Shown: positions 1-64,000 of the stretch, in pieces
How positions within the stretch are numbered: the first letter of the stretch is position 1
Layout: every line of letters begins with the position of its first letter
From: Rhodothermia bacterium
Lineage (GTDB): Bacteria; Bacteroidota; Rhodothermia; Balneolales; Balneolaceae
Direction of reading: 5' to 3'
DNA length: 64,000 nt
Assembly: GCA_030427885.1 (NCBI GenBank)
Contig: JAUICM010000003.1
Coordinates: 496,001-560,000 of the forward strand
Program-made: the position numbers and the translations under genes
The notes under the pieces: generated by a model
What the model saw: only the letters and a program-made list of their open reading frames with translations
Told to the model about the DNA's origin: nothing
Databases searched by the model: none

Positions 1-249
1 GAACTTATTTCCAAAGTAGAAATAGACTTGAATGGGGTAGTAAAACAGGTGAATACTATATTGCCTGAAGAAGAGTTTTTTGACAACAAACTAAAAGAAA
101 GTTGTGGCCAGGCTACAGCTGATTGTCTCGCTGATGCTTATGCCAATCACGGTTGGGCTTCCGTTTGGGCTATTGTCCAGACTGCTTTCCTTCCTGAAAC
201 AGCTGCTGCTCTTGCAATAGCCTGTGCTGCTAAAAATTGTCTTGATTAA
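1..249 (+). CDS. 5'-truncated small protein of unknown function
   Basis: The frame is open from the first base of the window, so the true start lies upstream and at least 82 residues are visible. A TTG at 28 is possible but there is no reason to prefer it. The first half is charged. The second half is hydrophobic, rich in Ala, and carries several cysteines (CGQATADC, ACAAKNC). That composition recalls small secreted or bacteriocin-like peptides, but I do not recognise a family. A small membrane-protein gene starts 18 bp downstream on the same strand, so the two probably form one transcript that ends at the hairpin near 518-556. Confidence 0.5.
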   Translation, partial: ELISKVEIDLNGVVKQVNTILPEEEFFDNKLKESCGQATADCLADAYANHGWASVWAIVQTAFLPETAAALAIACAAKNCLD

Positions 250-267
250 TCTAAACGAGGTGAAGAT

Positions 268-507
268 ATGAAGCAATTACTTATCTATTATTTTCAAATC
301 CTACTCCCTATTCCTTTGCTGGTGAGTCTTGCTAATATTAGCAGCATCAGCTTTGTCGTGGGCTTAATCTTATATGTTCTGATATACCGCCCGCTGGTAG
401 ATGGATACCGATTACTATCGAAAGGCATTATTTCTAAAAATGAGTTCTTCAAAATATTTATTCCTCTCTGGAGGCTAAAATATTTTACGGAGCTTTATTT
501 TGAATAA
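268..507 (+). CDS. Small membrane protein (79 aa), unknown function
   Basis: This 79-residue protein starts with ATG after a purine-rich ribosome site (GAGGTGAAG). It has two hydrophobic segments (about residues 4-22 and 26-43) followed by a basic and aromatic C-terminal tail, so it should sit in the inner membrane. It follows the truncated small Cys/Ala-rich gene by 18 bp and precedes a strong terminator, so the two are probably cotranscribed. A transport or immunity role for the neighbouring peptide would fit the layout but nothing in the sequence proves it. Confidence 0.6.
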   Translation: MKQLLIYYFQILLPIPLLVSLANISSISFVVGLILYVLIYRPLVDGYRLLSKGIISKNEFFKIFIPLWRLKYFTELYFE

Positions 508-517
508 CAGCAGCTTT

Positions 518-556
518 TAAAATGAGCCCCTGACTAATAATCAGGGGCTCATTTTC
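518..556. terminator. Bidirectional terminator hairpin
   Basis: A perfect inverted repeat (GAGCCCCTGA / TCAGGGGCTC, 7-nt loop) is flanked by A-rich and T-rich runs. It lies between the convergent genes ending at 507 and 571 and can serve both. Confidence 0.85.
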
Positions 557-570
557 TATTCTTAATCGAA

Positions 571-1683
571 TTACTCTGCCGGAGTCGCCACTACTTTGTA
601 GATCCCTTTTCCGGTAACACCCACGTAGATCGTTCCGTCCGGAGCTTCTTCCACGCTGCGTACACGACCAATATCGGTAAGAACTTCTTCACGCCCTGTT
701 ACTTTGTCTCCATCCAGTTTAACCAGGTGAACATAACCGAATTTGAGGGATCCAACGAGTACATGTCCTTTCCAATCCGGATATTTGTCTGAGGTCACAA
801 AGGCCATTCCTGACGGAGCGATTGAAGGAACCCAGTAGGTGATTGGTTGTTCCATTCCCACCCGGGCAGTGTCTTCTGCAAATTCGGTTCCGCTGTAATT
901 GATCCCAAAACTGATGATTGGCCAGCCATAATTCTTTCCTGGCTGAATAATGTTCAATTCATCTCCGCCCTGTGGACCATGCTCATGGGCCCAGATCTTA
1001 CCTGTCCAGGGATTCTTTTCCATGCCCTGTGGATTTCGGTGACCATAGGAATAGATCGCTGTCTTGGCACCTGCCTCGTTAACAAATGGGTTATCTTCAG
1101 GAATACGGCCGTCGTCATATAGTCTGTATATCTTTCCACCGTCACGGGTGATATCCTGTGGGTTAACGTCACGATTTCCACGATCCCCTACAGAAAAATA
1201 CAGATAGTTATCATCATCAAAAGCCAGCCTTCCACCAAAGTGTTGCCCACGGCCGGTATTCGGTGTTGCTTTGTAGATCACCTCTTTATTCACCAGCAAA
1301 TTATTCTCCAGCTTCGCTCTCATAACTGCTGTATTTCCACCGCTGCCTTCACCTGAATTTGAGGAGTATGCAAAATAGATCCATCCGTTTCTGTCATAAT
1401 CCGGATGAACGGCTATATCCAGAAAACCGCCCTGTCCGTTCACATAAATATCGGAAGGTAATCCCCCGATGGTTTCTTCCTGGAGTTTTCCATCCACTAT
1501 CTTATACAAAACCCCGGACCGGTCGGTAACCAGCATGTCTCCGTTTGGCAGCCATGCCATTCCCCATGGAACCTGAATACCTTCCACGTACAGCTCGGCA
1601 CTATAATTTTGGGTTGATTGGGTTGGATTGTCCGCGGCTGCACAGGATATAATTAGTGCAGCAATTAAAAATAATCGATTCAT
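571..1683 (-). CDS. PQQ-dependent aldose/glucose sugar dehydrogenase-like lipoprotein
   Basis: A 370-residue protein of the soluble PQQ sugar-dehydrogenase family (YliI/Asd type, six-bladed beta-propeller). Family signatures include VPWGMAWLPNGDMLVTDR near the N-terminus, the GQGGFLDIAVHPDY blade, GRGQHFGGRLAFD, YSYGHRNPQGM and the late SIAPSGMAF segment. It would oxidise aldose sugars in the periplasm with PQQ. I chose the ATG at 1683 because it opens a signal peptide with a lipobox (LIISC). A longer in-frame reading to 1767 would run into purU and lack a signal. It follows purU closely on the same strand. No PQQ biosynthesis genes are in view. Confidence 0.85.
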   Translation of the reverse strand: MNRLFLIAALIISCAAADNPTQSTQNYSAELYVEGIQVPWGMAWLPNGDMLVTDRSGVLYKIVDGKLQEETIGGLPSDIYVNGQGGFLDIAVHPDYDRNGWIYFAYSSNSGEGSGGNTAVMRAKLENNLLVNKEVIYKATPNTGRGQHFGGRLAFDDDNYLYFSVGDRGNRDVNPQDITRDGGKIYRLYDDGRIPEDNPFVNEAGAKTAIYSYGHRNPQGMEKNPWTGKIWAHEHGPQGGDELNIIQPGKNYGWPIISFGINYSGTEFAEDTARVGMEQPITYWVPSIAPSGMAFVTSDKYPDWKGHVLVGSLKFGYVHLVKLDGDKVTGREEVLTDIGRVRSVEEAPDGTIYVGVTGKGIYKVVATPAE

Positions 1684-1706
1684 GGTTGGGTAAATTTGGT
1701 TGAGGT

Positions 1707-2573
1707 CTAATTGAAAATAATAGTCCTGTTGGCCGCTACCAAAGTTTTTCTCTGTATGTGTTTCCATACAGCTCTGGACAGAACCAGCGTTTCCAGGTCC
1801 CGGCCTTTTCTAACCAGGTCGTCTACAGAATCACGATGTGTTACATGCACTATATCCTGCTCAATGATAGGACCTTCATCCAGATCTTCAGTCACATAGT
1901 GACTGGTTGCTCCGATTATTTTTACTCCCCGATCGTACGCTGAATGGTAGGGCCGTGCCCCGGGAAAGGCAGGTAAAAAGGAGTGATGTATGTTTATAAT
2001 ATTGTCTTTGAACTGTTTGATGAACGTTCCTGACAAGATCTGCATATATCGGGCAAGCACGATCAGGTCAACGCCTTTACTGTTGAGAAGCTCCAGCTGT
2101 TTTTGCTCCTGTTCTGCCTTATTCTCTTTTGTGATGGGCAGATAATGATATTCTATCCCAAATTTCTCAGCCACATCGCTGGCATCCTGGTGATTACTTA
2201 TGATTAGAGGAATTTCAACATTCCATTCTTTTGTTTGCCAACGGGAGAGGATATCATATAAACAATGTAATTGCTTTGATACAAAGATGGCGATCCGCTG
2301 GGGTTTATTTGAGAAACTCAGACTCCAGTTCATATCAAAGCGCGAAGCAAGAGTCTGTTCAAAGTCGAGCCCGATCTCGGGCGGGTTCAGGTCAAACTGA
2401 TCCAGATCCCATGATACCCGCATATAAAACTTTTTATTGGCCGAGTCCGTGTGTTGATCCAGATCAAGGATATTACCCTTATGCTCAGCTACATACTTAG
2501 TAACTGCTGCTATGATCCCGGGTTTGTCATCACAGTGGATGAGAAGTATCGCCTCGTTCTTATTATGGGACAT
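1707..2573 (-). CDS. purU: Formyltetrahydrofolate deformylase
   Basis: A 288-residue protein with an N-terminal ACT domain (about residues 8-85, LLIHCDDKPGIIAAVTKYV) followed by a formyltransferase-fold hydrolase domain. The second domain shows the catalytic region NIHHSFLPAFPGARPYHSAYDRGVKIIGATSHYV and ends with the usual VLSRAVWKH. PurU hydrolyses 10-formyl-THF to formate and THF, balancing one-carbon pools and supplying formate for purine synthesis. Length matches the family. It sits between a thioredoxin-like gene upstream and the sugar dehydrogenase downstream, all on the minus strand with short gaps. Confidence 0.95.
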   Translation of the reverse strand: MSHNKNEAILLIHCDDKPGIIAAVTKYVAEHKGNILDLDQHTDSANKKFYMRVSWDLDQFDLNPPEIGLDFEQTLASRFDMNWSLSFSNKPQRIAIFVSKQLHCLYDILSRWQTKEWNVEIPLIISNHQDASDVAEKFGIEYHYLPITKENKAEQEQKQLELLNSKGVDLIVLARYMQILSGTFIKQFKDNIINIHHSFLPAFPGARPYHSAYDRGVKIIGATSHYVTEDLDEGPIIEQDIVHVTHRDSVDDLVRKGRDLETLVLSRAVWKHIQRKTLVAANRTIIFN

Positions 2574-2586
2574 AGGCTTTTTTTAT

Positions 2587-3045
2587 CTACCGATACAGAA
2601 ACTGACGAAGTTCGTCAACATTCATGTAACCCGTTCTTTGTTTTAGCAAATTTCCATCAGCATCAAGAATCAATGTTCCCGGAAACACAAAAACTCCATT
2701 ACTTTGGGCCCATTCTCTTGATACCACCTGTTCTCCGTTGAACGTGATCAGCTCTTCTGAATTCCCATCTACTTTAACCGGTATATACCCCGCATCCAGA
2801 ACTGCTCTTACCGTTGAATCGGGGTACACATCTCTTTCCATTCCCCTGCAGTATTTACAGCCTACTTCAAAAACATCAACAAGGATCAGCTTGTCCTCAC
2901 TGGCTGCTTCAACCTGTGCATCACCAAGATTTCTCCATTCCGGGGCGTTCTCAATATCCATTGGCGCAGTATTTTTCAATGCATTGAACAAAAAGATCCC
3001 TACAAAAACTGCGATGATACCTGTTATAACTACTTTTTTACTCAT
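2587..3045 (-). CDS. Membrane-anchored thioredoxin-fold protein with CKYC motif
   Basis: A 152-residue protein with one N-terminal hydrophobic segment (about residues 5-21) serving as a signal anchor, then a thioredoxin-like domain. The redox motif is Cys-Lys-Tyr-Cys within VFEVGCKYCRGMERDVYPD, and the cis-proline segment is FVFPGTLILDADG. This resembles the thioredoxin_7/DUF255-like thiol proteins that act in the periplasm. The partner is unknown. The gene lies 13 bp upstream of purU on the same strand, and its start faces the divergent small gene at 3127. Confidence 0.75.
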   Translation of the reverse strand: MSKKVVITGIIAVFVGIFLFNALKNTAPMDIENAPEWRNLGDAQVEAASEDKLILVDVFEVGCKYCRGMERDVYPDSTVRAVLDAGYIPVKVDGNSEELITFNGEQVVSREWAQSNGVFVFPGTLILDADGNLLKQRTGYMNVDELRQFLYR

Positions 3046-3126
3046 GCTTAAAACAAGCTCTTTTCAAATTATTGAATTCTAAAAATAATATCTTTACAGC
3101 TTCCAAACGAACCTGAATACAAAATA

Positions 3127-3333
3127 ATGTCTGAACCACTAGAGACGTACAAACTTGGCAAGATCCAGGTGACTGTTACCCCTACAGACCGTCCCAACAA
3201 ATTACTCATAGAGTGTTTTGATGGCGAATATCGCGCAGAGTTTACTGCCAGTGAATATGAGTTTCAGAATTACCGCCGCCTTATGAACCAAAAGATCACT
3301 CAGGCGTTTGCTTCAGAGAGAGATTCCGGGTGA
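3127..3333 (+). CDS. Small conserved-looking hypothetical protein (68 aa)
   Basis: A 68-residue soluble, charged protein with no signal peptide or membrane segment. The ATG is preceded by an AT-rich leader. The predicted pattern is beta strands (KIQVTVTPTD, LLIECFDGEYRAEFTA) followed by a helix. I do not recognise a family. It is divergent from the thioredoxin-like gene and ends 3 bp before the 3' end of the convergent PycTM-like gene. Confidence 0.55.
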   Translation: MSEPLETYKLGKIQVTVTPTDRPNKLLIECFDGEYRAEFTASEYEFQNYRRLMNQKITQAFASERDSG

Positions 3334-3335
3334 GA

Positions 3336-3935
3336 TCAAAAAGTGATTATTGTGAATACTGTAATAAAACAGATCACTGAGAAGATCAGCCCGATCATGA
3401 ATATGTTATAGGAAATACGAAGCAGTTTATACTTTTTTGCCAGTACCAGGCCGATCCCGTACACATCCCTTGCCATATTATCATAGAGCCGGGTACTGTC
3501 GACCATTAATTCCTCCAGGCCTTCCACATATTCTTCTCTGGGGAGTGTATGGTAATTACCAAAAAAAAGAATATTGGCTCTGTTCTGACGTACATCATCC
3601 AATGTAACTTTTTCGCTGCTTACTCTGGGCCGCGCTGACAGCACTGCAAATACCATCGAGGAAGCACTGGCCAGCAGAAGAATTGAAGTCGGGATCAGCA
3701 GCCAGGGGTTAGAATCGATCTTGGGAGAAATAGATGCCAGGATTATAGAAATGATAATACCATTAATACTGATCATGATGTTCGATTTACTATCTGCCAT
3801 CGAACTCAGATCCAGATGTGTCCGGTATAAAGTCCGGAACATATCGGAAACTCCACGACTCTTGGAGCCAAGTTTTTTCTTTTTTTCTTTCTCTTCTTCT
3901 GGTGCTTGTTCTGCCATTGTTATTTCTTGTTTCAC
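3336..3935 (-). CDS. Pycsar-effector-like (PycTM/DUF5706-type) membrane protein
   Basis: A 199-residue protein with a charged N-terminus (EEEKEKKKK), then the stretch RTLYRTHLDLSSMADSKSNIMISINGIIIS, which I associate with the PycTM effector family of cyclic-pyrimidine anti-phage systems. Predicted transmembrane helices are near residues 52-70, 80-100 and 176-196. In Pycsar the effector damages the membrane when a cyclase makes cCMP or cUMP. No pyrimidine cyclase or HD phosphohydrolase gene is next to it, so the protein may act alone, with a distant partner, or in ordinary signalling. A second ATG 18 bp inside (MAEQAP) is an equally good start. Confidence 0.6.
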   Translation of the reverse strand: MKQEITMAEQAPEEEKEKKKKLGSKSRGVSDMFRTLYRTHLDLSSMADSKSNIMISINGIIISIILASISPKIDSNPWLLIPTSILLLASASSMVFAVLSARPRVSSEKVTLDDVRQNRANILFFGNYHTLPREEYVEGLEELMVDSTRLYDNMARDVYGIGLVLAKKYKLLRISYNIFMIGLIFSVICFITVFTIITF

Positions 3936-3986
3936 GAATATATTAATTTTGAATTAATTAGCTATGACTTTGGGCTCAATCTTTTG

Positions 3987-4009
3987 TACAATTAGTTGTT
4001 CTAACAACT
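3987..4009 (+). promoter_or_regulatory. -10-like box and palindromic operator ahead of hmgA
   Basis: TACAAT (3987-3992) is followed one base later by the palindrome AGTTGTTCTAACAACT (3994-4009). The same arrangement, with a nearly identical palindrome, occurs before hppD at 9410-9431. A site over the transcription start would block initiation. The most likely binder is the MarR protein encoded at 10657-11076. This is inference from motif and context. Confidence 0.65.
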
Positions 4010-4072
4010 TTTTTACTGCGTAATTGAGCATAATTCGATATAATTCGAGACGCCTAACCAAACCATACAATT

Positions 4073-5233
4073 ATGCCTATTTATCATCGCCTGGGGAAGA
4101 TCCCTCCCAAAAGGCATACACAATTTGAAAAGCCCGATGGAAGCCTTTATTACGAGCAGCTTTTTGGTACCATCGGTTTCGACGGAATGTCTACGCTGTC
4201 CTATCATATTCACCGGCCAACCATGGTTCGTAAGGTCGGAAAACCTATTGATGTAACTCCCAAAGTGGCGATACAAAATAACATCACTTCACGCATGCTG
4301 AAGGGACTGGATATCAAACCAAAAGACGATTATCTGGAAAGCAGAGAAGCCATCCTCACCAATAACGATGTGACTATACATCTGGCGGCTCCTAAGAAGT
4401 CACTTACTGAGTATTACTACAAAAACACAGATTCCGATGAGTTGATCTTTGTGCATAAAGGCAGTGGGGTTCTCAGAAGTTTCCTGGGCAATATTGAATT
4501 CGAGCCCGGAGATTACCTCTTGATCCCGCGGGGAATGATCTATCAGATCCAGTTCAACGATGAGAACAACCGTCATTTTATCACGGAATCTCACGTCCCC
4601 ATTTATACCCCTAAACGATACCGAAACTGGTTCGGTCAGTTATTAGAACATTCTCCCTATTGTGAGCGGGATTATAAATTGCCGACTGATCTGGAGACTT
4701 ACGATGAAAAAGGAGAGTTCCTCATGAAGATCAAAAAACAGGGAATGATACATGAATTAGTGTACGATTCTCATCCCTTTGATGTGGTTGGCTGGGATGG
4801 CTATAATTTTCCTTATGGTTTTTCGATCCATAATTTCGAACCCATAACCGGCCGGGTTCATCAGCCGCCTCCGGTGCATCAGACTTTTGAGACTTCTGCT
4901 TTTGTGGTCTGCTCTTTCGTGCCAAGATTATACGATTATCACCCTAAAGCGATCCCATCACCCTATCATCATTCGAATATCGATTCGGACGAGGTCATTT
5001 ACTATGTTGATGGCGATTTCATGAGCCGTAACCATGTGGAGCAGGGATACATTTCTCTGCACCCTGCCGGTATTCCCCATGGACCACACCCCGGAGCTTA
5101 TGAAGGCAGCATCGGGAAGAAGGAGACCAAGGAATGGGCTGTTATGGTGGATACCTTCAAACCACTGATGGTTACTGAAAATGCCTTGAAAATCGATGAC
5201 GGAACTTATTATCAGTCCTGGCTGGAGGAATAA
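4073..5233 (+). CDS. hmgA: Homogentisate 1,2-dioxygenase
   Basis: A 386-residue cupin dioxygenase that opens the ring of homogentisate to maleylacetoacetate. The N-terminal part carries the cupin segment FEPGDYLLIPRGMIYQIQF. The C-terminal part has the iron-ligand region: HHSNIDSDEVIYYVDGDF and LHPAGIPHGPHPG hold the expected His/Glu ligands. Length is somewhat shorter than the roughly 430-440 aa human/Pseudomonas form, typical of the shorter bacterial clade. It is the first gene of the catabolic run and has its own promoter and operator. Fumarylacetoacetase follows after 38 bp. Confidence 0.93.
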   Translation: MPIYHRLGKIPPKRHTQFEKPDGSLYYEQLFGTIGFDGMSTLSYHIHRPTMVRKVGKPIDVTPKVAIQNNITSRMLKGLDIKPKDDYLESREAILTNNDVTIHLAAPKKSLTEYYYKNTDSDELIFVHKGSGVLRSFLGNIEFEPGDYLLIPRGMIYQIQFNDENNRHFITESHVPIYTPKRYRNWFGQLLEHSPYCERDYKLPTDLETYDEKGEFLMKIKKQGMIHELVYDSHPFDVVGWDGYNFPYGFSIHNFEPITGRVHQPPPVHQTFETSAFVVCSFVPRLYDYHPKAIPSPYHHSNIDSDEVIYYVDGDFMSRNHVEQGYISLHPAGIPHGPHPGAYEGSIGKKETKEWAVMVDTFKPLMVTENALKIDDGTYYQSWLEE

Positions 5234-5271
5234 ACGCTATTGATCTGATCTAAAATATTAACTTAAAAGCA

Positions 5272-6516
5272 TTGACTAACATCGAACCCTGGATACATAT
5301 ACCCGACAACAGCGACTTCTCGATCTATAATCTTCCATTTGGAATTTTTTCCACAGCTAACTCTTCCAAAAGAGTGGGCATCGCTATTGGTGATAAGATC
5401 ATTGACCTGCCTGAAGTAATCAGGTTAGGTTTACTTGACTCCCTCAATATTCCACTGGAAGCAGCAAAAAATGAGTTCCTGAATGATCTGATCGCTTTAG
5501 GCAAAAAGACGACTAATGGAATTCGGAAGAAACTCCAAAAGCATTTATGCGATGAAAGTTCTCCTTTAAAAAATCACGATGCCTGTTTTGTCGACCCGTC
5601 TTCAGCAACAATGCATTTGCCGGTAAAAGTGGGCGACTACACTGATTTCTATTCAAGTATAGAGCATGCAACCAATGTGGGTAAGATGTTCCGTGATCCG
5701 GAAAATGCTCTTCTTCCAAACTGGAAACATTTACCTGTTGGGTATCATGGCCGGTCATCTTCTATTGTCGTTTCAGGTACCGACATCCACCGGCCCAAAG
5801 GACAAACTAAGCCCGCCGACAGTGATCCTGTATTTGGACCCTCAAAACGTATGGATTTCGAGCTCGAAATGGCTTTTATCATTGGAAAGGATTCTTCTCT
5901 CGGCGAAACAGTTTCAACAGATGAGGCTGAGGATTATATTTTTGGAATGGTGCTGTTCAACGATTGGTCAGCAAGGGATATTCAGAAATGGGAATACGTT
6001 CCACTGGGTCCGTTTCTGGGCAAGAACTTCGCCTCGTCCGTTTCGCCATGGGTTGTTCCACTTGAGGCATTGGATTCTTTTCGTGTTTCAGGGCCCGAAC
6101 AGGATCCGAAGGTTCTTCCATATCTGCAATACTCCGGTACAAAGAATTATGATATCAGCCTTGAAGTTCAGCTCCAGCCGGAAGGCGAAGATGAGTCCTC
6201 AACCATATGCCGTAGCAACTTTAAGTATATGTACTGGAATATGGCACAGCAGCTGGCTCACCACACCGTAAACGGCTGTAATGTGCGAATTGGTGATATG
6301 ATGGCCTCCGGAACAATTTCCGGAAAAGAACCGGATTCATTCGGTTCGATGCTTGAGCTTTCCTGGTCAGGTTCAAAATCAGTCGGGCTTAGAAACGGAC
6401 AAGAACGAACCTTTCTTGAGGATGGTGATACTGTGATCATGAAGGGATTTTCTTCAACTGATGGTGTTCGGGTTGGCTTCGGTGAAGTACGATCTAAATT
6501 ATTACCAGCGAAATAA
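5272..6516 (+). CDS. fahA: Fumarylacetoacetase
   Basis: A 414-residue enzyme that hydrolyses fumarylacetoacetate to fumarate and acetoacetate, the last step of tyrosine catabolism. It has the N-terminal FAH domain (NLPFGIFST) and the catalytic domain with VGDYTDFYSSIEHATNVG, YHGRSSSIV and FNDWSARDIQKWEYVPLGPFLGKNF. These hold the metal-binding Asp/Glu and catalytic His residues of the family. The start is TTG at 5272; no better ATG lies near. The stop codon overlaps the ATG of the flavin-reductase-like gene, so translation is likely coupled. It lies in the hmgA operon. Confidence 0.94.
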   Translation: MTNIEPWIHIPDNSDFSIYNLPFGIFSTANSSKRVGIAIGDKIIDLPEVIRLGLLDSLNIPLEAAKNEFLNDLIALGKKTTNGIRKKLQKHLCDESSPLKNHDACFVDPSSATMHLPVKVGDYTDFYSSIEHATNVGKMFRDPENALLPNWKHLPVGYHGRSSSIVVSGTDIHRPKGQTKPADSDPVFGPSKRMDFELEMAFIIGKDSSLGETVSTDEAEDYIFGMVLFNDWSARDIQKWEYVPLGPFLGKNFASSVSPWVVPLEALDSFRVSGPEQDPKVLPYLQYSGTKNYDISLEVQLQPEGEDESSTICRSNFKYMYWNMAQQLAHHTVNGCNVRIGDMMASGTISGKEPDSFGSMLELSWSGSKSVGLRNGQERTFLEDGDTVIMKGFSSTDGVRVGFGEVRSKLLPAK

Positions 6517-7421
6517 TGAGCCCTGATTTCAAAACCATTGATCCCAATGATCTGAGCACACCGGAGCGCCAATGGATACTTAATTCAGCGGTAGCCCCGC
6601 GACCCATTGCTTTTGCCTGTACCATTGATACCGGGGGTCATGTGAATCTCAGCCCATTCAGTTTTTTCAATGTATTTTCAAACAACCCGCCGATACTGGT
6701 TTTTTCTCCTTCGCGCCGTGGAAGAGATAACACCACCAAGCATACCTACGAGAATGTAAAAGAAGTGCCTGAGGTATGTATTAATGTGGTGAATTATCAA
6801 ATGGCTGAGCAGATGTCGCTGGCCAGTACAGAGTATGACAAAGGAGTGAATGAATTTATTAAAGCTGGTTTTACAGAACTTCCTTCAGATATTATAAAGC
6901 CCCCCAGAGTAGCTGAAAGTCCCGTTTCTTTCGAATGCACTGTTGACCAGGTGCTCGAGCTTGGGGATCAGGGCGGCGCCGGAAACCTGGTAATTTCCAG
7001 GGTTAGACGGATACACATCAATACTCAGTATCTGAATTCAGATGGAAAACTGGATACTACTAAACTTGATCTCATCGCCCGGATGGGGGCCAATTACTAC
7101 ACGCGCGCTTTTGGTGATGCCATTTTTGAGATCCCGAAACCACTGCAAACTTTGGGTATTGGAGTAGATAAGCTTCCTGAACACATCAGGAAGAGTGACG
7201 TTCTAACTGCCAACAATCTGGGCCGACTAGGAAACCTGGAGTCACTTCCTTCTGGTGAAAGTATTAATCAGCTCCGGTCTGACGCCGTCATCTCTGATAT
7301 ATTTGAACGTTTGTCGGGAGAGGAGCGAATTCGTTCTATTCATATGCTTGGAAAAGAACTTCTTGAAGCCGGTGAAGCTGAGAAAGCATTTATCACTTTA
7401 TGCACATTAAATGATGAGTAA
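6516..7421 (+). CDS. Flavin-reductase-like flavoprotein of the tyrosine cluster
   Basis: A 301-residue protein whose first ~200 residues match the flavin reductase/FMN-binding split-barrel family (RQWILNSAVAPRPIAFACT, HVNLSPFSFFNVFSNNPPILVFSP, NTTKHTYENVKEVPEVCINVV). The last ~90 residues form an extra helical tail. Family members bind FMN and reduce flavin or act as oxygenase partners. The exact reaction here is unknown. It overlaps fahA at its start and acetoacetyl-CoA synthetase at its end, so it is in the core of the operon and probably has a job in this pathway. Confidence 0.8.
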   Translation: MSPDFKTIDPNDLSTPERQWILNSAVAPRPIAFACTIDTGGHVNLSPFSFFNVFSNNPPILVFSPSRRGRDNTTKHTYENVKEVPEVCINVVNYQMAEQMSLASTEYDKGVNEFIKAGFTELPSDIIKPPRVAESPVSFECTVDQVLELGDQGGAGNLVISRVRRIHINTQYLNSDGKLDTTKLDLIARMGANYYTRAFGDAIFEIPKPLQTLGIGVDKLPEHIRKSDVLTANNLGRLGNLESLPSGESINQLRSDAVISDIFERLSGEERIRSIHMLGKELLEAGEAEKAFITLCTLNDE

Positions 7422-9375
7422 TTCAGGGAACATACTATGGAGACCGGATAAGGAATTCATTCAGAGCTCGAATCTGTTTGCTTACCAGCAATGGCTGGAG
7501 AAAGAGCCTGGACTTTCTTTTGATGGTTATGACGAGCTTTGGAAGTGGTCTGTAGACCATATAGCTGATTTCTGGGAAAGCCTTTGGAAATATTTCGGCA
7601 TCATTTCACATTCCGATTATGATTCGGTATTGGCTCCCGGGAATATGCCCGGTTTATCATGGTTTGATGGAGCTTCGATCAATTATGCCGAGCACATTTT
7701 TCGAAATAAAACCGATGAATATCCAGCTCTGTACTATCGCTCGGAATCCTCTGAGACCATAGCAGTTTCCTGGAAGGAACTTGAGGAAAAAGTGGCTGCT
7801 CTCAGAGCACACTTAATCGGTCTGGGAGTCAAAAAGGGAGATTGTGTTGCCGGCTATATTCCAAACACTCCGGAAGCCATCGTTTCATTTCTGGCAGTAA
7901 ATTCTATTGGGGCTATTTGGTCTTGTTGTTCTCCCGACTTTGGCTCTGATACCGTTCTTGATCGATTTTCACAGATCGAACCAAAAGTACTTATTGCCAC
8001 GGATTCTTATCAGTATTCAGGAAAGCACATTTCACGTTCTGACGAAGTTTCGAAAATCGCTGCTGGAATTGTTTCTCTTCAGCAAGTGATCTTTCTTGGA
8101 GACCCATCAGAGCTGAAAATCGGGATTGAAGTTACAACCTGGACAAATGTTATTAGCCAGCCTGCTGAACCTCTTTCATTTGAATCCGTCGATTTCAATC
8201 ATCCCATCTGGGTTCTTTATTCATCCGGTACAACCGGAAAACCGAAGGCGATCACACATTCTCACGGCGGAGTTCTGCTGGAACACCTCAAATACATGTA
8301 TTTCCATAACGATGTGAAGCCCGGTGAGAATTTCTTTTGGTTCACTACAACAGGATGGATGATGTGGAATTTTCTTCAGGCCAGTATGCTGGCGGGAGGA
8401 GTTCCTGTGTTATTTGATGGAAGCCCCGGTTATCCTGACCTGAACGTTCTTTGGAAATATGCTGCGGAATTACCAATCCATCATTTTGGAACCAGCGCTC
8501 CCTATCTGACTGCCTGTATGAAAAGGGGCCTTGAACCCGGTAATAACTATGATCTTTCTAACCTGCGATCCATTGGCTCCACCGGTGCGCCGCTTCCTCC
8601 CGATGCATTTGACTGGGTCTATAATTCAGTTTCTGATAATGTTTGGTTATGCAGCATGAGTGGTGGCACTGATGTATGTACTGCTTTTGTAGGAGGAGTC
8701 CCATACAATCCCGTTATAAGGGGGCGTATTCAGGGTCGTGCCCTTGGTTGTAGTCTTCTTGCCTATGACGATGACGGTTCTGAGATCATTGACTCCCTCG
8801 GTGAAATGGTGATTACCAGACCCATGCCTTCAATGCCCATATTCTTCTGGGGTGATACCGATCATGACCGGTATAAGAGCAGCTATTTTGAGAAATTTCC
8901 AGGCAAATGGTGCCATGGCGACTGGATCAAATTATTTGAAGATGGGAGCTTGATCATTCAGGGAAGATCTGATGCCACTTTGAACCGAAAAGGTATTCGA
9001 ATAGGAACTGCCGAGATATACTCCGTACTTAATAAAATTGATGGTATTAAAGATTCGCTAATTGTAAACCTGGAAAGAGAAGGAGGAAATGATTTTATGC
9101 CATTATTTGTGGTTCTTCATGATGAGGCAAAGCTAAAACTAATCGAGGCCCGCATCAAAGAAGATCTTTTCACACATTGTTCTCCGCGTCATGTTCCTGA
9201 TGAAGTGATTCCTGTTCCAGATATTCCTTACACGCTCAGCGGTAAGAAAATGGAGGTTCCTGTCAAAAAAGCTCTGATGGGAATGGACCTCTCAAAAAGC
9301 ATAAATAAAGATGCCTGCCGCAATCCTGAGGCGATGAACCACTTCATCGAACTGAGTAAAATTCTAACAAACTGA
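7411..9375 (+). CDS. acsA/aacS-like: Acetoacetyl-CoA synthetase (acetoacetate-CoA ligase)
   Basis: A 654-residue adenylate-forming enzyme that activates acetoacetate to acetoacetyl-CoA with ATP and CoA. It has the AMP-binding motif YSSGTTGKPKAI (from about residue 270), the family-specific WFTTTGWMMWNF, and SMSGGTDVCTAFVGG. The C-terminal GRSDATLNRKGIRIG/TAEIYSVL hinge and a late catalytic Lys in the SGKKMEVPVKKAL tail are also present. Length fits acetoacetyl-CoA synthetases (about 650 aa) rather than acetyl-CoA synthetase. It would consume the acetoacetate released by FahA. It overlaps the preceding gene by 11 bp. Confidence 0.92.
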   Translation: MMSNSGNILWRPDKEFIQSSNLFAYQQWLEKEPGLSFDGYDELWKWSVDHIADFWESLWKYFGIISHSDYDSVLAPGNMPGLSWFDGASINYAEHIFRNKTDEYPALYYRSESSETIAVSWKELEEKVAALRAHLIGLGVKKGDCVAGYIPNTPEAIVSFLAVNSIGAIWSCCSPDFGSDTVLDRFSQIEPKVLIATDSYQYSGKHISRSDEVSKIAAGIVSLQQVIFLGDPSELKIGIEVTTWTNVISQPAEPLSFESVDFNHPIWVLYSSGTTGKPKAITHSHGGVLLEHLKYMYFHNDVKPGENFFWFTTTGWMMWNFLQASMLAGGVPVLFDGSPGYPDLNVLWKYAAELPIHHFGTSAPYLTACMKRGLEPGNNYDLSNLRSIGSTGAPLPPDAFDWVYNSVSDNVWLCSMSGGTDVCTAFVGGVPYNPVIRGRIQGRALGCSLLAYDDDGSEIIDSLGEMVITRPMPSMPIFFWGDTDHDRYKSSYFEKFPGKWCHGDWIKLFEDGSLIIQGRSDATLNRKGIRIGTAEIYSVLNKIDGIKDSLIVNLEREGGNDFMPLFVVLHDEAKLKLIEARIKEDLFTHCSPRHVPDEVIPVPDIPYTLSGKKMEVPVKKALMGMDLSKSINKDACRNPEAMNHFIELSKILTN

Positions 9376-9409
9376 CATACTTTCACTTTATAAATAAGAA
9401 AGAAAAACC

Positions 9410-9431
9410 TATAATAGTTGTTGTAACAACT
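9410..9431 (+). promoter_or_regulatory. -10 box and palindromic operator ahead of hppD
   Basis: TATAAT (9410-9415) directly abuts the palindrome AGTTGTTGTAACAACT (9416-9431). It differs at one central base from the hmgA operator at 3994-4009. The hppD ATG is 22 bp downstream, giving a short leader. The arrangement implies repression of transcription initiation, most simply by the neighbouring MarR protein. Confidence 0.7.
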
Positions 9432-9453
9432 AAATGACCTAACCAGCCAAATT

Positions 9454-10581
9454 ATGGAAACACTAACCACTCCAAATGAAGCCACTGTCGATCAGGACTT
9501 CATGCCTATTATGGGCACCGATTATACAGAATTTTATGTAAGCAACGCCAAGCAGGCTGCACATTTTTATAAATCAGCGTTTGGATTCAAGTCCCTCGCA
9601 TATGCAGGTCTGGAAACCGGACTTAAAGACCGCCAGTCTTATGTGGTAGTTCAGGATAAGATCCGGCTGGTATTCACCTCTCCCCTTCATAGCGGAACCG
9701 AAATGGGTGAGCATATCGATAAACATGGCGATGGTGTTAAAGTAATCGCTCTTTGGGTTGAAGATGCCACCTATGCTTATGAAGAAGCTGTAAAACGTGG
9801 GGCTGAATCTTATTTCGCACCAAAAACTGAAAAAGACGCCCATGGCGAAGTAGTCCGCTCGGGAATATATACCTACGGTGAAACGGTACACATCTTTGTA
9901 GAACGAAAAAATTATGAGGGCGCTTTTCTGCCCGGTTACAGAAAGTGGGAATCACACTATAGCCCGGAGCCGGTTGGTCTTAAGTATGTAGACCACATGG
10001 TGGGTAATGTGGAACTGGGTGCTATGAACAAATGGGTGAAATGGTACGAAGATGTCCTTGGGTTCAAGCAGATCCTTTCCTTCGACGATAAAGATATTTC
10101 TACCGAGTATACTGCCCTCATGAGTAAAGTGATGAGCAATGGAAATGGTCGTATTAAATTCCCGATCAATGAACCGGCAGCTGGTCTAAAGAAATCACAG
10201 ATCGATGAGTACATTGATTTCTATGAAGGAGCCGGGGTTCAGCACGTGGCTGTTGCAACCGATGATATTGTTCATACTGTAACTGAACTCAGAAATCGTG
10301 GTATTGAATTTATCACCGTTCCAACCACGTATTATGATGTATTGGAAGAGCGGGTTGGTAAGATTGATGAACCTATTGACAAGCTGAAAGATCTGGGTAT
10401 CCTTGTTGATCGTGATGATGAGGGATACCTGTTGCAGATCTTTACCAAAACATTACAGGCGCGTCCAACGATGTTCTTCGAGATCATTCAGCGTAAAGGA
10501 GCAACTTCCTTCGGAAAAGGAAATTTCAAGGCTCTGTTTGAAGCGATCGAACGTGAGCAGGAGCTAAGAGGCACGCTCTGA
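9454..10581 (+). CDS. hppD: 4-hydroxyphenylpyruvate dioxygenase
   Basis: A 375-residue vicinal-oxygen-chelate dioxygenase that converts 4-hydroxyphenylpyruvate to homogentisate, the substrate of HmgA. The three iron ligands are visible: His181 in KYVDHMVGNV, His264 in VQHVAVATDDI and Glu343 in MFFEIIQRKG. Length is normal. It has its own promoter and operator 78 bp after acetoacetyl-CoA synthetase, so it is regulated in parallel with the hmgA operon. It ends at a strong hairpin shared with the convergent marR gene. Confidence 0.95.
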   Translation: METLTTPNEATVDQDFMPIMGTDYTEFYVSNAKQAAHFYKSAFGFKSLAYAGLETGLKDRQSYVVVQDKIRLVFTSPLHSGTEMGEHIDKHGDGVKVIALWVEDATYAYEEAVKRGAESYFAPKTEKDAHGEVVRSGIYTYGETVHIFVERKNYEGAFLPGYRKWESHYSPEPVGLKYVDHMVGNVELGAMNKWVKWYEDVLGFKQILSFDDKDISTEYTALMSKVMSNGNGRIKFPINEPAAGLKKSQIDEYIDFYEGAGVQHVAVATDDIVHTVTELRNRGIEFITVPTTYYDVLEERVGKIDEPIDKLKDLGILVDRDDEGYLLQIFTKTLQARPTMFFEIIQRKGATSFGKGNFKALFEAIEREQELRGTL

Positions 10582-10604
10582 TCCTTTTGTACTTTAAAAT
10601 CCCG

Positions 10605-10635
10605 AAAAAGGCGCTTCTGACCGGAGCGCCTTTTT
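10605..10635. terminator. Bidirectional terminator between hppD and marR
   Basis: A perfect stem AAAAAGGCGCT / AGCGCCTTTTT with a 9-nt loop lies between two convergent genes. A-run and T-run on either side suit termination in both directions. Confidence 0.88.
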
Positions 10636-10656
10636 ATTTTTGAGTCCTGAGGATCA

Positions 10657-11076
10657 TCACCTTGAATAATTGACAAATATCTTATCAAGCAAGCGCTTAA
10701 GCTCTGTATATTCGCTTTCTTCAAGGTTTTTCCAGCCTGTCTCCCGGGATGCATATACATGGGGTTTCGATTCTGCCAGAATCTTTGTGCCTTTATCTGT
10801 TAATGAAACCAAATATCTGCGCCCGTCATCCGGGTCTTGTTCGCGAACTACAAATCCTTTCCGTACCAACAGATCCAGGATTCTTGATACGGTTGGCTTA
10901 TCTTTAAAACTGTCGCTTGCGAGATCTGTCTGGCTCATTTCTGCCCCTTCCAGTTTTGAAAGTATCACAAATTGTTCCGGTGTGACATCAAGCCCGGCAT
11001 TCTTGAATCTGTTTATGAGATCCTGACGAACTACTTTATATGTTCTGTCTATATATACTCCTATCTCACGTCTCAT
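10657..11076 (-). CDS. MarR-family transcriptional regulator
   Basis: A 139-residue winged-helix protein. The recognition region is MSQTDLASDSFKDKPTVSRILDLLVRKGFV, followed by the wing REQDPDDGRRYLVSLTDKG. Both are characteristic of MarR. Helices at each end would form the dimer interface. Its position beside hppD and the two AGTTGTT-type palindromes before hmgA and hppD make it the probable repressor of tyrosine catabolism, relieved by a pathway aromatic. Its start overlaps the end of the cyclase gene by 4 bp (ATGA), so the two are translationally coupled. Confidence 0.9.
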   Translation of the reverse strand: MRREIGVYIDRTYKVVRQDLINRFKNAGLDVTPEQFVILSKLEGAEMSQTDLASDSFKDKPTVSRILDLLVRKGFVVREQDPDDGRRYLVSLTDKGTKILAESKPHVYASRETGWKNLEESEYTELKRLLDKIFVNYSR

Positions 11077-13034
11077 ATCGCCTTTTTGATTTTACGGGGT
11101 AACCCGATCTTTTCCAGCAAGGCACCATACCTTGGATCATCCTTTAACTTATGAAATGGAAACATACTTCCAACAAAAATAATGGCTCCGGTATTTTTAT
11201 CAACGGCCATATTCAAATATTTAAATGCTTCGTCGGCATTTCCAAGACAAGCGTGGATAAGAGCAAAATCAATACTCAGGTCGATCCCGGGATTAGCTCT
11301 CTGACGTTCTTCCAGGATCCTGATGTTTTCTTCTGCAAGTTTAATGTCACCTTTTAGTGCTGCAACATAACCGATTTGTACAACACCAGTAAATGGGGTA
11401 TCGATAAGTTTCAGATACTTTTGTGCCTGTTCCATGGCTTTTTCAAAGTCACCTGATTCACTGTACGTGATAGACTTGCCTTCAAGAGCGCCTCTGAAAT
11501 TAGGATCCAGTTCCAGGATCTCTTCATAAATTTTATGTGCTTCTTTAAAATTTCCAATCAGAGATACAGCCCTTGCAAGCTCATATTTAGCGGGTAATGA
11601 AAGGGGATCCAGTTTTACTGCGATACGGTTGTGGTGAACCATCCTCTCATAATTACCTATCGCCCGATTATAATACGCCAGTCCCAGCCTGGCCAGCAGA
11701 TCATTTGGATCCAGGGTTATTGCTTTACGGAAGGCCGCCTCTGCTTCAGCAAAATCACGCTTGTAAAACAAATCCACAAAACCCATTGCTATGTAAGAAT
11801 CTGACCTGGTGCTATTCAGCCGGATCGATTCCTGTGCGTACCTCTCCGCAAGTTTGAATGCTTGGTTGCCATTCATCTGTCCTAAAGCGCCAAGGTACGT
11901 GTAGCAATTGGCTATGGCAGAAAATGCGTTTGTGTATGTGCTGCAACTATTTATCGCTTCATTGAAATATGTGATGGCCTGCCGCACCGACTCAGGGGTT
12001 CTTTTATTCCAGTAGAAAAGCCCCTTCAGGTAATGATTGTAGGCAACAATACTATCTGTCGAAGCCTCATAGATCTTGCTTGGATTATCATCAAGATAAT
12101 TCTCCACGAGTTGTTTCACTATCTTCCTGGATATATCATCCTGAACTTTGAAGATATCTGTGAGTTCGCCATTAAAATTTTCTGACCACAAATGAAATCC
12201 ATCTTTAACGTCTATGAACTGAGCCGTAACCCTGATCTTCTCTCCATACATCCGAACACTGCCTTCCAGGATGTATGAAACATTCAGGCTCTTACCGATT
12301 TCCCTGATGTCTTTATTCTGATTTTTGTAACTGAACACAGAGGTGCGGGACGCTACCTCAAGCCCTTTGGTATTTGCCAGTGCGTTAATGATCTCTTCTG
12401 TAATTCCATCACTGAAATATTCATTTTCGGGGTCTTTGCTGAAGTTGGCAAAAGGCAGTACAGCAATACTATTCTGAAAGGAGCCCGTTTGCATCTCGAT
12501 CTCCTCTGGCTTTGGAATCACGAGGCCATCTGTTGCCAGGGCATAAATACTGGTTTTTTGAAATACATTTTTTAATTCGTGCTCCCCATACGCCCTGACC
12601 TTCAGGCCCGGGTGGTTCCTTACTTCTTCAAACACTTTTCCTGAAAACATTACTGAGCCCGGTACTGCCAAACCCTGAACCCGTGCTGAAATATTGACGG
12701 CATCCCCATACACACCCTCATCATCATATACTACATCTCCGATATGAATCCCGATCCTTACCGGAACTTTAGGGTCTTCTCTTAATAGAACCTGAATCTT
12801 CTGTGCCGCTTTAACAGCATCTATGGCACTCCCGAACATACAGAGCATACCATCTCCATAATACTGCATAACATTTCCGTTATGCTCTAATACCTCTGTG
12901 TCTATTATCTTTCTTTGTCGGTCACGCAGTTTTTTTGCTCTCGACTCATCCTCCTGCATAAGTTTGGTATATCCAACCATATCAGCAAACATGATAGCTG
13001 CGAGTAACCGAATATGATGTACTTGTTTGGCCAT
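11073..13034 (-). CDS. Class III nucleotidyl cyclase with TolB-like region and TPRs
   Basis: A 653-residue protein in three parts. Residues ~8-180 form a class III adenylate/guanylate cyclase catalytic domain: metal Asp18 in IMFADMVGYT, Asp61 in YYGDGML, and DAVNISARVQGLA. Residues ~190-330 resemble the TolB-like domain (SIAVLPFANFSKDPENEYFSDGITEEI) common after such cyclases. The remainder is TPR repeats. It has no clear membrane segment. It would make cAMP or cGMP in response to protein contacts. It is the first gene of a two-gene operon with marR. An AGTTGTTCT half-site lies just before its start. Confidence 0.88.
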   Translation of the reverse strand: MAKQVHHIRLLAAIMFADMVGYTKLMQEDESRAKKLRDRQRKIIDTEVLEHNGNVMQYYGDGMLCMFGSAIDAVKAAQKIQVLLREDPKVPVRIGIHIGDVVYDDEGVYGDAVNISARVQGLAVPGSVMFSGKVFEEVRNHPGLKVRAYGEHELKNVFQKTSIYALATDGLVIPKPEEIEMQTGSFQNSIAVLPFANFSKDPENEYFSDGITEEIINALANTKGLEVASRTSVFSYKNQNKDIREIGKSLNVSYILEGSVRMYGEKIRVTAQFIDVKDGFHLWSENFNGELTDIFKVQDDISRKIVKQLVENYLDDNPSKIYEASTDSIVAYNHYLKGLFYWNKRTPESVRQAITYFNEAINSCSTYTNAFSAIANCYTYLGALGQMNGNQAFKLAERYAQESIRLNSTRSDSYIAMGFVDLFYKRDFAEAEAAFRKAITLDPNDLLARLGLAYYNRAIGNYERMVHHNRIAVKLDPLSLPAKYELARAVSLIGNFKEAHKIYEEILELDPNFRGALEGKSITYSESGDFEKAMEQAQKYLKLIDTPFTGVVQIGYVAALKGDIKLAEENIRILEERQRANPGIDLSIDFALIHACLGNADEAFKYLNMAVDKNTGAIIFVGSMFPFHKLKDDPRYGALLEKIGLPRKIKKAI

Positions 13035-13035
13035 T

Positions 13036-13044
13036 AGTTGTTCT
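13036..13044. promoter_or_regulatory. Possible half-operator in leader of cyclase-marR operon
   Basis: AGTTGTTCT matches the left nine bases of the hmgA operator, but the right half (TAGTGC) is not palindromic. If functional it would allow autoregulation of marR. A nine-base match alone is weak evidence. Confidence 0.3.
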
Positions 13045-13111
13045 TAGTGCGGTAAGCGAAAATGTATGGTTTTTTTTAGGTTCTACGCACAAGAATCGTG
13101 CCTAAATCTTT

Positions 13112-16100
13112 TCAAAACATAAAACCCAGTCTTACCTCAATGCTATAGTCATCTTGTGACTTACCATACGTTAGATTAATCAGAAAAAAATCGAAGACAT
13201 CAAACCAAACTCCCCCGCCAAAACCTTGATGTATTTTCTTTGAATCCTCATCATCCGTCCATACACGCCCGCTGTCCTGAAAGCCCAGGATTCCAAACCT
13301 GCCGCCTAAATAATATTTATAGAAATCGAACAGCTCAACCCTTAACTCCTGATTGCTATAGACACCCCCTCTGCCTGAGAAACGTCTCGGGTGATATCCT
13401 CTCAGATTACTTATCCCGCCAATTGCATTTGCATTAAAGAATGGAAATGATCCGAGCAGATAATCAACTCCTATCCGGTGTGCAAAAGTGATCTGCCTTT
13501 TAGTTCGTGCTGAGAGGTAATATTTAAGTGATGACGACAGGCTTGTATGATTTGAACTATAATCATTCAGCCCAAAGAACGATGTAGACTCTACTCCCAG
13601 GGCAATTCCTCTCATCGGGTTTCCACTTTTATCCACGGTATTTACCCGGAAGCCCAGAGTAGCAGTAGCATAAAATTGGTCCTCAAATACACTTGGGTTT
13701 ATTCCAGCCTGGGGACTATTAAGTACGCTCGCCTCCCCGGTTACATCCCGAACTTTGGTATACTCAAGGCCTGGTCCGAATTTCAACTGCAGTACTTTAT
13801 TGAGATTCAGTACCCCGTTTGCCTGTCCTTTTAACTGCGACAATTTGGCCCGATAGTAGTTTATACTTTCGCGTTCTTCTTCTTTTGTTTCATTTCCCAA
13901 ACCATAAAAGTACCTGTAACTGCCCGGAAGCAGCGCTTCTACTTCTGAATTAATATCAAGCCATTTGCTCACTTTATACCAATCCCCACTGTATTTCAGA
14001 TTAGCACTGATCGTATTAGGAGCCAGGTTTCCCCTTACGTAATGAACCTGCGCCGGCATCCTTCTGAACGAATGCTTCACGAACTTTGGGCCACCTCCAA
14101 TGTATATGCCATCAGCATGATTATAGTTGAAGTAAAATCCAACCAAAGTGGAGTTCCATAAGTAGTCATGTTCATAATCAACGAAATTCACGAAACTGTC
14201 ATCGGATAGCTTCAACGCCGTTCCTTTTCCAACAGAAATATCATTCCCCTGATCGGTATCATACACTATTACTTTTCGCTTTGCATCCGGAACCATTTCT
14301 TTGATCTCATCTCTACCAGGCCCGCCAATGATCCGGATCCTTGTTCTGTTTCGCTCTTCTCCATACACTTCAAAACGATCGTCTCCTCCCAGGCCATAAA
14401 GGCGAATTTCCCTGGTTTCCGGGAAAAAAAAGGTTCTGTCGTAATACTGCTCTTTTACTTCTCCTTTTCCTGATAATTTAAATATCTGCACCCGAACCTG
14501 ATCTTTATCAATAATCTCAATGGTTACTAACTCGCGTTTGTTACTGGCCGGTATGGTTATGACCGAACTTAGAAGTTCGTAATAGAGGTTTGCTTTCTCC
14601 TGCAGCTGATCTCTTCTTACTTTGAGGATCCCTGCCAGTTTTTCTCCGTGAATATCATAAACACCTTCCGGATATAATCTCACTGCACTATCAATAGCTG
14701 CATCGCTAAGGTGTTCCTGCAGATTTTCCGCATGTTTGATCCAGTCCTCCCGTGTAAGCTTATTTGTAAACGTGCGGGTGATGCCCAATGAGTTGAAATT
14801 CAACCCTTTGAAATTCCCGTAGCTTTCCTGAGTATTCTGATATTGCGATAAGGGGCCGATCCTTGCCAGCGAAAAAGCCAGCCCATCCATTTTCATAAGC
14901 GCTACGTCACGGTCCCTTGGTATTGGCTCGTAGATCTTCCCCTTTTTGTCATCCGGCTCAACAGCAGCCCAGCGCCACTGATCTGAATGCCGGTCCCAGT
15001 CACCTATGAACATGTCGAATAACCTGAATTTTGCAAACTTATGCTGATCCACACGGTGATCAATATCCCCATCAATTTCTCTCACCATATCCAGGTGACT
15101 TATCACATTATCCCGGTTTCCCACACTCGAAACATCACTCATATCTCCATCCGGCTTTCTCTCGAATAATGCCAGTTTTCCCGCCATTTCATCGGCATAG
15201 CGTCCGAGTTTAGGGTCGTCGGGCACATAATAAATTTCTGGCTGTACATAATAGACCCCTGCTGAACCTGCCAGCTTTGCTACGATAACCGCAGCATACG
15301 GATCCAGCATGGAAAATTGTTCTTGTGCTATCTCCAGTGCGTAGGAATTTCTCAAATGTTCATCCCAAACTTTACCTGCTACTTTATCCAGTGATCTGAG
15401 CACATATTCTTTACCGTCCTTCCCATCCAGATGTAGTGTATTCGATTGTCCTCGTCCGCCCGATCTTGTCGGGATAAGTCCGCCCTCTATCTCGCTAACA
15501 TCGAATACCGGAAACTCAGCCTCAATTCCCCAGAGATCTCTGTTATTTGTTCCAAGAAGGAATTTCTTTACGGCCCCTGCTTCCGCATACTCTTTGTTTG
15601 GGGCCATCACTACGGTGCTGTCAGAATAATTTATATCAGGAATTTCCTCTACATCTTCCTCCAGTACATCCCCATAGGACTCCTGTATTTCTGTGCGGAA
15701 TAATAAATTACCGGTACTGCCATCCTTTTCGGGTTCCCAGGCTTCCAGCCAGACCGAGCCGTCTGCATAGATATTCAGGGCCATGAAACCTTTACCCTCG
15801 TGGCTGAATTCTGTTCCCCGGCCGTCTGCTATATACGTTGTTTTAGAACCGGCCCCACTCGTTATATAATGCTGAGTGTTTCTTTTGGCATAAACATAAT
15901 TCTCATACTGAAGGCCATGAGAATGTCCGGCTACATAAAAAACATCGGTCTTCTCCTGAAACACCTCTTTGAAAGAGTTGGTCATGGATTTGTACCCGCG
16001 GTTCGCCAAATCCTGCTGATACCCGAAGATCTTCCTGTACAATGCATAAAATGTTCCAATAACAGGAACTTGAAGATGTGTTTTAAATGGAAAGTATCCA

Positions 16101-16840
16101 CCATGAATACCTTTAGATGCCATAGGGTGATGTCCGCCTACTATTAGAAAATCCTTCTTGCGGTCTCTGACGATATCCTGAAGCTCTGTTATTACATCAC
16201 CTGCATCATTCAGATCGTATTCCCCGGTATCACCATAGGGTTTTTCATTTTTATGCAACCACCACTGGGTGTCAAGAGCTACGAACCTTATATCTCTTTG
16301 AAGGCGTTCGTCATCATCTTTATCCATGAGCTTTACTTCAACAGGCCCGGGAAATCCATTATCCGGTAAAAAAGTGTTCCCCCTGTTCAGATAGTTTTCT
16401 ATATAAACTTCCTGCCGCCTGACAGCATTAAGCCCATCCGCTCCTCCGTCATCCCAATCATGATTACCCGGTATAAAAATAACTCTCCCTTTATAATCTT
16501 TTACGGTCTTGAGCTGTTCATTAATACGCGCTTCATAAAATGACCGCTCCGGATGGGTGGTGTCGGGAAGTCCGTTCAAATAGATATTATCTCCAAGAAA
16601 AATGGCGGCACTGTTTGCTCCTGCCTTTTCAATCTGGGATTGAAAAAGTTTTAGTGTTGGTTCCTGAACATCCAGAGAAGGGGCTCCTGCATCGCCAATA
16701 AGAAAAACCTTGTATACCAGATCTGAATCCGATGGTACCGGATCATCTTTCCAGTCCTGGTGATCTTTCTCTATAAATGTTGTTGCCCCCGTACACGACA
16801 AAACAAGTGTAGAGAAAAGGAGTGCTGATAGTTTGTTCAT
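13112..16840 (-). CDS. Giant lipoprotein: metallophosphoesterase, kinase-like middle, outer-membrane barrel
   Basis: A 1242-residue protein. The N-terminus has a lipobox (LVLSC16). Residues ~43-370 form a calcineurin-like metallophosphoesterase with FLIGD50AG, GD84N85IY, GN126HD and late GGHHP and AGHSHGLQYE metal motifs. A middle region (about 430-790) includes the segment FRLFDMFIGDWDRHSDQW near residue 605, resembling HipA/PI-kinase-like catalytic loops. The C-terminal third is a BamA/TamA-like 16-strand barrel with the RGYHPRRFSGRGG loop and a terminal aromatic (GFMF). It is probably outer-membrane bound with the phosphatase exposed. Substrate is unknown. Confidence 0.8.
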   Translation of the reverse strand: MNKLSALLFSTLVLSCTGATTFIEKDHQDWKDDPVPSDSDLVYKVFLIGDAGAPSLDVQEPTLKLFQSQIEKAGANSAAIFLGDNIYLNGLPDTTHPERSFYEARINEQLKTVKDYKGRVIFIPGNHDWDDGGADGLNAVRRQEVYIENYLNRGNTFLPDNGFPGPVEVKLMDKDDDERLQRDIRFVALDTQWWLHKNEKPYGDTGEYDLNDAGDVITELQDIVRDRKKDFLIVGGHHPMASKGIHGGYFPFKTHLQVPVIGTFYALYRKIFGYQQDLANRGYKSMTNSFKEVFQEKTDVFYVAGHSHGLQYENYVYAKRNTQHYITSGAGSKTTYIADGRGTEFSHEGKGFMALNIYADGSVWLEAWEPEKDGSTGNLLFRTEIQESYGDVLEEDVEEIPDINYSDSTVVMAPNKEYAEAGAVKKFLLGTNNRDLWGIEAEFPVFDVSEIEGGLIPTRSGGRGQSNTLHLDGKDGKEYVLRSLDKVAGKVWDEHLRNSYALEIAQEQFSMLDPYAAVIVAKLAGSAGVYYVQPEIYYVPDDPKLGRYADEMAGKLALFERKPDGDMSDVSSVGNRDNVISHLDMVREIDGDIDHRVDQHKFAKFRLFDMFIGDWDRHSDQWRWAAVEPDDKKGKIYEPIPRDRDVALMKMDGLAFSLARIGPLSQYQNTQESYGNFKGLNFNSLGITRTFTNKLTREDWIKHAENLQEHLSDAAIDSAVRLYPEGVYDIHGEKLAGILKVRRDQLQEKANLYYELLSSVITIPASNKRELVTIEIIDKDQVRVQIFKLSGKGEVKEQYYDRTFFFPETREIRLYGLGGDDRFEVYGEERNRTRIRIIGGPGRDEIKEMVPDAKRKVIVYDTDQGNDISVGKGTALKLSDDSFVNFVDYEHDYLWNSTLVGFYFNYNHADGIYIGGGPKFVKHSFRRMPAQVHYVRGNLAPNTISANLKYSGDWYKVSKWLDINSEVEALLPGSYRYFYGLGNETKEEERESINYYRAKLSQLKGQANGVLNLNKVLQLKFGPGLEYTKVRDVTGEASVLNSPQAGINPSVFEDQFYATATLGFRVNTVDKSGNPMRGIALGVESTSFFGLNDYSSNHTSLSSSLKYYLSARTKRQITFAHRIGVDYLLGSFPFFNANAIGGISNLRGYHPRRFSGRGGVYSNQELRVELFDFYKYYLGGRFGILGFQDSGRVWTDDEDSKKIHQGFGGGVWFDVFDFFLINLTYGKSQDDYSIEVRLGFMF

Positions 16841-17141
16841 GCCATCTGTTAGTGATTGATACTTTTATCCCGTTCGCAAAAAGAATATAACAAATAGGAA
16901 CTATGGCACTTGTATGTTTTCGGGACTTTAGAGGAGATATGATTTGATTCCCGGACATAAAAAAAGCCTGCTTTTCAGCTGGCCTTGCTTTGTTTTTTTA
17001 GTAACTGGAACCAATATACGGCCGTAACTATACCCTGACCAAATTTAATTCTTATTGTATAACTAATAATAATCTGCATATATTTAATTATTGGTATACA
17101 CTAATTAAAAGTAACTAAAATTATATCTATTTCAACTCAAT
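16841..17141. other. Divergent intergenic region
   Basis: About 300 bp between divergent genes. It holds a weak hairpin followed by a T run near 16968-17000 and a very AT-rich stretch (17040-17140) that should contain the promoter of the gene at 17142. I see no gene here. Confidence 0.5.
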
Positions 17142-17552
17142 ATGCCTAAGAAAATTGGTAGTTTAACCCTGTATTCGGTCGATGATCTGCATGAGATGCT
17201 GGGAATTTCAAAATTAACCATCCGAAACTATCTCCGTGAGGGAAAGATCCGGGCCCGTAAACTGGGAGTGAGTTGGTATGTTACAGAAGAGGCAATCAGA
17301 GAATATTTTGACGAACCTCAACCCGTTCCTGAGCCTAAACGAAAAAAAGAAGATTTCCGGTATATCGTTCAGGGTATCAACGATCTGGTTAGTGAGACCG
17401 AGGAGTGTGATACTGTTGAAGAGGTGATCGAGATTCTGAATGAACAGGCGATCATCAGCCTGTTTCAGGTTCAGGTTGTTAACCGGGCTACTAATGAGAT
17501 TGTTGAAATAACCAAAGCACGAGATTTTATAGAACAATATGCTAACTCTTGA
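17142..17552 (+). CDS. Helix-turn-helix DNA-binding protein (excisionase/MerR-like N-terminus)
   Basis: A 136-residue protein. Residues ~10-55 (LYSVDDLHEMLGISKLTIRNYLREGKIRARKLGVSWYVTEEAIREYF) match the HTH_17/excisionase DNA-binding fold: helix-turn-helix, then a wing ending in the W/Y-V-T-EEAIREY helix. A Pro-rich linker (PQPVPEPKRKKED) leads to an acidic helical domain of unknown role. It is probably a regulator. The next gene overlaps it by 14 bp, so the two form an operon. Confidence 0.75.
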   Translation: MPKKIGSLTLYSVDDLHEMLGISKLTIRNYLREGKIRARKLGVSWYVTEEAIREYFDEPQPVPEPKRKKEDFRYIVQGINDLVSETEECDTVEEVIEILNEQAIISLFQVQVVNRATNEIVEITKARDFIEQYANS

Positions 17553-17826
17553 CCAGACAAAGCTGGATATATTCAGCTTTGGAGAAAACGAAGACGACAC
17601 ATTCTACATTCTAATCAACACAAAAATAAATCCTGAGGGTGTGGACCTGAAAAAACTCTCTGGCGCTGATCCCAGATTCTTCGATGCTATGCTGAACGCG
17701 ATGGGTTGTATTCTAATGCTAAACCAGCAGGAGGTAGATGAGTTGGCTGGCCGCCGTGAGTTAGATAAAAAGGACCTTCATACTTCCATTTATAATCTGG
17801 CAAAGTCAGAAGGTATTATTAAGTAG
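17539..17826 (+). CDS. Hypothetical protein (95 aa) in operon with HTH gene
   Basis: A 95-residue soluble acidic protein with no signal or membrane segment. It overlaps the HTH gene by 14 bp, so translation is probably coupled and the two may act together as regulator and partner. The 3' end overlaps that of the convergent Nudix gene by 8 bp. I do not recognise the family. Confidence 0.6.
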   Translation: MLTLDQTKLDIFSFGENEDDTFYILINTKINPEGVDLKKLSGADPRFFDAMLNAMGCILMLNQQEVDELAGRRELDKKDLHTSIYNLAKSEGIIK

Positions 17827-18382
17827 ACTCACGCTTTTTATTCCAGACCTCCCAGGCTCTTAACAGGCATATCACTGTTTTCCCATCATTGATCTCTCCG
17901 TTATGAACCATTCTTACTGCTTCCTGGAATGGTATACGCTCTTTGATCACAAATTCGTCTTCATCCATATTCTGACTCACACTTTTAAGATCCCAGGCCA
18001 GGTAAATGTGTATGACTTCATCAGAGTATCCAATTCCCGGATAAAAATGTCCTACATATTCATAGCTCTTTGCACGGAGTCCTGCTTCTTCTTCCAGCTC
18101 CCTGAACGCTGTGGAATCCTGGTCCTCCCCGTTGTCGATCTTTCCGGCGGGTACTTCCCAGAAGATCTGAGCCATTGGATATCTGTATTGCCTGATCAAC
18201 ATTATATCTCCATTCTCAAACACTGGAATTACAGCACAAGCCCCGGGATGCCTGATCCATTCCCGGGTTCCGGTTTCACCATTTGGTAAGCGAGCCTCAT
18301 CATAAAACACATGTAGTAATTTCCCCTTAAAAACTTCTTTTGATGAAATTTGTCGCTCAACCAATTGTTTTGCGTTATTCAT
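17819..18382 (-). CDS. Nudix hydrolase, ADP-ribose pyrophosphatase-like
   Basis: A 187-residue protein with a complete Nudix box GKIDNGEDQDSTAFRELEEEAG (G-x5-E-x7-RELxEEAG), preceded by MAQIFWEVPAG. This WEVPAG context is typical of ADP-ribose/ADP-sugar pyrophosphatases (NudF type) rather than MutT. It would hydrolyse ADP-ribose to AMP and ribose 5-phosphate in the cytoplasm. It converges with the HTH operon and is divergent from the phosphatidyltransferase gene. Confidence 0.88.
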   Translation of the reverse strand: MNNAKQLVERQISSKEVFKGKLLHVFYDEARLPNGETGTREWIRHPGACAVIPVFENGDIMLIRQYRYPMAQIFWEVPAGKIDNGEDQDSTAFRELEEEAGLRAKSYEYVGHFYPGIGYSDEVIHIYLAWDLKSVSQNMDEDEFVIKERIPFQEAVRMVHNGEINDGKTVICLLRAWEVWNKKREST

Positions 18383-18442
18383 AGTGGCTTTATCAGTTTA
18401 ATGGCTTTAACTTTGCGGCAATATCGTAAATAAATCAAAGCA

Positions 18443-19033
18443 TTGGGTATCACCAAAAATATAGACGGAAAAACGGTTGCCGTTTCGGGGCGGGTCTTCA
18501 CCCTTTCCAATTTTATATCGTTTACGCGCTTCCTGGTTGCCTTTCCAATTGTATGGGTTCACTACAATAATGGGATGGCCATTAATAATACCGTACTGGC
18601 TTTGATATTTTATGGCATCCTTTCTGATTATGCCGACGGACTTGTCGCACGCCGAACTAATACAATTTCTGAAGTAGGCAAGATGATCGACCCGATCTCG
18701 GATAAACTTTGTGCCGGCACTTTATTTATTTATACCGTTTGGATAGGATGGGTACCATTTTGGTTTCTTATCTTCTTCATCATTCGCGATGTAAGTATTC
18801 TCGCGGGATCCACATTCATAAAACTGAGATATGGAAAGGTTGCCATGTCAACTATGAGTGGCAAGATCTCTGTAAATGTACTTGCTTTATACTGGCTGTC
18901 CGTTTTCTTTTTCAGGGATGCCGTAACTGCACATGAATTTCTTCTCGGATGCGCCGTGACCATCATGGCCATCTCGTTTTTTGATTATTTTAACCGATAC
19001 CGCAAGATCATGAAGGGTGCGGAATTCAATTAG
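18443..19033 (+). CDS. CDP-alcohol phosphatidyltransferase (PgsA-like)
   Basis: A 196-residue integral membrane protein with the CDP-alcohol phosphatidyltransferase signature D-Y-A-DG-x2-AR-x8-G-x3-D-x3-D (DYADGLVARRTN...GKMIDPISDK). The membrane segments surround it. It likely makes phosphatidylglycerol phosphate from CDP-diacylglycerol and glycerol 3-phosphate, though other head groups are possible. The start used here is TTG at 18443. It lies 5 bp before ftsY, a membrane-biogenesis neighbour. Confidence 0.85.
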   Translation: MGITKNIDGKTVAVSGRVFTLSNFISFTRFLVAFPIVWVHYNNGMAINNTVLALIFYGILSDYADGLVARRTNTISEVGKMIDPISDKLCAGTLFIYTVWIGWVPFWFLIFFIIRDVSILAGSTFIKLRYGKVAMSTMSGKISVNVLALYWLSVFFFRDAVTAHEFLLGCAVTIMAISFFDYFNRYRKIMKGAEFN

Positions 19034-19038
19034 GAACT

Positions 19039-19992
19039 ATGGGATTATTTGAAAAATTAGGCTTAAAGAAAAAAGAGACCCTTGAGCAAGGCGTGGAAAA
19101 AAGCAGAGCTGGTATTCTTAACAAGCTCGGTAAAGCTTTTGTTGGTAAAGATACTGTTGATGATGAAACCCTCGATGAACTTGAAGAAATTCTTATAACT
19201 TCTGATGTTGGGGTAAAAACCACTATTGAGATCATCAAGAGAATTGAAAAGCGGGTAGCCCGTGATAAATTTGTAGGGCAGGCCGAACTTCAGGCATTAT
19301 TGCGTGAAGAAATCGTAACCCTGCTACAGGAAAACACCGCGGATAAACCTGCTGCATTTGACGCACCCCTTCCTAACAAACCACATGTTGTTTTGATCGT
19401 TGGGGTGAACGGAGTGGGGAAGACCACCACCATTGGCAAACTTTCCTATATGTATAAAGCTGCTGGTAAAAATGTACTCCTTGGTGCTGCAGATACCTTT
19501 CGTGCTGCCGCTGTGGATCAGCTTAAGATATGGAGTGAAAGGGCTGGTGTTCCTATCATTGAGCAGGGACAAAATGCAGACCCTGCTGCTGTTGCTTTCG
19601 ACACAACTGCCGCCGCCAAATCAAGAGGTTCCGATATTGCTCTGATAGATACCGCGGGCCGGCTCCATAACAAAAAAGCTCTGATGGATGAGCTCTCCAA
19701 GATCAAGCGGGTAATGAGCAAAGTAGTAGAAGGCGCGCCTCATGAAGTGATTCTGGTGCTTGACGCTTCTACCGGGCAAAATGCCATGCAGCAAGCCAAG
19801 GCCTTTACTCAGGCTGTCGATATCACCGGGCTGGCTTTGACAAAACTTGATGGCACTGCAAAAGGAGGGATCGTGATCGGTATTTCTCACGAACTGAATG
19901 TACCAGTGAAGTATATTGGTCTGGGTGAGAAGATAGAAGATCTTCAGGTCTTCGATAAAAAAGCCTTTGTTAACGCTTTATTCGGTGAATAA
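19039..19992 (+). CDS. ftsY: Signal recognition particle receptor FtsY
   Basis: A 317-residue NG-domain SRP GTPase. The N domain is residues ~20-90. The G domain has P-loop GVNGVGKTTTIGKL, DTFRAAAVDQL, DTAGRLHNKKALMDEL, TKLDGTAKGG and the closing GLGEKIEDLQVFD. It docks the SRP-ribosome complex at the inner membrane. The acidic A domain of enteric FtsY is absent, which is usual for this length class. It follows the phosphatidyltransferase gene by 5 bp and ends at a hairpin. Confidence 0.96.
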   Translation: MGLFEKLGLKKKETLEQGVEKSRAGILNKLGKAFVGKDTVDDETLDELEEILITSDVGVKTTIEIIKRIEKRVARDKFVGQAELQALLREEIVTLLQENTADKPAAFDAPLPNKPHVVLIVGVNGVGKTTTIGKLSYMYKAAGKNVLLGAADTFRAAAVDQLKIWSERAGVPIIEQGQNADPAAVAFDTTAAAKSRGSDIALIDTAGRLHNKKALMDELSKIKRVMSKVVEGAPHEVILVLDASTGQNAMQQAKAFTQAVDITGLALTKLDGTAKGGIVIGISHELNVPVKYIGLGEKIEDLQVFDKKAFVNALFGE

Positions 19993-19993
19993 A

Positions 19994-20017
19994 AAAACCC
20001 GGTATTGAACCGGGTTT
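19994..20017. terminator. Terminator after ftsY
   Basis: Stem AAACCCGGT / ACCGGGTTT with a short loop begins 2 bp after the ftsY stop. It also lies just past the 3' end of the minus-strand small gene at 20025-20135, so it may serve both. Confidence 0.82.
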
Positions 20018-20024
20018 ATAAAGT

Positions 20025-20135
20025 TTAACCATTATCAGGTTTTGGCGGATCTGTATCTGGATTGTCCGGATCACTATCGGGATCTGTATCCGGGTTTTTG
20101 TACACCGCTGTTTTTTTTAACCGAAACGTATTCAT
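20025..20135 (-). CDS. 36-residue Asp-Pro-rich small protein
   Basis: A 36-residue reading frame with an ATG at 20135 and a strong, well-spaced Shine-Dalgarno (GGAGGAG, about 4-8 nt upstream). The N-terminus is basic and hydrophobic (MNTFRLKKTAVYK). The rest is an acidic repeat of Asp-Pro units (NPDTDPDSDP, DNPDTDPPKPDNG). It ends close to the ftsY terminator hairpin. The start is divergent, 107 bp from the TPR-CHAT gene. The ribosome site, the regular repeat and the position support a real gene. Function is unknown: a peptide substrate or secreted peptide is possible. Confidence 0.55.
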   Translation of the reverse strand: MNTFRLKKTAVYKNPDTDPDSDPDNPDTDPPKPDNG

Positions 20136-20242
20136 CACTCCTCCTTACCCTTTCAGGTATTATTTCTGTTAATCGGAAAAAAACATGATATTCCCGCTAA
20201 ATTCAACTGAGTTATCCACTTTTAATCAAAAGTTTACGCCTG

Positions 20243-23041
20243 ATGAAATTCCCGGTTTCCAGTCTTATAATCCTCCTTTTGCCGGGGATATTCACTCCGG
20301 TTTGGGGGCAGTCCTGGGAAGAGGATTTTGATACCGCCTGGAGCCGTACAGTAGAGTTAAGGATTGACAAAAAATACCCCGAGGCATTACAGGTAATTCA
20401 GGAAAGCCTGGACATTGCTATTGAAAAAAAAGATACTTCCCGGGCTATAACAGGATATTTCTGGACAGGTGCGATCATGGACCTTACTGGAAACTATGAT
20501 GCGGCAGCTGAAACCTATCGGAAGGGAATACATCTGGCTCTTATCACCTCCGATTCGCTGAAAGTAACACGGGTTTCTACAAACCTGACTAATTCACTCT
20601 TGTACAAAGGCAATTATGCCGATGCCTTAGAGGCCGCAAAAGTGGCTTTAAGGTACACTCCCTCGGGTGAGGTCTATCAACGAGCCCGTGCCAATCTGTC
20701 TATCTATGTTACCTACCTGTTCCTTGGGCTGCATGAAATAGCTGAGCCCTATCTAATGGAAAGCCTGAGGCTGGCAAATCTCAGTGACGATAATGTCTTA
20801 CGATCCAGTATTTACCGATACCTCGGCAATCACTTTCAAGACAAGAACCAATTCGATAAAGCCATACGCTATTTTCAGGAAGGCCTGATTTTGTCAGAAG
20901 AAACGGGCACCCTTTCCAGAATAGCTCAATATTACGCAGGTTTGGGAGATCTATACTCTGACATTAAAAATTTTGAGCGGGCACTCAATTACTATAACAG
21001 AGCACACAATTACTATCTATCAATGAATAATGATCTGCTCGCTAATGAAACCCTGACTTCTATCAGTACATGTTACAAAGGAATGGGTGATTTCGAAGAA
21101 GCTGAGAAATTGCTTCTTGAAGCTCTCGCATTTTATTCTAAGTCGGATTATCCCCATTCCCACGGGCTTACATTATTACAACTTTCAGACCTTTTTATTG
21201 AACAGGACCAGTATGAAGATGCATTTACCTACTTAGAACAAGCTATTGAAATAGGAACTGTTGAAAATGATTTCAGTATCCGCTATTTCTCCAGTGAACG
21301 CCTTCTGGAATTTGATTCTGATTTTTTATCTGATGAAGACAAACTTCAGGTCAGTAAAGAACTGTATGCCTCTTCAAAAAAAATAAGTCCAGACACTGAG
21401 TTATCATCACTAATTTTGTTAGCTAAAACATACTATCCTGTTTCGCTGGATAGTGCCCTGGCAAAAGCGGAACTAGCCTTTGATATGATAGAAAAGGCCC
21501 GCCTTAGTGTCAGCGGAGGAATGCTTAAAGCCAGCGTTTTTTCGAAATATGCTTCATTCTACAACATCGTTGGTCACTGGTACGCAGATAAAAAGAAGGA
21601 TTATCAGCGGGCTTTTGAGTTATTTGAGGCTGCCAAAGCTCGGGCTTTACTCGATCAGCTTGCAGAGGCGGCCTCAGGAAACGAATTAAAACTAAATGAA
21701 TCGACTCAGGTGCAGTTGCTGCAAATCCAAAAGTCGATCGACAAGCTTTATCGTGAAAGGGAGAAAGTACAATCCGAAACCCTTTTTAACCAGATCACAA
21801 ATGATATTAATGATCTTGAGCTCAAATATGACTCCAGGTTAGAGGAGGTCAGGAGCAGCCATCCTGCGTGGAATGCTTTTCTTTACCCGAAGACATTATC
21901 TCTTAAACAAGTTCAGGAATTGTGTGATGACGAAACTGCAATTATAGAATATGCGATCACCAGGAATCAATTGTTCATTTTCTCCATCAAAAATGAATCT
22001 GTTGATTTTAACAGCATGGACCTGAATAATATGCCCTCTGGCATCACTGATTTGATCAATACCTATAGAGATGCCATCATTTCTCTGACACCTCAGGATT
22101 CACTGTCCCGTTTATCCGAACCACTGTATCTCCTCCTGATAGAACCTTTGGAACAGGAACTTAAAGACAAGAAAAATCTTGTTATTGTTCCTGATGGCCC
22201 CCTGGCTTTACTTCCTTTTGAGGCATTAATACATGATGGACGATATCTTATTCAGGACTATCCGGTAAAATACCTACCCTCCGTTAGTGTTTTCAATCAT
22301 ATCAAATCCCCCCACAGAGAAGTGGGTTCTGATATCCTGGCTTTGGCCGGTTCAGGATTTGAATACAATGAATCTTCCGATGATCCTTCCACACAGAAAA
22401 ATTTTGCTGCTCTTCCTTTCACTCTCATCGAGGTTGATTCTATTGCTGTTCATTTTGACTCCAAAACTGTTTTCAAAAATGAAGAAGTTACAGAAGCAAC
22501 CTTGAAAAGCACGGACCTGAGTAATTTCAAGTACATTCATTTTGCCACTCATGGTGATATCAATGAAACTTCTCCAACTCAAAGCGGACTTATTCTTTCA
22601 AAAAAAGCAGAGGTGGAACAGTTATTTGGCGAAGATGGCTACCTGAATGCATCAGAAATATCGCGTTTGAAACTTAACGCTGATATGGTTGTTCTGAGTG
22701 CCTGCAACACGGCACTTGGTAAGGTTATTTCGGGAGAGGGGCTGCTTGGACTTCAGCGGTCTTTTCTAGCTGCCGGAGCTTCGTCGGTTGTATCCAGCTT
22801 GTGGAGCATTTATGATCGCAGTACTCCATTGTTCATGGCTAATTTTTATACTCTCCTGAACGAATATGAAGAAGAAGAGATAGGCTGGTTCAACTCTTTT
22901 CTTATCTGGGCTGATTGGTATGAACCGGAGTTAGTAGACTACAAGACTTTAGCTTTAAGGGATGCCAAGCTTGAAATGCTTGAACATCCCTATTACAGCC
23001 ATCCGGCTCACTGGGCTTCGTTTGTGATTACCGGGAAATAG
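20243..23041 (+). CDS. Exported TPR-CHAT protease-like protein
   Basis: A 932-residue protein with a signal peptide (cleavage near VWG-Q), about ten TPR repeats (residues ~40-340) and a long linker. The C-terminal CHAT caspase-like domain spans ~600-932. The catalytic dyad is visible: His770 in HFATHG and Cys821 in LSACNTA, followed by GEGLLGLQRSFLAAGASSVVSSLW. CHAT enzymes cleave specific protein partners recognised by the TPRs. Export to the periplasm makes it different from the cytoplasmic CRISPR-linked members. A divergent 36-aa peptide gene lies upstream; an M28 peptidase gene converges. Confidence 0.88.
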   Translation: MKFPVSSLIILLLPGIFTPVWGQSWEEDFDTAWSRTVELRIDKKYPEALQVIQESLDIAIEKKDTSRAITGYFWTGAIMDLTGNYDAAAETYRKGIHLALITSDSLKVTRVSTNLTNSLLYKGNYADALEAAKVALRYTPSGEVYQRARANLSIYVTYLFLGLHEIAEPYLMESLRLANLSDDNVLRSSIYRYLGNHFQDKNQFDKAIRYFQEGLILSEETGTLSRIAQYYAGLGDLYSDIKNFERALNYYNRAHNYYLSMNNDLLANETLTSISTCYKGMGDFEEAEKLLLEALAFYSKSDYPHSHGLTLLQLSDLFIEQDQYEDAFTYLEQAIEIGTVENDFSIRYFSSERLLEFDSDFLSDEDKLQVSKELYASSKKISPDTELSSLILLAKTYYPVSLDSALAKAELAFDMIEKARLSVSGGMLKASVFSKYASFYNIVGHWYADKKKDYQRAFELFEAAKARALLDQLAEAASGNELKLNESTQVQLLQIQKSIDKLYREREKVQSETLFNQITNDINDLELKYDSRLEEVRSSHPAWNAFLYPKTLSLKQVQELCDDETAIIEYAITRNQLFIFSIKNESVDFNSMDLNNMPSGITDLINTYRDAIISLTPQDSLSRLSEPLYLLLIEPLEQELKDKKNLVIVPDGPLALLPFEALIHDGRYLIQDYPVKYLPSVSVFNHIKSPHREVGSDILALAGSGFEYNESSDDPSTQKNFAALPFTLIEVDSIAVHFDSKTVFKNEEVTEATLKSTDLSNFKYIHFATHGDINETSPTQSGLILSKKAEVEQLFGEDGYLNASEISRLKLNADMVVLSACNTALGKVISGEGLLGLQRSFLAAGASSVVSSLWSIYDRSTPLFMANFYTLLNEYEEEEIGWFNSFLIWADWYEPELVDYKTLALRDAKLEMLEHPYYSHPAHWASFVITGK

Positions 23042-23052
23042 AATAGCTTCTG

Positions 23053-24681
23053 TTATCTCGGATTCTGCTGTGTTTTTTCGATAAACACCTGGTTGTCAAC
23101 TTCCGGACGTTCCGCAGCATTTGCAACTTTAGCAGTAGTCATATATACCAATTGTGTTCTTTTGGTAAGCGCATCAAAATGGATCTTATCTACAGAATCT
23201 GACGGGCGGTGGTAATCAGCATGTGTACCATTGAAGAAAAACACGAATGGCACCCCCAGTCTTCCGAAATTCCAGTGGTCACTTCTGCGATAGAACTGGT
23301 TTGGGTCATCCAGATCATTATAGCGATCACTTAGTGTGATGTTCACGCTTTGCATGTTCGCTTCTTCCATCATTGCCTGTAAGCCTGATGAAATGATCTT
23401 ACCGCCAATCACATAAATATAATCCGGGTCGTTTTCGTGTTCTGGGTCCAGTCGTCCGACCATATCAATATTGATATTGGCTACCGTTTCCTCGATCGGG
23501 AAGATGGGGTGATCAGAATAATATCTTGATCCAAGAAGACCCTTTTCCTCTCCAGCCACATGTAAGAACAGAACGCTTCTCTTGAGTTCTGCACCTGCCT
23601 GAACTGCATTCATAATGGCTTGTGCTGCGTGGAGAGTTGCCACTGTTCCACTACCATCATCATCTGCTCCGTTGTAAATGGTATCTCCTGTTGAATCCGG
23701 GCGACCAATTCCTACGTGGTCGTAATGAGAACTTAGTACAACCACCTCATTCTTGAGCAGCGAATCACTTCCTTCGATGAACGCAACCACATTTTGAACG
23801 GTTACTTTTGCATTTTCGTAATCCGGAATGTGCTTCAGGCTGTATTTAAGCGGGCTGGCTTCAAATGCATCCGGCGATTCTTTTACTTTTGATTCTAGTT
23901 CCCAAAGTGCTGAAACGTCCTCCAGTCCAAGAAGAGTAGCTGCAAATTCAGGGTCTACGCGCTCAACAGCAGATGCAAATTCATCATCAGAATTGAGATA
24001 GGAAAGTGACAGTCTGCCGGGCTTTCCAAAACTATCCTGCTGGCGTTCTGCCTGGGTCTTAAACGCTTCTGCATCTTTATCCATGATCAGGATAGCTCCT
24101 ACAGCTTTGCCTTCGCCGATCATTCCCTGCAATGCCCGGAAATTTGTGATCTGTCGGTCGTAAAAAAGAAGGAACCACTTACCTTCAACCTCTTCCGGTA
24201 ACTGATTTATCCCTTTTTCTTCGTCTACGATGCCATATCCTGCAAATATAATATCGCCCGAAACAGAACCTGAACCGCCGATAAGCGTGCTGAACGTCGC
24301 GATTGATTCAGGAGAATGCGTGCTTTCGTCAACTACATTTCCTTCCAAATCGGTTACTGTATAAGAAACACTATTTGTGATCGGTGCATCCAGATCGAAA
24401 TGCTGAAAATAGGATCCGTTGTCACCAACAGGTTCCAGTCCTAAGGTTTTATAACGGGCAGCCAGATAATTGGCTGCTTTGTTAAGTCCTTCTTTTCCTG
24501 TGTCTCTTCCTTCAAGAGAATCGTCAGCCAGCACTGAAAGGTCTGCACGAAGGCCTTCTGCTGTTATTGTTTTGTCGAAATCGAAAATAGACGGGGCTGG
24601 TTTTTCAACCGTTTTTTTCTGCCCGCTGCAAGCTACAAATGCAGCTACAATGGTCGTTGATAGTATTAGTCTTTTAATCAT
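23053..24681 (-). CDS. M28-family zinc metallopeptidase, lipoprotein
   Basis: A 542-residue protein with a lipobox (VAACS-like, FVACSG). A protease-associated (PA) insert around residues 130-290 precedes the M28 catalytic domain. Its metal ligands are in VVLSSHYDHVGIG, NGADDDGSGTVATLHAA, HVAGEEKGLLGS, NINIDMVGRLD and the late NGTHADYHRPSDS. It is likely an aminopeptidase acting on peptides outside the inner membrane. It precedes scpA's 3' neighbour position by 16 bp: scpA lies just upstream on the same strand, so both may share a transcript. Confidence 0.9.
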   Translation of the reverse strand: MIKRLILSTTIVAAFVACSGQKKTVEKPAPSIFDFDKTITAEGLRADLSVLADDSLEGRDTGKEGLNKAANYLAARYKTLGLEPVGDNGSYFQHFDLDAPITNSVSYTVTDLEGNVVDESTHSPESIATFSTLIGGSGSVSGDIIFAGYGIVDEEKGINQLPEEVEGKWFLLFYDRQITNFRALQGMIGEGKAVGAILIMDKDAEAFKTQAERQQDSFGKPGRLSLSYLNSDDEFASAVERVDPEFAATLLGLEDVSALWELESKVKESPDAFEASPLKYSLKHIPDYENAKVTVQNVVAFIEGSDSLLKNEVVVLSSHYDHVGIGRPDSTGDTIYNGADDDGSGTVATLHAAQAIMNAVQAGAELKRSVLFLHVAGEEKGLLGSRYYSDHPIFPIEETVANINIDMVGRLDPEHENDPDYIYVIGGKIISSGLQAMMEEANMQSVNITLSDRYNDLDDPNQFYRRSDHWNFGRLGVPFVFFFNGTHADYHRPSDSVDKIHFDALTKRTQLVYMTTAKVANAAERPEVDNQVFIEKTQQNPR

Positions 24682-24696
24682 GATTTATTTTATTAT

Positions 24697-25437
24697 TTAT
24701 GCGCCGATGATTTCATCGACAGGCTTAAGGTCTACATAAAAATCGGTGGGGTCTTCTTCGAGAAACAAATTGATTTGTTGCTCTTTTATCATCTCCAGAA
24801 CTGCAAGGAATGTTACTACCACTATAACCCGGTTCTTAATGGTATTGCATAATTCTGCAAATGACTGCTTTCCTCTGTTTTGAAGGGTAACCAGTACGAA
24901 TTCAGCTTGCTGCTCTATCGTGGCTTCAACTTTATCAACCTTATGAACGATGTTGTTGCGTTCAATATCCGTCAGAACTTTTTTGAATGCAGCAATCAGG
25001 TCGAAAAGGGTGACATCTTTTAGGGCTTCACCGGTAGCTTGTTTGTCTACCTCATCAGCTTCATAAAATCCTCTGGTATATCTCTTGCGGGTCTCTTCAT
25101 CAATATCGGACATCTTTTCTGCCATCTCTTTATATCGCTTGTATTCCAGAAGGCGCTGAACAAGTTCATAGCGGGGATCTGTTTCGTCCAGTTCCTCTTC
25201 TTCAGATTCCTCACGTGGTAACATCATCTTCGCTTTGATAGACATGAGCATACTTGCCATCAACACAAATTCGCTGGCTACATCCAGATCCAGTTCTTCC
25301 ATGAGGTGGATGAATTCCAGAAACTGTTCTGTTATATAAGAAATGGGGATGTCATAAATATCCAACTCATCTCTCTTGATGAAAAAAAGAAGCAGATCCA
25401 GGGGACCTTCAAAGTTTTTTAACTGGACACGATACAT
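24697..25437 (-). CDS. scpA: Segregation and condensation protein A
   Basis: A 246-residue kleisin. The N-terminal signature is FEGPLDLLLFFIKRDELDIYDIPISYITEQFLEFI, then ASEFVLMASMLMSIKAKMMLP. A charged central region (EESEEEELDE) follows, and the C-terminal winged helix would bind the SMC head. It forms the SMC-ScpAB condensin that compacts and segregates the chromosome. No scpB or smc is in the window. The M28 peptidase gene follows after 15 bp on the same strand. Confidence 0.93.
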   Translation of the reverse strand: MYRVQLKNFEGPLDLLLFFIKRDELDIYDIPISYITEQFLEFIHLMEELDLDVASEFVLMASMLMSIKAKMMLPREESEEEELDETDPRYELVQRLLEYKRYKEMAEKMSDIDEETRKRYTRGFYEADEVDKQATGEALKDVTLFDLIAAFKKVLTDIERNNIVHKVDKVEATIEQQAEFVLVTLQNRGKQSFAELCNTIKNRVIVVVTFLAVLEMIKEQQINLFLEEDPTDFYVDLKPVDEIIGA

Positions 25438-25534
25438 GCTTAAAACTACGTGGTTAAAAGTACAATTTCTTCATTTTCTTTTGTGCTTCGAATGTTATTT
25501 TAAACCTGCCCGTAGAAAAAAATAAAATAAGGAC

Positions 25535-26080
25535 ATGGACTACTCGAAATTTGTGGATGCCGTTCTCCAGAACGACACTGAAGAACTTGATTCTTTGGTT
25601 CCCGTAATCTCGTCCGTTCTTATGAAATTTTTAAGGGTTCGGGTTGGCGCTGATTATCACGACGCTCAGGACTGTGCCCAAAACACCTTACTTCTCACCA
25701 TCGAGAAAATAAAGGAGGATAAGCTGAATAATCCTGAGGCTATTATTTATTACCTCTTCACCACAGCTAAGAACGACTACCTTAAAATGATCAACCGTAA
25801 TAAGGAGTCTAATTATGAAGAGGTTCCCGACTCTCATAAGGTGGAGGGCGATCAGTTAAATAATTTATTAGATGAGGAGCGCCAGAGTATTTTAAAAAAA
25901 TGTATGAACGCTCTTAAACCAGATTTCCGGTCTTATATCAGTTACTGGTTTGAAAATCCCGGTGATGAAGCGGTTGTAGTGGCCGACCATTTTGGAATCA
26001 GCGTGAGCAATGCATGGACCAAAAAACACCGGATCCTGAAACTCCTGAAAGAATGTTGTGAAAAAAAATTAGCACTTTAG
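25535..26080 (+). CDS. ECF-like RNA polymerase sigma factor
   Basis: A 181-residue protein with the two-domain layout of ECF sigma factors. Region 2 includes DYHDAQDCAQNTLLLTIEKI and AIIYYLFTTAKNDYLKMINR, and region 4 includes EAVVVADHFGISVSNAWTKKHRILKLL. It lacks a typical P-loop or signal. The downstream gene (81 bp away) encodes a membrane protein with TPRs that looks like a regulator of it. Target promoters are unknown. The start ATG follows an AAATAAGGAC leader. Confidence 0.8.
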   Translation: MDYSKFVDAVLQNDTEELDSLVPVISSVLMKFLRVRVGADYHDAQDCAQNTLLLTIEKIKEDKLNNPEAIIYYLFTTAKNDYLKMINRNKESNYEEVPDSHKVEGDQLNNLLDEERQSILKKCMNALKPDFRSYISYWFENPGDEAVVVADHFGISVSNAWTKKHRILKLLKECCEKKLAL

Positions 26081-26161
26081 TGTAAGGAGTTGCTTCCGAA
26101 ACGGTCTTACATAGCAGAATGTATTCTAACAAATACATTCTGAGGTACAGATATTGAAAAC

Positions 26162-26950
26162 ATGAGTAATACGAACGAACATATCAGAAAACAAATAGAT
26201 GCCTATATAAAGGGGTCTTTGACTGAAGAAGAGATCATGAAGCTTTGGGCTGAATTTGCCAAGAATCCCTCTCTGTTGGAGGAGCTTGAACTTGAGATTG
26301 GTGTAAAGAAACTAATTGAAGAAAATGTTTTCGAAGCAGAGAAAAAGTCTCCCGCCAACACCCTTCAGCTTCCCCGCTGGACCTGGCATGCCGCCGCTGC
26401 CGCTGTTTTACTATTAGTTGCCCTTGTTCAACTTTTCAAAATAGAAAGCAAAACAGAGATTGGCGACTTTATTGTACAATCGATCCCGGCGGATCAGGTT
26501 GAAACAGGAGATGGAATCCGTGCTAAGGACATGGTTGTAGCTACGGCAGATTCGATCCTTAATCTTGGGTTCAGCGCACTGGTGTCGGGAGATAACGAGA
26601 AGGCTCTGGCTCTGTTCAATGAGGTTATTGAAAACTATGATATTGAGCCCTATGGCTCAAAAGCCTACACCAATAAAGGAATCATACTCTATAACGAGTC
26701 TGATTATGAGGCTTCCATCGCTGCTTTCCGCTCAGCTCTTGAACGCGTTCAGGACAGCCGTATGATCACCGAAAAAGCATATTGGTATCTCGGTAATGCT
26801 CTGGTAAACCTGGGACGTCTGGAAGAAGCCCGCACTGCGGTTGGATATGCATATTCTCAGAATGGCGTGTTCAGAAAACCGGCGTTCCTTCTTCTTCAAA
26901 AGCTTAATGATGAACTTGGCGTAGTGGATTACGAACAGGCTGACGACTAA
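26162..26950 (+). CDS. Membrane TPR protein, possible anti-sigma partner
   Basis: A 262-residue protein with a short cytoplasmic N-terminal domain (residues 1-75: EHIRKQIDAYIKGSLTEEEIMKLWAEF resembles anti-sigma N-termini). A single membrane helix follows (WHAAAAAVLLLVALVQLF, ~77-95), then a periplasmic TPR domain (~120-250). The layout, and position just after the ECF-like sigma gene, suggest that it controls that sigma factor. The assignment is inferred from architecture only. Confidence 0.7.
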   Translation: MSNTNEHIRKQIDAYIKGSLTEEEIMKLWAEFAKNPSLLEELELEIGVKKLIEENVFEAEKKSPANTLQLPRWTWHAAAAAVLLLVALVQLFKIESKTEIGDFIVQSIPADQVETGDGIRAKDMVVATADSILNLGFSALVSGDNEKALALFNEVIENYDIEPYGSKAYTNKGIILYNESDYEASIAAFRSALERVQDSRMITEKAYWYLGNALVNLGRLEEARTAVGYAYSQNGVFRKPAFLLLQKLNDELGVVDYEQADD

Positions 26951-26968
26951 AGCTATATTAGTTGCCGT

Positions 26969-29218
26969 CTACTGACTCCTGATCTCTCTGGGAATTGGCT
27001 CCGCTGAATCCTTCACATGATTCATCAATACTTTGTGGGTGGATACTTTTCCTTCACCCTTTTTCTTTTGAATCCTGGTATACGTTCCGTCTGTATTCAG
27101 CATCCATCGCTGCTGATTATCTTTCAGATATACATTCAGTATGAACTGCAGATATTTCTTCAGGTTCTTCTTTTCTATTGGAACAATGGCCTCCACCCGG
27201 GCATCCAGGTTTCGGTGCATCCAGTCGGCAGAACCAATGGCGTATACATGATTTCCAGCGTTATTAAAGTAGAAGATCCGTGAATGCTCCAGAAATCGAC
27301 CGATAACCGAATGTACATTGATATTTGTACTAAGCCCTTCTTTACCAGGTATCAGGCGGCAGACTCCCCGAACGATCAGGTCTATCTTAACACCGGCTTC
27401 TGATGCCTCATACAGTCGTTGAATGATCATCGGGTCTTCAAGACTATTCATCTTGGCAATGATCCTGGCTGGCCGGCCTTCCCGGGCTTCATTTATTTCG
27501 AACTCAATGAGAGCCATCATCTGATTACGCATGTGCTTCGGGGCCACCATCAGTTTTTCAAAGGTCTGATCCGGAGCATATCCGGTAAGAAGATTAAAGA
27601 TATCCGTTATGTCTGAGGCGATCACTTCATCACAGGTAAACAAACCAAGATCTTCATATAGTTGCGCCGTATCGGGATTATAGTTACCCGTACCGATATG
27701 GCAATAGGTTCGCAGGCCATCTGCTTCCTCACGCACCACCATTGTAACTTTGGTATGGATCTTCAGGCCCGGAATTCCATAGGCTACGTGTACACCATAA
27801 TTCTCAAGCTGCTGAGCCCACTGAATGTTACGTTCCTCATCAAACCGGGCTTTAATCTCAACCAGTACGGCTACCTGCTTACCATCCTCTGCTGCCTGCA
27901 TCAGTGAATGCATCAGGGGAGAGTCTTTTGAGGTTCGGTATAAGGTCTGTTTAATCGCAAGTACTTTTGGATCCTTAGTGGCTTCTTCCACAAACCGCTG
28001 TGTTGATAGTGCAAAACTGTGGTAGGGGTGATGCACCATGAAATCGCCTTCCCGGATAAGTTGAAAGATACTCGGGATATCTTCGTCCACCTCATGACGC
28101 AAAGCCGGATGCAGTACCGGCAGCCACCCCCGTGACTTAAGCCTGGAGAACCCGGTTAGTGACCCAATCTCAAATGCATCCACCAAGCCTATAGTACCAT
28201 TCATCTCATACACATCATTCCAGTTGATATGCAGATTTTTGATCAGGTACTTTTTAATATGTTTTGGAGTGTTTACGTCAATTTCGAGACGAACGATCTC
28301 AGCAAATTTGCGCTCTCTCAGCTCGTCTTCAATGATCTCAAGCAGATCTTCGGCCTCTTCCTCATTCCTTTCCAGCGATGCGTTTCTTGTTACCCTGAAC
28401 AGATTTGAGGAAAGCACTTTCATTCCGGGGAAAAAGCTTTGCACCTTATGAGTGATGAGATCCTCTATCGGAACCAACACCACTTTATTTCCCCGACGAA
28501 ATACCTGAATAAACCGCGGACGGTTTGAAGGGATCTTGATCCTTGCAAAATGCTTCTCCCCGGTTTTCGGGTTCTTAAGCTCTACTGCCAGGGACAGGCT
28601 TTGATTAGAAATAAAGGGGAAGGGGTGAGACTCATCAACTGCCAGTGGTGTAATAATCGGGTATATCTGCTTCTCAAAAAATTTGTCGCTTACCCCTTTT
28701 TGATAGTCTGTCAGATCATCGTAGCTCTTAATACAAATGCCTTTTTCTTCCAGTTTTGGGACAAGTTCATTAAAAAAGCACCCACGATATTCCTCTATCA
28801 TTTTCTGAACTTCGTGCCTTATGACCGATAGCTGATCTGACGCTGACATTCCATCCACACTCAGGGTCTTTACCCCGGCATGCTGCTGCCGTTTCAGGCC
28901 ACCAACCCTTTTTTGGAAAAACTCATCCAGATTCGAACAAACAATTCCTATAAACTTAACCCGCTCCAGCAGTTTATTCTTTTCATTCTTTGCTTCCGCC
29001 AGAACGCGCTCGTTAAACTTAAGCCAGCTAAGTTCATAATTAAAAAAGTAATCACCACCGAATATCTTAAGTGTGCTTGAACGCAGGTCCTTATGCAGTC
29101 CTTTTTCTTTAAGAACCTCGTTTTTCTTTTTATTAGCTACTTTTTTACCTCTTCTCTTTTTTTGTTCCTGGATTGGATCAAAGTCCAGCTCGTCTGGTGA
29201 ATATGAAACGTCTTTCAT
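26969..29218 (-). CDS. ppk1: Polyphosphate kinase 1
   Basis: A 749-residue enzyme that makes polyphosphate from ATP. A basic N-terminal extension of about 50 residues (EQKKRRGKKVANKKKNE) precedes the N domain (YFFNYELSWLKFNERVL). The head domain is DLDEFFQKRVGGL-like (CSNLDEFFQKRVG). The two phospholipase-D-like catalytic domains include YCHIGTGNYNPDTAQLYEDLGLFT, with the phosphorylated His, and AIGSADWMHRNLDARVEAI. Length is slightly above the usual 690 because of the extension. It converges with the sigma/TPR pair. Confidence 0.95.
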   Translation of the reverse strand: MKDVSYSPDELDFDPIQEQKKRRGKKVANKKKNEVLKEKGLHKDLRSSTLKIFGGDYFFNYELSWLKFNERVLAEAKNEKNKLLERVKFIGIVCSNLDEFFQKRVGGLKRQQHAGVKTLSVDGMSASDQLSVIRHEVQKMIEEYRGCFFNELVPKLEEKGICIKSYDDLTDYQKGVSDKFFEKQIYPIITPLAVDESHPFPFISNQSLSLAVELKNPKTGEKHFARIKIPSNRPRFIQVFRRGNKVVLVPIEDLITHKVQSFFPGMKVLSSNLFRVTRNASLERNEEEAEDLLEIIEDELRERKFAEIVRLEIDVNTPKHIKKYLIKNLHINWNDVYEMNGTIGLVDAFEIGSLTGFSRLKSRGWLPVLHPALRHEVDEDIPSIFQLIREGDFMVHHPYHSFALSTQRFVEEATKDPKVLAIKQTLYRTSKDSPLMHSLMQAAEDGKQVAVLVEIKARFDEERNIQWAQQLENYGVHVAYGIPGLKIHTKVTMVVREEADGLRTYCHIGTGNYNPDTAQLYEDLGLFTCDEVIASDITDIFNLLTGYAPDQTFEKLMVAPKHMRNQMMALIEFEINEAREGRPARIIAKMNSLEDPMIIQRLYEASEAGVKIDLIVRGVCRLIPGKEGLSTNINVHSVIGRFLEHSRIFYFNNAGNHVYAIGSADWMHRNLDARVEAIVPIEKKNLKKYLQFILNVYLKDNQQRWMLNTDGTYTRIQKKKGEGKVSTHKVLMNHVKDSAEPIPREIRSQ

Positions 29219-29307
29219 GAAGTCCTGTTAAACTTGAATACGCAATTAGTAATAAAACTAAGTATAATTCTGTAAAGTAATTGTTAACATCGTAAATCCC
29301 CATTTTT

Positions 29308-30324
29308 GTGCAAAACCCTTTGCTAAATCCTTCCCATAAAGAAGATGCTTTCGAACAAACCGTTCGCCCTTCGTCGCTGGAAGAATTTATCGGGCAGCAA
29401 AAGGCGATTTCGAATCTTAGCGTGTTTATCAAAGCAGCAAAACAACGCGGAGATGCTCTCGATCATGTGATCCTCTCGGGGCCTCCAGGCCTGGGCAAGA
29501 CCACTCTTTCGTATATCATTGCGGAAGAGATGGGAGTGAATATTCGTCCGACCACAGGACCCGTGCTGGAAAAGCCCGGTGACCTCGCTGGAATGCTCAC
29601 TAATCTGGAAGAAGGGGATGTGCTTTTTATTGATGAGATCCACCGTCTGAACCCCGTGATAGAAGAATATCTGTATTCGGCGATGGAAGATTTCAAACTG
29701 GATATTGTGATCGATTCCGGCCCGAATGCCCGTTCTATTCAGATCGAGCTTAATCATTTTACCCTGGTGGGTGCAACCACCAGAAAGGGGATGCTAACTG
29801 CCCCACTTCGTGCCCGTTTCGGGATCGATATCCGGTTGGATTATTATGATGTTGAATTACTGCAGCGTATTGCACTCCGTTCCGCTCACATTATGAATTT
29901 TGGAATTTCGGAGACCGGAGCCCATGAAATCGCCCGCCGAAGCAGAGGAACTCCCCGTATTGTGAATAAACTGCTTCGCAGAACCAGAGATTTTGCACAA
30001 GTGGATGGCCTTGATACCATCGATAAGGAAATTGCAGACAAAGCACTGAACGCTCTGGATGTGGATTCGAATGGCCTGGATGAGATGGACGTGAGAATGC
30101 TCCGCGCTATCATAGAAAATTATAAAGGTGGTCCGGTTGGGTTAAGCACCCTGGGAGTTGCTGTTGGAGAGGATAAAGGCACCATTGAAGAAGTGTATGA
30201 GCCTTACCTGATCAAAGAAGGGTTTCTTCAGCGGACTCCAAAAGGAAGGATCGTTACACCCAAAGCTTATCAGTATCTGGGGATCAATCCCAATAAAGGG
30301 AATTCAGACCTTTTTAGTGAATAG
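29308..30324 (+). CDS. ruvB: Holliday junction helicase RuvB
   Basis: A 338-residue AAA+ motor with the family signature [19 protein letters not shown]. It also has Walker [11 protein letters not shown], Walker [25 protein letters not shown], and sensor 1 [19 protein letters not shown]. The C-terminal winged helix is [27 protein letters not shown]. It drives branch migration with RuvA. The start is GTG at 29308. It is divergent from ppk1. Repeats begin just after its stop. Confidence 0.96.
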
Positions 30325-30331
30325 TCCAATA

Positions 30332-30694
30332 TCAAAGTCATCCTGAGCATACCTGCGAAGGATCTCACCGGGTGTTTGTAACTGATGGCTTAAAATAGCT
30401 CTGCTCTCTTATTATTTCCCTTGTTCAAACTCCTTCCTTTCATTTACAACTATTCATCTATCCGCTAAGGTTCTTCGGCAGTAGCCTCAGAATGACTGGG
30501 TTATGGGCCCCCATCCAACGTCATCCTGAGCGATTAGCGAAGGATCTCACCGGGTTTTTGTAACTGTGATGTCTTAAAATAGCTCTGCTCTCTTATTATT
30601 TCCGCTGTTCAACTTCCTGCACTGCATTTAAAGTGTGCCACTTATCCGCTAAGGTTCTTCTCCGCCAGCGGGCGGATCAGAATGACTGGGTAAT
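30332..30694. repeat. Two copies of a ~180-bp dispersed repeat (copies 1 and 2)
   Basis: Copy 1 (30332-30510) and copy 2 (30512-30694) each begin with GTCATCCTGAGC...GAAGGATCT and end with AAGGTTCTTC...AGAATGACTGGG. The two ends are imperfect inverted repeats of each other. The middle carries the conserved string CTTAAAATAGCTCTGCTCTC. They fill the space between ruvB and the GIY-YIG gene; I see no other gene between 30325 and 30754. Confidence 0.85.
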
Positions 30695-30754
30695 GGCTTT
30701 AAAACAAATGTACTAATATTGTAAGGAGTGTCTTTCTGATTGGTCTGACTTATC

Positions 30755-31072
30755 GTGAAAGAATACTACGTATATATTGTCACTAACCCAGGTAGAAGTA
30801 CTTTGTATACCGGTATAACTAATGACCTTCAACACCGAATTATTCAACACTATAATAATCGAGGAAATCCCGAAACCTTTGCTGGTAAGTACTTCTGTTA
30901 TCATTTGGTCTACTATGAAGGATTTCCCACTGCTTTAGAAGCAATACAGGCCGAAAAGTATCTCAAAGGAAAAAGCCGGAAAAAGAAAGAAGCTATTATT
31001 TACATGCTTAACCCTTCTTTTGCTTTTTTAAATCGTAAAGTATTAGGCTATTGGCCTCCAAAGTCATCCTGA
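30755..31072 (+). CDS. GIY-YIG nuclease-domain protein embedded in repeats
   Basis: A 105-residue single-domain GIY-YIG protein of the UPF0213/YhbQ type. It begins YYVYIVTNPGRSTLYTGITNDLQHRIIQHYN, with the catalytic Tyr pair and Arg, followed by LVYYEGFPTALEAIQAEKYLKG with the metal-binding Glu. The start is GTG at 30755. The last residues (PPKSS) and the stop codon are provided by the first bases of repeat copy 3. The gene is flanked by two repeat copies upstream and four downstream, which suggests an association between this nuclease family and the repeats. Confidence 0.85.
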   Translation: MKEYYVYIVTNPGRSTLYTGITNDLQHRIIQHYNNRGNPETFAGKYFCYHLVYYEGFPTALEAIQAEKYLKGKSRKKKEAIIYMLNPSFAFLNRKVLGYWPPKSS

Positions 31073-31823
31073 GCATACCTGCGAAGGATCTCGCCGGGAG
31101 TTTGGGTTTGACCATTTAAGATGCCCCTTCTTTTCTTTCATTCCCTTGTTCAAACTCCTTCCCATAATTTACAACTATTCATCTATCCGCTAAGGTTCTT
31201 CGGCAGTAGCCTCAGATTGACTGGGATATGGGCCGCCAAAATGATCCCATCCAACGTCATCCTGAGCATACCTGCGAAGGATCTCACTGGGTTTTTGTAA
31301 CTGATGGCTTAAAATAGCTCTGCTCTCTTATTATTTCCCCTGTTCAACTTCCTGCATTGCATTTAAAGTGAAGCACTTGTCCCCTAAGGTTCTTCTCCGC
31401 CAGCGGGCGGATCAGAATGACTGGGATATGGGCCGCCAGAATGATCCCATCCAAAGTCATCCTGAGCATACCTGCGAAGGATTTCACCGGGTTTTTGTAA
31501 CTGTGATGGCTTAAAATAGCTCTGCTCTCTTATTATTTCCCCTGTTCAACTTCCTGCACTGCATTTAAAGTGAAGCATTTATCCGCTAAGGTTCTTCTCC
31601 GCCAGCGGGCGGATCAGAATGACTGGTATATGGGCCGCCAAAATGACCCCATCCAACGTCATCCTGAGCGATTAGCGAAGGATCCCATCGGGTTTTTGTA
31701 ACTGTGATGGCTTAAAATAGCTCTGATCTCTTATTATTTCCCTGTTCAACTTCCTGCACTGCATTTAAAGTGAAGCATTTATCCGCTAAGGTTCTTCTCC
31801 GCCAGCAGGCAGATCAGAATAAC
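31058..31823. repeat. Four tandem copies of the ~180-200-bp repeat (copies 3-6)
   Basis: Copies begin near 31058, 31239, 31439 and 31639 and end near 31823. Copies 4-6 are linked by GGGCCGCCAAAATGATCCCAT-type spacers and differ by scattered substitutions. Copies 1 and 3 share one variant (GGTTCTTCGGCAGTAGCC), while copies 2, 4, 5 and 6 share another (TTCTTCTCCGCCAGC). This fills almost all of the 843-bp gap before metK; no gene is visible in it. Confidence 0.85.
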
Positions 31824-31915
31824 CACGAATCCTGCTGTTTTTTTCAGCATGAATCTTCTTACCTTTATCGTCCTTTTCGCAACCGAAAGAACCTTACAAA
31901 GAACATCACCCGATA

Positions 31916-33040
31916 ATGAAAAAATTATTTACCTCAGAATCTGTATCCGAAGGACATCCGGATAAAGTAGCCGATCAGATCTCAGACACCATCTTGGACG
32001 AGTTACTTGCCCAGGACCCAAAGTCACGCGTAGCTGTTGAAACCCTGGTTACAACCGGACTTGCTGTTGTTTCCGGTGAAGTTACCACTGATGCCTATGT
32101 GGATATCCAGGAGATCGTACGTCAGGTTATAAAGGAGATCGGTTATACCAAAGCCTCTTATCGCTTCGATTCAGAAAGTTGCGGGGTTCTTTCTGCTATC
32201 CACACCCAAAGCCCGGACATTGCTATGGGCGTTGACCGTGATGGCGCCGGCGATCAGGGAATGATGTTTGGTTTTGCAACCAAAGAAACTCCTGAATTTA
32301 TGCCCATGCCGCTTCAATTCTCGCATAATCTGCTGAGAGAGCTGGCGCGCATCCGTAAAAAGACCGACCTGATGCCTTACTTAGGTCCGGACAGCAAAAG
32401 TCAGGTTACTATTGAGTATGATGAATTGGGCAAGCCAAAACGAATTCATACGATCGTTTTATCCACTCAACATGACGAAGGTGTAACCCAGGCCCAGATC
32501 CATGAAGACATTAAGACCAAACTCATTAAAAACGTGATTCCTCAGGAATTAATTGATGAGGATACACTCTACCATATCAACCCAACTGGCAAGTTTGTGA
32601 TCGGTGGACCTCATGGTGACGCCGGTTTAACCGGCCGTAAGATCATCGTAGATACGTATGGTGGATTCGGAGCGCATGGCGGGGGAGCTTTTTCCGGAAA
32701 GGATCCTTCCAAAGTAGATCGGAGTGCTGCCTATGCCGCTCGTCATATCGCTAAAAATATCGTTGCTGCAGACCTGGCCGATCAGTGCGAGGTTCAGCTC
32801 GCCTACGCTATTGGTGTTGCTGAGCCTGTTTCCATCAGTGTGGATACCAATGGTACCGGAAAGATGTCTGATCTTGAGTTAGCCAACCTGGTTGCCAAAA
32901 CCTTCGATTGTACCCCAAAAGGTATTATCTCCCGGTTTGATTTGCTTCGCCCGATCTATCGACCAACTGCTGCTTACGGACATTTCGGACGAAACGAATT
33001 CCCTTGGGAGCAATTAGATTACGTAGATAAGCTGGGTTGA
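31916..33040 (+). CDS. metK: S-adenosylmethionine synthase
   Basis: A 374-residue enzyme that makes AdoMet from methionine and ATP. Signatures: [21 protein letters not shown] at the N-terminus (catalytic His), [12 protein letters not shown], the flexible-loop region, [21 protein letters not shown], and [19 protein letters not shown]. It is complete. The 93-bp leader between the last repeat and the ATG shows no SAM riboswitch that I can recognise. It converges with the integron integrase gene, whose 3' end is 38 bp away. Confidence 0.96.
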
Positions 33041-33078
33041 TTTTCGATAGACCAATGGACCCAATTTCGATTTTCGAT

Positions 33079-34041
33079 CTATAGGTGATCAACCGGGCTT
33101 TTAATGTAATTGCCGCTCTTGTTGATCACATGCGTATAAATCATCGTTGTTTTCAGGTTCTTGTGTCCCAGTAATTCCTGAACCGTTCTGATATCGTAGC
33201 CATTCCTGAGTAATTGTGTTGCAAACGAATGCCGGAACGTATGGCATGTGACTTTCTTTGTAATATTAGCAGATTCCACCGCCTTTTTGAGTTTTCTTTG
33301 AATCTGCCTTCCAGAAATGTGATACCGGTGTTCCATCCCTGACCGGGGGTCTCTTGTTATGGTAGCGGAGGGAAACAAATATTGCCATCCCAGATTTGTT
33401 TGCTCTGCCGGGTATTTTATGGCGAGGGCTTTAGGAAGTAATGCCTTTCCATATCCATCGGCAAGATCTTTTTGATGTATCATATTCACCTTCTTTATCT
33501 GCTTTCGAAGTTCAGGTGTACATTTTTTAGGGAGCAGGCTTACCCTGTCCCTGTTGCCTTTTCCCGAGCGAACCCATAGCTGGCCCTGTTCGAAGTCCAC
33601 ATCCTGAACCCGAAGTCTAAGACACTCTGAAATTCTTATTCCACTTCCATAAAGTAATTCACAGATCATCTGAGCGCGGCCACTAAGCTTTTCGAGAATA
33701 AACATTGCTTCATTGTGAGATAAGACCACAGGAAGCTTCTTCGGTTTTTTTGCCCGTTTCAGGTTATCGAGTTTCAGACTTTTCTTATGCAGCACCTGTT
33801 TGTACAAAAATACCAGCGCTGCCAGTGCCTGATTCTGTGTACTTGCAGCCACTTTCTTCTGGTTGGCCAAGTCATTCAGAAACTGCTCCACTTCTATATC
33901 ACCCAGGTTATTGGGGTGCACAGTGCCGTTCGATTTTATATACCGGATGATCCAGTTACAATAGGCCTGTTCGGTACGGTAACTATAATTTCTTCTTCTT
34001 ATCTCTTCTCTAACTTTTTCTAATAACTTTGATTTACCCAT
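33079..34041 (-). CDS. intI: Integron integrase (tyrosine recombinase)
   Basis: A 320-residue tyrosine recombinase with an N-terminal SAM-like core-binding domain (YSYRTEQAYCNWIIRYI). Its catalytic residues are all in place: Arg136 (YGSGIRISE), His267 and Arg270 (CHTFRHSFA), His293 (LLGH) and Tyr302 (MIYTH). The segment between residues ~200 and 245 (KALAIKYPAEQTNLGWQYLFPS...DPRSGMEHRYH) is the extra domain that separates IntI from XerC/D and binds the flipped attC bases. It is full length with no frameshift, so it may be active. It faces the cassette array divergently, as in classical integrons. Confidence 0.96.
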   Translation of the reverse strand: MGKSKLLEKVREEIRRRNYSYRTEQAYCNWIIRYIKSNGTVHPNNLGDIEVEQFLNDLANQKKVAASTQNQALAALVFLYKQVLHKKSLKLDNLKRAKKPKKLPVVLSHNEAMFILEKLSGRAQMICELLYGSGIRISECLRLRVQDVDFEQGQLWVRSGKGNRDRVSLLPKKCTPELRKQIKKVNMIHQKDLADGYGKALLPKALAIKYPAEQTNLGWQYLFPSATITRDPRSGMEHRYHISGRQIQRKLKKAVESANITKKVTCHTFRHSFATQLLRNGYDIRTVQELLGHKNLKTTMIYTHVINKSGNYIKSPVDHL

Positions 34042-34253
34042 AGTTGCTTGCCAATATTGATACTGTTACTATCTAAGTAAGACCGATGGGAATGGGATTC
34101 CTTACAACAACCGGAATATTATGCGACAAGGTTATATGACATTTTCATCGCTTTTAAAATGAAAAGATGCGTTTTGGACATGCTGAACAGAACTTACAGA
34201 ATTTTATACGACGTCTTATAAGCTAACCCCATTCGCATATTAATATGTTATGC
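34042..34253. promoter_or_regulatory. attI recombination region and intergenic promoters
   Basis: The space between intI and the first cassette. The first cassette joins at G34247 in GTTATGC. Immediately before the joint is a 12-bp perfect palindrome, CATATTAATATG (34236-34247), within GCATATTAATATGTTATGC. This is probably the simple core site of attI. AT-rich stretches nearby (34195-34225, TTTTATACGACGTCTTATAAG) could hold the cassette promoter Pc and the intI promoter, but I cannot fix -35 and -10 boxes. Confidence 0.7.
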
Positions 34254-34272
34254 TTTTTGTAAGATTTAAGCT

Positions 34273-34470
34273 ATGCGTGAATTTTTATCATTTTTAATCT
34301 CTTTGGTAATTTTGGGCATAATGATATTTGTCCAAATAAGAAACCAAGAAGTTTGGGCTTATTCTCCTATTAAAAAAGAAGACTACCCAAAGGCATATTA
34401 CCTCCTAATTGGCATGGAGTTAGTATTATTTTTTGTAGTCCTAATTTTTATAATTGGAATGTTTTCTTAA
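34273..34470 (+). CDS. Cassette 1: small two-helix membrane protein (65 aa)
   Basis: A 65-residue protein with two hydrophobic segments (residues ~5-22 and ~44-64) separated by a short polar stretch. It would be an inner-membrane hairpin. It begins 25 bp after the attI-cassette joint, so it is the cassette best placed for expression from a promoter in attI or intI. The cassette starts GTTATGCTTTTTG and its own attC is preceded by AAAAGCATAAC, which are complementary. Function is unknown. Confidence 0.65.
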   Translation: MREFLSFLISLVILGIMIFVQIRNQEVWAYSPIKKEDYPKAYYLLIGMELVLFFVVLIFIIGMFS

Positions 34471-34486
34471 ACATTAATAATCAAAA

Positions 34487-34576
34487 GCATAACAAGCGTT
34501 TCAAGCGGACTCGAACGCGATTCGGGTCGTTAATTTTAACCCCCAGGCTCGCCGCTTAAACGCCGGGTCGTTAGTA
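34487..34576 (+). repeat. attC1 (90 bp)
   Basis: Canonical member of the 90-bp attC class: R'' GCATAAC at the left, arms pairing with one unpaired base, right arm CCGCTTAAACGCCGGGTCG, cleavage expected after G34570. Confidence 0.93.
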
Positions 34577-34589
34577 GGCTTACTTAATC

Positions 34590-35042
34590 ATGAAGAAATT
34601 CATTTTACTTTTTTTCTTTGCCTTTCTATTTGTTGGTATCAGCAAAGCCTGCATTTGTGAAGAACAAACGCTTGAACAAAGAATTGAAAAGTATCACTTC
34701 ATTTTCATTGGCAATGTAATTTCGGTTGAAGATATCTTCAGTGACAGTACTTCAACTTGGCCTGACCAGCAAAGAATTGTTATTGAGATTGAGAAGAAGT
34801 TCAAAGGAAATCAAAGTGAACAAATAATAGTTGAATCTGAACTTTCAAGTTGTGCCTCATTCTTTGAAGAAGGGAAGAAATATTTAGTATTTGCAGGCCA
34901 CTCCATCACAAATGAAACTGAGATAAATGAAAACTTTGTGGCAACAAATAACAAAGTAGTAACTGGTAAGTGTTATGGAACAAGAGCAGTAGAGTTTTCA
35001 AAAAAAGAAATCCAAGAACTTGAAAATCATTACAATCAATAA
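34590..35042 (+). CDS. Cassette 2: secreted TIMP/NTR-like protein (150 aa)
   Basis: A 150-residue protein with a clear signal peptide (FILLFFFAFLFVGISKA) followed at once by Cys-Ile-Cys. Later come FIFIGNVISVED, SCASFFEEGKKYLVFAG and GKCYGTRAVEFS. A Cys-x-Cys at the mature N-terminus, a beta-barrel pattern and the late cysteines recall the netrin-like (NTR)/TIMP fold found in small bacterial secreted proteins. The resemblance is by pattern only. The cassette is bounded by attC1 and attC2. The gene starts 19 bp after the cassette joint. Confidence 0.65.
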   Translation: MKKFILLFFFAFLFVGISKACICEEQTLEQRIEKYHFIFIGNVISVEDIFSDSTSTWPDQQRIVIEIEKKFKGNQSEQIIVESELSSCASFFEEGKKYLVFAGHSITNETEINENFVATNNKVVTGKCYGTRAVEFSKKEIQELENHYNQ

Positions 35043-35055
35043 AAAGCATCCAGCC

Positions 35056-35145
35056 TACTAACAAGCGTTTCAAGCGGACTCGAACGCGGTTCGGGTCTTT
35101 AATTTTAACCCCGAGGCTCGCCGCTTAAACGCCGGGTCGTTAGGC
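35056..35145 (+). repeat. attC2 (90 bp)
   Basis: Left end TACTAAC, right arm with GCCGGGTCG, cleavage expected after G35139. The cassette start GTTAGTAGGC and the sequence before this site, GCCTACTAAC, are perfectly complementary. Confidence 0.93.
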
Positions 35146-35160
35146 GAATTAAAGAGATCA

Positions 35161-35583
35161 ATGGAAGAAAAACCTAATCGATACAAGCTTACCGAATATT
35201 GGGGAATAAGAGTTCTAGTTACTTGGTATTCGGCTTTTGTATTGATAGGATTATTATTCTTTGAATTGCCTGATGGAGTAATTATCCCATTATTGGGTGG
35301 CATTATGGCTGCCGTAGCAATACCAATGACTAGGCATGTGCTTAAGTTTCAGAAGCGTAACTCTGGGCACATGAAAAGAAGCCTCTATGACTCTGCTGTT
35401 TTCTTCTTTTGGTCCTTTGGGATTTTCGGTACTGCTTTTTTCCTGATTGGAGCTTTAATCTCAATTTTTAAAAGTAATGAGATCTTTGGGATATTCTTTT
35501 TTCTTTCATCGTCTCTTTTCCCATTAGGAATAGCCATCGGAGCTTCAAAACAGTGGGACATGCGAGATGTGTTCAAAACATAA
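35161..35583 (+). CDS. Cassette 3: four-helix membrane protein (140 aa)
   Basis: A 140-residue protein with four predicted membrane helices (about residues 17-34, 37-54, 78-101 and 107-124), joined by short charged loops such as MTRHVLKFQKRNSGHMKRS. There are no enzymatic motifs that I recognise. The gene begins 21 bp into the cassette, whose ends (GTTAGGCGAAT and ATTCGCCTAAC) are complementary. Function is unknown. Confidence 0.65.
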   Translation: MEEKPNRYKLTEYWGIRVLVTWYSAFVLIGLLFFELPDGVIIPLLGGIMAAVAIPMTRHVLKFQKRNSGHMKRSLYDSAVFFFWSFGIFGTAFFLIGALISIFKSNEIFGIFFFLSSSLFPLGIAIGASKQWDMRDVFKT

Positions 35584-35596
35584 ACTTAGTACATTC

Positions 35597-35686
35597 GCCT
35601 AACAAGCGTTTTAAGCGGACTCGTTTAGGGTTCGAAAGCTTAATTTTAAACCTCAGACTCGCCGCTTAAACGCGGGGTCGTTAGCT
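35597..35686 (+). repeat. attC3 (90 bp, variant centre)
   Basis: R'' GCCTAAC. The left arm has GCGTTTTAAGCGG and the centre ACTCGTTTAGGGTTCG, which it shares with attC15. The right arm reads CGCGGGGTCG, one base off the usual CGCCGGGTCG. Confidence 0.92.
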
Positions 35687-35715
35687 GTGCTTAATTCAAA
35701 GCTTATAACTGAAAG

Positions 35716-36126
35716 TTGAAATTGAACAGTCAAGAAATTTGGAATTGGACTAAAAAAAATAGCAAGTATCTATGGCCATTAATCATATTATTAATTGGGT
35801 GGATTGAATATTCATTTCAAGAAGCTCTATTAATATTGATAATTGTATACTTGTACATACTTGGCACTTTCGAAGTATTGAATTGTTTTATCCATATGAT
35901 TTTAAATGCAATCCAATTTAAATCTGTAAAGAACTCTTTTCAAAAAAATTATACTTCCAATAAATTGATTTTTCATTGTTCAATTTTGTTAGGAATAGTG
36001 CTTATTGCTAAAATTTTAGATAATGAATCAGGTATTAGAATTGCAATAGTTTTAGGAGTTACATTAGCAATTTTAGTTCATGTATATGCTGTAATATTCT
36101 CCTTAATTAAACCACCACACAGCTAA
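35716..36126 (+). CDS. Cassette 4: membrane protein (136 aa)
   Basis: A 136-residue protein with about four hydrophobic segments (near 18-30, 33-55, 88-100 and 108-131) and a polar N-terminus (QEIWNWTKKNSKY). The best start is TTG at 35716; no ATG fits. The stop codon TAA falls inside the R'' box of attC4 (AGCTAAC), so coding sequence and recombination site overlap by a few bases. Function is unknown. Confidence 0.6.
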   Translation: MKLNSQEIWNWTKKNSKYLWPLIILLIGWIEYSFQEALLILIIVYLYILGTFEVLNCFIHMILNAIQFKSVKNSFQKNYTSNKLIFHCSILLGIVLIAKILDNESGIRIAIVLGVTLAILVHVYAVIFSLIKPPHS

Positions 36127-36210
36127 CAAGCGTTTTAAGCGGACCCGAACGCAGTTCGGGTCTTTAATTTTAAACCCCAGACTCGCCGCTTAAACGCCGG
36201 GTCGTTATGT
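36121..36210 (+). repeat. attC4 (90 bp)
   Basis: R'' AGCTAAC contains the stop codon of cassette 4. Standard arms; cleavage expected after G36204. Confidence 0.93.
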
Positions 36211-36223
36211 GTAATCACAAATT

Positions 36224-36457
36224 ATGAGAAGTAAATCACTCAAAGATTACGAAGTCATTATTGGCAGTGATGTCAACGAAAGAGACGGCATTGGAATTGA
36301 AATTTGGTCAAAAGAACAACTCTTAATTGAGATCTTTAGAAATGATAAAAATGAAGAATACACGATCTCTGTTTTTGAAAAAGATCTTCCTTTAAGCCTT
36401 ATCGAAGAAGCTATCAAACGTTTTAAAAAAGAAATCCCAAGTGTATTCCAAAAGTAA
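36224..36457 (+). CDS. Cassette 5: small soluble protein (77 aa)
   Basis: A 77-residue charged soluble protein with no signal peptide. Predicted layout is two or three strands (YEVIIGSDVN, GIGIEIWSK, LLIEIFRND) and a C-terminal helix (LSLIEEAIKRFKKEI). This alpha/beta layout resembles small immunity or toxin-modifier proteins common in cassettes, but I cannot assign a family. The cassette ends show a 12-bp complementarity (GTTATGTGTAAT with ATTACACATAAC). The gene starts 19 bp from the joint. Confidence 0.6.
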   Translation: MRSKSLKDYEVIIGSDVNERDGIGIEIWSKEQLLIEIFRNDKNEEYTISVFEKDLPLSLIEEAIKRFKKEIPSVFQK

Positions 36458-36463
36458 CATTAC

Positions 36464-36553
36464 ACATAACAAGCGTTTCAAGCGGACTCGACCGCGGTTC
36501 GGGTCTTTAATTTTAAAACCCAGACTCGCCGCTTAAACGCCGGGTCGTTATAG
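36464..36553 (+). repeat. attC5 (90 bp)
   Basis: R'' ACATAAC, standard arms, cleavage expected after G36547. Confidence 0.93.
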
Positions 36554-36584
36554 CATTTTCAAGAAATCAATCGAGGAGGTTGTA

Positions 36585-37007
36585 ATGCGATTAATTATCT
36601 ATTCTATTTTCTTTTCGATATTGACACTTTCTGCCTGTTCAATTTTTTCAGATGGAGACAACTCTTCCTCTGATATTAATTTGGAATATCTGAATCAGCA
36701 TTGGGTTCATTCTTATGAAGAAGAATCTCAGGAAAGTGACGTAAATATATTTAGACCTAATGACTACAAGGAATTCCCACCGAGTCGGTTTAGAATGCAG
36801 TACATTTTTGAAGAAGATGGTTCATGCGAGTGGTTTTATCTTGCTCCAGATGATGGTCACCACTTTAGGTCAGGTAATTGGCGACTCGTTGCAGAAAACA
36901 ATGAAGACATTATCATTGAACGGGATGAAGACTTATTGCGATACCGCATAATCGAACTAAACGAAGAGATACTTCGCATGAAACTTATTGAATCTCAGCA
37001 AAACTAA
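36585..37007 (+). CDS. Cassette 6: lipoprotein, lipocalin-like pattern (140 aa)
   Basis: A 140-residue lipoprotein with lipobox LSACS. The mature part has alternating strands (RMQYIFEEDGSCEWFYLAP, SGNWRLVAENNEDIIIERDE, LRYRIIELNEEILRMKLIE), a pattern seen in small lipocalin-like lipoproteins. It has a good ribosome site (GAGGAGG) before the ATG. The cassette begins GTTATAGCATTTT and ends AAAATGCTATAAC, a perfect 13-bp match. Its attC is of a different family from its neighbours, suggesting a separate origin. Confidence 0.65.
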   Translation: MRLIIYSIFFSILTLSACSIFSDGDNSSSDINLEYLNQHWVHSYEEESQESDVNIFRPNDYKEFPPSRFRMQYIFEEDGSCEWFYLAPDDGHHFRSGNWRLVAENNEDIIIERDEDLLRYRIIELNEEILRMKLIESQQN

Positions 37008-37011
37008 AATG

Positions 37012-37140
37012 CTATAACAACCGCATTAACGGCGGACGCAGACTAGGCTTTAAATTAAATTTCTTGTCAATGATTGTTCAAATGTTTAGCCTTTTAAAAA
37101 ATCATAATCCCTGCGCCGGTTATGCGATAGGCCGTTATGC
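37012..37140 (+). repeat. attC6 (129 bp, divergent family)
   Basis: Left arm TAACAACCGCATTAACGGCGGACGCAG pairs with right arm CTGCGCCGGTTATGCGATAGGCC. Only the core TAAC/GTTA and overall geometry are shared with the other sites. Cleavage expected after G37134. The long AT-rich centre (37047-37110) would form the variable terminal structure. Confidence 0.85.
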
Positions 37141-37156
37141 AACCTAGTTTCAAATC

Positions 37157-37657
37157 TTGAAAAGAATTTTAAAATACATTGTGTTAGTTCTTGGTGGGGT
37201 TTTCCTATTGAATATGCTTACATGGTTTTTTTATGGTCAAGAACAAATTCTTCTTGTTGGAGCTAATGTTGAGGAAGTCGAAAGTTGGACTGGTAAAACT
37301 GATACCCTTTATCTATTTATTGGTGAAGTTGATCATGATAACTATAAACAATTTTCAGACTTTAATAGATCTAAAATTGAAGAACTAGTTATTGAGATAA
37401 ATAGAACAGGTCGCACAGCAATTATTGATGAGAGACCATTACCATTATTTGTTGAAAGCAATGAAGGTCAGGAATTACTTAATTCCAATGGTTCAGATGC
37501 ATTTTCTTACACAGTCCAAGTAGTTAACCCTTTTCCCATGGTTTCTAGAGTTTATAAATTAATATGGGTACCGGGCTTCGGAACTGATAGAGAGCATCTT
37601 TACATCTGGTTTTTTAAATGGTTCTGTGTTAAAGATCTTGGGGGCGGTGTTTCATAA
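37157..37657 (+). CDS. Cassette 7: membrane-anchored protein (166 aa)
   Basis: A 166-residue protein with one N-terminal hydrophobic segment (YIVLVLGGVFLLNMLTWFF, residues ~7-26) and a soluble domain outside. It starts with TTG at 37157. The C-terminal part contains aromatic clusters (YKLIWVPGFGTDREHLYIWFFKWF) that may lie on the membrane. I do not recognise a family. Cassette start GTTATGCAACC and end GGTTGCCTAAC pair with one mismatch. Confidence 0.6.
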   Translation: MKRILKYIVLVLGGVFLLNMLTWFFYGQEQILLVGANVEEVESWTGKTDTLYLFIGEVDHDNYKQFSDFNRSKIEELVIEINRTGRTAIIDERPLPLFVESNEGQELLNSNGSDAFSYTVQVVNPFPMVSRVYKLIWVPGFGTDREHLYIWFFKWFCVKDLGGGVS

Positions 37658-37667
37658 TGTTTCGGTT

Positions 37668-37797
37668 GCCTAACAAGCGTTTCAAGCGGACTCTCCCCTA
37701 CTCTGTCAGCTGACGGATTCGGAGAGCAGGCGAACAAGTTTCTAAACTTTAATTACATTCACGCAGGGCTCGCCGCTTAAACGCCGGGTCGTTAGTG
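37668..37797 (+). repeat. attC7 (130 bp)
   Basis: Standard outer arms but a longer centre with its own hairpin (CTCTCCCCTACTCTGTCAG...). Cleavage expected after G37791. Confidence 0.9.
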
Positions 37798-37809
37798 GGC
37801 TAAGTAATC

Positions 37810-38220
37810 ATGAGCATTTTAAAATCTCTTTTACTCTTATTGGTTTTACTTGTTTTCACTGGTGACTTACTTGCACAGCAACAGGAGTTCAACCTACTTC
37901 AGGAACCTATTCCAAAAGGTTATTACGCTGATGATATTTATCCAAACCCTTATGGCTTTACTACAAGTACAAAGTTCTACTCCCCAGACTCAGCTTTTGT
38001 TGAAATAATTGTTTTAAATGATTCTGATGAAGAAGTAACAGAGATTTATAGCGGCTTCATTGCGCCTGGTGTTTACTTTGTTGGCTGGAATTTAAAAAAT
38101 AGCAATGGAAATAGAGTTCCTCATGGAATTTATAGATTTAAAATTTCAGCACATTCTAAATTAAACCTGACTGAAACTAAGTTTGAAGCCTTTGTTAATT
38201 TGCCCATTATCCCTGACTAG
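37810..38220 (+). CDS. Cassette 8: secreted Ig-like protein (136 aa)
   Basis: A 136-residue protein with a signal peptide (SLLLLLVLLVFTGDLLAQQ). The mature domain has the beta pattern IYPNPYGFTTSTKFYSPDSAFVEIIVLNDSDEEVTEIYSG...YFVGWNLKNSNGNRVPHGIYRFKI. This strongly resembles the FlgD-like/C-terminal Ig-like domain in Bacteroidota secreted proteins (WDGKNSNGxxVPSGVYxY pattern). Here that domain stands alone. It is likely periplasmic or surface exposed. Function is unknown. Confidence 0.7.
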   Translation: MSILKSLLLLLVLLVFTGDLLAQQQEFNLLQEPIPKGYYADDIYPNPYGFTTSTKFYSPDSAFVEIIVLNDSDEEVTEIYSGFIAPGVYFVGWNLKNSNGNRVPHGIYRFKISAHSKLNLTETKFEAFVNLPIIPD

Positions 38221-38232
38221 TTTAGCTCCGCC

Positions 38233-38378
38233 CACTAACAAGCGTTTTAAGTCGGACCCTGATCTTCATCAGTGCAGGCTCCGGTAGGGTTCGCTGGAAA
38301 GCTTGTGAGCAATAAAATAAATCAGTTACTTCAACAAAAACCGAAAACCTGCGCCGCTTAAACGCCGGGTCGTTATAA
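38233..38378 (+). repeat. attC8 (146 bp, long-centre subfamily)
   Basis: Outer arms are standard; the centre carries the AGCTTGTG...CAGTTACTTCAAC block that also occurs in attC12 and attC13. Cleavage expected after G38372. Confidence 0.9.
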
Positions 38379-38386
38379 GTCATTCG

Positions 38387-38782
38387 ATGCTTAAACAACT
38401 TTTGGAAATTGGCTTTAGAAAGGTAGGCGACGTAAGACTCGTTGATAAAGGTCTTTACATTGAAATAACCGAAGAAGCTGAATCTAGAAATATTCTGTAT
38501 TCATTCGTGGTTGATGGAGAACCAGTATATGTAGGCAAAACAACTCAGCCACTTAAAAAGCGAATGTATGGATATAAAAATCCGGGTAGTACTCAGGCAA
38601 CTAATATTCGAATTAACTCGAATTTAATTACTGCCATAAAAAAAGGATCTATCATAGATATTTTTGCCCTTCCTGATCATGGGCTGCTACACTTTGGAAT
38701 TTTTCATTTAAATTTGGCAGCAGGTCTAGAAGATAACATTGTCAAGCAACTTGCACCAAAATGGAACATGACAGGAAAATGA
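38387..38782 (+). CDS. Cassette 9: GIY-YIG-like domain protein (131 aa)
   Basis: A 131-residue protein with a GIY-YIG nuclease core. ILYSFVVDGEPVYVGKTTQPLKKRMYGYKNPG supplies the two Tyr-containing strands and the catalytic Arg. LEDNIVKQLAPKWN carries the late acidic residue and the typical PxWN end. A short N-terminal region precedes it. It could cleave nucleic acid and may be a defence or mobile-DNA nuclease. It is unrelated in length and context to the repeat-borne GIY-YIG protein at 30755. The gene begins 15 bp into the cassette. Confidence 0.75.
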   Translation: MLKQLLEIGFRKVGDVRLVDKGLYIEITEEAESRNILYSFVVDGEPVYVGKTTQPLKKRMYGYKNPGSTQATNIRINSNLITAIKKGSIIDIFALPDHGLLHFGIFHLNLAAGLEDNIVKQLAPKWNMTGK

Positions 38783-38783
38783 C

Positions 38784-38909
38784 TTATAACAAGCGTTTCA
38801 AGCGGACTCCCCGCCTGTTCCTTGGGGAACAGCGGGGCAGGCGAACTTGTCTACGCGCCATTAATATAAATCAACCACGGCTCGCCGCTTAAACGCCGGG
38901 TCGTTAGCC
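38784..38909 (+). repeat. attC9 (126 bp)
   Basis: Standard outer arms; centre with a GC-rich hairpin (CCCCGCCTGTTCC...GGAACAGCGGGG). Cleavage expected after G38903. Confidence 0.9.
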
Positions 38910-38920
38910 AAACTTTAAGA

Positions 38921-39739
38921 ATGAAATCTTTATTTGTAGTCTGCTTATTAATACTACTTGTTGGCTGTTCAGAAAACAGAAAACATTTTGAAAATTTACA
39001 GGGTGACTGGAGGGGTATTGAATCAGGTGAGTTTCAATTCTATGCAAATGTCTCTGGAGATAGCATTCTCTTAAATGATTTTTACTATCAAAAGTTCAAG
39101 GTCTATGATGATTCAATAATTGTTTTCTTAGATGATCCTTATAAATCGAGGATTACTTACAAAGAAGTTACTCAACACGTTTTTTATATCAAGGAATTGA
39201 CAGATTCAAATATTGAATTAGAAACAGTAGTTGAACAACGACAAAGAAGGGTTAACGATTTTAAATTAGATACGATACGATTTCGACTAGAGCGGTTTAA
39301 ACCGAAAAGAAATAAACCAAAGCTAGTTAGAATAGAGTTTTCTTCTGGCGAATGTTATTACGGAGGTTGTCCGCAAAGAAATATAATCATCGACAGTTCA
39401 GGATATTTTTACTATGAACCTGTAGAAAATGTAAATGTCGATACAACTTTTGAAAGCTATAAAGCCAAACCTTTTTTTAGAGATTTATCTTTAATCGTTT
39501 CATCAATTCCAACCGATTACATAGAGTCGTTGGATGGAATTACAATGCATGCTCAAGTACTATATACAAAGCTTTTTTTCGATAATGGGCTTGAATTAAG
39601 TTTTTTCACGGATCATGAAAACAATTTATTTCCTTTATTTTCGAAATTGGAACATTCATTGGACTTTATAGAAGGATTGAGTCCAGCAGACAAGATTAAT
39701 TTCTCAATTCGAGATACTCTTGATAATTATCCACTTTAA
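38921..39739 (+). CDS. Cassette 10: lipoprotein with DUF6438-like domain (272 aa)
   Basis: A 272-residue lipoprotein with lipobox LVGCS (Cys16). The first ~120 mature residues form an extracytoplasmic beta domain (LQGDWRGIESGEFQFYANVSG). Residues ~145-260 (LVRIEFSSGECYYGGCPQRNIIIDSSGYFYYE...FFRDLSLIVSSIPTDYIES) resemble the DUF6438 pattern with its C-x4-C motif. Function of that family is unknown. The cassette lies between attC9 and attC10. Confidence 0.65.
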   Translation: MKSLFVVCLLILLVGCSENRKHFENLQGDWRGIESGEFQFYANVSGDSILLNDFYYQKFKVYDDSIIVFLDDPYKSRITYKEVTQHVFYIKELTDSNIELETVVEQRQRRVNDFKLDTIRFRLERFKPKRNKPKLVRIEFSSGECYYGGCPQRNIIIDSSGYFYYEPVENVNVDTTFESYKAKPFFRDLSLIVSSIPTDYIESLDGITMHAQVLYTKLFFDNGLELSFFTDHENNLFPLFSKLEHSLDFIEGLSPADKINFSIRDTLDNYPL

Positions 39740-39752
39740 ACTAAAACCGTTT

Positions 39753-39866
39753 GGCTAACAAGCGTTTCAAGCGGATCCGCCGGCGGTCGGACACAGCTCT
39801 GATAACGCGGTTCGGGTCTTTAATTTTAACCCCCAGACTCGCCGCTTAAACGCCGGGTCGTTATGT
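39753..39866 (+). repeat. attC10 (114 bp)
   Basis: A 90-bp-type site with a ~24-bp extra block (GGATCCGCCGGCGGTCGG region) in the left half. Cleavage expected after G39860. Confidence 0.9.
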
Positions 39867-39875
39867 GCTTTAACT

Positions 39876-40217
39876 ATGAAGATCGTCAAAATAAATACTG
39901 ATGATATTATAGACTGGGATTCATTCCATGATCTATTTTCCAAAAAATTTGGCTTTCCCAAGTTCTATGGAAAAAATATGAATGCATGGATTGATTGTAT
40001 GACTTCACTAGATTCTCCAGATGATGGAATGACTTCAATTCATACGAGTAAAGGAGAAACCATTATTATTGAATTAGAAAATGTGTCCTCATTGGCAACT
40101 AGAAATAGAGAAATTTATGATGCTATCATTGAATCCTCTGCCTTTGTTAACTATAGAAAAATTGAACTTGGAGAACCCGCTGTTCTTACACTATCATTTC
40201 ATAAAACTCGCACATAA
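39876..40217 (+). CDS. Cassette 11: barstar-like protein (113 aa)
   Basis: A 113-residue protein matching the barstar fold. It has a first helix (DWDSFHDLFSKKFGFPKFYGKNMNAWIDCMTSL) carrying the family's FPxFYGKNxxAWxD motif. Strands and helices follow (TIIIELENVSS, ATRNREIYDAIIESSAFVNYR). Barstar inhibits the ribonuclease barnase; barstar-like genes without a nuclease partner occur in integron arrays. No barnase-type toxin is encoded next to it. Its stop codon lies in the R'' box of attC11. It starts 16 bp into the cassette. Confidence 0.82.
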   Translation: MKIVKINTDDIIDWDSFHDLFSKKFGFPKFYGKNMNAWIDCMTSLDSPDDGMTSIHTSKGETIIIELENVSSLATRNREIYDAIIESSAFVNYRKIELGEPAVLTLSFHKTRT

Positions 40218-40301
40218 CAAGCGTTTCAAGCGGACTCGAACGCGATTCGGGTCTTTAATTTTAAATCCCAGGCTCGCCGCTTAAACGCCGGGTCGTTATG
40301 T
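40212..40301 (+). repeat. attC11 (90 bp)
   Basis: R'' ACATAAC holds the barstar-like gene's stop codon. Standard arms; cleavage expected after G40295. Confidence 0.93.
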
Positions 40302-40323
40302 TGCTTATCATAAATATGAATTA

Positions 40324-40779
40324 ATGCCACTTATAAAATCACTAAAGAAAAATTCTGGGGTTTATCTCTTACACGTATTTTTTATTGTTGTAATTGCACC
40401 AATGGTAGCTGGTTCTTTTGCGGGACTATATGAGATAATTTATGAATCAAATGGACAGGGATTTGTTAATCAAATTGGTAGAATTATTGGTGGAGCAATT
40501 TTCACTCCTATTTTCGGTATAATTTTTAGCTTCCCTCTTTCAATTTTTTCTTTATTTATCTTCAAACTACTAATGGATTGGGATCAAAATAGACTACTCT
40601 ACTTTTGTTTGGTTGGTGGCTCTTCTGGAGTGGCAATTTATTCGGTTTACTATTTTATGGATGAAAATAATGGTCTAGCACTTTTTCTTATTCTATCATT
40701 TGTTGGGGTAGCAATCGGTTATTTCTTGTCATTTATATGGAAAGATGGTTACACAAAAACTAAATTATCAGCAACATAA
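40324..40779 (+). CDS. Cassette 12: four-helix membrane protein (151 aa)
   Basis: A 151-residue protein with about four membrane helices (residues ~13-35, 52-80, 90-110 and 118-140). It has no catalytic motif that I recognise. The stop codon overlaps R'' of attC12. Cassette ends (GTTATGTTGC and GCAACATAAC) are perfectly complementary. The start ATG is 28 bp from the joint. Function is unknown. Confidence 0.6.
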   Translation: MPLIKSLKKNSGVYLLHVFFIVVIAPMVAGSFAGLYEIIYESNGQGFVNQIGRIIGGAIFTPIFGIIFSFPLSIFSLFIFKLLMDWDQNRLLYFCLVGGSSGVAIYSVYYFMDENNGLALFLILSFVGVAIGYFLSFIWKDGYTKTKLSAT

Positions 40780-40897
40780 CAAGCGTTTCAAGTCGTACGC
40801 AGGTAGGATTCGCTGGCAAGCTTGTGAGCAATAAAAATATTCAGTTACTTCAACAAAAACCGAGAACCTGCGCCGCTTAAACGCCGGGTCGTTAGCC
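40774..40897 (+). repeat. attC12 (124 bp, long-centre subfamily)
   Basis: Left arm CAAGTCG instead of CAAGCGG; centre with AGCTTGTGAGC and CAGTTACTTCAAC shared with attC8 and attC13. Cleavage expected after G40891. Confidence 0.9.
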
Positions 40898-40911
40898 GAA
40901 TTAAATACACT

Positions 40912-41505
40912 TTGAAAAATAATTCCTTTCGAATCATAGCATTGTTTGAAGTACTTGGAGGGGTTCTTCTTACACTGGAAATAATTGAGTATTTCACTTT
41001 TTACATCGGTCTTGAAAATTATTTAGCTGCAGCTCTCAGCCTCCTGTTTTTAATTCCCTCCTTGTCACTTGTGTATGGAGGCTATTTATTGTGGAACTAT
41101 AAACAGCGGGGTTTCCTACTATCAATGTTAGGTCAAGGGTTTCAAGCTGTCTTTTTTTCAACACCTTGGTTTTCATATACAATGTTATCCCCTATTGCTA
41201 TTACATTTTTCTGGAATACAAACTCTGACTTCTTATTTAATTTCCGCTTTGCTACAGACTTCACATTCTGGTTTAGTAGTCCATTACCATATTCAGAATT
41301 TGGTATAAATTTTCTAAGTATTGGCTTCATTATTTACTTATTTCGTCCATTCCAACTACTTAAAGAATATGGCAGACTACCAAGAAAACTAAAATGTTAT
41401 AATTGTAACACAAGCTATGGCTGGGATGCTAAATTTGAAGCATTGGAATTTAAATGTGATTACTGTAATGAAATTGTCAAGTATGAAAAAGAATCATTCG
41501 GCTAA
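40912..41505 (+). CDS. Cassette 13: membrane protein with C-terminal zinc ribbon (197 aa)
   Basis: A 197-residue protein starting with TTG at 40912. Four or five hydrophobic segments fill residues ~6-150 and include aromatic loops (FFSTPWFSYTMLSP). The last ~40 residues are a cytoplasmic zinc ribbon with four cysteines in two CxxC pairs (CYNC and CDYC). The stop falls in the R'' box of attC13. Such membrane plus zinc-ribbon layouts are known but unassigned. Function is unknown. Confidence 0.65.
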   Translation: MKNNSFRIIALFEVLGGVLLTLEIIEYFTFYIGLENYLAAALSLLFLIPSLSLVYGGYLLWNYKQRGFLLSMLGQGFQAVFFSTPWFSYTMLSPIAITFFWNTNSDFLFNFRFATDFTFWFSSPLPYSEFGINFLSIGFIIYLFRPFQLLKEYGRLPRKLKCYNCNTSYGWDAKFEALEFKCDYCNEIVKYEKESFG

Positions 41506-41623
41506 CAAGCGTTTCAAGTCGGACGCAGGTAGGGTTCGCTGGAAAGCTTGTGGTCAATAAAAATATTCAGTTACTTCAACAAAAAACGAAAACCTGCGCC
41601 GCTTAAACGCCGGGTCGTTATGC
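41500..41623 (+). repeat. attC13 (124 bp, long-centre subfamily)
   Basis: Near twin of attC12, with the same centre block; right arm GCCGGGTCG. Cleavage expected after G41617. Confidence 0.9.
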
Positions 41624-41636
41624 AACAAGTCAATTA

Positions 41637-42287
41637 ATGAAACCTGTAGTTTTAATTAATAAATACGTTGAATCTTATCTTGTCAATGAATTAAAGTCTT
41701 ATGGATATTCATATTCTGCTTCAAAAATCAGGTTCAGAAAGAATATCGATAAGAAAATATTGGGTATTGATTTTTGGCGATCCAAGTGGAACAAAGAAGA
41801 TGTTTTAAGTGAATTCTGGATAGATTGCGGAATTAATTCAACCTATTATTCAAAATGGGTGTTTGACAGATACGGAATAAAAAAAGTGAATGACAATATT
41901 CTTGGAATTCAATGCCATACAATCAAGGGTTGGGATAAAACTGGTATGAACAGAATTCACAGGTATAATCTAGTTAGTGATAACCCAGATCAGTTAATGA
42001 ACATCATCAAAAACAATTTCTTAAATATTTTAGTCCCATTTCTAGAAAACTACACTAGTTGGAAACGTGCTGCTGACACAATTTTGAAACAAGCAAAGTT
42101 TAAACAAGAATATATCAAAGCTTCAGACTTCTATATTTTATCTGACCTTCCAGAAAAGGGATTTGAGCCATTACTTATAGCAAAAGAATATTTAATGAAG
42201 AAAATTGAAGAAGATCCACATCCCAATTTTTATAAATGGATAGATGAGATCGATATGAGATTAAAAATAAATTACAATGTTAACTAA
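41637..42287 (+). CDS. Cassette 14: soluble protein of unknown function (216 aa)
   Basis: A 216-residue soluble protein without signal or membrane segment. The first half is beta-rich (KIRFRKNIDKKILGIDFWRSKW, SEFWIDCGINSTYY), the second helical. The opening pattern, a variable helix followed by basic strands and a W/F-rich core, loosely resembles DUF4304-type proteins, but I would not assert it. Cassette start GTTATGCAAC and end GTTGCCTAAC pair with one mismatch. The gene begins 19 bp after the joint. Confidence 0.6.
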   Translation: MKPVVLINKYVESYLVNELKSYGYSYSASKIRFRKNIDKKILGIDFWRSKWNKEDVLSEFWIDCGINSTYYSKWVFDRYGIKKVNDNILGIQCHTIKGWDKTGMNRIHRYNLVSDNPDQLMNIIKNNFLNILVPFLENYTSWKRAADTILKQAKFKQEYIKASDFYILSDLPEKGFEPLLIAKEYLMKKIEEDPHPNFYKWIDEIDMRLKINYNVN

Positions 42288-42293
42288 TCAGTT

Positions 42294-42383
42294 GCCTAAC
42301 AAGCGTTTCAAGCGGACTCGAACGCGGTTCGGGTTCTTAATTTTAAACTCCGGGCTCGCCGCTTAAACGCCGGGTCGTTATAG
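42294..42383 (+). repeat. attC14 (90 bp)
   Basis: R'' GCCTAAC, standard arms, cleavage expected after G42377. It precedes the Septu-like cassette. Confidence 0.93.
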
Positions 42384-42411
42384 AGCCTTTTAAACTCAAA
42401 GAGTAGACATT

Positions 42412-43656
42412 ATGCAGTTCAAGCATTTAAAAATAAAGGAATGGAAACAGTTTGAAGATTTAGACCTATCATTTCATTCCAACCTCACAGTTCTGACTGG
42501 TGCAAATGGAGCAGGCAAAACTACCCTTCTTAATTTGCTTGCCCAGCATTTCGGCTGGAATTTTCGAGAACTTGCAACCCCTGCTAAAGATAAAAAAACT
42601 GGTGGATTTAGATTCTTCACAAGATTTTTTAAAAAGCCTTTCAGTTTATTTTCTAGTGAACAAACAAACGAAAATCAAATTGGCTCATTAACTTATAGTA
42701 ATGGTCATTCTTCACCTTTAATTATTCCAGATTCTGATTCACCTCAATACAAAATTCAGATACAGAGCCAACAAAAAGTAAGTGGCTTCAATATCCATTC
42801 ACATAGACCATTATTTAGTTATGCCAATGTTCCACATATACCAATTAAGAAGAGAACGGCACGTCAGGCTTTTGATCTTGTTTCACAAAGTAGCAGACAA
42901 AGAATATTTGGTAATGAAAGACAACCACTAAATTTCCATATCAAAGAAACACTATTACTGTGGGCTAATCAAGGGTATGAAAGTGCCGTTCAAGAACCTG
43001 ATGAACAATCAAGAATCTATTATGAAGGATTTCAAGTAGTTTTAAAAAAGATACTTCCTGAAACACTGGGGTTTATCGAATTTAAAATTCGTTCGGGCGA
43101 AATAGTTATGATATGTAAATCTGGTGATTTTATGCTTGATGCAGTATCAGGCGGTGTTGGTGCTTTAATTGACTTAGCTTGGAAAATATATTTAGTGGAC
43201 CTTGAAGAAGATCAGCCAATCACAATATTAATTGATGAAGCTGAAAACCATCTGCATGCTTCAATGCAAAGGGAGATGTTACCGAATTTTATATCTGCTT
43301 TTCCAAATGTCCAATTTATTGTTTCAACACACAGTCCATTAATAATTGGTTCGGTAAAGGACTCGAACGTTTATGCCTTGAGATATGAAGAAAATGAATT
43401 AGGTGAAAATAAGGTTGTTAGCCAACTTTTGGATCTTGAGAATAAGGCTAAAAATGCTACTGAAATTTTGAATGAAGTTCTTGGCGTTTCATTCACAATG
43501 CCAATTTGGGTTGAAGGTACATTAAAACAGATTGTTGCTAAGTACTCTTCCGAGGAAATGGATGAAAATACTTTTGAAAAAATGAGAAGTGAATTACAAG
43601 AGATTGGTTTAGAAGATTTAATGCCATTAGCTATAAAAAATGTTCTAGGTAAGTAA
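42412..43656 (+). CDS. ptuA-like: Cassette 15, gene 1: Septu PtuA-like AAA/ABC-type ATPase (414 aa)
   Basis: A 414-residue SMC/ABC-type ATPase. Walker A is GANGAGKT (residues 30-37). The signature-like motif is VSGGVGAL (from 245), Walker B ITILIDEAENHLH (Asp275-Glu276), and the switch histidine His307 is in VSTHSPL. A long insert separates Walker A from the signature, as in OLD/PtuA-type ATPases. With an HNH gene 2 bp downstream it forms the two-gene layout of Septu anti-phage systems. In Septu the ATPase senses infection and controls the PtuB nuclease. The pair fills one cassette, so this is unusually long cargo. Confidence 0.82.
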   Translation: MQFKHLKIKEWKQFEDLDLSFHSNLTVLTGANGAGKTTLLNLLAQHFGWNFRELATPAKDKKTGGFRFFTRFFKKPFSLFSSEQTNENQIGSLTYSNGHSSPLIIPDSDSPQYKIQIQSQQKVSGFNIHSHRPLFSYANVPHIPIKKRTARQAFDLVSQSSRQRIFGNERQPLNFHIKETLLLWANQGYESAVQEPDEQSRIYYEGFQVVLKKILPETLGFIEFKIRSGEIVMICKSGDFMLDAVSGGVGALIDLAWKIYLVDLEEDQPITILIDEAENHLHASMQREMLPNFISAFPNVQFIVSTHSPLIIGSVKDSNVYALRYEENELGENKVVSQLLDLENKAKNATEILNEVLGVSFTMPIWVEGTLKQIVAKYSSEEMDENTFEKMRSELQEIGLEDLMPLAIKNVLGK

Positions 43657-43658
43657 TT

Positions 43659-44306
43659 ATGATTCAACTAAACAAGAATGGCGAGCCTCCTGTTTTAACA
43701 GCGAATAAAGATGCTTGGAAAAATGAACTGATGGGGTATATACAAAGGGGAGAAAAAATACCATCATCAGTATCAAATAGATATAACAAAACTGAAGTAA
43801 AAGAATCACTGAGACAAGAGTCTTATAGTAAATGCATCTATTGTGAGAGCAATGTTCAACACATTTCATATGAACATATTGAACACATAAAACCAAAAGC
43901 TAGAGATAAATATCCTGAATTAACCTTTGAGTATGAGAATCTTGGATTATCCTGCCCTAAATGTAATATGAATAAGGGGGCAGAGTATGATGAGAATGTA
44001 CCTTATATCAATCCATTTGTTGACAATCCTGAAAATCATTTTAAAGCAATTGGTGCATTAATTTGGGCTTTGCCAGGTGATAGACGGGCTAGATTAACTG
44101 AATTAGATATTGAATTAAATCGTCCTGAGCTTCTTGAAGTTCGAAGAGAAAGATTAAATAGCATTAGAAGCTTAGTCGAAATATATAATCAAGAAACGAA
44201 CCAAAGACTCAAACAATCTTTGAAAAATGAGATTGAAACTGAGATCGGAGAAGATAAACCATACTCATTTATTACAAGTAAACTTGTTGAGGCACTCTTG
44301 AATTAA
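43659..44306 (+). CDS. ptuB-like: Cassette 15, gene 2: Septu PtuB-like HNH nuclease (215 aa)
   Basis: A 215-residue HNH endonuclease. Zinc-binding pairs Cys59/Cys62 (CIYC) and Cys99/Cys102 (CPKC) flank the core EHIEHIKPKARDKYPELTFEYENLGLSCPKCNMNKG, with catalytic His76 and Asn94. This IEHIKPK...ENL..SC..CN..KG pattern is that of the nuclease paired with ATPases in Septu and retron-Eco7/Ec78 systems. The ATG lies 2 bp after the ATPase stop, so translation is coupled. It would cleave nucleic acid when the ATPase is triggered. Confidence 0.85.
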   Translation: MIQLNKNGEPPVLTANKDAWKNELMGYIQRGEKIPSSVSNRYNKTEVKESLRQESYSKCIYCESNVQHISYEHIEHIKPKARDKYPELTFEYENLGLSCPKCNMNKGAEYDENVPYINPFVDNPENHFKAIGALIWALPGDRRARLTELDIELNRPELLEVRRERLNSIRSLVEIYNQETNQRLKQSLKNEIETEIGEDKPYSFITSKLVEALLN

Positions 44307-44330
44307 GCCTAACTCAAAATGAAACCGGCT

Positions 44331-44420
44331 CTATAACAAGCGTTTCAAGCGGACTCGTTTAGGGTTCGGAACTTTAATGACTAAAACCAGGCTCGCCGCT
44401 TAAACGCCGGGTCGTTATGT
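44331..44420 (+). repeat. attC15 (90 bp, variant centre)
   Basis: R'' CTATAAC; centre CTCGTTTAGGGTTCG as in attC3. Cassette start GTTATAGAGCC and the bases before this site, GGCTCTATAAC, are complementary over 11 bp. Cleavage expected after G44414. Confidence 0.92.
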
Positions 44421-44442
44421 TGCTTCAACTAAACTTGTAAAC

Positions 44443-44703
44443 ATGTCAGAAAAAGTAGATTCATTCGATTCTTTTTTGAAGTTTTTAAAAGCCTCGGAGG
44501 AAGATCGAAAGAAGTCCGTGGCACTTGAGGCAGAGAAGCCTTCTTCGCCTTTTGGACCGGATGCAGGTGGTTGGGAAAATACATCTATTGAAAGTTTTCT
44601 CGAATCTATGAGAGCTTGGTTAACTGACAGCCAGGACAAAAATGTATCTCCCTCTTGGGAGTTGTTTGCAGAAGCAATCATGGCTGGAAAAACCTATGAA
44701 TAG
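44443..44703 (+). CDS. Cassette 16: small acidic protein, DUF7660-like (86 aa)
   Basis: An 86-residue soluble acidic protein. The second half (GGWENTSIESFLESMRAWLTDSQ...SWELFAEAIMAGKTYE) has the W-x-N...FL-x2-M-x-AW...W-x-x-FA...G-x-x-YE pattern that I associate with the DUF7660 family, which often occurs in integron cassettes and beside polymorphic toxins. The function is unknown; an immunity role has been imagined for similar small proteins. It starts 28 bp after the cassette joint. Its attC is broken downstream. Confidence 0.65.
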   Translation: MSEKVDSFDSFLKFLKASEEDRKKSVALEAEKPSSPFGPDAGGWENTSIESFLESMRAWLTDSQDKNVSPSWELFAEAIMAGKTYE

Positions 44704-44706
44704 GTA

Positions 44707-44735
44707 ACATAACAAGCGTTTCAAACGGACTTACT
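44707..44735 (+). repeat. attC16, truncated
   Basis: The left half (ACATAAC, CAAGCGTTTCAAACGGACT) is intact, then the sequence departs and no right arm CGCCGGGTCGTTA follows. Cassette 16 should therefore be unable to excise alone. Confidence 0.8.
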
Positions 44736-44767
44736 TGCAATCATAACTTCAAATATACTACCTCTAG

Positions 44768-44956
44768 CGCATAGTCCTTTTTCTTGAGATCTGTCTTGTT
44801 TTAGCAACAGGGGCAATGTTTCCATCAGTCAATAATATTTACATTATTACCCCTTTCATTTCCATACCATATATTACTATTCCAATCTGCTTATTTCTGT
44901 TCTTTTTAGGATTAGAACTATGGCTGAAAAGGAAGGTGAAATGGGAAGTTGGTTAA
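44768..44956 (+). pseudogene. Remnant of a small membrane protein after the array end
   Basis: An open stretch of 62 codons without a convincing start (an internal ATG lies at 44816). It reads IVLFLEICLVLATGAMF... and IPICLFLFFLGLELWLKRK before a stop. It has two hydrophobic segments and a basic tail like the cassette membrane proteins. It is probably the broken remains of a former cassette beyond the truncated attC16. Confidence 0.35.
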
Positions 44957-44981
44957 ATAATAGTTTTGCGGGAATAAATCC

Positions 44982-45488
44982 CCTTCTTGTTTAAGGGCTG
45001 ATATTTTACCAAGCGAGGGGTTTCAACCCCGAGTTCTCAGAATCTAATATACTACACCACCCTTCACGAGGAGGCTTAAATTATTACCTGTCTCTTCCTT
45101 TCCCGACGAAGTGATCTCCTTAACAATGCCCCTAAACACATTCCCTGAGATTGCTTCGTCGATAAAGATCTAATTCTATAGTTAAAATCTATACTCCTCG
45201 CAACGACCGGGCTTCTATTATTCCATTTCCGGGTTTTCTAAGTTCTGCACCCCTCTATCTCCTTCTTGTTTAAGGACTCGTATTTTTAACAAACGAGGGG
45301 TTTCAACCCCGAGTTCTCAGAATCTAATATACTACACCGCCCTTCACGAGGAGGCTTAAATTATTACCAGTCTCTTCCTTTTCCCTACGAAGTGATCTCC
45401 TTAACAATGCCCCTAAACATATTCCCTGAGATTGCTTCGTCGATAAAGATCTAATTCTATAGTTAAAATCTATACTCCTCGCAACGAC
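44982..45488. repeat. Two direct copies of a ~226-bp repeat
   Basis: Copy A (44982-45207) and copy B (45261-45488) are nearly identical and separated by 53 bp. Each starts CCTTCTTGTTTAAG, holds the palindrome GGGGTTTCAACCCC and an inverted pair CGACGAAG...CTTCGTCG, and ends CTCCTCGCAACGAC. No gene is visible in them; with the remnant before, they fill 44714-45499. Confidence 0.88.
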
Positions 45489-45499
45489 TGATAGGTTTG

Positions 45500-48217
45500 T
45501 TATTCCTCCAACACCACCTCATTAGCTTCAGAATCCAATGGAATCACGTAGGCTTCTCTTTCCATTGCAAACTTCCCTTTGAGTTTATAGCTCTTCACTC
45601 CTTTTACCGTTGCCGGCTGCTCGATGCGTAACCGGGCTTTGGGAGTGTAAGGGTTAGATGCATCGAACTGAACTTTGATTTCTTTGGTCTTTGGATTGAA
45701 GGCGATGGTTTCGAATTGTCCGGCATCGAGAGTAAGCCATAATCCCACCGAAGCGATGTAGGCGCGGCTTCGGGCTGAGTTGAGTACCTCCACTTCCACC
45801 CAATCACCATCTTCGGAGACATTGCCACCAAAAGCCTGCCAGCCAAATTCAGGGTGATCGATCAGGTACATTCCGGTATTCACAGCATGTCCATAGAATC
45901 CGGGACCATAATCCCCGGACAGGTAATCAATTCTGAGCGTGGATGGATAGGCATGAAACCCGGCCGGACCAAAGCCATCCTGGGTGATATTTGATATCGA
46001 CCCCTGAACTCCGCCATATCCAACCCTAAGCAGATAATAGTCATCCGGGTGCATGCGGTACTCCATAAGAACCGGTATAGCATTCAATCCCGATCCATAA
46101 TGGTGTAATTGGCGTTCTACGCGAGAAAGATCTCCGGCATACAGGAAGTCCCAATAACGTCGCGCACTACCGTTATAACCCCAATGTGGTACCGTGGGCA
46201 TATATCCAAGGATGGCATTCAGTGTAACCAGTGCTTTTGTATCAAGACCGAAATAGCGGCACCAAGCATATACTTCTTCCTGTCCGGTCGAATCCCAGGG
46301 CATTTCACTTCCAAATGGAAATCCCAGTGATTCCCACACATCAGCCCGGGCTCTCATCATGGATTCCAGTTCTTCGGCTTTTTCGGTCCAACCCTCGCGT
46401 TTCATATCAATGAGAATGAACAGAAATACACTTCCCTCCATTTGTCCGAATTGAGCGTAATAAGGTGCATGAGTGACCATGGCTTTGGCCGTCTGATAGG
46501 CATTTTCGAGGTACCAGTTCCAGGAATGGTTATCCACCAATCCCTCGTAATTTCGGGCCAGGCGATACATCACCCAGTGTAATGCTGCCACATGGGGGTA
46601 ATTATACGATCGCTCGATGAGGTCTGCTCCTTCTTTATTCCAGCTCGGCCAGCCTCCGTAAGGCACATCATCGCTATAGGTTCCGTCGGGCATCATATCC
46701 GGTTCGTAGTAGAACAAACTCTTTCGCACCGCATACTGTTCTTCCCCATCATCGTGCTGGATACCACCCCAGACCACATCATCCAAAAACAATTCCATTT
46801 TCTCGATCTCAGCTTTTTCGGGCTGAATGAGTTGCTTCATGATCGCAGCCACCCAGGAACCCGCTCCCCCCTCATCACTGAGTCCGGCCACCCAGGCGCG
46901 GTTATCCTCTGCCACCTGCTCGTTCTTTCCATAGTGATAAGTGATCACTGAATTCGTTCTTCCAAATGGGTCATTCGGGGTATCAAACCACTGTCTAGTG
47001 GTCAGGAAATTCCCGAGATCATCCACTACCTGGTGTTCCGGTTTGATCACTTTGTAATTGATAGCCTGATCGGTGCCGTCTTCATAGTGCACAGTAACCC
47101 TGCTTCTGCCCCACTGCTTTCCTGATAATGAATAACTCTTCCAACCATTGGCTGTGGTTCCGCTTTCCTTAATAACCACCGAATTCTTTGGCTCTATCTC
47201 GATCCATTTCACCTCAGAATTATAATTCAGATACAGATTCGCATCCTGGTCCATGGGTAGTACATAACCGGGGAAGCCGACCGCAACCGGACGTTTATGC
47301 TCTAACAAAGTGTTCTCAATATCCCGGATGGATTCAGAGATCAGAAATTTAACCGCGTAACTCTTGCTTTCCGTGGGTTCCAGAATTACGGAAGTGGGTG
47401 GATTCCATGGATCCGCTTCACTCCACTCATTCTCAGCATAGGCTTTGGAATACACCATCCATTCATAAAATCCTTCGAAAGTAATTCCGCGTTGGGTTTT
47501 GTCGTCATTGAGTGGGCGCCATGCTTCAAACGGAGTATCTCCTTCCGGTACAACCACCAGCGCCGGACCAAGTCCATTCAATCGGGTCACCTCCAGGTAT
47601 CCGGCATCCTGACCGATATACGGATCATAGAAAGAACTAACGGCATGTGCTGAATCCAGACTCTTTCCCGACAGAATATTATTGAAGATCATCGGGATAC
47701 CCAGTGCTCCGATCTCCACCTTTTCATTTGTGGTATTTATGATCTCAAACCGTAGGGTTAACTCATTGTCCGCCAGTTCCCAATAGCGATTTACCTTAAT
47801 CGGAAAGCGCCACCCCATTGTTCCCGAAATATCTGAAGCCGCAAGTACATTACCGGAGGTCTCCAGTTCTTTTACCGGCTGTCTGTTTTTAGCACTCGAA
47901 TATTCTTTCCACTCTTTTGAATCCCCCAGTCTGATCCTGAGATTCAGATCACCCAGGTGATAGAACTCATTTTCACTTCGTGCTTCCAGATCCCCCGATG
48001 GAGTAAAATCAAAATCCTCTTCGCTTTTGGGTTGAAGTCCGGCTACAGTCTGAGATGCCTTAACCAGCTTGAAGTTGAACCCGGGAATATCAAGTTCTGT
48101 GAATCCCTGATCTAAACGCAAAGGCGCTGGTTGTTCTTCTTTGGTTTCCGCAGACTGAAAAGCTAATGTCGGCACAGAAATAGCGATACAGAGAAACAGT
48201 AGGACGAATTTCTTCAT
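45500..48217 (-). CDS. Large secreted protein, DUF5695-like (905 aa)
   Basis: A 905-residue exported protein with a signal peptide (KKFVLLFLCIAISVPTLAFQ). I chose the ATG at 48217 because it opens that signal; an upstream reading to 48367 lacks one. The N-terminal half is beta-rich (ELTLRFEIINTTNEKVEIGALGIP). The C-terminal half has aromatic helical repeats typical of (alpha/alpha)-barrel glycan-active proteins (HWVMYRLARNYEGLVDNHSWNWYLENAYQTAKAM, YAWCRYFGLDTKALVTLNAILGYMPTVPHWGYNGSARRYWDF). The overall layout resembles DUF5695. A polysaccharide-related role is possible. Confidence 0.7.
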   Translation of the reverse strand: MKKFVLLFLCIAISVPTLAFQSAETKEEQPAPLRLDQGFTELDIPGFNFKLVKASQTVAGLQPKSEEDFDFTPSGDLEARSENEFYHLGDLNLRIRLGDSKEWKEYSSAKNRQPVKELETSGNVLAASDISGTMGWRFPIKVNRYWELADNELTLRFEIINTTNEKVEIGALGIPMIFNNILSGKSLDSAHAVSSFYDPYIGQDAGYLEVTRLNGLGPALVVVPEGDTPFEAWRPLNDDKTQRGITFEGFYEWMVYSKAYAENEWSEADPWNPPTSVILEPTESKSYAVKFLISESIRDIENTLLEHKRPVAVGFPGYVLPMDQDANLYLNYNSEVKWIEIEPKNSVVIKESGTTANGWKSYSLSGKQWGRSRVTVHYEDGTDQAINYKVIKPEHQVVDDLGNFLTTRQWFDTPNDPFGRTNSVITYHYGKNEQVAEDNRAWVAGLSDEGGAGSWVAAIMKQLIQPEKAEIEKMELFLDDVVWGGIQHDDGEEQYAVRKSLFYYEPDMMPDGTYSDDVPYGGWPSWNKEGADLIERSYNYPHVAALHWVMYRLARNYEGLVDNHSWNWYLENAYQTAKAMVTHAPYYAQFGQMEGSVFLFILIDMKREGWTEKAEELESMMRARADVWESLGFPFGSEMPWDSTGQEEVYAWCRYFGLDTKALVTLNAILGYMPTVPHWGYNGSARRYWDFLYAGDLSRVERQLHHYGSGLNAIPVLMEYRMHPDDYYLLRVGYGGVQGSISNITQDGFGPAGFHAYPSTLRIDYLSGDYGPGFYGHAVNTGMYLIDHPEFGWQAFGGNVSEDGDWVEVEVLNSARSRAYIASVGLWLTLDAGQFETIAFNPKTKEIKVQFDASNPYTPKARLRIEQPATVKGVKSYKLKGKFAMEREAYVIPLDSEANEVVLEE

Positions 48218-48347
48218 GATCAGAATAGTAGCTTCTATAGGTTTTGTTCGGATTCGATCAATACCCGAAAAGAATACCACTATTCGCCCGACAAAGAAAG
48301 TGTTTGATGTACACCTGCTCTGGACAAACGAATGGCGGAGATGAATT

Positions 48348-48400
48348 CCTTCTTGTGTAAGATTCATACATTAAACAAACGAGGGGTTTCAACCCCGAGT
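48348..48400. repeat. Partial third copy of the 226-bp repeat family
   Basis: Matches the first ~50 bp of the copies at 44982 and 45261 (CCTTCTTGTGTAAG... and the GAGGGGTTTCAACCCCGAG palindrome). It lies upstream of the large secreted gene, so copies flank that gene. Confidence 0.75.
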
Positions 48401-48430
48401 GTATTGAAGGAGGTGAGGTGTAGAAATTTT

Positions 48431-48547
48431 TGATCTTTATCCTGAACTCAGAGAGTAGCCCAACACAGATGTTGAATCAATACTGAAACAAATTCAGCAC
48501 AAGGTTCGACAGTACATTACTCAGGTTTATGATTTTATTCTATATTG
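48431..48547. repeat. Short dispersed repeat, copy C
   Basis: Begins TGATCTTTATCC, contains an AGATGTTGAATCAA...TTCAGCAC palindrome-like core and ends GATTTTATTCTATATTG. A second copy lies at 48792-48884. With the partial repeat before it, this fills the 356-bp gap between 48218 and 48573; I see no gene there. Confidence 0.7.
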
Positions 48548-48573
48548 CCCGAAACTAATACCTCGTACAGTTC

Positions 48574-48768
48574 ATGGTAAAACAGATCATAATCAGCTTC
48601 TTCTCAGGTTTTATTGGATTACTCTCTTACAGCCTGATCTTTAAATCAGATGATCCCTTTCAAGCCAGGTTTTCTAACATGGCGCTCATGGCAGTATGCA
48701 TCTTTATAGCATATATGCTTGTGTATATTATTTATTCAAGGGTCCTTTCAAAGAAAGAAGAAGAATGA
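48574..48768 (+). CDS. Small membrane protein (64 aa)
   Basis: A 64-residue protein with two membrane helices (residues ~3-21 and ~36-55) and a charged tail (SKKEEE). It lies between two copies of a short dispersed repeat. I do not recognise it. The ATG has a modest ribosome site. Confidence 0.5.
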   Translation: MVKQIIISFFSGFIGLLSYSLIFKSDDPFQARFSNMALMAVCIFIAYMLVYIIYSRVLSKKEEE

Positions 48769-48791
48769 ATATCCCATTATCCTGAACTTGT

Positions 48792-48884
48792 TGATCTTTA
48801 TCCTTCACTTAGAGGGTAGCCCTACACAGATGCTGAATCAAGTTCAGCATGACGACTTCAGATTTCTGATTTTATTCTATATTG
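48792..48884. repeat. Short dispersed repeat, copy D
   Basis: Same ends as copy C at 48431-48547, with the core AGATGCTGAATCAAGTTCAGCATGACG. The hairpin core (TGCTGAA...TTCAGCA) also occurs at 52088-52114. Confidence 0.7.
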
Positions 48885-48901
48885 ATGTATAAAGTTGAAT
48901 T

Positions 48902-49459
48902 ATGAGACTAATCCTTTTCCTTATTCTTATTTCAGCAGGATGTAGCAAACCTGTAGTTGAGATGCAGTATCCAACTCCCAGTGGTAAAATTGTTTTTGCT
49001 GTCGAAGTTGTTCAATATGCCTTCGGAGGGCCTCTGGAAGGTAAGAATGGTTATTACTTTTATCTTAATCACTCCCCCTCACTTAGCGTATTTGAGTACA
49101 GAGATAATTCCATTGTAGAGTGGAATAGCGTTGGTTCAATAGAAACAACAGCTATTCTGAAAAAACTGGATACTATAGAGTTTGAAGATTTTGAACTTAG
49201 TATAGAACTACAAAATACCAACCTTAAAAGAAGAGAAATCGCCTTAAGGAATGGCTCTCCAGCTCTGGAGATTGCTACTGCGGATGGAGCGGAATACCGG
49301 ATCATTTTCAATTACAAAGATATTGAGTTCGATTCTCAGATGTGGAATCCCCGCCCTCAGATTAATCTTAACGCACCATACAACAAGAAAATCGAAAAAC
49401 TAAGATCTGTGATTGAATTATTTGCTGAAACTTATGGACATGCTACTTTTGGAATCTAG
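48902..49459 (+). CDS. Hypothetical lipoprotein (185 aa)
   Basis: A 185-residue lipoprotein with lipobox ISAGC (Cys15). The mature domain is beta-rich and amphipathic (SGKIVFAVEVVQYAFGGP, YYFYLNHSPSLSVFEYRDN, IEFEDFELSIELQNTNLKRREIALRNGSP). I do not recognise a family. The next membrane-protein gene overlaps its 3' end, suggesting an operon. Confidence 0.6.
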   Translation: MRLILFLILISAGCSKPVVEMQYPTPSGKIVFAVEVVQYAFGGPLEGKNGYYFYLNHSPSLSVFEYRDNSIVEWNSVGSIETTAILKKLDTIEFEDFELSIELQNTNLKRREIALRNGSPALEIATADGAEYRIIFNYKDIEFDSQMWNPRPQINLNAPYNKKIEKLRSVIELFAETYGHATFGI

Positions 49460-49760
49460 AAAAATATTATTCAGCTTAATCTCCATATGCTTAGGTATAA
49501 TTGGAGCGTTTTTAACTCTACTTTTCCATTATAAGCTTGGTATTGAATTCTCTGAAGCTGATGGTAAAACTCAAGCCTTCTATGGCCTTAAATCCTTTTT
49601 TACTTCTTATAAATTCTCTGGATTTGGATTACTCGGGTTTCTGATCACCTTAATAGCATATCGCAAAAAAGAAAATCTCAGGCTTATTATTATTGCTGTC
49701 CTAATCTCATTGCTTTCTATTATCCTGCCCTTCTTTGATTTATGGAAGTTATGGACATAA
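49440..49760 (+). CDS. Small membrane protein (106 aa)
   Basis: A 106-residue protein from the ATG at 49440 (a longer reading from 49413 is possible), with three hydrophobic segments (residues ~8-28, 50-68 and 75-95). The start overlaps the lipoprotein gene by 20 bp, so translation is probably coupled. A terminator hairpin follows. Function is unknown. Confidence 0.55.
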   Translation: MLLLESRKILFSLISICLGIIGAFLTLLFHYKLGIEFSEADGKTQAFYGLKSFFTSYKFSGFGLLGFLITLIAYRKKENLRLIIIAVLISLLSIILPFFDLWKLWT

Positions 49761-49764
49761 AAAA

Positions 49765-49789
49765 GCCCCCGGATAAATCCGGAGGCCTT
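49765..49789. terminator. Bidirectional terminator
   Basis: Stem GCC-CCGGAT / ATCCGG-GGC with one mismatch and a 2-nt loop, preceded by an A run. It lies between the convergent genes ending at 49760 and 49818. Confidence 0.75.
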
Positions 49790-49817
49790 AATTATTATTC
49801 ATCATTCATACTCAGGT

Positions 49818-51944
49818 TCAGGCCTCTTCCAACTCGAGGTTCTCACGTACTACGCGTTCCTGAACATCAAAAGGAACGGAGCCATAATGAGAAAATTGCC
49901 TTGAATATGTAGCACTACCCTGAGTCATTGATTTGAGTCTGGTTGAGTAGTGGTCCAGCTCTTCCAATGGCACATGAGCTTTAACTTTTTGGAGCGCACC
50001 TTCCGCATCCATGCCCTGAATTTGTCCGCGTCGGGTACCAAGATCACTCATCACATCACCCATATAATTGGCAGGCACAGTTACCTCGATCTCGTACACT
50101 GGTTCCATCAACTGGGGATTCGCTTTCATGAATGCTTCTTTGAACGCCATACGTGCCGCCGTTTTAAAAGCAGCTTCGTTTGAATCCACTGAGTGCATGG
50201 AACCATCAAATACGGAAACACGAATATCACGGGCACGGCATCCGCTCATTGGGCCGTTCTCCATTTTCTCCATGATCCCTTTCAGGATAGCAGGCATGAA
50301 CCTGTTATCAATCACTCCACCAACAATGCAATTCTGGAATACCAGCTTTCCACCCCACGGCAGATCGTGTTCTTCCACATTCCGCACTTTGATATCATCC
50401 GGAGTAGACATACCCTCGGTATAAGGTTCTACCAGCATATGCACTTCAGCATACTGACCCGCTCCACCCGATTGCTTACGGTGTTTGTACTGAGTGCGAA
50501 CACCCTGAGTGATGGTCTCACGATACGGAATTCTTGGTGTAGTGAATTCCACATCCAGTCCGAATTTGTTTCTCAGGGTATGCTCAATGGTTGAGAGGTG
50601 TTCTTCCCCTTGTCCATGGATGATGATCTGCTTCAGTTCCTGGCTGTGTTCTATGATCGCCGAAGGATCTTCACGGTGGATCTGATGAAGCGCATTACCC
50701 AATTTATCTTCATCCCCTTCATTGGTTAGTTTAACCGCTGTACGGATGGTTGTTGCCGGGAAATGAATCGGATCCAGTTTTACTGAATGACCTTTTTCAT
50801 GCAGGGTATCATTCACTTCACTTTCTTTGAGCTTCACCACCGCACCGATATCTCCGGTCTTGATCTCAGATATCTCAATACGTTTGTGTCCCTCAGTCAG
50901 GTAAAGGTTTCCCAGCCGGACGGTGGCATTCTTACTTTCATTTACCAGATCCATACCTGCCAGAACTGAACCACCATATACTTTAAAGTAGATCAGGTCT
51001 CCCACATGTGACTCAGAATGAGTCTTGAAGAGGAACATCACGGGTTTGCCCTCAGGGTCGAGTACGAAATCGTCTCCCGCTTCTGTCTTGGGTGGGTTTA
51101 CTTCCAGAGGATTTGGCGCCACATCATCAATGAAGCCCATGATACGACCGGTTCCCATATTGCGCGAAGCACATACGGCAAACAATGGAAAAATATTTCC
51201 TTTCACCAGCGAAAGATGCAGGCCTTTCTGCATTTGCTCTTCATCCAGTTCCCCGTGTTCGAAATAGATATCCATCAGGGTCTCGTCGTTCTCGGCAATC
51301 ACTTCCACCAATTCCTGATGTAACTGAGCAGCTCTTTCTTTCTGGGAATCCGGGATAGGAAGTTTATCGGGTTTTCCTCCCTCAGCAGGGAATTCGTACA
51401 TAGTCATGCGAAGTACATCGATGATCGCATGGAAATCATTGCCTTCAGAGAATGGATACTGTACTACGGTGACTTCTCGTCCAAAATGACTCTTGGCTTC
51501 GTCTACAGTCTTCCAGAAATCAGACCGTTCGTTATCCAGTTTATTAACCACAAACATAGAAGGTACATTGTATTTCCTTCCGTATTTCCAAAGCGAGTCT
51601 GTTGCTACTTCCACTCCGTTTTCAGCATTCAATGTAAAAATGGCTGTATCCGCAACCCTTAATGCCCCAACAACTTCTCCAATATAATCGGAGGTACCCG
51701 GTGTATCTATCAAATTGATCTTATGACCCCGCCAGTCTAAGTTCATGAATGAGGAGAAGATCGATTTCTGTTTTTCCTTCTCCAGCGAATGGTAATCTGA
51801 TACCGTATTTTTTTCTTCTATACTTCCTCTTCTGTTTATGGCTCCGGCTTCAAACAACATAGTTTCGGCAAGTGTTGTTTTACCGGAGCCTGAGTGCCCC
51901 AACAACACAACATTTCTAACACGGGTAGGATTATATACTTTCAT
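49818..51944 (-). CDS. Elongation factor G-like GTPase (EF-G paralogue)
   Basis: A 708-residue protein with the EF-G domain order. The G domain carries P-loop GHSGSGKTTLAE (residues 16-27), switch region, DTPG, and NKLD. Domains II, III, IV (QSGGAGQYAEVHMLVEP) and V (DVMSDLGTRRGQIQGM) follow. The G1 motif and the TPGTSDYIGEV segment differ from canonical FusA (GHVDAGKT and TPGHVDFTxEV), so this is a paralogue of the FusA2 type rather than the housekeeping EF-G. Its role is probably in translation recycling or stress. It is not beside a ribosomal operon. Confidence 0.85.
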   Translation of the reverse strand: MKVYNPTRVRNVVLLGHSGSGKTTLAETMLFEAGAINRRGSIEEKNTVSDYHSLEKEKQKSIFSSFMNLDWRGHKINLIDTPGTSDYIGEVVGALRVADTAIFTLNAENGVEVATDSLWKYGRKYNVPSMFVVNKLDNERSDFWKTVDEAKSHFGREVTVVQYPFSEGNDFHAIIDVLRMTMYEFPAEGGKPDKLPIPDSQKERAAQLHQELVEVIAENDETLMDIYFEHGELDEEQMQKGLHLSLVKGNIFPLFAVCASRNMGTGRIMGFIDDVAPNPLEVNPPKTEAGDDFVLDPEGKPVMFLFKTHSESHVGDLIYFKVYGGSVLAGMDLVNESKNATVRLGNLYLTEGHKRIEISEIKTGDIGAVVKLKESEVNDTLHEKGHSVKLDPIHFPATTIRTAVKLTNEGDEDKLGNALHQIHREDPSAIIEHSQELKQIIIHGQGEEHLSTIEHTLRNKFGLDVEFTTPRIPYRETITQGVRTQYKHRKQSGGAGQYAEVHMLVEPYTEGMSTPDDIKVRNVEEHDLPWGGKLVFQNCIVGGVIDNRFMPAILKGIMEKMENGPMSGCRARDIRVSVFDGSMHSVDSNEAAFKTAARMAFKEAFMKANPQLMEPVYEIEVTVPANYMGDVMSDLGTRRGQIQGMDAEGALQKVKAHVPLEELDHYSTRLKSMTQGSATYSRQFSHYGSVPFDVQERVVRENLELEEA

Positions 51945-52287
51945 GGCGACCTCCTTGGATTGCTCTATTAATTATATTTTGAGCAAGGTACCGGATCACC
52001 TCAATTAACCATCTCATAGTGGTCATCCCGGACTCGATCCGGGATCTGTTGTGCGTTGAAATAAGAAACTAAATCTGATCAGATGTCAACGCTTAACAGA
52101 TGCTGAAACAAGTTCAGCATGACAGATCTAGTGAACAGGAGTAAACAATGTGAACATTTCCATACCTTTACTCAGTATTATGAAAAAGCGCTACCACTAA
52201 TTGCGCTTTGATTTGTCAATGAACATGCAGAACATTCGTGAATTGAATGTGAAGAAACAATTTAAACGTCTGTAGCAAAGAAGCAAG
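51945..52287. other. Intergenic region with two REP-like hairpins
   Basis: Contains the palindrome CCCGGACTCGATCCGGG (52027-52043) and the hairpin AGATGCTGAAACAAGTTCAGCATGAC near 52087-52112, which is shared with copy D. The promoters of the EF-G-like and asparaginase genes must also lie here. I see no gene. Confidence 0.6.
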
Positions 52288-53286
52288 ATGAAAAAAATAC
52301 TCCTCATACAAACGGGTGGAACCATAGCCATGAGTGCTAAAGGCGAAGGCGTGGAACTGAATCCGGATAACTGGGCAGTGACCTTATATGAACGAATCCC
52401 CGAGCTAAATGAACTGGCGGTGATCGATACTTACCCCCTTTTTTTTGAGGACAGTTCCGACCTAAATGCATCACATTGGGTTAACCTGGCAAATTGCATC
52501 GACAGTCATTATGAGGACTATGACGGATTTGTGATCCTGCATGGAACCGACACGATGGCCTATACCGCTTCCGCCCTTTCATTTGCCCTTCAGAATCTTT
52601 CAAAACCGGTGATCTTTACCGGAAGTCAGGTTCCACTGAGCAGCCTTCGCAGTGATGCCCGCAGAAACCTCATTAACGCCGTGGAAATGGCAACCACTTC
52701 ACTACAGGAAGTGGCCATCTGTTTTAACGATCATGTGTATAAGGGCAACCGGGCCACAAAAATGAGTATCGGGGACTTCGATGCCTTTGGCTCACCAAAT
52801 TACCCCTTACTCGCTGAGATAGGACTGGATATCGAATTGAATGTAAAACCTAAAACTCTGCTCCCTCCTTTTGATGTGAAAGCGGCTTATTCCAATGAGC
52901 TTCTCGTTCTCACCGTGTTCCCATCTCTGAACACTGAATTCCTTTTGCGTCTTGATCTGACAAAGATCAAAGCTATCGTGGTTCGTTCTTTTGGGAGCGG
53001 TAATTTCCCAATGAAAGGGGAATACAGTCTGCTTCCCTTCTTCCAGAAGTGTAAAGAACATGGGGTGATCATAGTGATCGTCTCACAAGCTGATTTCGAT
53101 GCGGTTGATCTGAGTAAATACCCGGCAGGACGTACTGCTCTTGAAGCGGGTGCTATTTCCGGTGGTGATATGACCCTGGAATCTGCTCTCACTAAAATGA
53201 TGTGGCTGATGGCTAATTACGACTCCCGTGAAGAAGTGGAGGAACTATATCAAACTGATCTTGCCGGGGAACTCACGATGAATTAG
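52288..53286 (+). CDS. ansA: L-asparaginase, type I (cytoplasmic)
   Basis: A 332-residue asparaginase without a signal peptide. The two catalytic motifs are intact: ILLIQTGGTIAM (first Thr) and FVILHGTDTMAYTASALS (second Thr, with Asp). GSQVPLSSLRSDARRNLINA and VVRSFGSGNFP are typical of the family. It deamidates Asn to Asp. A MITE-like element begins 2 bp after the stop codon. Confidence 0.93.
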   Translation: MKKILLIQTGGTIAMSAKGEGVELNPDNWAVTLYERIPELNELAVIDTYPLFFEDSSDLNASHWVNLANCIDSHYEDYDGFVILHGTDTMAYTASALSFALQNLSKPVIFTGSQVPLSSLRSDARRNLINAVEMATTSLQEVAICFNDHVYKGNRATKMSIGDFDAFGSPNYPLLAEIGLDIELNVKPKTLLPPFDVKAAYSNELLVLTVFPSLNTEFLLRLDLTKIKAIVVRSFGSGNFPMKGEYSLLPFFQKCKEHGVIIVIVSQADFDAVDLSKYPAGRTALEAGAISGGDMTLESALTKMMWLMANYDSREEVEELYQTDLAGELTMN

Positions 53287-53287
53287 G

Positions 53288-53438
53288 AATGAAAAATTTA
53301 AAATTAAAAATGAGGTTCAGTCACTCAGAGCGAAGTGAAGAGCCTGCACAATTTTCTTACCAGATCATTTATTGTGCAGATCCTTCGCTACGCTCTGGAT
53401 GACATCCTTTACCCATTTTTAATTTTAAATTTTTCATT
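53288..53438. repeat. MITE-like element, copy 1 (151 bp)
   Basis: Bounded by a 25-bp perfect terminal inverted repeat (AATGAAAAATTTAAAATTAA... and its complement). The interior is also partly symmetric (CAGAGCGAAGTGAAGA...GATCCTTCGCTACGCTCTG, GCACAA...TTGTGC), so the whole element can fold. It differs from copy 2 (54080-54227) at one inner base. It encodes nothing. Confidence 0.88.
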
Positions 53439-54077
53439 TTGAATTATCCCACCTATACTCATCGCAAACAAATACATCCTCAATTTTCAGATACTAACCA
53501 ACTGAAGCGAACGCTACTTATTACCCTGATCTTATTTCTTGCTTGTTTATGGTTACCTGTTTGTACTCCCAGCAGGATCAGCACGATCGACCATCCTCAG
53601 CAACCCGAAAGAATCTCCAATATTGAAGTACTCCTTGATATGGGTGATGGTCTGGATGACTTCACCCAGGACTTCATTCTGGAAACAAAAACACAGTTTT
53701 TGATGAACGGTATCAAAAATAGGTTTGAACAAATAGACGGCCGATCCTTTTCACCTCTCAAAAAAAAAGACGCTTTCATACTCCTCATTGAAGAAAAGAA
53801 AAGTAGTCGATCCCCCTTCCTTTTTGATTTTGGATTAAAAACCGGCTGGACCTGGATCGGATCCATTTTTGGCAGAACTTATTCCTTTAATCTTACCCTG
53901 TATAAAGATGAACAGATCATTTGGTCTTCAATAGTACATAGCTCGGCTGATAAACTTTTCACTATGGATATAATGGGTAAAGAGGTTTCCAGGGACTTAT
54001 TAAATCAAATGAAAAAGGAATCCTTATTGCCAGAACGGTTCGAATTCGTGAGGTACACTTTGAAAGACTATGATTAG
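53439..54077 (+). CDS. Exported hypothetical protein between two MITE-like copies (up to 212 aa)
   Basis: The frame runs from TTG at 53439, the last bases of MITE copy 1, for 212 residues. The hydrophobic segment TLLITLILFLACLWLPVC is at residues ~25-42, so a start further in would still give a signal or lipobox region. The mature part has beta and helical stretches (ISNIEVLLDMGDGLDDFTQDFILETKTQFLMNGIKNRF). No ATG lies before the hydrophobic segment, so the true start is uncertain and may have been altered by the insertion. Family not recognised. Confidence 0.5.
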   Translation: MNYPTYTHRKQIHPQFSDTNQLKRTLLITLILFLACLWLPVCTPSRISTIDHPQQPERISNIEVLLDMGDGLDDFTQDFILETKTQFLMNGIKNRFEQIDGRSFSPLKKKDAFILLIEEKKSSRSPFLFDFGLKTGWTWIGSIFGRTYSFNLTLYKDEQIIWSSIVHSSADKLFTMDIMGKEVSRDLLNQMKKESLLPERFEFVRYTLKDYD

Positions 54078-54079
54078 AT

Positions 54080-54227
54080 TGAAAAATTTAAAATTAAAAA
54101 TGAGGTTCAGTCACTCAGAGCGAAGTGAAGAGCCTGCACAATTTTCTTACCAGATCATTTGTTGTGCAGATCCTTCGCTACGCTCTGGATGACATCCTTT
54201 ACCCATTTTTAATTTTAAATTTTTCAT
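54080..54227. repeat. MITE-like element, copy 2
   Basis: Same sequence and orientation as copy 1 with a single internal difference (ATTTGTTG for ATTTATTG). It follows the exported hypothetical gene by 3 bp and is followed by the exonuclease gene. Confidence 0.88.
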
Positions 54228-54270
54228 TTTGAATTACTCTTAGCTATAATCAGATAAAACAAATACTCCC

Positions 54271-54987
54271 ATGTTCTTCATATTTGATCTAGAAACCATT
54301 CCCGACTTCGAATTCATTCGCACAGTACTTGACGATCATGAGTCGGATGAGGAGCTGTTACTGGAGAAAGCAAGCGAGGAACTGGCCCGTAACAAATCCG
54401 GCTTCCTCCCTCCCATGTATCATCGTATGGTTTCCTGGGTTGGATTGTGGGTGGAGAATACCGGCGGTCCCCGGCAGAAAGTGGCATGGAGTGGTGAAGA
54501 TGAAAAAGAAGGACTGGAAAAGATCTTCGAAGCGATTGGTACCTTTAAGGACTTCGGACTCATTCACCACAACGGAAAAGGATTCGATATTCCCGTACTC
54601 ACTTACCGGGCTATGAAACACGGACTTCAGATGCCGGTTCGCATGAGTGATTACGACATCCGCTATCGCTACAGCAAACACAACATCGATCTGGTGGATG
54701 AATTCAGTAATTATGGTGCCAGCTCATGGCCTAAACTAAAACACCTTGGCCAACTGATCGGTATTCCTTTCAAAAAGACGGGGGAAGGAAATATGGTACT
54801 GGAAATGTATCGTAAAGATCAGCTCGATCTGATCGAGCATTACTGCTACGAAGACGTGATGGCTACCTACATCGTCTGGCTGTTTATGCAGTACACCACC
54901 GGACATATTCCTGAAGATCAGTTTCAGAATTTGAAAGACAGAGCACTGGGTAAACTGGATGAGATACAAAACTCAACCGGCTCATAA
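54271..54987 (+). CDS. DEDD-type 3'-5' exonuclease
   Basis: A 238-residue exonuclease of the DNA polymerase B exo2-like group. Exo I is FFIFDLETIPD (Asp6, Glu8), Exo II FGLIHHNGKGFDIPVL, and Exo III HYCYEDVMATYIVWL. The central motif SSWPKLKHLGQLIG is typical of this family. It would remove nucleotides from 3' ends. It lies after MITE copy 2 and has no obvious operon partner. Confidence 0.85.
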   Translation: MFFIFDLETIPDFEFIRTVLDDHESDEELLLEKASEELARNKSGFLPPMYHRMVSWVGLWVENTGGPRQKVAWSGEDEKEGLEKIFEAIGTFKDFGLIHHNGKGFDIPVLTYRAMKHGLQMPVRMSDYDIRYRYSKHNIDLVDEFSNYGASSWPKLKHLGQLIGIPFKKTGEGNMVLEMYRKDQLDLIEHYCYEDVMATYIVWLFMQYTTGHIPEDQFQNLKDRALGKLDEIQNSTGS

Positions 54988-55181
54988 AGAGTTTTTTCGA
55001 GCGCTGTCAGAATAAATTTTCCCACAACTTTTCCACACACCCCTTCTATACAGAACAAAAAAGCCCTTCCATAGTAATAAGCTAAATTAATTTTGTTAAT
55101 CATCCGGTTCACCTAAAGAATTTCTGCCTCCGTTTAATTATACTCAATTGGTTTAATCGGAATAAAATAGTTGGAGTATAT

Positions 55182-56489
55182 ATGAAACGGATCACAGCGA
55201 CACTGTTGCTGTCTGTATTCGGAGCGATCTCGGTGTACGCTCAGGAAGCAGAAGCAACCATCAACACAGGCGATACGGCCTGGCTTCTCATCGCAACGGC
55301 TTTGGTAATGCTTATGACCCCCGCCGGACTTGCACTTTTCTATGGAGGCCTAACCCAAAACAAACACGTACTCAATACCATTGGTATGAGCTATATGGCC
55401 TTCTGTACCGGAACGATCATCTGGATCATTGCCGGGTATTCACTGGCGTTCAGTGAGGGAAATGCATTTATTGGAGGTATCGAAAATTTTCTGCTTCACG
55501 GCATCGGGGTCTCTGATGTCAGTGGCTCCATCCCCACCCTGCTCTTCGTGGCTTTTCAGGGAACTTTTGCTGCGATCGCGGTAGCTATTGTGAGTGGTTC
55601 CATAATTGAACGTGTACGATTTTCAACCTGGGGTATCTTTACCATTTTCTGGGTCATTGTGGTTTACGCTCCTATTGCACACTGGGTTTGGGGTGGCGGC
55701 TTCCTCAGTAATTCAGGAGAAATGGATTTTGCCGGTGGTACAGTGATTCATATCAACGCGGGGGTGGCCGGACTGGTTCTCTCCTATCTGGTAGGTAAAC
55801 GCATGGAACACAGTCTGGAGGAGGTCCGGAAACCGTCTTCCATCAAATTCATGATCCTGGGATCTGCTTTACTCTGGTTTGGATGGTTTGGTTTTAACGG
55901 TGGATCTCAACTCGCCGCAGATGGCATTGCTGCTAACGCCCTTCTGGTTACGAATGTAGCTGCCTGTGCCGGTGCACTTATCTGGCTGACCATAGAATGG
56001 TTCATTGTTAAAAAACCGACTTTGATCGGTATGGCATCGGGTGCTGTTTCCGGATTGGTGGGTATCACTCCTGCTTCAGGTTATGTAGACGTAAGCGGAG
56101 CTCTTGCTATTGGGGTGATCTCAGGTCTTGTAGGATACTGGGGCGTTGTTCATCTGAAATCCATGATCAAACATGATGACACCCTCGACGCCTTTGGAAT
56201 TCATGGTTTGGTTGGTATTGCCGGAGCATTATTAACAGGTGTTTTCGCAAACCCGGATGTGAATGGAGGAGCGGGTTTACTTTACGGCAACCCGATGCAA
56301 TTATGGGTTCAGGGTAAAGCCGTACTGATCACCATCGCGTATTCAGCAGTGGGAACCTTTGTGGTTTGGAAGATCTGTGCCTTACTTACTTCAGGTGGAC
56401 GTGTTGAAGAAGAACTTGAACTCGAAGGAATGGACATCGGATATCACGGGGAGCACAGCATCGTCGTGGAAGAAAATCAGATCGTCTGA
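55182..56489 (+). CDS. amt: Ammonium transporter (Amt family)
   Basis: A 435-residue channel with a signal-like first segment (TATLLLSVFGAISVYAQE) and eleven membrane helices. Signatures include GLALFYGGLTQNKHVLNTI, GGTVIHINAGVAGLVL (first conserved His), GWFGFNGGSQLA and DAFGIHGLVGIAGALLTGVF (second pore His). The C-terminal tail (EELELEGMDIGYHGEHS) is the usual regulatory end. No glnB/glnK gene is adjacent. A strong terminator follows. Confidence 0.94.
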   Translation: MKRITATLLLSVFGAISVYAQEAEATINTGDTAWLLIATALVMLMTPAGLALFYGGLTQNKHVLNTIGMSYMAFCTGTIIWIIAGYSLAFSEGNAFIGGIENFLLHGIGVSDVSGSIPTLLFVAFQGTFAAIAVAIVSGSIIERVRFSTWGIFTIFWVIVVYAPIAHWVWGGGFLSNSGEMDFAGGTVIHINAGVAGLVLSYLVGKRMEHSLEEVRKPSSIKFMILGSALLWFGWFGFNGGSQLAADGIAANALLVTNVAACAGALIWLTIEWFIVKKPTLIGMASGAVSGLVGITPASGYVDVSGALAIGVISGLVGYWGVVHLKSMIKHDDTLDAFGIHGLVGIAGALLTGVFANPDVNGGAGLLYGNPMQLWVQGKAVLITIAYSAVGTFVVWKICALLTSGGRVEEELELEGMDIGYHGEHSIVVEENQIV

Positions 56490-56507
56490 TCCAGATGATT
56501 GTAGCTC

Positions 56508-56540
56508 AAAAGCCTGCTGAGTTGATTAGCAGGCTTTTTT
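56508..56540 (+). terminator. Terminator after amt
   Basis: Stem AAAGCCTGCT / AGCAGGCTTT with a 10-nt loop and T run. It can also serve the convergent DUF481-like gene. Confidence 0.88.
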
Positions 56541-56551
56541 ATTTCTATCAA

Positions 56552-57316
56552 TTAAAATTCGTAGCCGAGGCCCAGTTTTAACTCCAGTTTACGTTCTGGG
56601 GCACCGGCTGGTGGTTCTGCATCCCAGGAATAGGTATTGGTAATATTGAAATTCAGCTTATCAGTGATATCAAATTCCAGTTTGGTCTCGTTATGGAGCC
56701 TGGCATCACTCCAGCCATTCCAAACGGGCTGAAAGTAAGTGGTGGTGTAAATAGAAGAATTATCAGACAGATCCAGAGACATATTCAGGTATTGACTGAT
56801 CCTTACCGCTTTATTGATGGTTGATGAAGCATCATCAATTTCCTCAAACTCATACATGGGAAGCACTCCCGCAAAAGCCCTGAATTTTGAATCCTTCGTC
56901 AAGGTGATACGAGCTCCAGCCCCGGTAAGAAACCGGTATTTTAGTTTTGAGATCTTATCGTCCTGGATCTGGGTAAAAGCTTCCAGAGTGATCAGATCTG
57001 TCATGATCCTGTTATATCTGAAATGGAGAAATGCTGCATCCTGAAAATCTACCGATTCCGATTTGGTGATCTTAATATCGGCAATAGACAGGAATACATT
57101 TTGTCCCGAGCTATACTGGATATTCCCTCCCAAAGCGAAAGTATATATCACTTCAACGTTATCCAGGTAAGTACCTTTGATATCAACCTCACCCGAAAGT
57201 GCTTTGGATTCATCCGAGTTTCGTTGTCTTTCGATATCCACAACCTGTCCATACCCTTTTGTTATTGTAAGAAATGAAAGAACACTGAGAATTGCTGCTC
57301 TTCTGATCATGTACAT
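56552..57316 (-). CDS. DUF481-like outer-membrane protein (254 aa)
   Basis: A 254-residue protein with a signal peptide (AAILSVLSFLTITKGYGQ) and a beta-barrel pattern (LEFDITDKLNFNITNTYSW, LELKLGLGYEF ending in a terminal aromatic). This resembles the DUF481 salt-induced outer-membrane family. I chose the ATG at 57316; the reading to 57421 would overlap the flavoprotein gene and hide the signal peptide. It overlaps nothing else and converges with amt. Confidence 0.75.
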   Translation of the reverse strand: MYMIRRAAILSVLSFLTITKGYGQVVDIERQRNSDESKALSGEVDIKGTYLDNVEVIYTFALGGNIQYSSGQNVFLSIADIKITKSESVDFQDAAFLHFRYNRIMTDLITLEAFTQIQDDKISKLKYRFLTGAGARITLTKDSKFRAFAGVLPMYEFEEIDDASSTINKAVRISQYLNMSLDLSDNSSIYTTTYFQPVWNGWSDARLHNETKLEFDITDKLNFNITNTYSWDAEPPAGAPERKLELKLGLGYEF

Positions 57317-57335
57317 AGCCTGTTTAAAATCTGTC

Positions 57336-58817
57336 TTAGATGATGCGATCTTTGTCGCTGTAATCCGGGATCTCTCCCCGGTATCCAAAGATACGTTTGA
57401 TCCACTTAACGCTCCACTCACTTTGGTTTTTAATATACCACTGGTCAGCCGCTCTTCTTGCTCCCAGCCCCCAGCTCGGATATGGGTGTATGGTATCGGC
57501 CAGCTTACGAAGGGTTACTCCGTTACACATTGCTACTGCGTATTCTGAGATCAGTTCCCCGGCATGTGCACCAACAACAGAAGCTCCATAGATCTTACCG
57601 GTCAACTTACTTGCAAAGATCTTGATCTGGCCATCCGTTTCATTTTCAGCAGCAGCCCGGTCTATTTTCGAATATGGAAAACGGTAGATCTCGAACTTCT
57701 TTCCCTTTCGCTTCAACTCTTCTTCTGATGCTCCTACCTGTCCCACCTCAGGATGTGTAAAAGTGACCCATGGTACGTGCTTCATATCCATCTTCATAGG
57801 TATCTTGACCAGTGCTTTGGTCACTGCAACTTTGGCCATGTGCTCCGCCATATGTGTGAGATGATACCGGTCACTTACATCTCCAATGGCGTAGATGTGC
57901 CTTAGGTTGGTCCTGCAGGAATCATTGACCGGAATCCCTTTTGCATGATACCTGATCCCGGCAGCATCAAGATCAAGAGATTCAATATTGGGAGTTCTGC
58001 CCGTGGCTACTAAAATATCAGTACCCAAAATTTCACGGGAGCTGCCATCTTTCTGGAAACGGATCACTTTCTTACCATTTTCTTTTGATATCCCAGTAAT
58101 ACTAACTCCCGTTTCAAAAGTCACTCCCTGTTCTTCCAGTACTTTTCTCAGTATTGCTTCCGATTCCGGATCGTCTTTAGGCATAATTCGATCGGTCGCT
58201 TCCAGTACTGTTACCTTTGATCCCAGATTGGCAAAAGCCTGACTCATCTCCACCCCCAAAGGACCCGCACCGATTATCAGCAACTCTTCTGGCAACTCAT
58301 TTATTTCAAACAAGGATTCATTGGTGAGATATCCTGAACTTTCCAGTCCTTCAATCTTTGGGATAAATGTGCGGGAACCTGTTGCCAGAAAAATGTATCT
58401 GGCACTCACCGTTCTGCTTACCCCTTCCTTCAATTCGATTTCCAGCGTGTGAAGATCTTTAAATGAAGCAGTACCGAAAACCACATCAATACCCATATCC
58501 TCAAATATCTCGGGCCGGTCAGCATCTTTGTAGATATCTTCCCTGATCTTATGCACATGACGAATCACTTTCTGGAAATTGATTTCCGGTTCTGAATCAA
58601 TCAGTCCAAACTGACTTGCCTCACGGATCTGCCGGGCTACTTTACCGGCTTTTAGAAGGGTTTTACTGGGTACACAGCCTGTCCAGGTGCAATCACCACC
58701 CAAACGATGTGCTTCAACCATCATGGTCTTTGCACCAAGATTGGCGGAGATACCAGAGGCCGTTAAGCCTGCGGCACCTCCGCCAACAACAATAACATCA
58801 TAATCATATGTAGCCAT
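57336..58817 (-). CDS. Mercuric-reductase-like FAD/NAD disulfide oxidoreductase
   Basis: A 493-residue class I disulfide oxidoreductase. It has FAD motif DVIVVGGGAAGLTAS, redox pair GGDCTWTGCVPSK, NAD motif IIGAGPLGVEMSQAF, second FAD motif YAIGDVSDR and the dimer domain with C-terminal His region TIHPYPSWGLGARRAAD. The spacing and the TWTGCVPSK sequence recall mercuric reductase-like proteins, yet the N-terminal metal-binding domain and the C-terminal vicinal cysteines of MerA are absent. So the substrate is uncertain. The DUF481-like gene follows. Confidence 0.85.
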   Translation of the reverse strand: MATYDYDVIVVGGGAAGLTASGISANLGAKTMMVEAHRLGGDCTWTGCVPSKTLLKAGKVARQIREASQFGLIDSEPEINFQKVIRHVHKIREDIYKDADRPEIFEDMGIDVVFGTASFKDLHTLEIELKEGVSRTVSARYIFLATGSRTFIPKIEGLESSGYLTNESLFEINELPEELLIIGAGPLGVEMSQAFANLGSKVTVLEATDRIMPKDDPESEAILRKVLEEQGVTFETGVSITGISKENGKKVIRFQKDGSSREILGTDILVATGRTPNIESLDLDAAGIRYHAKGIPVNDSCRTNLRHIYAIGDVSDRYHLTHMAEHMAKVAVTKALVKIPMKMDMKHVPWVTFTHPEVGQVGASEEELKRKGKKFEIYRFPYSKIDRAAAENETDGQIKIFASKLTGKIYGASVVGAHAGELISEYAVAMCNGVTLRKLADTIHPYPSWGLGARRAADQWYIKNQSEWSVKWIKRIFGYRGEIPDYSDKDRII

Positions 58818-58911
58818 AAAAAAACTGCTCCGGAACCTGATCAATATTCAACAGAAGATAGGAGTCTTTCCGTTTCAATCAACCAGGCCCCGAAACAGTC
58901 ACTCTCATAGC

Positions 58912-61581
58912 TCAGACCAGTGCAGCTTGGTCTTGGTTTTTGCGTTCACCATGTTTGATCACTGCCTGAGCAATAGCAAGGTGAGCTATTGGTACTCTGT
59001 AAGGTGAGCATGATACATAGTTCATACCCAGCTGATAGCAGAACTCGATACTGGCGGGGTCACCACCATGTTCACCGCAAATACCAATTTTGATATTTGG
59101 GTTTCCGGCATGGCCCAGTTCAGTACCCATATGTACCAGTTCGCCAACACCTTTCTTGTCGAGAGTCTGGAATGGATCGTCCGCAAGGATACCTTCCTCC
59201 AGATAATGTGGGATGAATTTGGCTGCGTCATCACGGCTGTATCCAAGGGTCATCTGGGTCAGGTCATTTGTTCCGAATGAGAAGAACTCTGCTTCACGGG
59301 CGATCTCATTTGCAGTAATTGCTGCTCTTGGCACTTCGATCATAGTACCGATCTTGAAGCTGATACGGTCGTTGTACTCAGCAAATACTTTCTCAGCAGT
59401 TTGTTCAACAATTGAGCGTTGATTTACGAATTCACGAACGTTACCTACCAGCGGGATCATGATCTCAGGAATAGCTTCTATATCATCTTTCTTAAGCTCA
59501 AGGGCTGCTTCAATGATAGCCCGGGTCTGCATTTCTGTGATCTCAGGATGTGTGATACCCAAACGGCATCCACGGTGTCCCAGCATTGGGTTGAATTCCT
59601 GAAGAGCTTCCACTTTACGGGCTAGCTTTTCTTTTGTGATCCCCAGTTGTTCCGCTACTACTTTGATCTCTTCTTTGGTATGAGGAAGGAATTCGTGTAG
59701 TGGTGGATCAAGCAGACGAACGGTCACAGGTAGTCCATTCATTTTTTTGAATATGCCTTTGAAGTCTTCTTTTTGATAAGGAAGCAGATGAGCAAGTGCC
59801 TTTCTGCGTTCAACTTCATTTTCAGAAACAATCATTCTGCGAACTGCAGTAACACGATCATCTTTGAAGAACATATGCTCTGTACGTGCAAGGCCTATAC
59901 CTTTTGCTCCCAGGCTTCGGGCCAGAGATGCATCTTCAGGTGTTTCAGCATTGGCACGAACTTCCATTTTTTCGAATGTACCTACCCAGCGCATGAAGGT
60001 ATCATACTCTTCACTTAGTACCGGTGGATGCATTTCGCGTTGTCCCAGCATAACCAAGCCACGGGTTCCGTCAATGGAGATCCAGTCTCCTTCTTTCACG
60101 GTGACTTCCCCGTTGGTGAAGGTTTTGGTTTTATAGTTGATCACGATATCGCTACACCCGGCAACACATGGTTTTCCCCATCCCCGGGCAACAACAGCTG
60201 CGTGACTGGTCATACCACCGCGTGAGGTCAGGATTCCCTCTGCTGATGACATGCCGCCTACATCTTCAGGGCTGGTTTCGATACGAACCAGAATTACCAT
60301 TTCGCCTTGTTCTGCAGCTTTTTCAGCATCTTTGGAATCGAATACTACTTTACCAACCGCTGCGCCCGGAGAAGCTGGCAATCCTTTGCCCAATACTTCT
60401 TTATCGAGTACATCCTGAGTGGAGAATTGTGGGTGAAGGAGCTGCTCGATATGCTCAGGTTCCACCAAAGCGCTAATGGCTTCCTCTTTTGTAACTACTC
60501 CATTATTCACGAGGTCTACCGCTATTTTAACGGCAGCAGCACCTGTTCTCTTTCCATTTCTTGTTTGAAGGATATACAGTTTGCCTTCCTGTATGGTGAA
60601 CTCGATGTCCTGCATGTTTTTGTAGTGTGCTTCCAGCTTATTAGTATACTGGCATAGCTCATCGTAGACATCAGCCATATTTTTCTTCATTTCACGAATA
60701 GGCTGTGGAGTTCTGATACCAGCCACCACATCTTCCCCTTGAGCATTCACTAGATACTCGCCATACAATTCATCTGCACCAGTGGATGGGTTTCTTGTAA
60801 AACACACGCCGGTAGCACTGTCTGAGCTCATATTGCCAAATACCATTGCCTGAACATTCACTCCTGTTCCTATCAAACCAGTGATATGGCTTACTTCGCG
60901 ATACTTGATAGCACGGCTGCTGTTCCATGATTTGAACACAGCATTGATCGCAAACTTTAGTTGCTCAACGGGATCTTCAGGGAACATATGTCCGGTATGA
61001 TGACGATAAATTGCTTTATACCGATCAGTGAGTGTCTTCAGATGATCAGCACCGAGATTAACATCTTCTTCGATACCAACTTCGTCTTTAAGATGCTGCA
61101 TGGCATCTTCAAAATATTCGTGGCTCACTCCCATTACCACATCACCAAACATATCGATGAAACGGCGATAGCTGTCGTATGCAAATCGTTCGTTTCCTGT
61201 TTTGGCTATAATAGCTTCTACCACATCATCATTGATACCAAGATTAAGAATGGTATCCATCATGCCCGGCATTGAAACAGCCGCACCTGAACGAACAGAA
61301 AGCAGCAGTGGGTTCTTGCTGTCACCCAGCTTCGCTGCCATTTCACTTTCTACATGTTTTATTCCATCTAATACTTGTTTTTCAAGCCCTTCAGGCCATT
61401 GCATATTGTGATCGATCACAAATTTACAGGTCTCCGTTGAAAGTGTGAATCCGGGAGGAACCGGAATTCCGATATTACACATTTCAGCAAGGTTAGCACC
61501 TTTACCACCTATTAACTCACGCATTGTACGGTTACCATCCGTAATTTTACCAAAACGGTAAACAAATTTTGAATCAGCCAT
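58912..61581 (-). CDS. ppdK: Pyruvate, phosphate dikinase
   Basis: An 889-residue enzyme interconverting pyruvate, ATP and phosphate with PEP, AMP and pyrophosphate. The ATP-grasp domain is at the N-terminus (GGKGANLAEMCNIGIPVPPGF, LSVRSGAAVSMPGMMDTILNLG). The swivelling domain carries the phosphorylated His (LTSRGGMTSHAAVVARGWGKPCV). The C-terminal PEP/pyruvate barrel includes GIGLARTEHMFF, EFNPMLGHRGCRLGI, SFGTNDLTQMTLGYSRDD and GICGEHGGD. Length is typical. It serves gluconeogenesis from pyruvate. Confidence 0.96.
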   Translation of the reverse strand: MADSKFVYRFGKITDGNRTMRELIGGKGANLAEMCNIGIPVPPGFTLSTETCKFVIDHNMQWPEGLEKQVLDGIKHVESEMAAKLGDSKNPLLLSVRSGAAVSMPGMMDTILNLGINDDVVEAIIAKTGNERFAYDSYRRFIDMFGDVVMGVSHEYFEDAMQHLKDEVGIEEDVNLGADHLKTLTDRYKAIYRHHTGHMFPEDPVEQLKFAINAVFKSWNSSRAIKYREVSHITGLIGTGVNVQAMVFGNMSSDSATGVCFTRNPSTGADELYGEYLVNAQGEDVVAGIRTPQPIREMKKNMADVYDELCQYTNKLEAHYKNMQDIEFTIQEGKLYILQTRNGKRTGAAAVKIAVDLVNNGVVTKEEAISALVEPEHIEQLLHPQFSTQDVLDKEVLGKGLPASPGAAVGKVVFDSKDAEKAAEQGEMVILVRIETSPEDVGGMSSAEGILTSRGGMTSHAAVVARGWGKPCVAGCSDIVINYKTKTFTNGEVTVKEGDWISIDGTRGLVMLGQREMHPPVLSEEYDTFMRWVGTFEKMEVRANAETPEDASLARSLGAKGIGLARTEHMFFKDDRVTAVRRMIVSENEVERRKALAHLLPYQKEDFKGIFKKMNGLPVTVRLLDPPLHEFLPHTKEEIKVVAEQLGITKEKLARKVEALQEFNPMLGHRGCRLGITHPEITEMQTRAIIEAALELKKDDIEAIPEIMIPLVGNVREFVNQRSIVEQTAEKVFAEYNDRISFKIGTMIEVPRAAITANEIAREAEFFSFGTNDLTQMTLGYSRDDAAKFIPHYLEEGILADDPFQTLDKKGVGELVHMGTELGHAGNPNIKIGICGEHGGDPASIEFCYQLGMNYVSCSPYRVPIAHLAIAQAVIKHGERKNQDQAALV

Positions 61582-61720
61582 AATTAACCTCTTATCAGTT
61601 GAATTCTTAGCGGCTCTTAAAACGAATTAATGCTTAGGTTCAAGAGTCATTGTTGTTTTAACATCGCCTAATAATGCCCACCTGATATGAAGAAAATGTG
61701 TAGAAGCGTTTTTCTAATAT

Positions 61721-62056
61721 TCAGCCTTCGCTTTCACGGATCCGGGATCGGAGCTTTTTCATCACTGAATATGACCCGTATACCACGATTACGACTATGA
61801 TCAGATATACCCACCAGGCTACATCCGTACCGAAAATAGCCACATATAATGCCGGAGATATAAAGAAGAACAAGGTACTGATGACGGGCAAAGCCACCCC
61901 TTTCCCTTTTTTGTGATTTTTCACAGCCCAGACCATACTCCCCATATACGGAGGAATAGTTCCAAAATAGAGGATCGCAAATAGTACCGGATCCACATTG
62001 TGCTCGGCACCCAATTCCTTAATTGAAATCCAAAGTTCAAGGATCCATTCAGTCAT
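61721..62056 (-). CDS. Small membrane protein, paralogue A (111 aa)
   Basis: A 111-residue protein with three membrane helices (~22-40, 55-75 and 82-100). It shares 111-aa length, helix spacing and a scattered pattern (LFxxxYxGxIPxxxxSxxWxVKN, LPxxSTxFFF, YLxxVxxxGxYS) with the gene just upstream (62049-62384), with which it overlaps by 8 bp. So it is a tandem duplicate. Function is unknown. Confidence 0.65.
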   Translation of the reverse strand: MTEWILELWISIKELGAEHNVDPVLFAILYFGTIPPYMGSMVWAVKNHKKGKGVALPVISTLFFFISPALYVAIFGTDVAWWVYLIIVVIVVYGSYSVMKKLRSRIRESEG

Positions 62057-62384
62057 TTAACGGCTCCTTCACTTTATTAAGCACTTTCCTGTACGTTGAA
62101 TATGCTCCAAGCCCCACGATCCCGACAATGAACAGATATACCCAGAATGGAACATTCCTTCCTGCTATAACCAAATACAGATAGGAGGACACAAAGAAGA
62201 ATGAGGTACTCAGTAATGGCAAAATAACCGGTTTTTTATTGCGGATATTTTTAACCAGCCAACCCAGGCTCACTGTGAAAAAAGGAATGGCCCCGACGTA
62301 AATACTTCCGAATATGAGCGGATTCACTCCATACTTTTCTCCAAGAGAAAAGAACCACTCTTTTAGCGTCCCGATGATTTCCAT
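62049..62384 (-). CDS. Small membrane protein, paralogue B (111 aa)
   Basis: A 111-residue protein with three membrane helices, paralogous to the next gene. The N-terminal part is LKEWFFSLGEKYGVNPLIFGSIYVGAIPFF. The 3' end overlaps the downstream copy's start by 8 bp, so they are expressed together. Such small PQ-loop-like or holin-like proteins cannot be assigned from sequence pattern alone. Confidence 0.65.
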   Translation of the reverse strand: MEIIGTLKEWFFSLGEKYGVNPLIFGSIYVGAIPFFTVSLGWLVKNIRNKKPVILPLLSTSFFFVSSYLYLVIAGRNVPFWVYLFIVGIVGLGAYSTYRKVLNKVKEPLND

Positions 62385-62479
62385 TTAGATTTCAGTAATT
62401 GCTGATGTAATAATTTGAAATTAAAATACAGTGTTCTACACTTAATTCCGCTTAAGAACGTATCTTGGTACTGATCTTT

Positions 62480-62788
62480 ATGAACAAACGCATCCGACAT
62501 ATCTATTACGTTTTGATCCTGGTAGTGGCCTCCAGCCTTATTGGCTCACTGACCCATTATCATAATGAAGGAATGGAGTGCCTTGTCCACCACGATGAAG
62601 CTCACTATGTTCAGAATGATATCAACTGTCCTGTTTGTTCGCTGGTTATTGATAACAGTTTTGATCACGGTATAACAGCAGAAACCACTTTCTATCCTGA
62701 TAGTTTTGTTGTTGTTATTGAAGAGACCTATATATCTCCGTTTTCTTTTCTTGCTGAGCCTGGCCGTGCTCCACCGTTTGTGGTTTAG
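62480..62788 (+). CDS. Membrane-anchored protein with His/Cys-rich segment (102 aa)
   Basis: A 102-residue protein from the ATG at 62480 (an in-frame TTG lies 15 bp upstream). It has an N-terminal hydrophobic anchor (IYYVLILVVASSLIGSLT), then a His/Cys-rich stretch (HYHNEGMECLVHHDEAHYVQNDINCPVCSLV) suited to metal binding. The C-terminus GRAPPFVV resembles the RAPP end of DUF2946-type proteins that precede metal-linked TonB receptors. It is first in a three-gene set ending in a TonB receptor. Confidence 0.6.
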   Translation: MNKRIRHIYYVLILVVASSLIGSLTHYHNEGMECLVHHDEAHYVQNDINCPVCSLVIDNSFDHGITAETTFYPDSFVVVIEETYISPFSFLAEPGRAPPFVV

Positions 62789-62856
62789 AATACCTCCCTT
62801 CATGCCCGTATCTCCGGGTCACACATTCTAATACCCACTAAAATATTTTTTATATC

Positions 62857-63321
62857 ATGAATAAGAATAGATACCTCTATCTGTATACTATCCTAATCCT
62901 TTCAAGCTTCGCTATTACGGCTTGTTCAAATTCAGTTTCCAGCGAGAATCACGAAGAAGAAGCCGCTGGATTCAGACTTAAACTCAACGGTGATGTTATT
63001 GTTGAGAAACTGCCTGAAACCAATCTTACCGGTACTATCAATCTTGAGGTCGGTGAGGAAACTGCACTTATTTCCATCTACTTTATTTCGGAAGATGGAG
63101 ATGAATTCCAGCCCGAGGGTGACGAACATAGTTTAAAAGCCACTCTGGAACCCGAAGGGATTGCTGAGTTTGAACAACATGATGAGGACGGAAAATGGCG
63201 ATTCCATCTTCACGGCCAGGCTGAGGGTGCCACGACCTTAAATCTTCAGCTATTTCATGGAACACACTCCGATTACAATGCTACAGGAGTTCCTGTAACT
63301 GTAACTGCGGTGGCTAATTGA
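62857..63321 (+). CDS. Acidic lipoprotein upstream of TonB receptor (154 aa)
   Basis: A 154-residue lipoprotein with lipobox ITACS. The mature part is acidic and beta-rich with repeated His (EENHEEEAAGF..., EFEQHDEDGKWRFHLHGQAEG, FHGTHSDYNATGVPV). This would suit a metal-binding or ligand-presenting role next to a TonB receptor. Its stop codon overlaps the receptor's ATG (TGATG), so they are translated together. Confidence 0.6.
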   Translation: MNKNRYLYLYTILILSSFAITACSNSVSSENHEEEAAGFRLKLNGDVIVEKLPETNLTGTINLEVGEETALISIYFISEDGDEFQPEGDEHSLKATLEPEGIAEFEQHDEDGKWRFHLHGQAEGATTLNLQLFHGTHSDYNATGVPVTVTAVAN

Positions 63322-64000
63322 TGAAACTATTCATCTACATGATGTTGCTTTTCCCGGGACTGATTAGTTCCGGGGAGAGCAATACTATTTTTGGTACTAT
63401 CACTGATAGCGAAACTGGTGAAGCGGTTGGTTTTGCTTACATCCACCTTGAAGAGATACACCGTACCTCTGTTGCTGATATCGATGGAAAGTTTGAGATC
63501 TCAAATATACCCAATGGTGTGTATAATCTGACGGTTCACCGGCTTGGATACAGGACCAGATCCATTGAAGTTGATATCGGGCTCAGTGACTCCGACGAGC
63601 TTGAATTGAATATTGAACTCACCCCCAGTTTATTGAGTTCTCAGGCCATTGAAGTTACCGGAGACCGTGAAAACACTAGCGGTTCTAACCTTGAGCATGC
63701 TTCCCGAAAAGTACTGGGCAGTGATCTCCGGCGTGACCTGGGCTCCACCCTTTCCCAAACACTTTCAAATCTGCCCGGCTTCGACCAAAGAACAAATGGA
63801 AGTGCCCCGGGCCGGCCTGTTATTCGCGGCCTTGGCGATGAACGCGTTGTAATTCTTCAGGACGGTATCACTTCTGGTGATGTCTCAGCTCAGTCATCCG
63901 ACCATGCCGTTACTATCGATCCTGTTTCAGCCCAGGAAATAGAAATAGCACGGGGACCAGCCGCCCTGGCTTACGGAGCTAATGCAATTGGCGGGGTGAT
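63321..64000 (+). CDS. TonB-dependent receptor, 5' part (cut by window edge)
   Basis: The frame opens at ATG 63321 and runs off the end (at least 226 residues). A signal peptide is followed by a carboxypeptidase-regulatory-like domain (FGTITDSETGEAVGFAYIHLEE...VADIDGKFEISNIPNG). Then comes the plug domain: LGSTLSQTLSNLPGFDQRTNG, GRPVIRGLGDERVVILQDGITSGDVSAQSSDHAVTIDP, EIEIARGPAALAYGANAIGGV. This plug wording is similar to receptors for zinc (ZnuD type). The His-rich neighbours support a metal substrate; this is inference. Confidence 0.88.
   Translation, partial: MKLFIYMMLLFPGLISSGESNTIFGTITDSETGEAVGFAYIHLEEIHRTSVADIDGKFEISNIPNGVYNLTVHRLGYRTRSIEVDIGLSDSDELELNIELTPSLLSSQAIEVTGDRENTSGSNLEHASRKVLGSDLRRDLGSTLSQTLSNLPGFDQRTNGSAPGRPVIRGLGDERVVILQDGITSGDVSAQSSDHAVTIDPVSAQEIEIARGPAALAYGANAIGGV

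Follow-up and report, generated by a model that had tools for sequence, protein, structure and literature searches.

A sedentary chromosomal integron in a Balneolaceae genome, with attI copies dispersed outside it that its single integrase may serve in trans

The window, i.e. the whole stretch of 64,000 nucleotides analysed here, contains between positions 33079 and 44735 an element whose sequence identifies it as a sedentary chromosomal integron, its integrase gene being intact (Table 1). Taken apart from the dispersed sites, this integron is of an already known type. Its anatomy, cassette joints at orphan sites and copies of the attI module lacking intI can all be read from the DNA, and it is probable that one integrase would serve several dispersed attI copies in trans, an activity that we infer. 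The usual picture comprises one integrase, one attI and one array, arrays found elsewhere being regarded as debris or off-target insertions.

The initial annotation had proposed a full-length IntI carrying Arg136, His267, Arg270, His293 and Tyr302. Profile searches gave the protein 436.6 bits with TIGR02249 (cut-off 265), and in an alignment of 11 IntI sequences the five residues, like Lys161, were invariant. Scores with XerC (163.9 bits, cut-off 335.15) and XerD (151.4 bits, cut-off 329.6) were well under the cut-offs, so neither assignment was retained. The phylogeny against IntI and XerC that had been called for placed the window enzyme with IntI and apart from Xer; in this tree of 79 rows, whose outgroups were thinned by removing every second named outgroup row except two, the 32 IntI rows of the order formed one group (support 94/98). 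The attI joint of the initial annotation was located next to intI, at G34247, where head and tail of cassette 1 agree at 11 of 11 positions. Several relatives have the same core in the attI that adjoins their own intI. Over 800 bp, intI and the leader were about 70% identical to the main loci of two relatives, G039 and G050, and the leader shared 73-74% over 175-178 bp with two orphan copies of G039. A promoter scan for Pc counted five matches to the consensus; shuffled sequence gave 2.5 (sd 1.7).

Table 1. Coordinates in the window of the integrase gene, attI and the sixteen cassettes.
Feature	Position	Strand	Description
intI, integron integrase	33079-34041	-	320 aa, intact, zero stops
attI module (leader from intI to crossover)	34042-34247	+	about 180 bp resemble attI leaders of relatives
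attI core TTCGCATATTAATATGTTA	34232-34250	+	crossover after G34247; core recurs elsewhere in the genome
Cassette 1	34248-34570	+	ORF 34273-34470; attC 34487-34576
Cassette 2	34571-35139	+	ORF 34590-35042; attC 35056-35145
Cassette 3	35140-35680	+	ORF 35161-35583; attC 35597-35686
Cassette 4	35681-36204	+	ORF 35716-36126, TTG start; attC 36121-36210
Cassette 5	36205-36547	+	ORF 36224-36457; attC 36464-36553
Cassette 6	36548-37134	+	ORF 36585-37007; other-family attC 37012-37140; head/tail match 13 nt
Cassette 7	37135-37791	+	ORF 37157-37657; attC 37668-37797; head/tail mismatch at position 5
Cassette 8	37792-38372	+	ORF 37810-38220, FlgD_ig PF13860 (35.8 bits, cut-off 27); attC 38233-38378
Cassette 9	38373-38903	+	ORF 38387-38782, GIY-YIG-like PF01541 (14.1 bits, under cut-off 22.6); attC 38784-38909
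Cassette 10	38904-39860	+	ORF 38921-39739, DUF6438-like, under cut-off; attC 39753-39866
Cassette 11	39861-40295	+	ORF 39876-40217, barstar family PF01337 (53.9 bits, cut-off 23.4); attC 40212-40301
Cassette 12	40296-40891	+	ORF 40324-40779; attC 40774-40897
Cassette 13	40892-41617	+	ORF 40912-41505; attC 41500-41623
Cassette 14	41618-42377	+	ORF 41637-42287, DUF4304-like, under cut-off; attC 42294-42383; head/tail mismatch at position 5
Cassette 15	42378-44414	+	2037 bp; ptuA 42412-43656 and ptuB 43659-44306, Septu type I; attC 44331-44420
Cassette 16	44415-44735	+	ORF 44443-44703, DUF7660 PF24693 (42.5 bits, cut-off 27); only R''-L'' attC half, from 44707

The coordinates, cassette count and orientation first assigned to the array were all correct: it comprises 15 complete attC sites and one half-site, hence 16 cassettes, all directed away from intI. 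Fourteen sites belong to one family and one (37012-37140) to another, the sixteenth being reduced to the R''-L'' half at 44707. The motif TAACAAGCGTTTYAA was matched 17 times in the window with at most two mismatches, against 0.31 expected; 15 of these matches were exact, and all 15 lie within the array. Motif, families and half-site agree with the 15 complete and one truncated attC of the initial annotation. A covariance model of the kind that it had asked for was built here from 115 training sites and recovered each of the 15 complete attC at E 2.1e-12 or better, these sites being themselves part of the training set. Among the 115 sites, both sides had changed in 12 of 16 stem pairs, and 95.1% of stem cells were paired against 84.7% in shuffles, a result favoured by the prior fitting of the alignment to a first stem model. 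Folding of single attC as bottom-strand DNA was modest (z -0.5 to -3.0), and for the site at 39753 the minimum fold differed from the attC fold. An Rfam search of the window was empty, which says little since Rfam is not known to contain an attC family.

In 14 of the 16 cassettes, head and corresponding tail agreed over 8-13 consecutive bases; in cassettes 7 and 14, position 5 was the sole difference within the first 10. Cassette-specific complementary ends, compiled from 134 cassettes after leaving out attC pairs whose expected positions showed no GTT or no AAC, were considered as a new feature and rejected, because excerpts of PMC2727003 already describe complementary ends of 9-11 nt in most cassettes. 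The integron sits on a contig of 619782 bases and is thus placed on the chromosome; together with the intact integrase clustering with IntI, the attI joint, the attC array and a lineage that has kept IntI, this upholds the earlier designation as a sedentary chromosomal integron.

Comparison of the cassette proteins with 20 loci of relatives and eight loci of the same genome revealed barely any in common, the exceptions being one weak match for cassette 1 and, in the same genome, a second occurrence of the cassette 13 end. The barstar-family ORF is the sole ORF assigned to cassette 11. Cassette 15 combines an adjacent PtuA ATPase and PtuB HNH nuclease, as in Septu type I: the ptuA product, which displays the Walker A motif GANGAGKT, matched PADLOC PDLC00290 (538.5 bits, 3.5e-162), and the ptuB product PDLC00337 (240.6 bits, 4.1e-72). 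Both proteins scored under the NCBIfam retron-Ec78 equivalog cut-offs (115.9 against 500 and 51.5 against 150). Searches for a source gave one weak PtuA match among 145 relatives (G142, 35% over 132 residues), none at 1e-60 in a sample of 393 further genomes of the phylum, and plasmid matches of 42-44% identity at best. Both proteins of the known system are encoded here, but they are borne by a two-gene cassette of 2037 bp. A literature search retrieved no paper devoted to Septu cassettes, and this two-gene system carried as a cassette is an addition from the present genome.

IntI proteins above cut-off were found in 70 of the 146 genomes of the clade, the window's own included; genome G054 possessed three. 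A scan yielded at least 80 named loci, which represent a sample. Few arrays of this size were initially thought to be characterised in such a background, which agrees both with PMC9024848, whose consulted portions mention a complete integron in the Bacteroidetes (Salinibacter ruber M1), and with a literature search that found no paper containing both 'integron' and 'Balneolaceae'. The genome adds a clade in which complete integrons are scarcely recorded.

Only one IntI above cut-off was detected in the genome of the window, yet 33 attC matches (E <1e-6) were distributed over seven places, main array included. Nine occurred on contig C10, two at C2:670k, three at C8:1 and two at C3:12k, i.e. 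at least two attC without nearby integrase, as is typical of CALINs; C5:569k and C5:323k had one strong site each. No IntI was found in the retrieved flanks of the CALIN places, only an Xer-like gene at C10. This tyrosine recombinase was considered as a second, reversed IntI and rejected, as it clusters with two other Xer-like rows in the tree. First-cassette joints at C10, C2:670549, C3:12903 and C5:568459 had a flank in common with the main attI, the head/tail runs reaching 11, 10 and 13 at C10, C2:670549 and C5:568459, and 10 of 12 positions, with a decayed AAC, at C3:12903. The pattern TTCGCATAATACTATGTTA, itself drawn from the main attI and these four joints, had 11 matches in the genome with at most three mismatches, against one for the reversed control, and seven with at most two. 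Five of the seven (the main attI and the four joints) lie 255-694 bp ahead of an attC. The sixth, C3:117, leads into the opening bases of cassette 13, at which point the contig ends, and contig C8 starts with the end and attC of that same cassette (C8:1-183, 96.7%). The seventh, C2:233711, is doubtful, since its one attC candidate is weak (E 0.12) and has no matching tail. Neither attC candidate nor matching tail was seen at C12:248270, and the joints at C5:324153 and C8:26794 are decayed. Likeness of these orphan sites to the main attI is limited to about the last 60 bp. Repeats of 280 bp occur near some orphan sites.

Outside this genome, at least 62 core sites were listed with at most one mismatch: five main attI, two beside a truncated IntI and 55 others, 40 of which were retrieved. 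Sites of relatives were chosen by pattern alone, and the 40 are not independent, some loci being common to several species. An attC match was present downstream on the same strand in 30 of the 40, and in 28 of these at least 8 of 11 positions agreed with the cassette tail (mean 7.0 and maximum 16 under permutation); ten cores had no attC match and two more failed the end match (4/11). Long likeness to the resident attI, extending to the crossover, was so far found in three genomes: orphans of G039 (98.9% over 181 bp and 88.6% over 185), of G031 (97% over 134 bp) and of G074 (79% and 78% over 160 bp). Two copies in G039 end at the same left base, short of intI, within unrelated flanks; the 98.9% copy occupies the point where an older attI has its crossover, and the junction lacks a single base, the G. 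The G031 copy begins at GTTA.

At a same orphan site, different species carried different sequence past the crossover: in five species-shared loci the last 60 bp were 77-98% identical and the 150 bp beyond were at the shuffled level. A ninth pair (L207:1388 and L198) was left out, its value of 0.52 beyond -200 showing that the locus is not shared. Since L214 does not pass the end match and no attC match was obtained for L207, a cassette is unproven on one side in two of the five loci. In genus g7 the pattern was not enriched (12 matches against 18 for the control), and orphan copies of its own attI type reached the crossover in only two of 11 genomes searched. Genome G057 had such arrays and no IntI above cut-off; therefore, arrays do not prove a living integrase.

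In the mechanism we favour, IntI would bind the double-stranded attI at its core, and recombination at the crossover base would involve the folded bottom strand of the attC of a circular cassette. Newcomers would enter beside intI, the array growing away from it, and the same single IntI would insert cassettes in trans at all integrase-less attI-like sites, the integron being thereby spread over several chromosomal docking sites. We infer that this IntI made the orphan-site insertions and is still active. As regards the route by which the module would be copied, it is possible, if somewhat doubtful, that attI itself is mobile: IntI would move it like a gene-less cassette, bounded on the left by a GTT within the leader of intI and on the right by the crossover. 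A single integrase would then seed the chromosome with docking sites, and many bacterial CALINs would be satellites, not dead integrons. This reading is based on the position of the 98.9% copy at an older crossover, the identical left end of the two G039 copies and the GTTA start in G031.

The orphan arrays may alternatively be CALINs left from complete integrons whose intI was lost, accompanied by an ordinary integron, with attI copies as remnants. Some relatives indeed possess more than one IntI, such as G054 with its three, and two sites (G017:C74:2423 and G059:C16:31320), both outside the remnant search described below, each have a truncated IntI some 200 bp away. Copies of attI also occur in two Pseudoalteromonas genomes, one copy being decayed and adjoining a 30-residue IntI-like stretch (P. 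fuliginea L267, E 0.002), another extending to the start of intI (L246). Truncated genes and the P. fuliginea fragment imply that decay of an integron accounts, or may account, for some orphans. The attC model gave no match in copies L246 and L267-L271, but it performs poorly on Pseudoalteromonas attC, with four matches at E up to 0.041 on the main array L266. When five genomes were searched with one Pseudoalteromonas attI, P. fuliginea, Xanthomonas pisi, Luteimonas and Lysobacter gave no match, which is not a true control because the query differs from their own attI. Loss of intI from complete integrons is nevertheless a rather unlikely explanation: upstream of 50 orphan sites no IntI remnant was detected at E <=0.05, even by the 98.9% copy, the positive control giving about 1e-133 or better among the matches listed. 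The common left end of the G039 copies also argues against it, and the differing sequences at species-shared sites would require insertion after the supposed loss of intI there.

Orphan arrays might also begin at attG-type secondary sites, the attI-like ones being the best among many degenerate targets. Insertion at attG is published (excerpts of PMC12901181 and PMC12444791), attI-like sites are described as frequent across genomes in the retrieved part of PMC10127599, and likeness to the main attI within the window's own genome is short. Yet attG strongly diverge from classical att sites according to the same part of PMC12901181, whereas the orphan sites keep the attI core and do not show such divergence. 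Shared core and likeness over 134-185 bp to the resident attI of some relatives point to copying, not convergence, which makes this origin quite improbable. It is far less plausible still that the cores are Xer/dif-like or promoter repeats, unrelated to IntI, with cassettes nearby by chance. A TATAAT-like string lies inside the core, which resembles the E. coli dif sequence, and the 280-bp repeats mentioned above could be taken in the same sense. Exact joints within the core were however found in most cases, cassette heads beginning at one fixed base and matching their own tails in 28 of 30, and in several relatives this core constitutes the attI that adjoins their own intI.

If the attI copies were satellites working in trans, cassettes would be stored in a genome-wide network with several first positions, and a cheap test for CALINs is to seek the resident attI at their head. 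Loot reportedly described in 2024 the insertion of cassettes at attG sites, hence outside the integron, as is the case here. The divergence of attG given in excerpts of PMC12901181, which also mention delta-attI cassettes, contrasts with the attI copies found here. CALINs are likewise attC arrays without intI, and can be mobilised in trans according to excerpts of PMC12444791; those studied here are headed by recognisable attI modules, a feature absent from the portions of published descriptions compared, and literature searches retrieved no report of integrase-less arrays that begin with an attI copy. IntI1 recombines attI with attI or attI-like sites (PMC4792948 and PMC10127599, in part), and action of IntI on two double-stranded attI is a possible route for moving an attI module, but the portions compared concern a class 1 integrase, in the laboratory or on plasmids, without a dispersed natural attI family heading arrays. 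With the sedentary chromosomal integrons of Vibrio, Xanthomonas and Salinibacter ruber M1, the present element shares intI, attI, the attC array, cassette orientation and an integrase lineage kept in the order; it differs from them by extra attI copies with cassettes elsewhere on the chromosome.

The initial annotation had described a complete chromosomal integron with an intact integrase and 16 cassettes, and the integron proved real: integrase, attC sites, coordinates and counts (15 complete attC sites and a half-site) were all confirmed. The intI ORF exceeded the TIGR02249 cut-off and fell far under the XerC and XerD cut-offs in the profile search, and an alignment of the window integrase with ten relatives showed Arg136, Lys161, His267, Arg270, His293 and Tyr302 to be invariant. 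Its claimed position outside XerC/XerD was also recovered in a careful tree of 79 rows (with a thinned sample as named outgroup), which placed it among IntI rows, clustered with three relatives (support 100/99). The 32 IntI rows of the order formed one group (94/98) with no row of another phylum inside, and three rows of the same class were placed outside it. Including that of the window, 70 of 146 genomes carry an IntI above cut-off. The gene metK lies near intI here and in at least one other fetched locus, most loci extending under 1 kb in that direction.

Fourteen of the complete attC sites belong to one family and the fifteenth, at 37012-37140, to another. A covariance model of our own, trained on 115 sites from the window and 17 loci of relatives, found the 15 sites that had been annotated, all of which are part of its training set. 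Stem covariation was present in 12 of 16 pairs, with none of 500 shuffles as high, in an alignment fitted to a first model. On the cassette strand, the centre of the first attC (34508-34528) has an 8-bp hairpin with a T-rich stretch after it and scored as terminator-like; by eye, further 90-nt attC sites of the main array share it. Such a hairpin could separate cassettes transcriptionally.

Principal features of the main array in the window
Feature	Position	Strand	Size	Content
intI	33079-34041	-		ORF; TIGR02249 436.6 bits, cut-off 265
Cassette 8				FlgD_ig protein
Cassette 11				barstar-family protein
Cassette 15			2037 bp	ptuA + ptuB, Septu type I
Cassette 16				DUF7660 protein
Sixteenth attC	44707			half-site

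The cassette head, read from G^TTA, was complementary to the R'' end, unbroken over 8-13 bases, in 14 of 16 cassettes; cassettes 7 (37134) and 14 (41617), with heads GTTATGCAAC and tails GTTAGGCAAC, deviate identically, by one mismatch at position 5. Over 134 cassettes from this genome and its relatives, the ends matched at positions 5 to 11 in 94, 91, 96, 93, 89, 81 and 72% of cases, against 57, 40, 45, 40, 36, 48 and 35% when ends were permuted within loci; position 12 gave 38% against 25%, and values beyond were near the permuted level. This complementarity supports the assigned cassette boundaries. It is already known and not new, 9-11 complementary bases being described for most cassettes in the available text of PMC2727003.

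The window's genome contains a single IntI above cut-off. A first attC model gave 38 matches there with an E limit of 10. Below 1e-6 there were 33: the main array held 15, contig C10 nine and the start of C8 three, C2 and C3 contributed two apiece, and C5:569047 and C5:323023 (contig:position) had one each. At the first-cassette joints of these extra clusters, four share a 20-bp flank with each other and with the main attI. A pattern taken from one joint, with up to 3 mismatches, had 11 matches in the genome versus one for the reversed control; up to 2 mismatches left seven, namely the four cluster joints, the main attI and two new sites (C3:117 and C2:233711). The five joints, main attI included, sit 255-694 bp before attC sites. 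At C3:117 the core leads into the opening bases of cassette 13 before the contig breaks off, while C8 opens with the end and attC of cassette 13, 96.7% identical to the window copy. Because this joint and the C8 start carry its two ends, cassette 13, thirteenth in the main array, very probably also stands first at an orphan site, that is, an attI-like site away from intI. At C2:233711 the attC candidate was weak (E 0.12) and there was no matching tail. Among the 3-mismatch sites, C5:324153 and C8:26794, both near attC matches, look like decayed joints; no attC was found at C12:248270, and C5:113550 looks like a chance match.

Two copies of a repeat of about 280 bp lie just past the distal end of the main array (45004-45488). 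Its other genome matches at 1e-5, at C5:568164-568318, C3:13061-13306 and C5:571393-571508, are no more than about 2 kb away from attC sites that have an orphan attI at their head; shorter pieces occur elsewhere, for instance at 48347-48400. A 200-bp repeat matches six times in 30333-31823, three of these in tandem at 31212-31820, and flanks both sides of a small gene (30755-31072) that is GIY-YIG-like by eye; at 1e-5 the repeat had no match in the rest of the genome.

In several relatives the attI core described above, or a near variant, forms the attI adjoining intI. When 146 genomes were searched with up to 2 mismatches, most of the matches listed were in three genera (g1, g4 and g17), and four exact sites in genome G017 were among them; the reversed-pattern control gave 0-5 per genome. 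Of at least 55 cores without adjoining IntI, 40 (up to 1 mismatch, loci common to several species being counted separately) were covered by 40 fetched regions with about 0.8 kb of upstream and as much as 5 kb or more of downstream sequence, in which no IntI was found at 1e-5. A same-strand attC followed 30 of these 40 cores, and none was found after the other 10. In those 30, 171 of 210 cassette-end positions matched, compared with a mean of 74.5 (sd 7.9, maximum 106) after permutation. An end match of at least 8/11 was reached by 28 of them (permuted mean 7.0, maximum 16). Genome G057, with two orphan cores and nine attC matches (two weak) at one locus, has no IntI above the family cut-off, yet retains the docking sites. 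An integrase-less cassette array on contig C10 of the window's genome (locus L147) is interrupted for about 3.8 kb without attC by a block of six ORFs (4666-8154); by eye, one of these looks like a short-chain dehydrogenase and another is sigma-factor-like.

Five orphan loci are common to different species, with identities of 0.71-0.89 over the stretch between -800 and -200. They gave seven species comparisons, and in every one the final 60 bp up to the crossover were 77-98% identical and the 150 bp past it were at the level of shuffled sequence. Two of the five have one side that is not a proven cassette (end match 4/11 at L214; no attC match at L207), and a sixth locus, shared by two very close genomes, holds the same cassette in both. 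A conserved flank followed by unlike sequence looks like the picture of a site that keeps receiving cassettes.

Orphan sites could be thought to have arisen by convergence or to be what is left of whole integrons. Genome G039 has two orphans that match its own main attI, one at 98.9% over 181 bp and the other at 88.6% over 185 bp; an orphan of G031 does so at 97% over 134 bp, and one of G003, with no attC match at the site, at 83.5% over 91 bp. Because their upstream sequence matches the resident attI, some orphan sites are, judged by sequence, copies of an attI module and not products of convergence. The attI of genus g7 is quite different, and one such attI served as query against 11 genomes, 10 from g7 and one from g14. 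Further copies, all ending at the crossover and followed by attC matches, were present in G074 (two, at 79 and 78% over 160 bp) and in G072 (a single one, at 70% over 133 bp). The remaining matches were to main leaders, except for a partial one in G024 that stopped short of the crossover, and seven of the 11 genomes had no match. When the sequence preceding 50 orphan sites, 42 of them from relatives and eight from the window's genome, was searched with 13 IntI queries, no remnant was revealed at E up to 0.05, three main loci used as positive control giving about 1e-133 or better in the matches listed. However, a truncated IntI is present some 200 bp from each of two sites outside the fetched set, G017:C74:2423 and G059:C16:31320.

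Copies of attI also occur outside this clade. Pseudoalteromonas amylolytica carries an 82% copy of its own intI leader and attI over 338 bp; no IntI was found in 12 kb (E up to 1), and a cassette-like unit whose ends match over 9 follows the copy. A search with the attI of P. fuliginea gave five further copies, three in that genome and two in P. amylolytica. Of the five, three have matching tails (10, 11 and 11 of 11; next best 8) and two are decayed, one of which (L267) adjoins an IntI-like stretch of 30 residues (E 0.002). The attC model found no attC at these six loci. Some of these copies may be relics of whole integrons.

Recombination of a folded attC with a double-stranded attI by IntI is established for other integrons. 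From the orphan-site joints and the sequence turnover past them, we infer that the window IntI would insert cassettes at orphan sites in trans. The attI module itself could possibly be moved by IntI, since IntI1 recombines attI with attI and with attI-like sites (available text of PMC4792948 and PMC10127599). Both G039 copies share the left end (G)TTATATT, which is 178 bp ahead of the crossover and leaves 28 bp to intI. One of the two sits right at the crossover of an older attI, where the G has been lost; the G031 copy starts at GTTATCC. These boundaries are too few to show such movement.

Most main-array cassettes encode small proteins with no family match above cut-off. PtuA had one weak match among 145 relatives and none at 1e-60 in 393 other genomes sampled from the phylum. 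The available text of PMC12409362 describes defence systems inside cassettes as streamlined to small size; by cassette standards, the complete two-gene Septu system of cassette 15 is large. The available text on IntegronFinder 2.0 (PMC9024848) describes Salinibacter ruber M1, within Bacteroidetes, as carrying a complete integron. Our literature search found no account of integrase-less arrays with attI copies at their head; the key attG paper lay outside it, and earlier notice is possible. Taken alone, the window integron is of a familiar type, and it is the dispersed attI copies that set the whole apart.

Follow-up and report, generated by a model that had tools for sequence, protein, structure and literature searches.

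Organization of the integron array

The window analyzed here is a 64,000-nucleotide stretch of a contig from a Rhodothermia bacterium (JAUICM010000003.1, positions 496,001 to 560,000). It contains an integron whose integrase gene, located on the minus strand at 33079 to 34041, encodes an intact IntI of 320 amino acid residues with a Phage_integrase domain and a SAM-like N-terminal domain (TIGR02249, 436.6 bits against a cut-off of 265). The integrase gene is followed by 15 complete attC sites on the plus strand and then by one truncated site at 44710, in which the start is present and the 3′ half is missing. Cassettes 1 to 14 (34248 to 42377, plus strand) are 323 to 957 bp long, and each is closed by an attC, as judged from complete attC sites and from the pairing of each cassette start with its own end. 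Cassette 16 (44415 to 44720, plus strand) carries a DUF7660 gene (Pfam, 7e-11), and its truncated attC marks the end of the array. The match between the start and the end of the same cassette averaged 10.7 of 12 letters over the 15 complete cassettes, compared with 6.4 for wrong partners, and the GC content was 35% in the array and 44% in the rest of the window. An Rfam scan across the integron for attC or retron RNA gave no match, and a stem score failed to distinguish real attC sites, including those of the window, from shuffled sequences and was dropped as evidence.

Several other features of the array and the host genome were observed. Cassette 11 (39876 to 40217) encodes a barstar-like inhibitor (Pfam, 1.8e-14) with no barnase beside it, and two direct copies with 95 to 98% identity and a spacing of approximately 280 bp lie just past the array at 45004 to 45488. 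attC sites of the same type were found elsewhere in the host genome, on contigs C2 (670807), C5 (569050), C8 (63 and 1456), and C10 (258863-262035), and these are probably cassette clusters without an integrase; attC sites outside the window were called by sequence reading and paired ends.

The Septu cassette

Cassette 15 (42378 to 44414, plus strand) is 2037 bp long and contains a 34-nt leader followed by ptuA (42412 to 43656) and ptuB (43659 to 44306), both on the plus strand and separated by a gap of 2 bp. The left border of this Septu cassette is the attC of cassette 14 (42294 to 42383, plus strand), which has the R″-L″...L′-R′ layout common to the other sites, and its own attC lies at 44331 to 44420 on the same strand, with an R″ box (CTATAAC) that pairs with the cassette start GTTATAG. 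A G at 42377 precedes the start at 42378. The GTT-anchored start GTTATAGAGCC pairs with the end GGCTCTATAAC over 11 contiguous bp, and no attC was found between ptuA and ptuB inside the cassette. The bottom strand of each bordering attC site can be folded into arms with a bulged base, as expected; the fold z-scores are weak and the energies unremarkable.

A first-pass annotation had described an ATPase gene 2 bp ahead of an HNH gene in a cassette bounded by attC sites pairing over 11 bp. The gene order agrees with the two open reading frames, and the paired ends held up in the comparison with wrong-partner controls. Its limits of 42378 to 44420 were correct at the start only, because the true end is 44414 and the extra six bases are the R′ box of the next cassette. 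The annotation had also called a two-gene cassette of this length unusual, and the Septu cassette is indeed the longest of the 15 complete cassettes, of which it is the last.

Pairing over 11 bp is by itself an ordinary feature of an integron. The Septu cassette is limited by attC sites, its R″ box is complementary to its own start, and an integron integrase is encoded in cis, as in integron gene cassettes generally. At the level of sequence, the pairing shows that ptuA and ptuB are marked as one unit. Since the cassette follows the rule that a start pairs with its own end, with 11 contiguous bases, it most likely entered the array as a single unit of 2037 bp. Its capture as a cassette is further supported by its distribution: of the 92 genomes of the host's family, 50 carry a relative of the integrase, and only the host carries PtuA.

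Identification of PtuA and PtuB

The first gene encodes an ABC-type ATPase of 414 residues and the second an HNH nuclease of 215 residues with two CxxC pairs. Both were recognized by the dedicated Septu models of PADLOC, with E-values of 3.5e-162 for PtuA (PDLC00290, residues 1-412) and 4.1e-72 for PtuB (PDLC00337), whereas Pfam recognized only general AAA and HNH domains (HNH, 2.2e-8, in PtuB). In PtuA, Walker A (GANGAGKTT) begins at residue 30, and the SGG at 246-248, the Walker B DE at 275-276, and His307 did not vary over 34 to 35 relatives. Likewise, C59xxC62, C99xxC102, H76, and N94 of PtuB did not vary over 33 to 34 relatives. A four-row alignment scan for relatives yielded 80 loci in genomes and 21 on viral contigs, and in 99 of 105 loci ptuB was the gene immediately following ptuA.

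AlphaFold models of the two proteins (pLDDT 86 for PtuA and 97 for PtuB) were compared with known structures using Foldseek. The best matches of the PtuA model were all PtuA proteins of retrons or E. coli Septu, and all six matches of the PtuB model with E < 0.001 came from retron or Septu PtuAB complexes; among solved structures, the two models matched best the PtuA and PtuB proteins from E. coli Septu and from the retrons Ec78/Eco7 and Ec83. Modeled as single chains, both proteins match chains of solved PtuAB complexes. PtuB is about equally distant from its DNA-cutting and tRNA-cutting relatives (18-21% identity, Foldseek).

The proposal in the first-pass annotation that these genes form a Septu system, with Walker A, VSGG, Walker B, and switch His motifs in the ATPase and CxxC pairs in the nuclease, is borne out by the profiles, the structural matches, and the linkage of the two genes, and the motifs are kept across relatives. 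The same annotation had named an unrelated OLD- or RecF-type ATPase with no co-occurring HNH gene as the finding that would speak against Septu. An ATPase of the OLD, GajA, or AriA type beside an HNH gene by chance would share the common ABC-ATPase motifs, and weak matches to all three were indeed obtained; however, the PtuA profile matched solved PtuA far more strongly (1.6e-30) than OLD (1.6e-10) or GajA (about 1e-8). Together with the PtuB linkage, these profiles rule out such a chance neighbor, to which we assign a negligible probability.

We also considered a retron origin, in which the two genes are the effector part of a type I-A system whose reverse transcriptase and msr-msd were lost or lie elsewhere; PtuAB would then be either a toxin without restraint or dead cargo. 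Both proteins do match retron Ec78 effector models and retron structures, more weakly than they match Septu; the NCBIfam retron PtuA and PtuB models gave matches far under their cut-offs, and the Septu PtuA model scored 538 bits against 121 bits for the retron ATPase model. Moreover, PtuA has 414 residues and not about 550, neither a reverse transcriptase in the neighboring cassettes nor an msr-msd in the Rfam scan of the integron was detected, and the cassette-borne relatives consist of the same two genes. The retron origin is therefore very unlikely. The ATPase motifs of PtuA and the HNH nuclease encoded directly downstream instead place the pair in type I Septu, and the most probable explanation overall, in which we have high confidence, is a type I Septu operon captured whole as one integron cassette, with the mobility and mechanism proposed below.

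Relatives packed as cassettes

Relatives were examined for cassette ends by taking the longest GTT-anchored word before ptuA with a reverse complement after ptuB, with a threshold of at least 10 bp. Such paired ends were present in 10 of 96 testable loci (the copy in the window included), compared with 0.12 expected from all wrong pairings; this is a count over the best matches of one search for Septu only, rather than a survey. In all 10 loci, the start lies 23 to 35 nt ahead of the start codon and the end 1 to 37 nt past the stop codon. The loci belong to Vibrio tubiashii plasmid p251, Marinomonas, Shewanella, Vibrio LaRot3, the host described here, Marivirga arenosa, the MAG CSMAG_2459, a gammaproteobacterial MAG, and two Flavobacteriales MAGs. 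Inspection of the flanking sequence also brings in Marivirga atlantica, a Bacteroidia MAG (9 bp), and a Paraglaciecola plasmid, whose linear record was joined at its ends for this reading. Four cases are relics or uncertain, namely, Vibrio LaRot3, which has paired ends and no attC after them, Roseivirga, a Flavobacteriales contig, and Colwellia. An integrase like that of the host was found in only 2 of the 10 genomes, and additionally at locus L023, indicating that several cassettes reside in genomes without an integrase of that type.

In Marivirga arenosa (L006), the 3′ end of the Septu attC seems degraded, and a frame for a transposase, IS110-like by sequence reading, follows just after the cassette at 6065-7132. 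Twenty IMG/VR contigs called viral (L086-L105) also encode full-length PtuA, in most cases followed immediately by PtuB, and prophages may thus be further carriers of this Septu branch; when the single PtuA served as query, a scan of viral contigs found none.

Evidence for movement between genomes

Two Flavobacteriales loci (L024 and L025) are 98.2% identical over a stretch that begins at the cassette start and closes with attC, and no similarity was detectable in their flanks over approximately 4 kb on the left and approximately 3 kb on the right. Right after the Septu attC (L024, 6022-7451; L025, 6022-8633), each of these genomes has another defense pair, Thoeris-like thsB-thsA (macro) in one and qatA-qatB in the other. 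The loci of Marinomonas (L019) and Vibrio LaRot3 (L022) are 95.8% identical, with the identity running from the cassette start only as far as R″, and their flanks are unrelated. The break in these related cassette bodies is at the R″ box and not at the integrase crossover point. Past R″ (L019, 5821; L022, 5821; L020, 5827), the bodies run into unrelated sequence, with one attC in Marinomonas, a different one in Shewanella, and none in Vibrio LaRot3. On the PtuA tree, in which gains and losses are indistinguishable and branch support comes from a quick search, the cassette label changes 9 to 10 times, and 8 to 9 of these changes are forced by starred branches.

The first-pass annotation had suggested that the whole system could move as one unit. 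This fits the relatives, in which near-identical PtuAB cassettes sit in unrelated flanks with identity confined to the cassette, and the copy in the host may move likewise. Related copies packed alike in unrelated bacteria suggest, as far as sequences can tell, that Septu has travelled repeatedly as a ready-made unit. The paired ends, the near-identical copies in unrelated flanks, and the scattered tree label together indicate that the compact Septu operon is recurrent integron cargo in Bacteroidota and Gammaproteobacteria. More tentatively, and with somewhat less than even confidence, we propose that the compact branch (PtuA of approximately 414 residues) is habitual integron cargo, its two-gene body having been packed into cassettes several times and being joinable at the R″ box to different attC hairpins in different hosts, as in Marinomonas and Shewanella, or to none, as in Vibrio LaRot3. 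If true, this branch would be a natural test case for the origin of integron cassettes. The matched cassette pairs in unrelated flanks provide material for studying cassette movement and attC acquisition.

Proposed mechanism and expression

In the proposed mechanism, IntI would recombine attC through its folded bottom strand, releasing the Septu cassette for re-insertion at attI. PtuA would assemble into an oligomer that keeps the PtuB nuclease under control until a phage infects the cell; PtuB would then cut nucleic acid, either phage DNA or tRNA, and phage growth would stop. In characterized Septu and its retron counterpart, PtuA with PtuB halts phage growth via the nuclease, which targets tRNA-Tyr in one Septu and reportedly acts on nicked DNA in another (PMC13096335, PMC11555353). 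In characterized Septu, mutants in Walker A/B and in HNH lose immunity and tRNA-Tyr is cleaved, and for E. coli Septu EcB88 protection has been shown to depend on both active sites (PMC13096335).

A promoter search found no match in the 34-nt leader and no Bacteroidota-type match just upstream, and sigma-70-like matches were not in excess. With this leader, no promoter match, and position 15 in the array, expression is doubtful, and judging from the sequence the Septu cassette of the host is probably stored in a silent or weakly expressed state. ptuAB would remain so until the cassette is shuffled nearer the integron promoter or is read through from upstream. Storage with activation by shuffling has been proposed for Vibrio integrons (PMC12409362), and by analogy the same scheme would fit the host cassette.

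These observations also bear on whether the cassette is an inactive passenger, that is, a true Septu operon that the array keeps but that is neither expressed nor under selection. Its position and its leader without a promoter match favor this, as does its occurrence as a single copy that is missing from the 91 other genomes of the family. However, both frames are open with all catalytic residues intact, the 75% identical relative in Marivirga is intact as well, and the intact ptuAB pair has spread repeatedly. We regard an inactive passenger as unlikely, though it is the rival that deserves the most weight, and favor a stored operon that may be activated.

Comparison with known systems

Integrons have lately been recognized as stores of phage defense, chiefly of small systems in Vibrio. 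Septu and integron-borne defense are each already known, and the new part is the recurrence of Septu as a two-gene cassette, of which we found no description in the literature, although Darracq 2025, Kieffer 2025, and Getz 2025 may hold a Septu example. That a nuclease system of two genes recurs complete in cassette form across several phyla shows that integrons can store and exchange an operon in one piece.

E. coli Septu PtuAB (PDB 8ee4, 8ee7, and 8eea) resembles the host system in combining an ABC-type ATPase with an HNH nuclease of matching folds; by contrast, its PtuA has 465 residues against 414 and is distant (about 14-18% identity, Foldseek), and the host copy is an integron cassette. 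Retron Ec78 (Eco7, type I-A) has a homologous effector pair with PtuB of a common length class (215-216 residues), whereas in the host neither a reverse transcriptase nor msr-msd was detected and PtuA is approximately 140 residues shorter. A parallel in packing is the array of V. tubiashii p251 (NZ_CP009356.1, L002), in which PtuAB is likewise bordered by attC sites and the cassette start matches the end over 12 bp. It differs in being a plasmid array with Vibrio-type attC sites, its PtuA and PtuB are 42% and 52-53% identical to those of the host, and the recombinase beside it gave no match to the integron-integrase model. The integron-borne anti-phage cassettes of Vibrio and mobile integrons (Darracq 2025, Kieffer 2025, and Getz 2025), as far as they are described in PMC12409362, likewise carry defense genes as cassettes and are small systems of at most two genes; integron-borne defense is streamlined, and systems of more than two genes are absent from integrons (PMC12409362). 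Compared with these, the host cassette lies in an integron outside Vibrio, holds Septu, a two-gene operon that was already known, and has relatives packed alike in several phyla.
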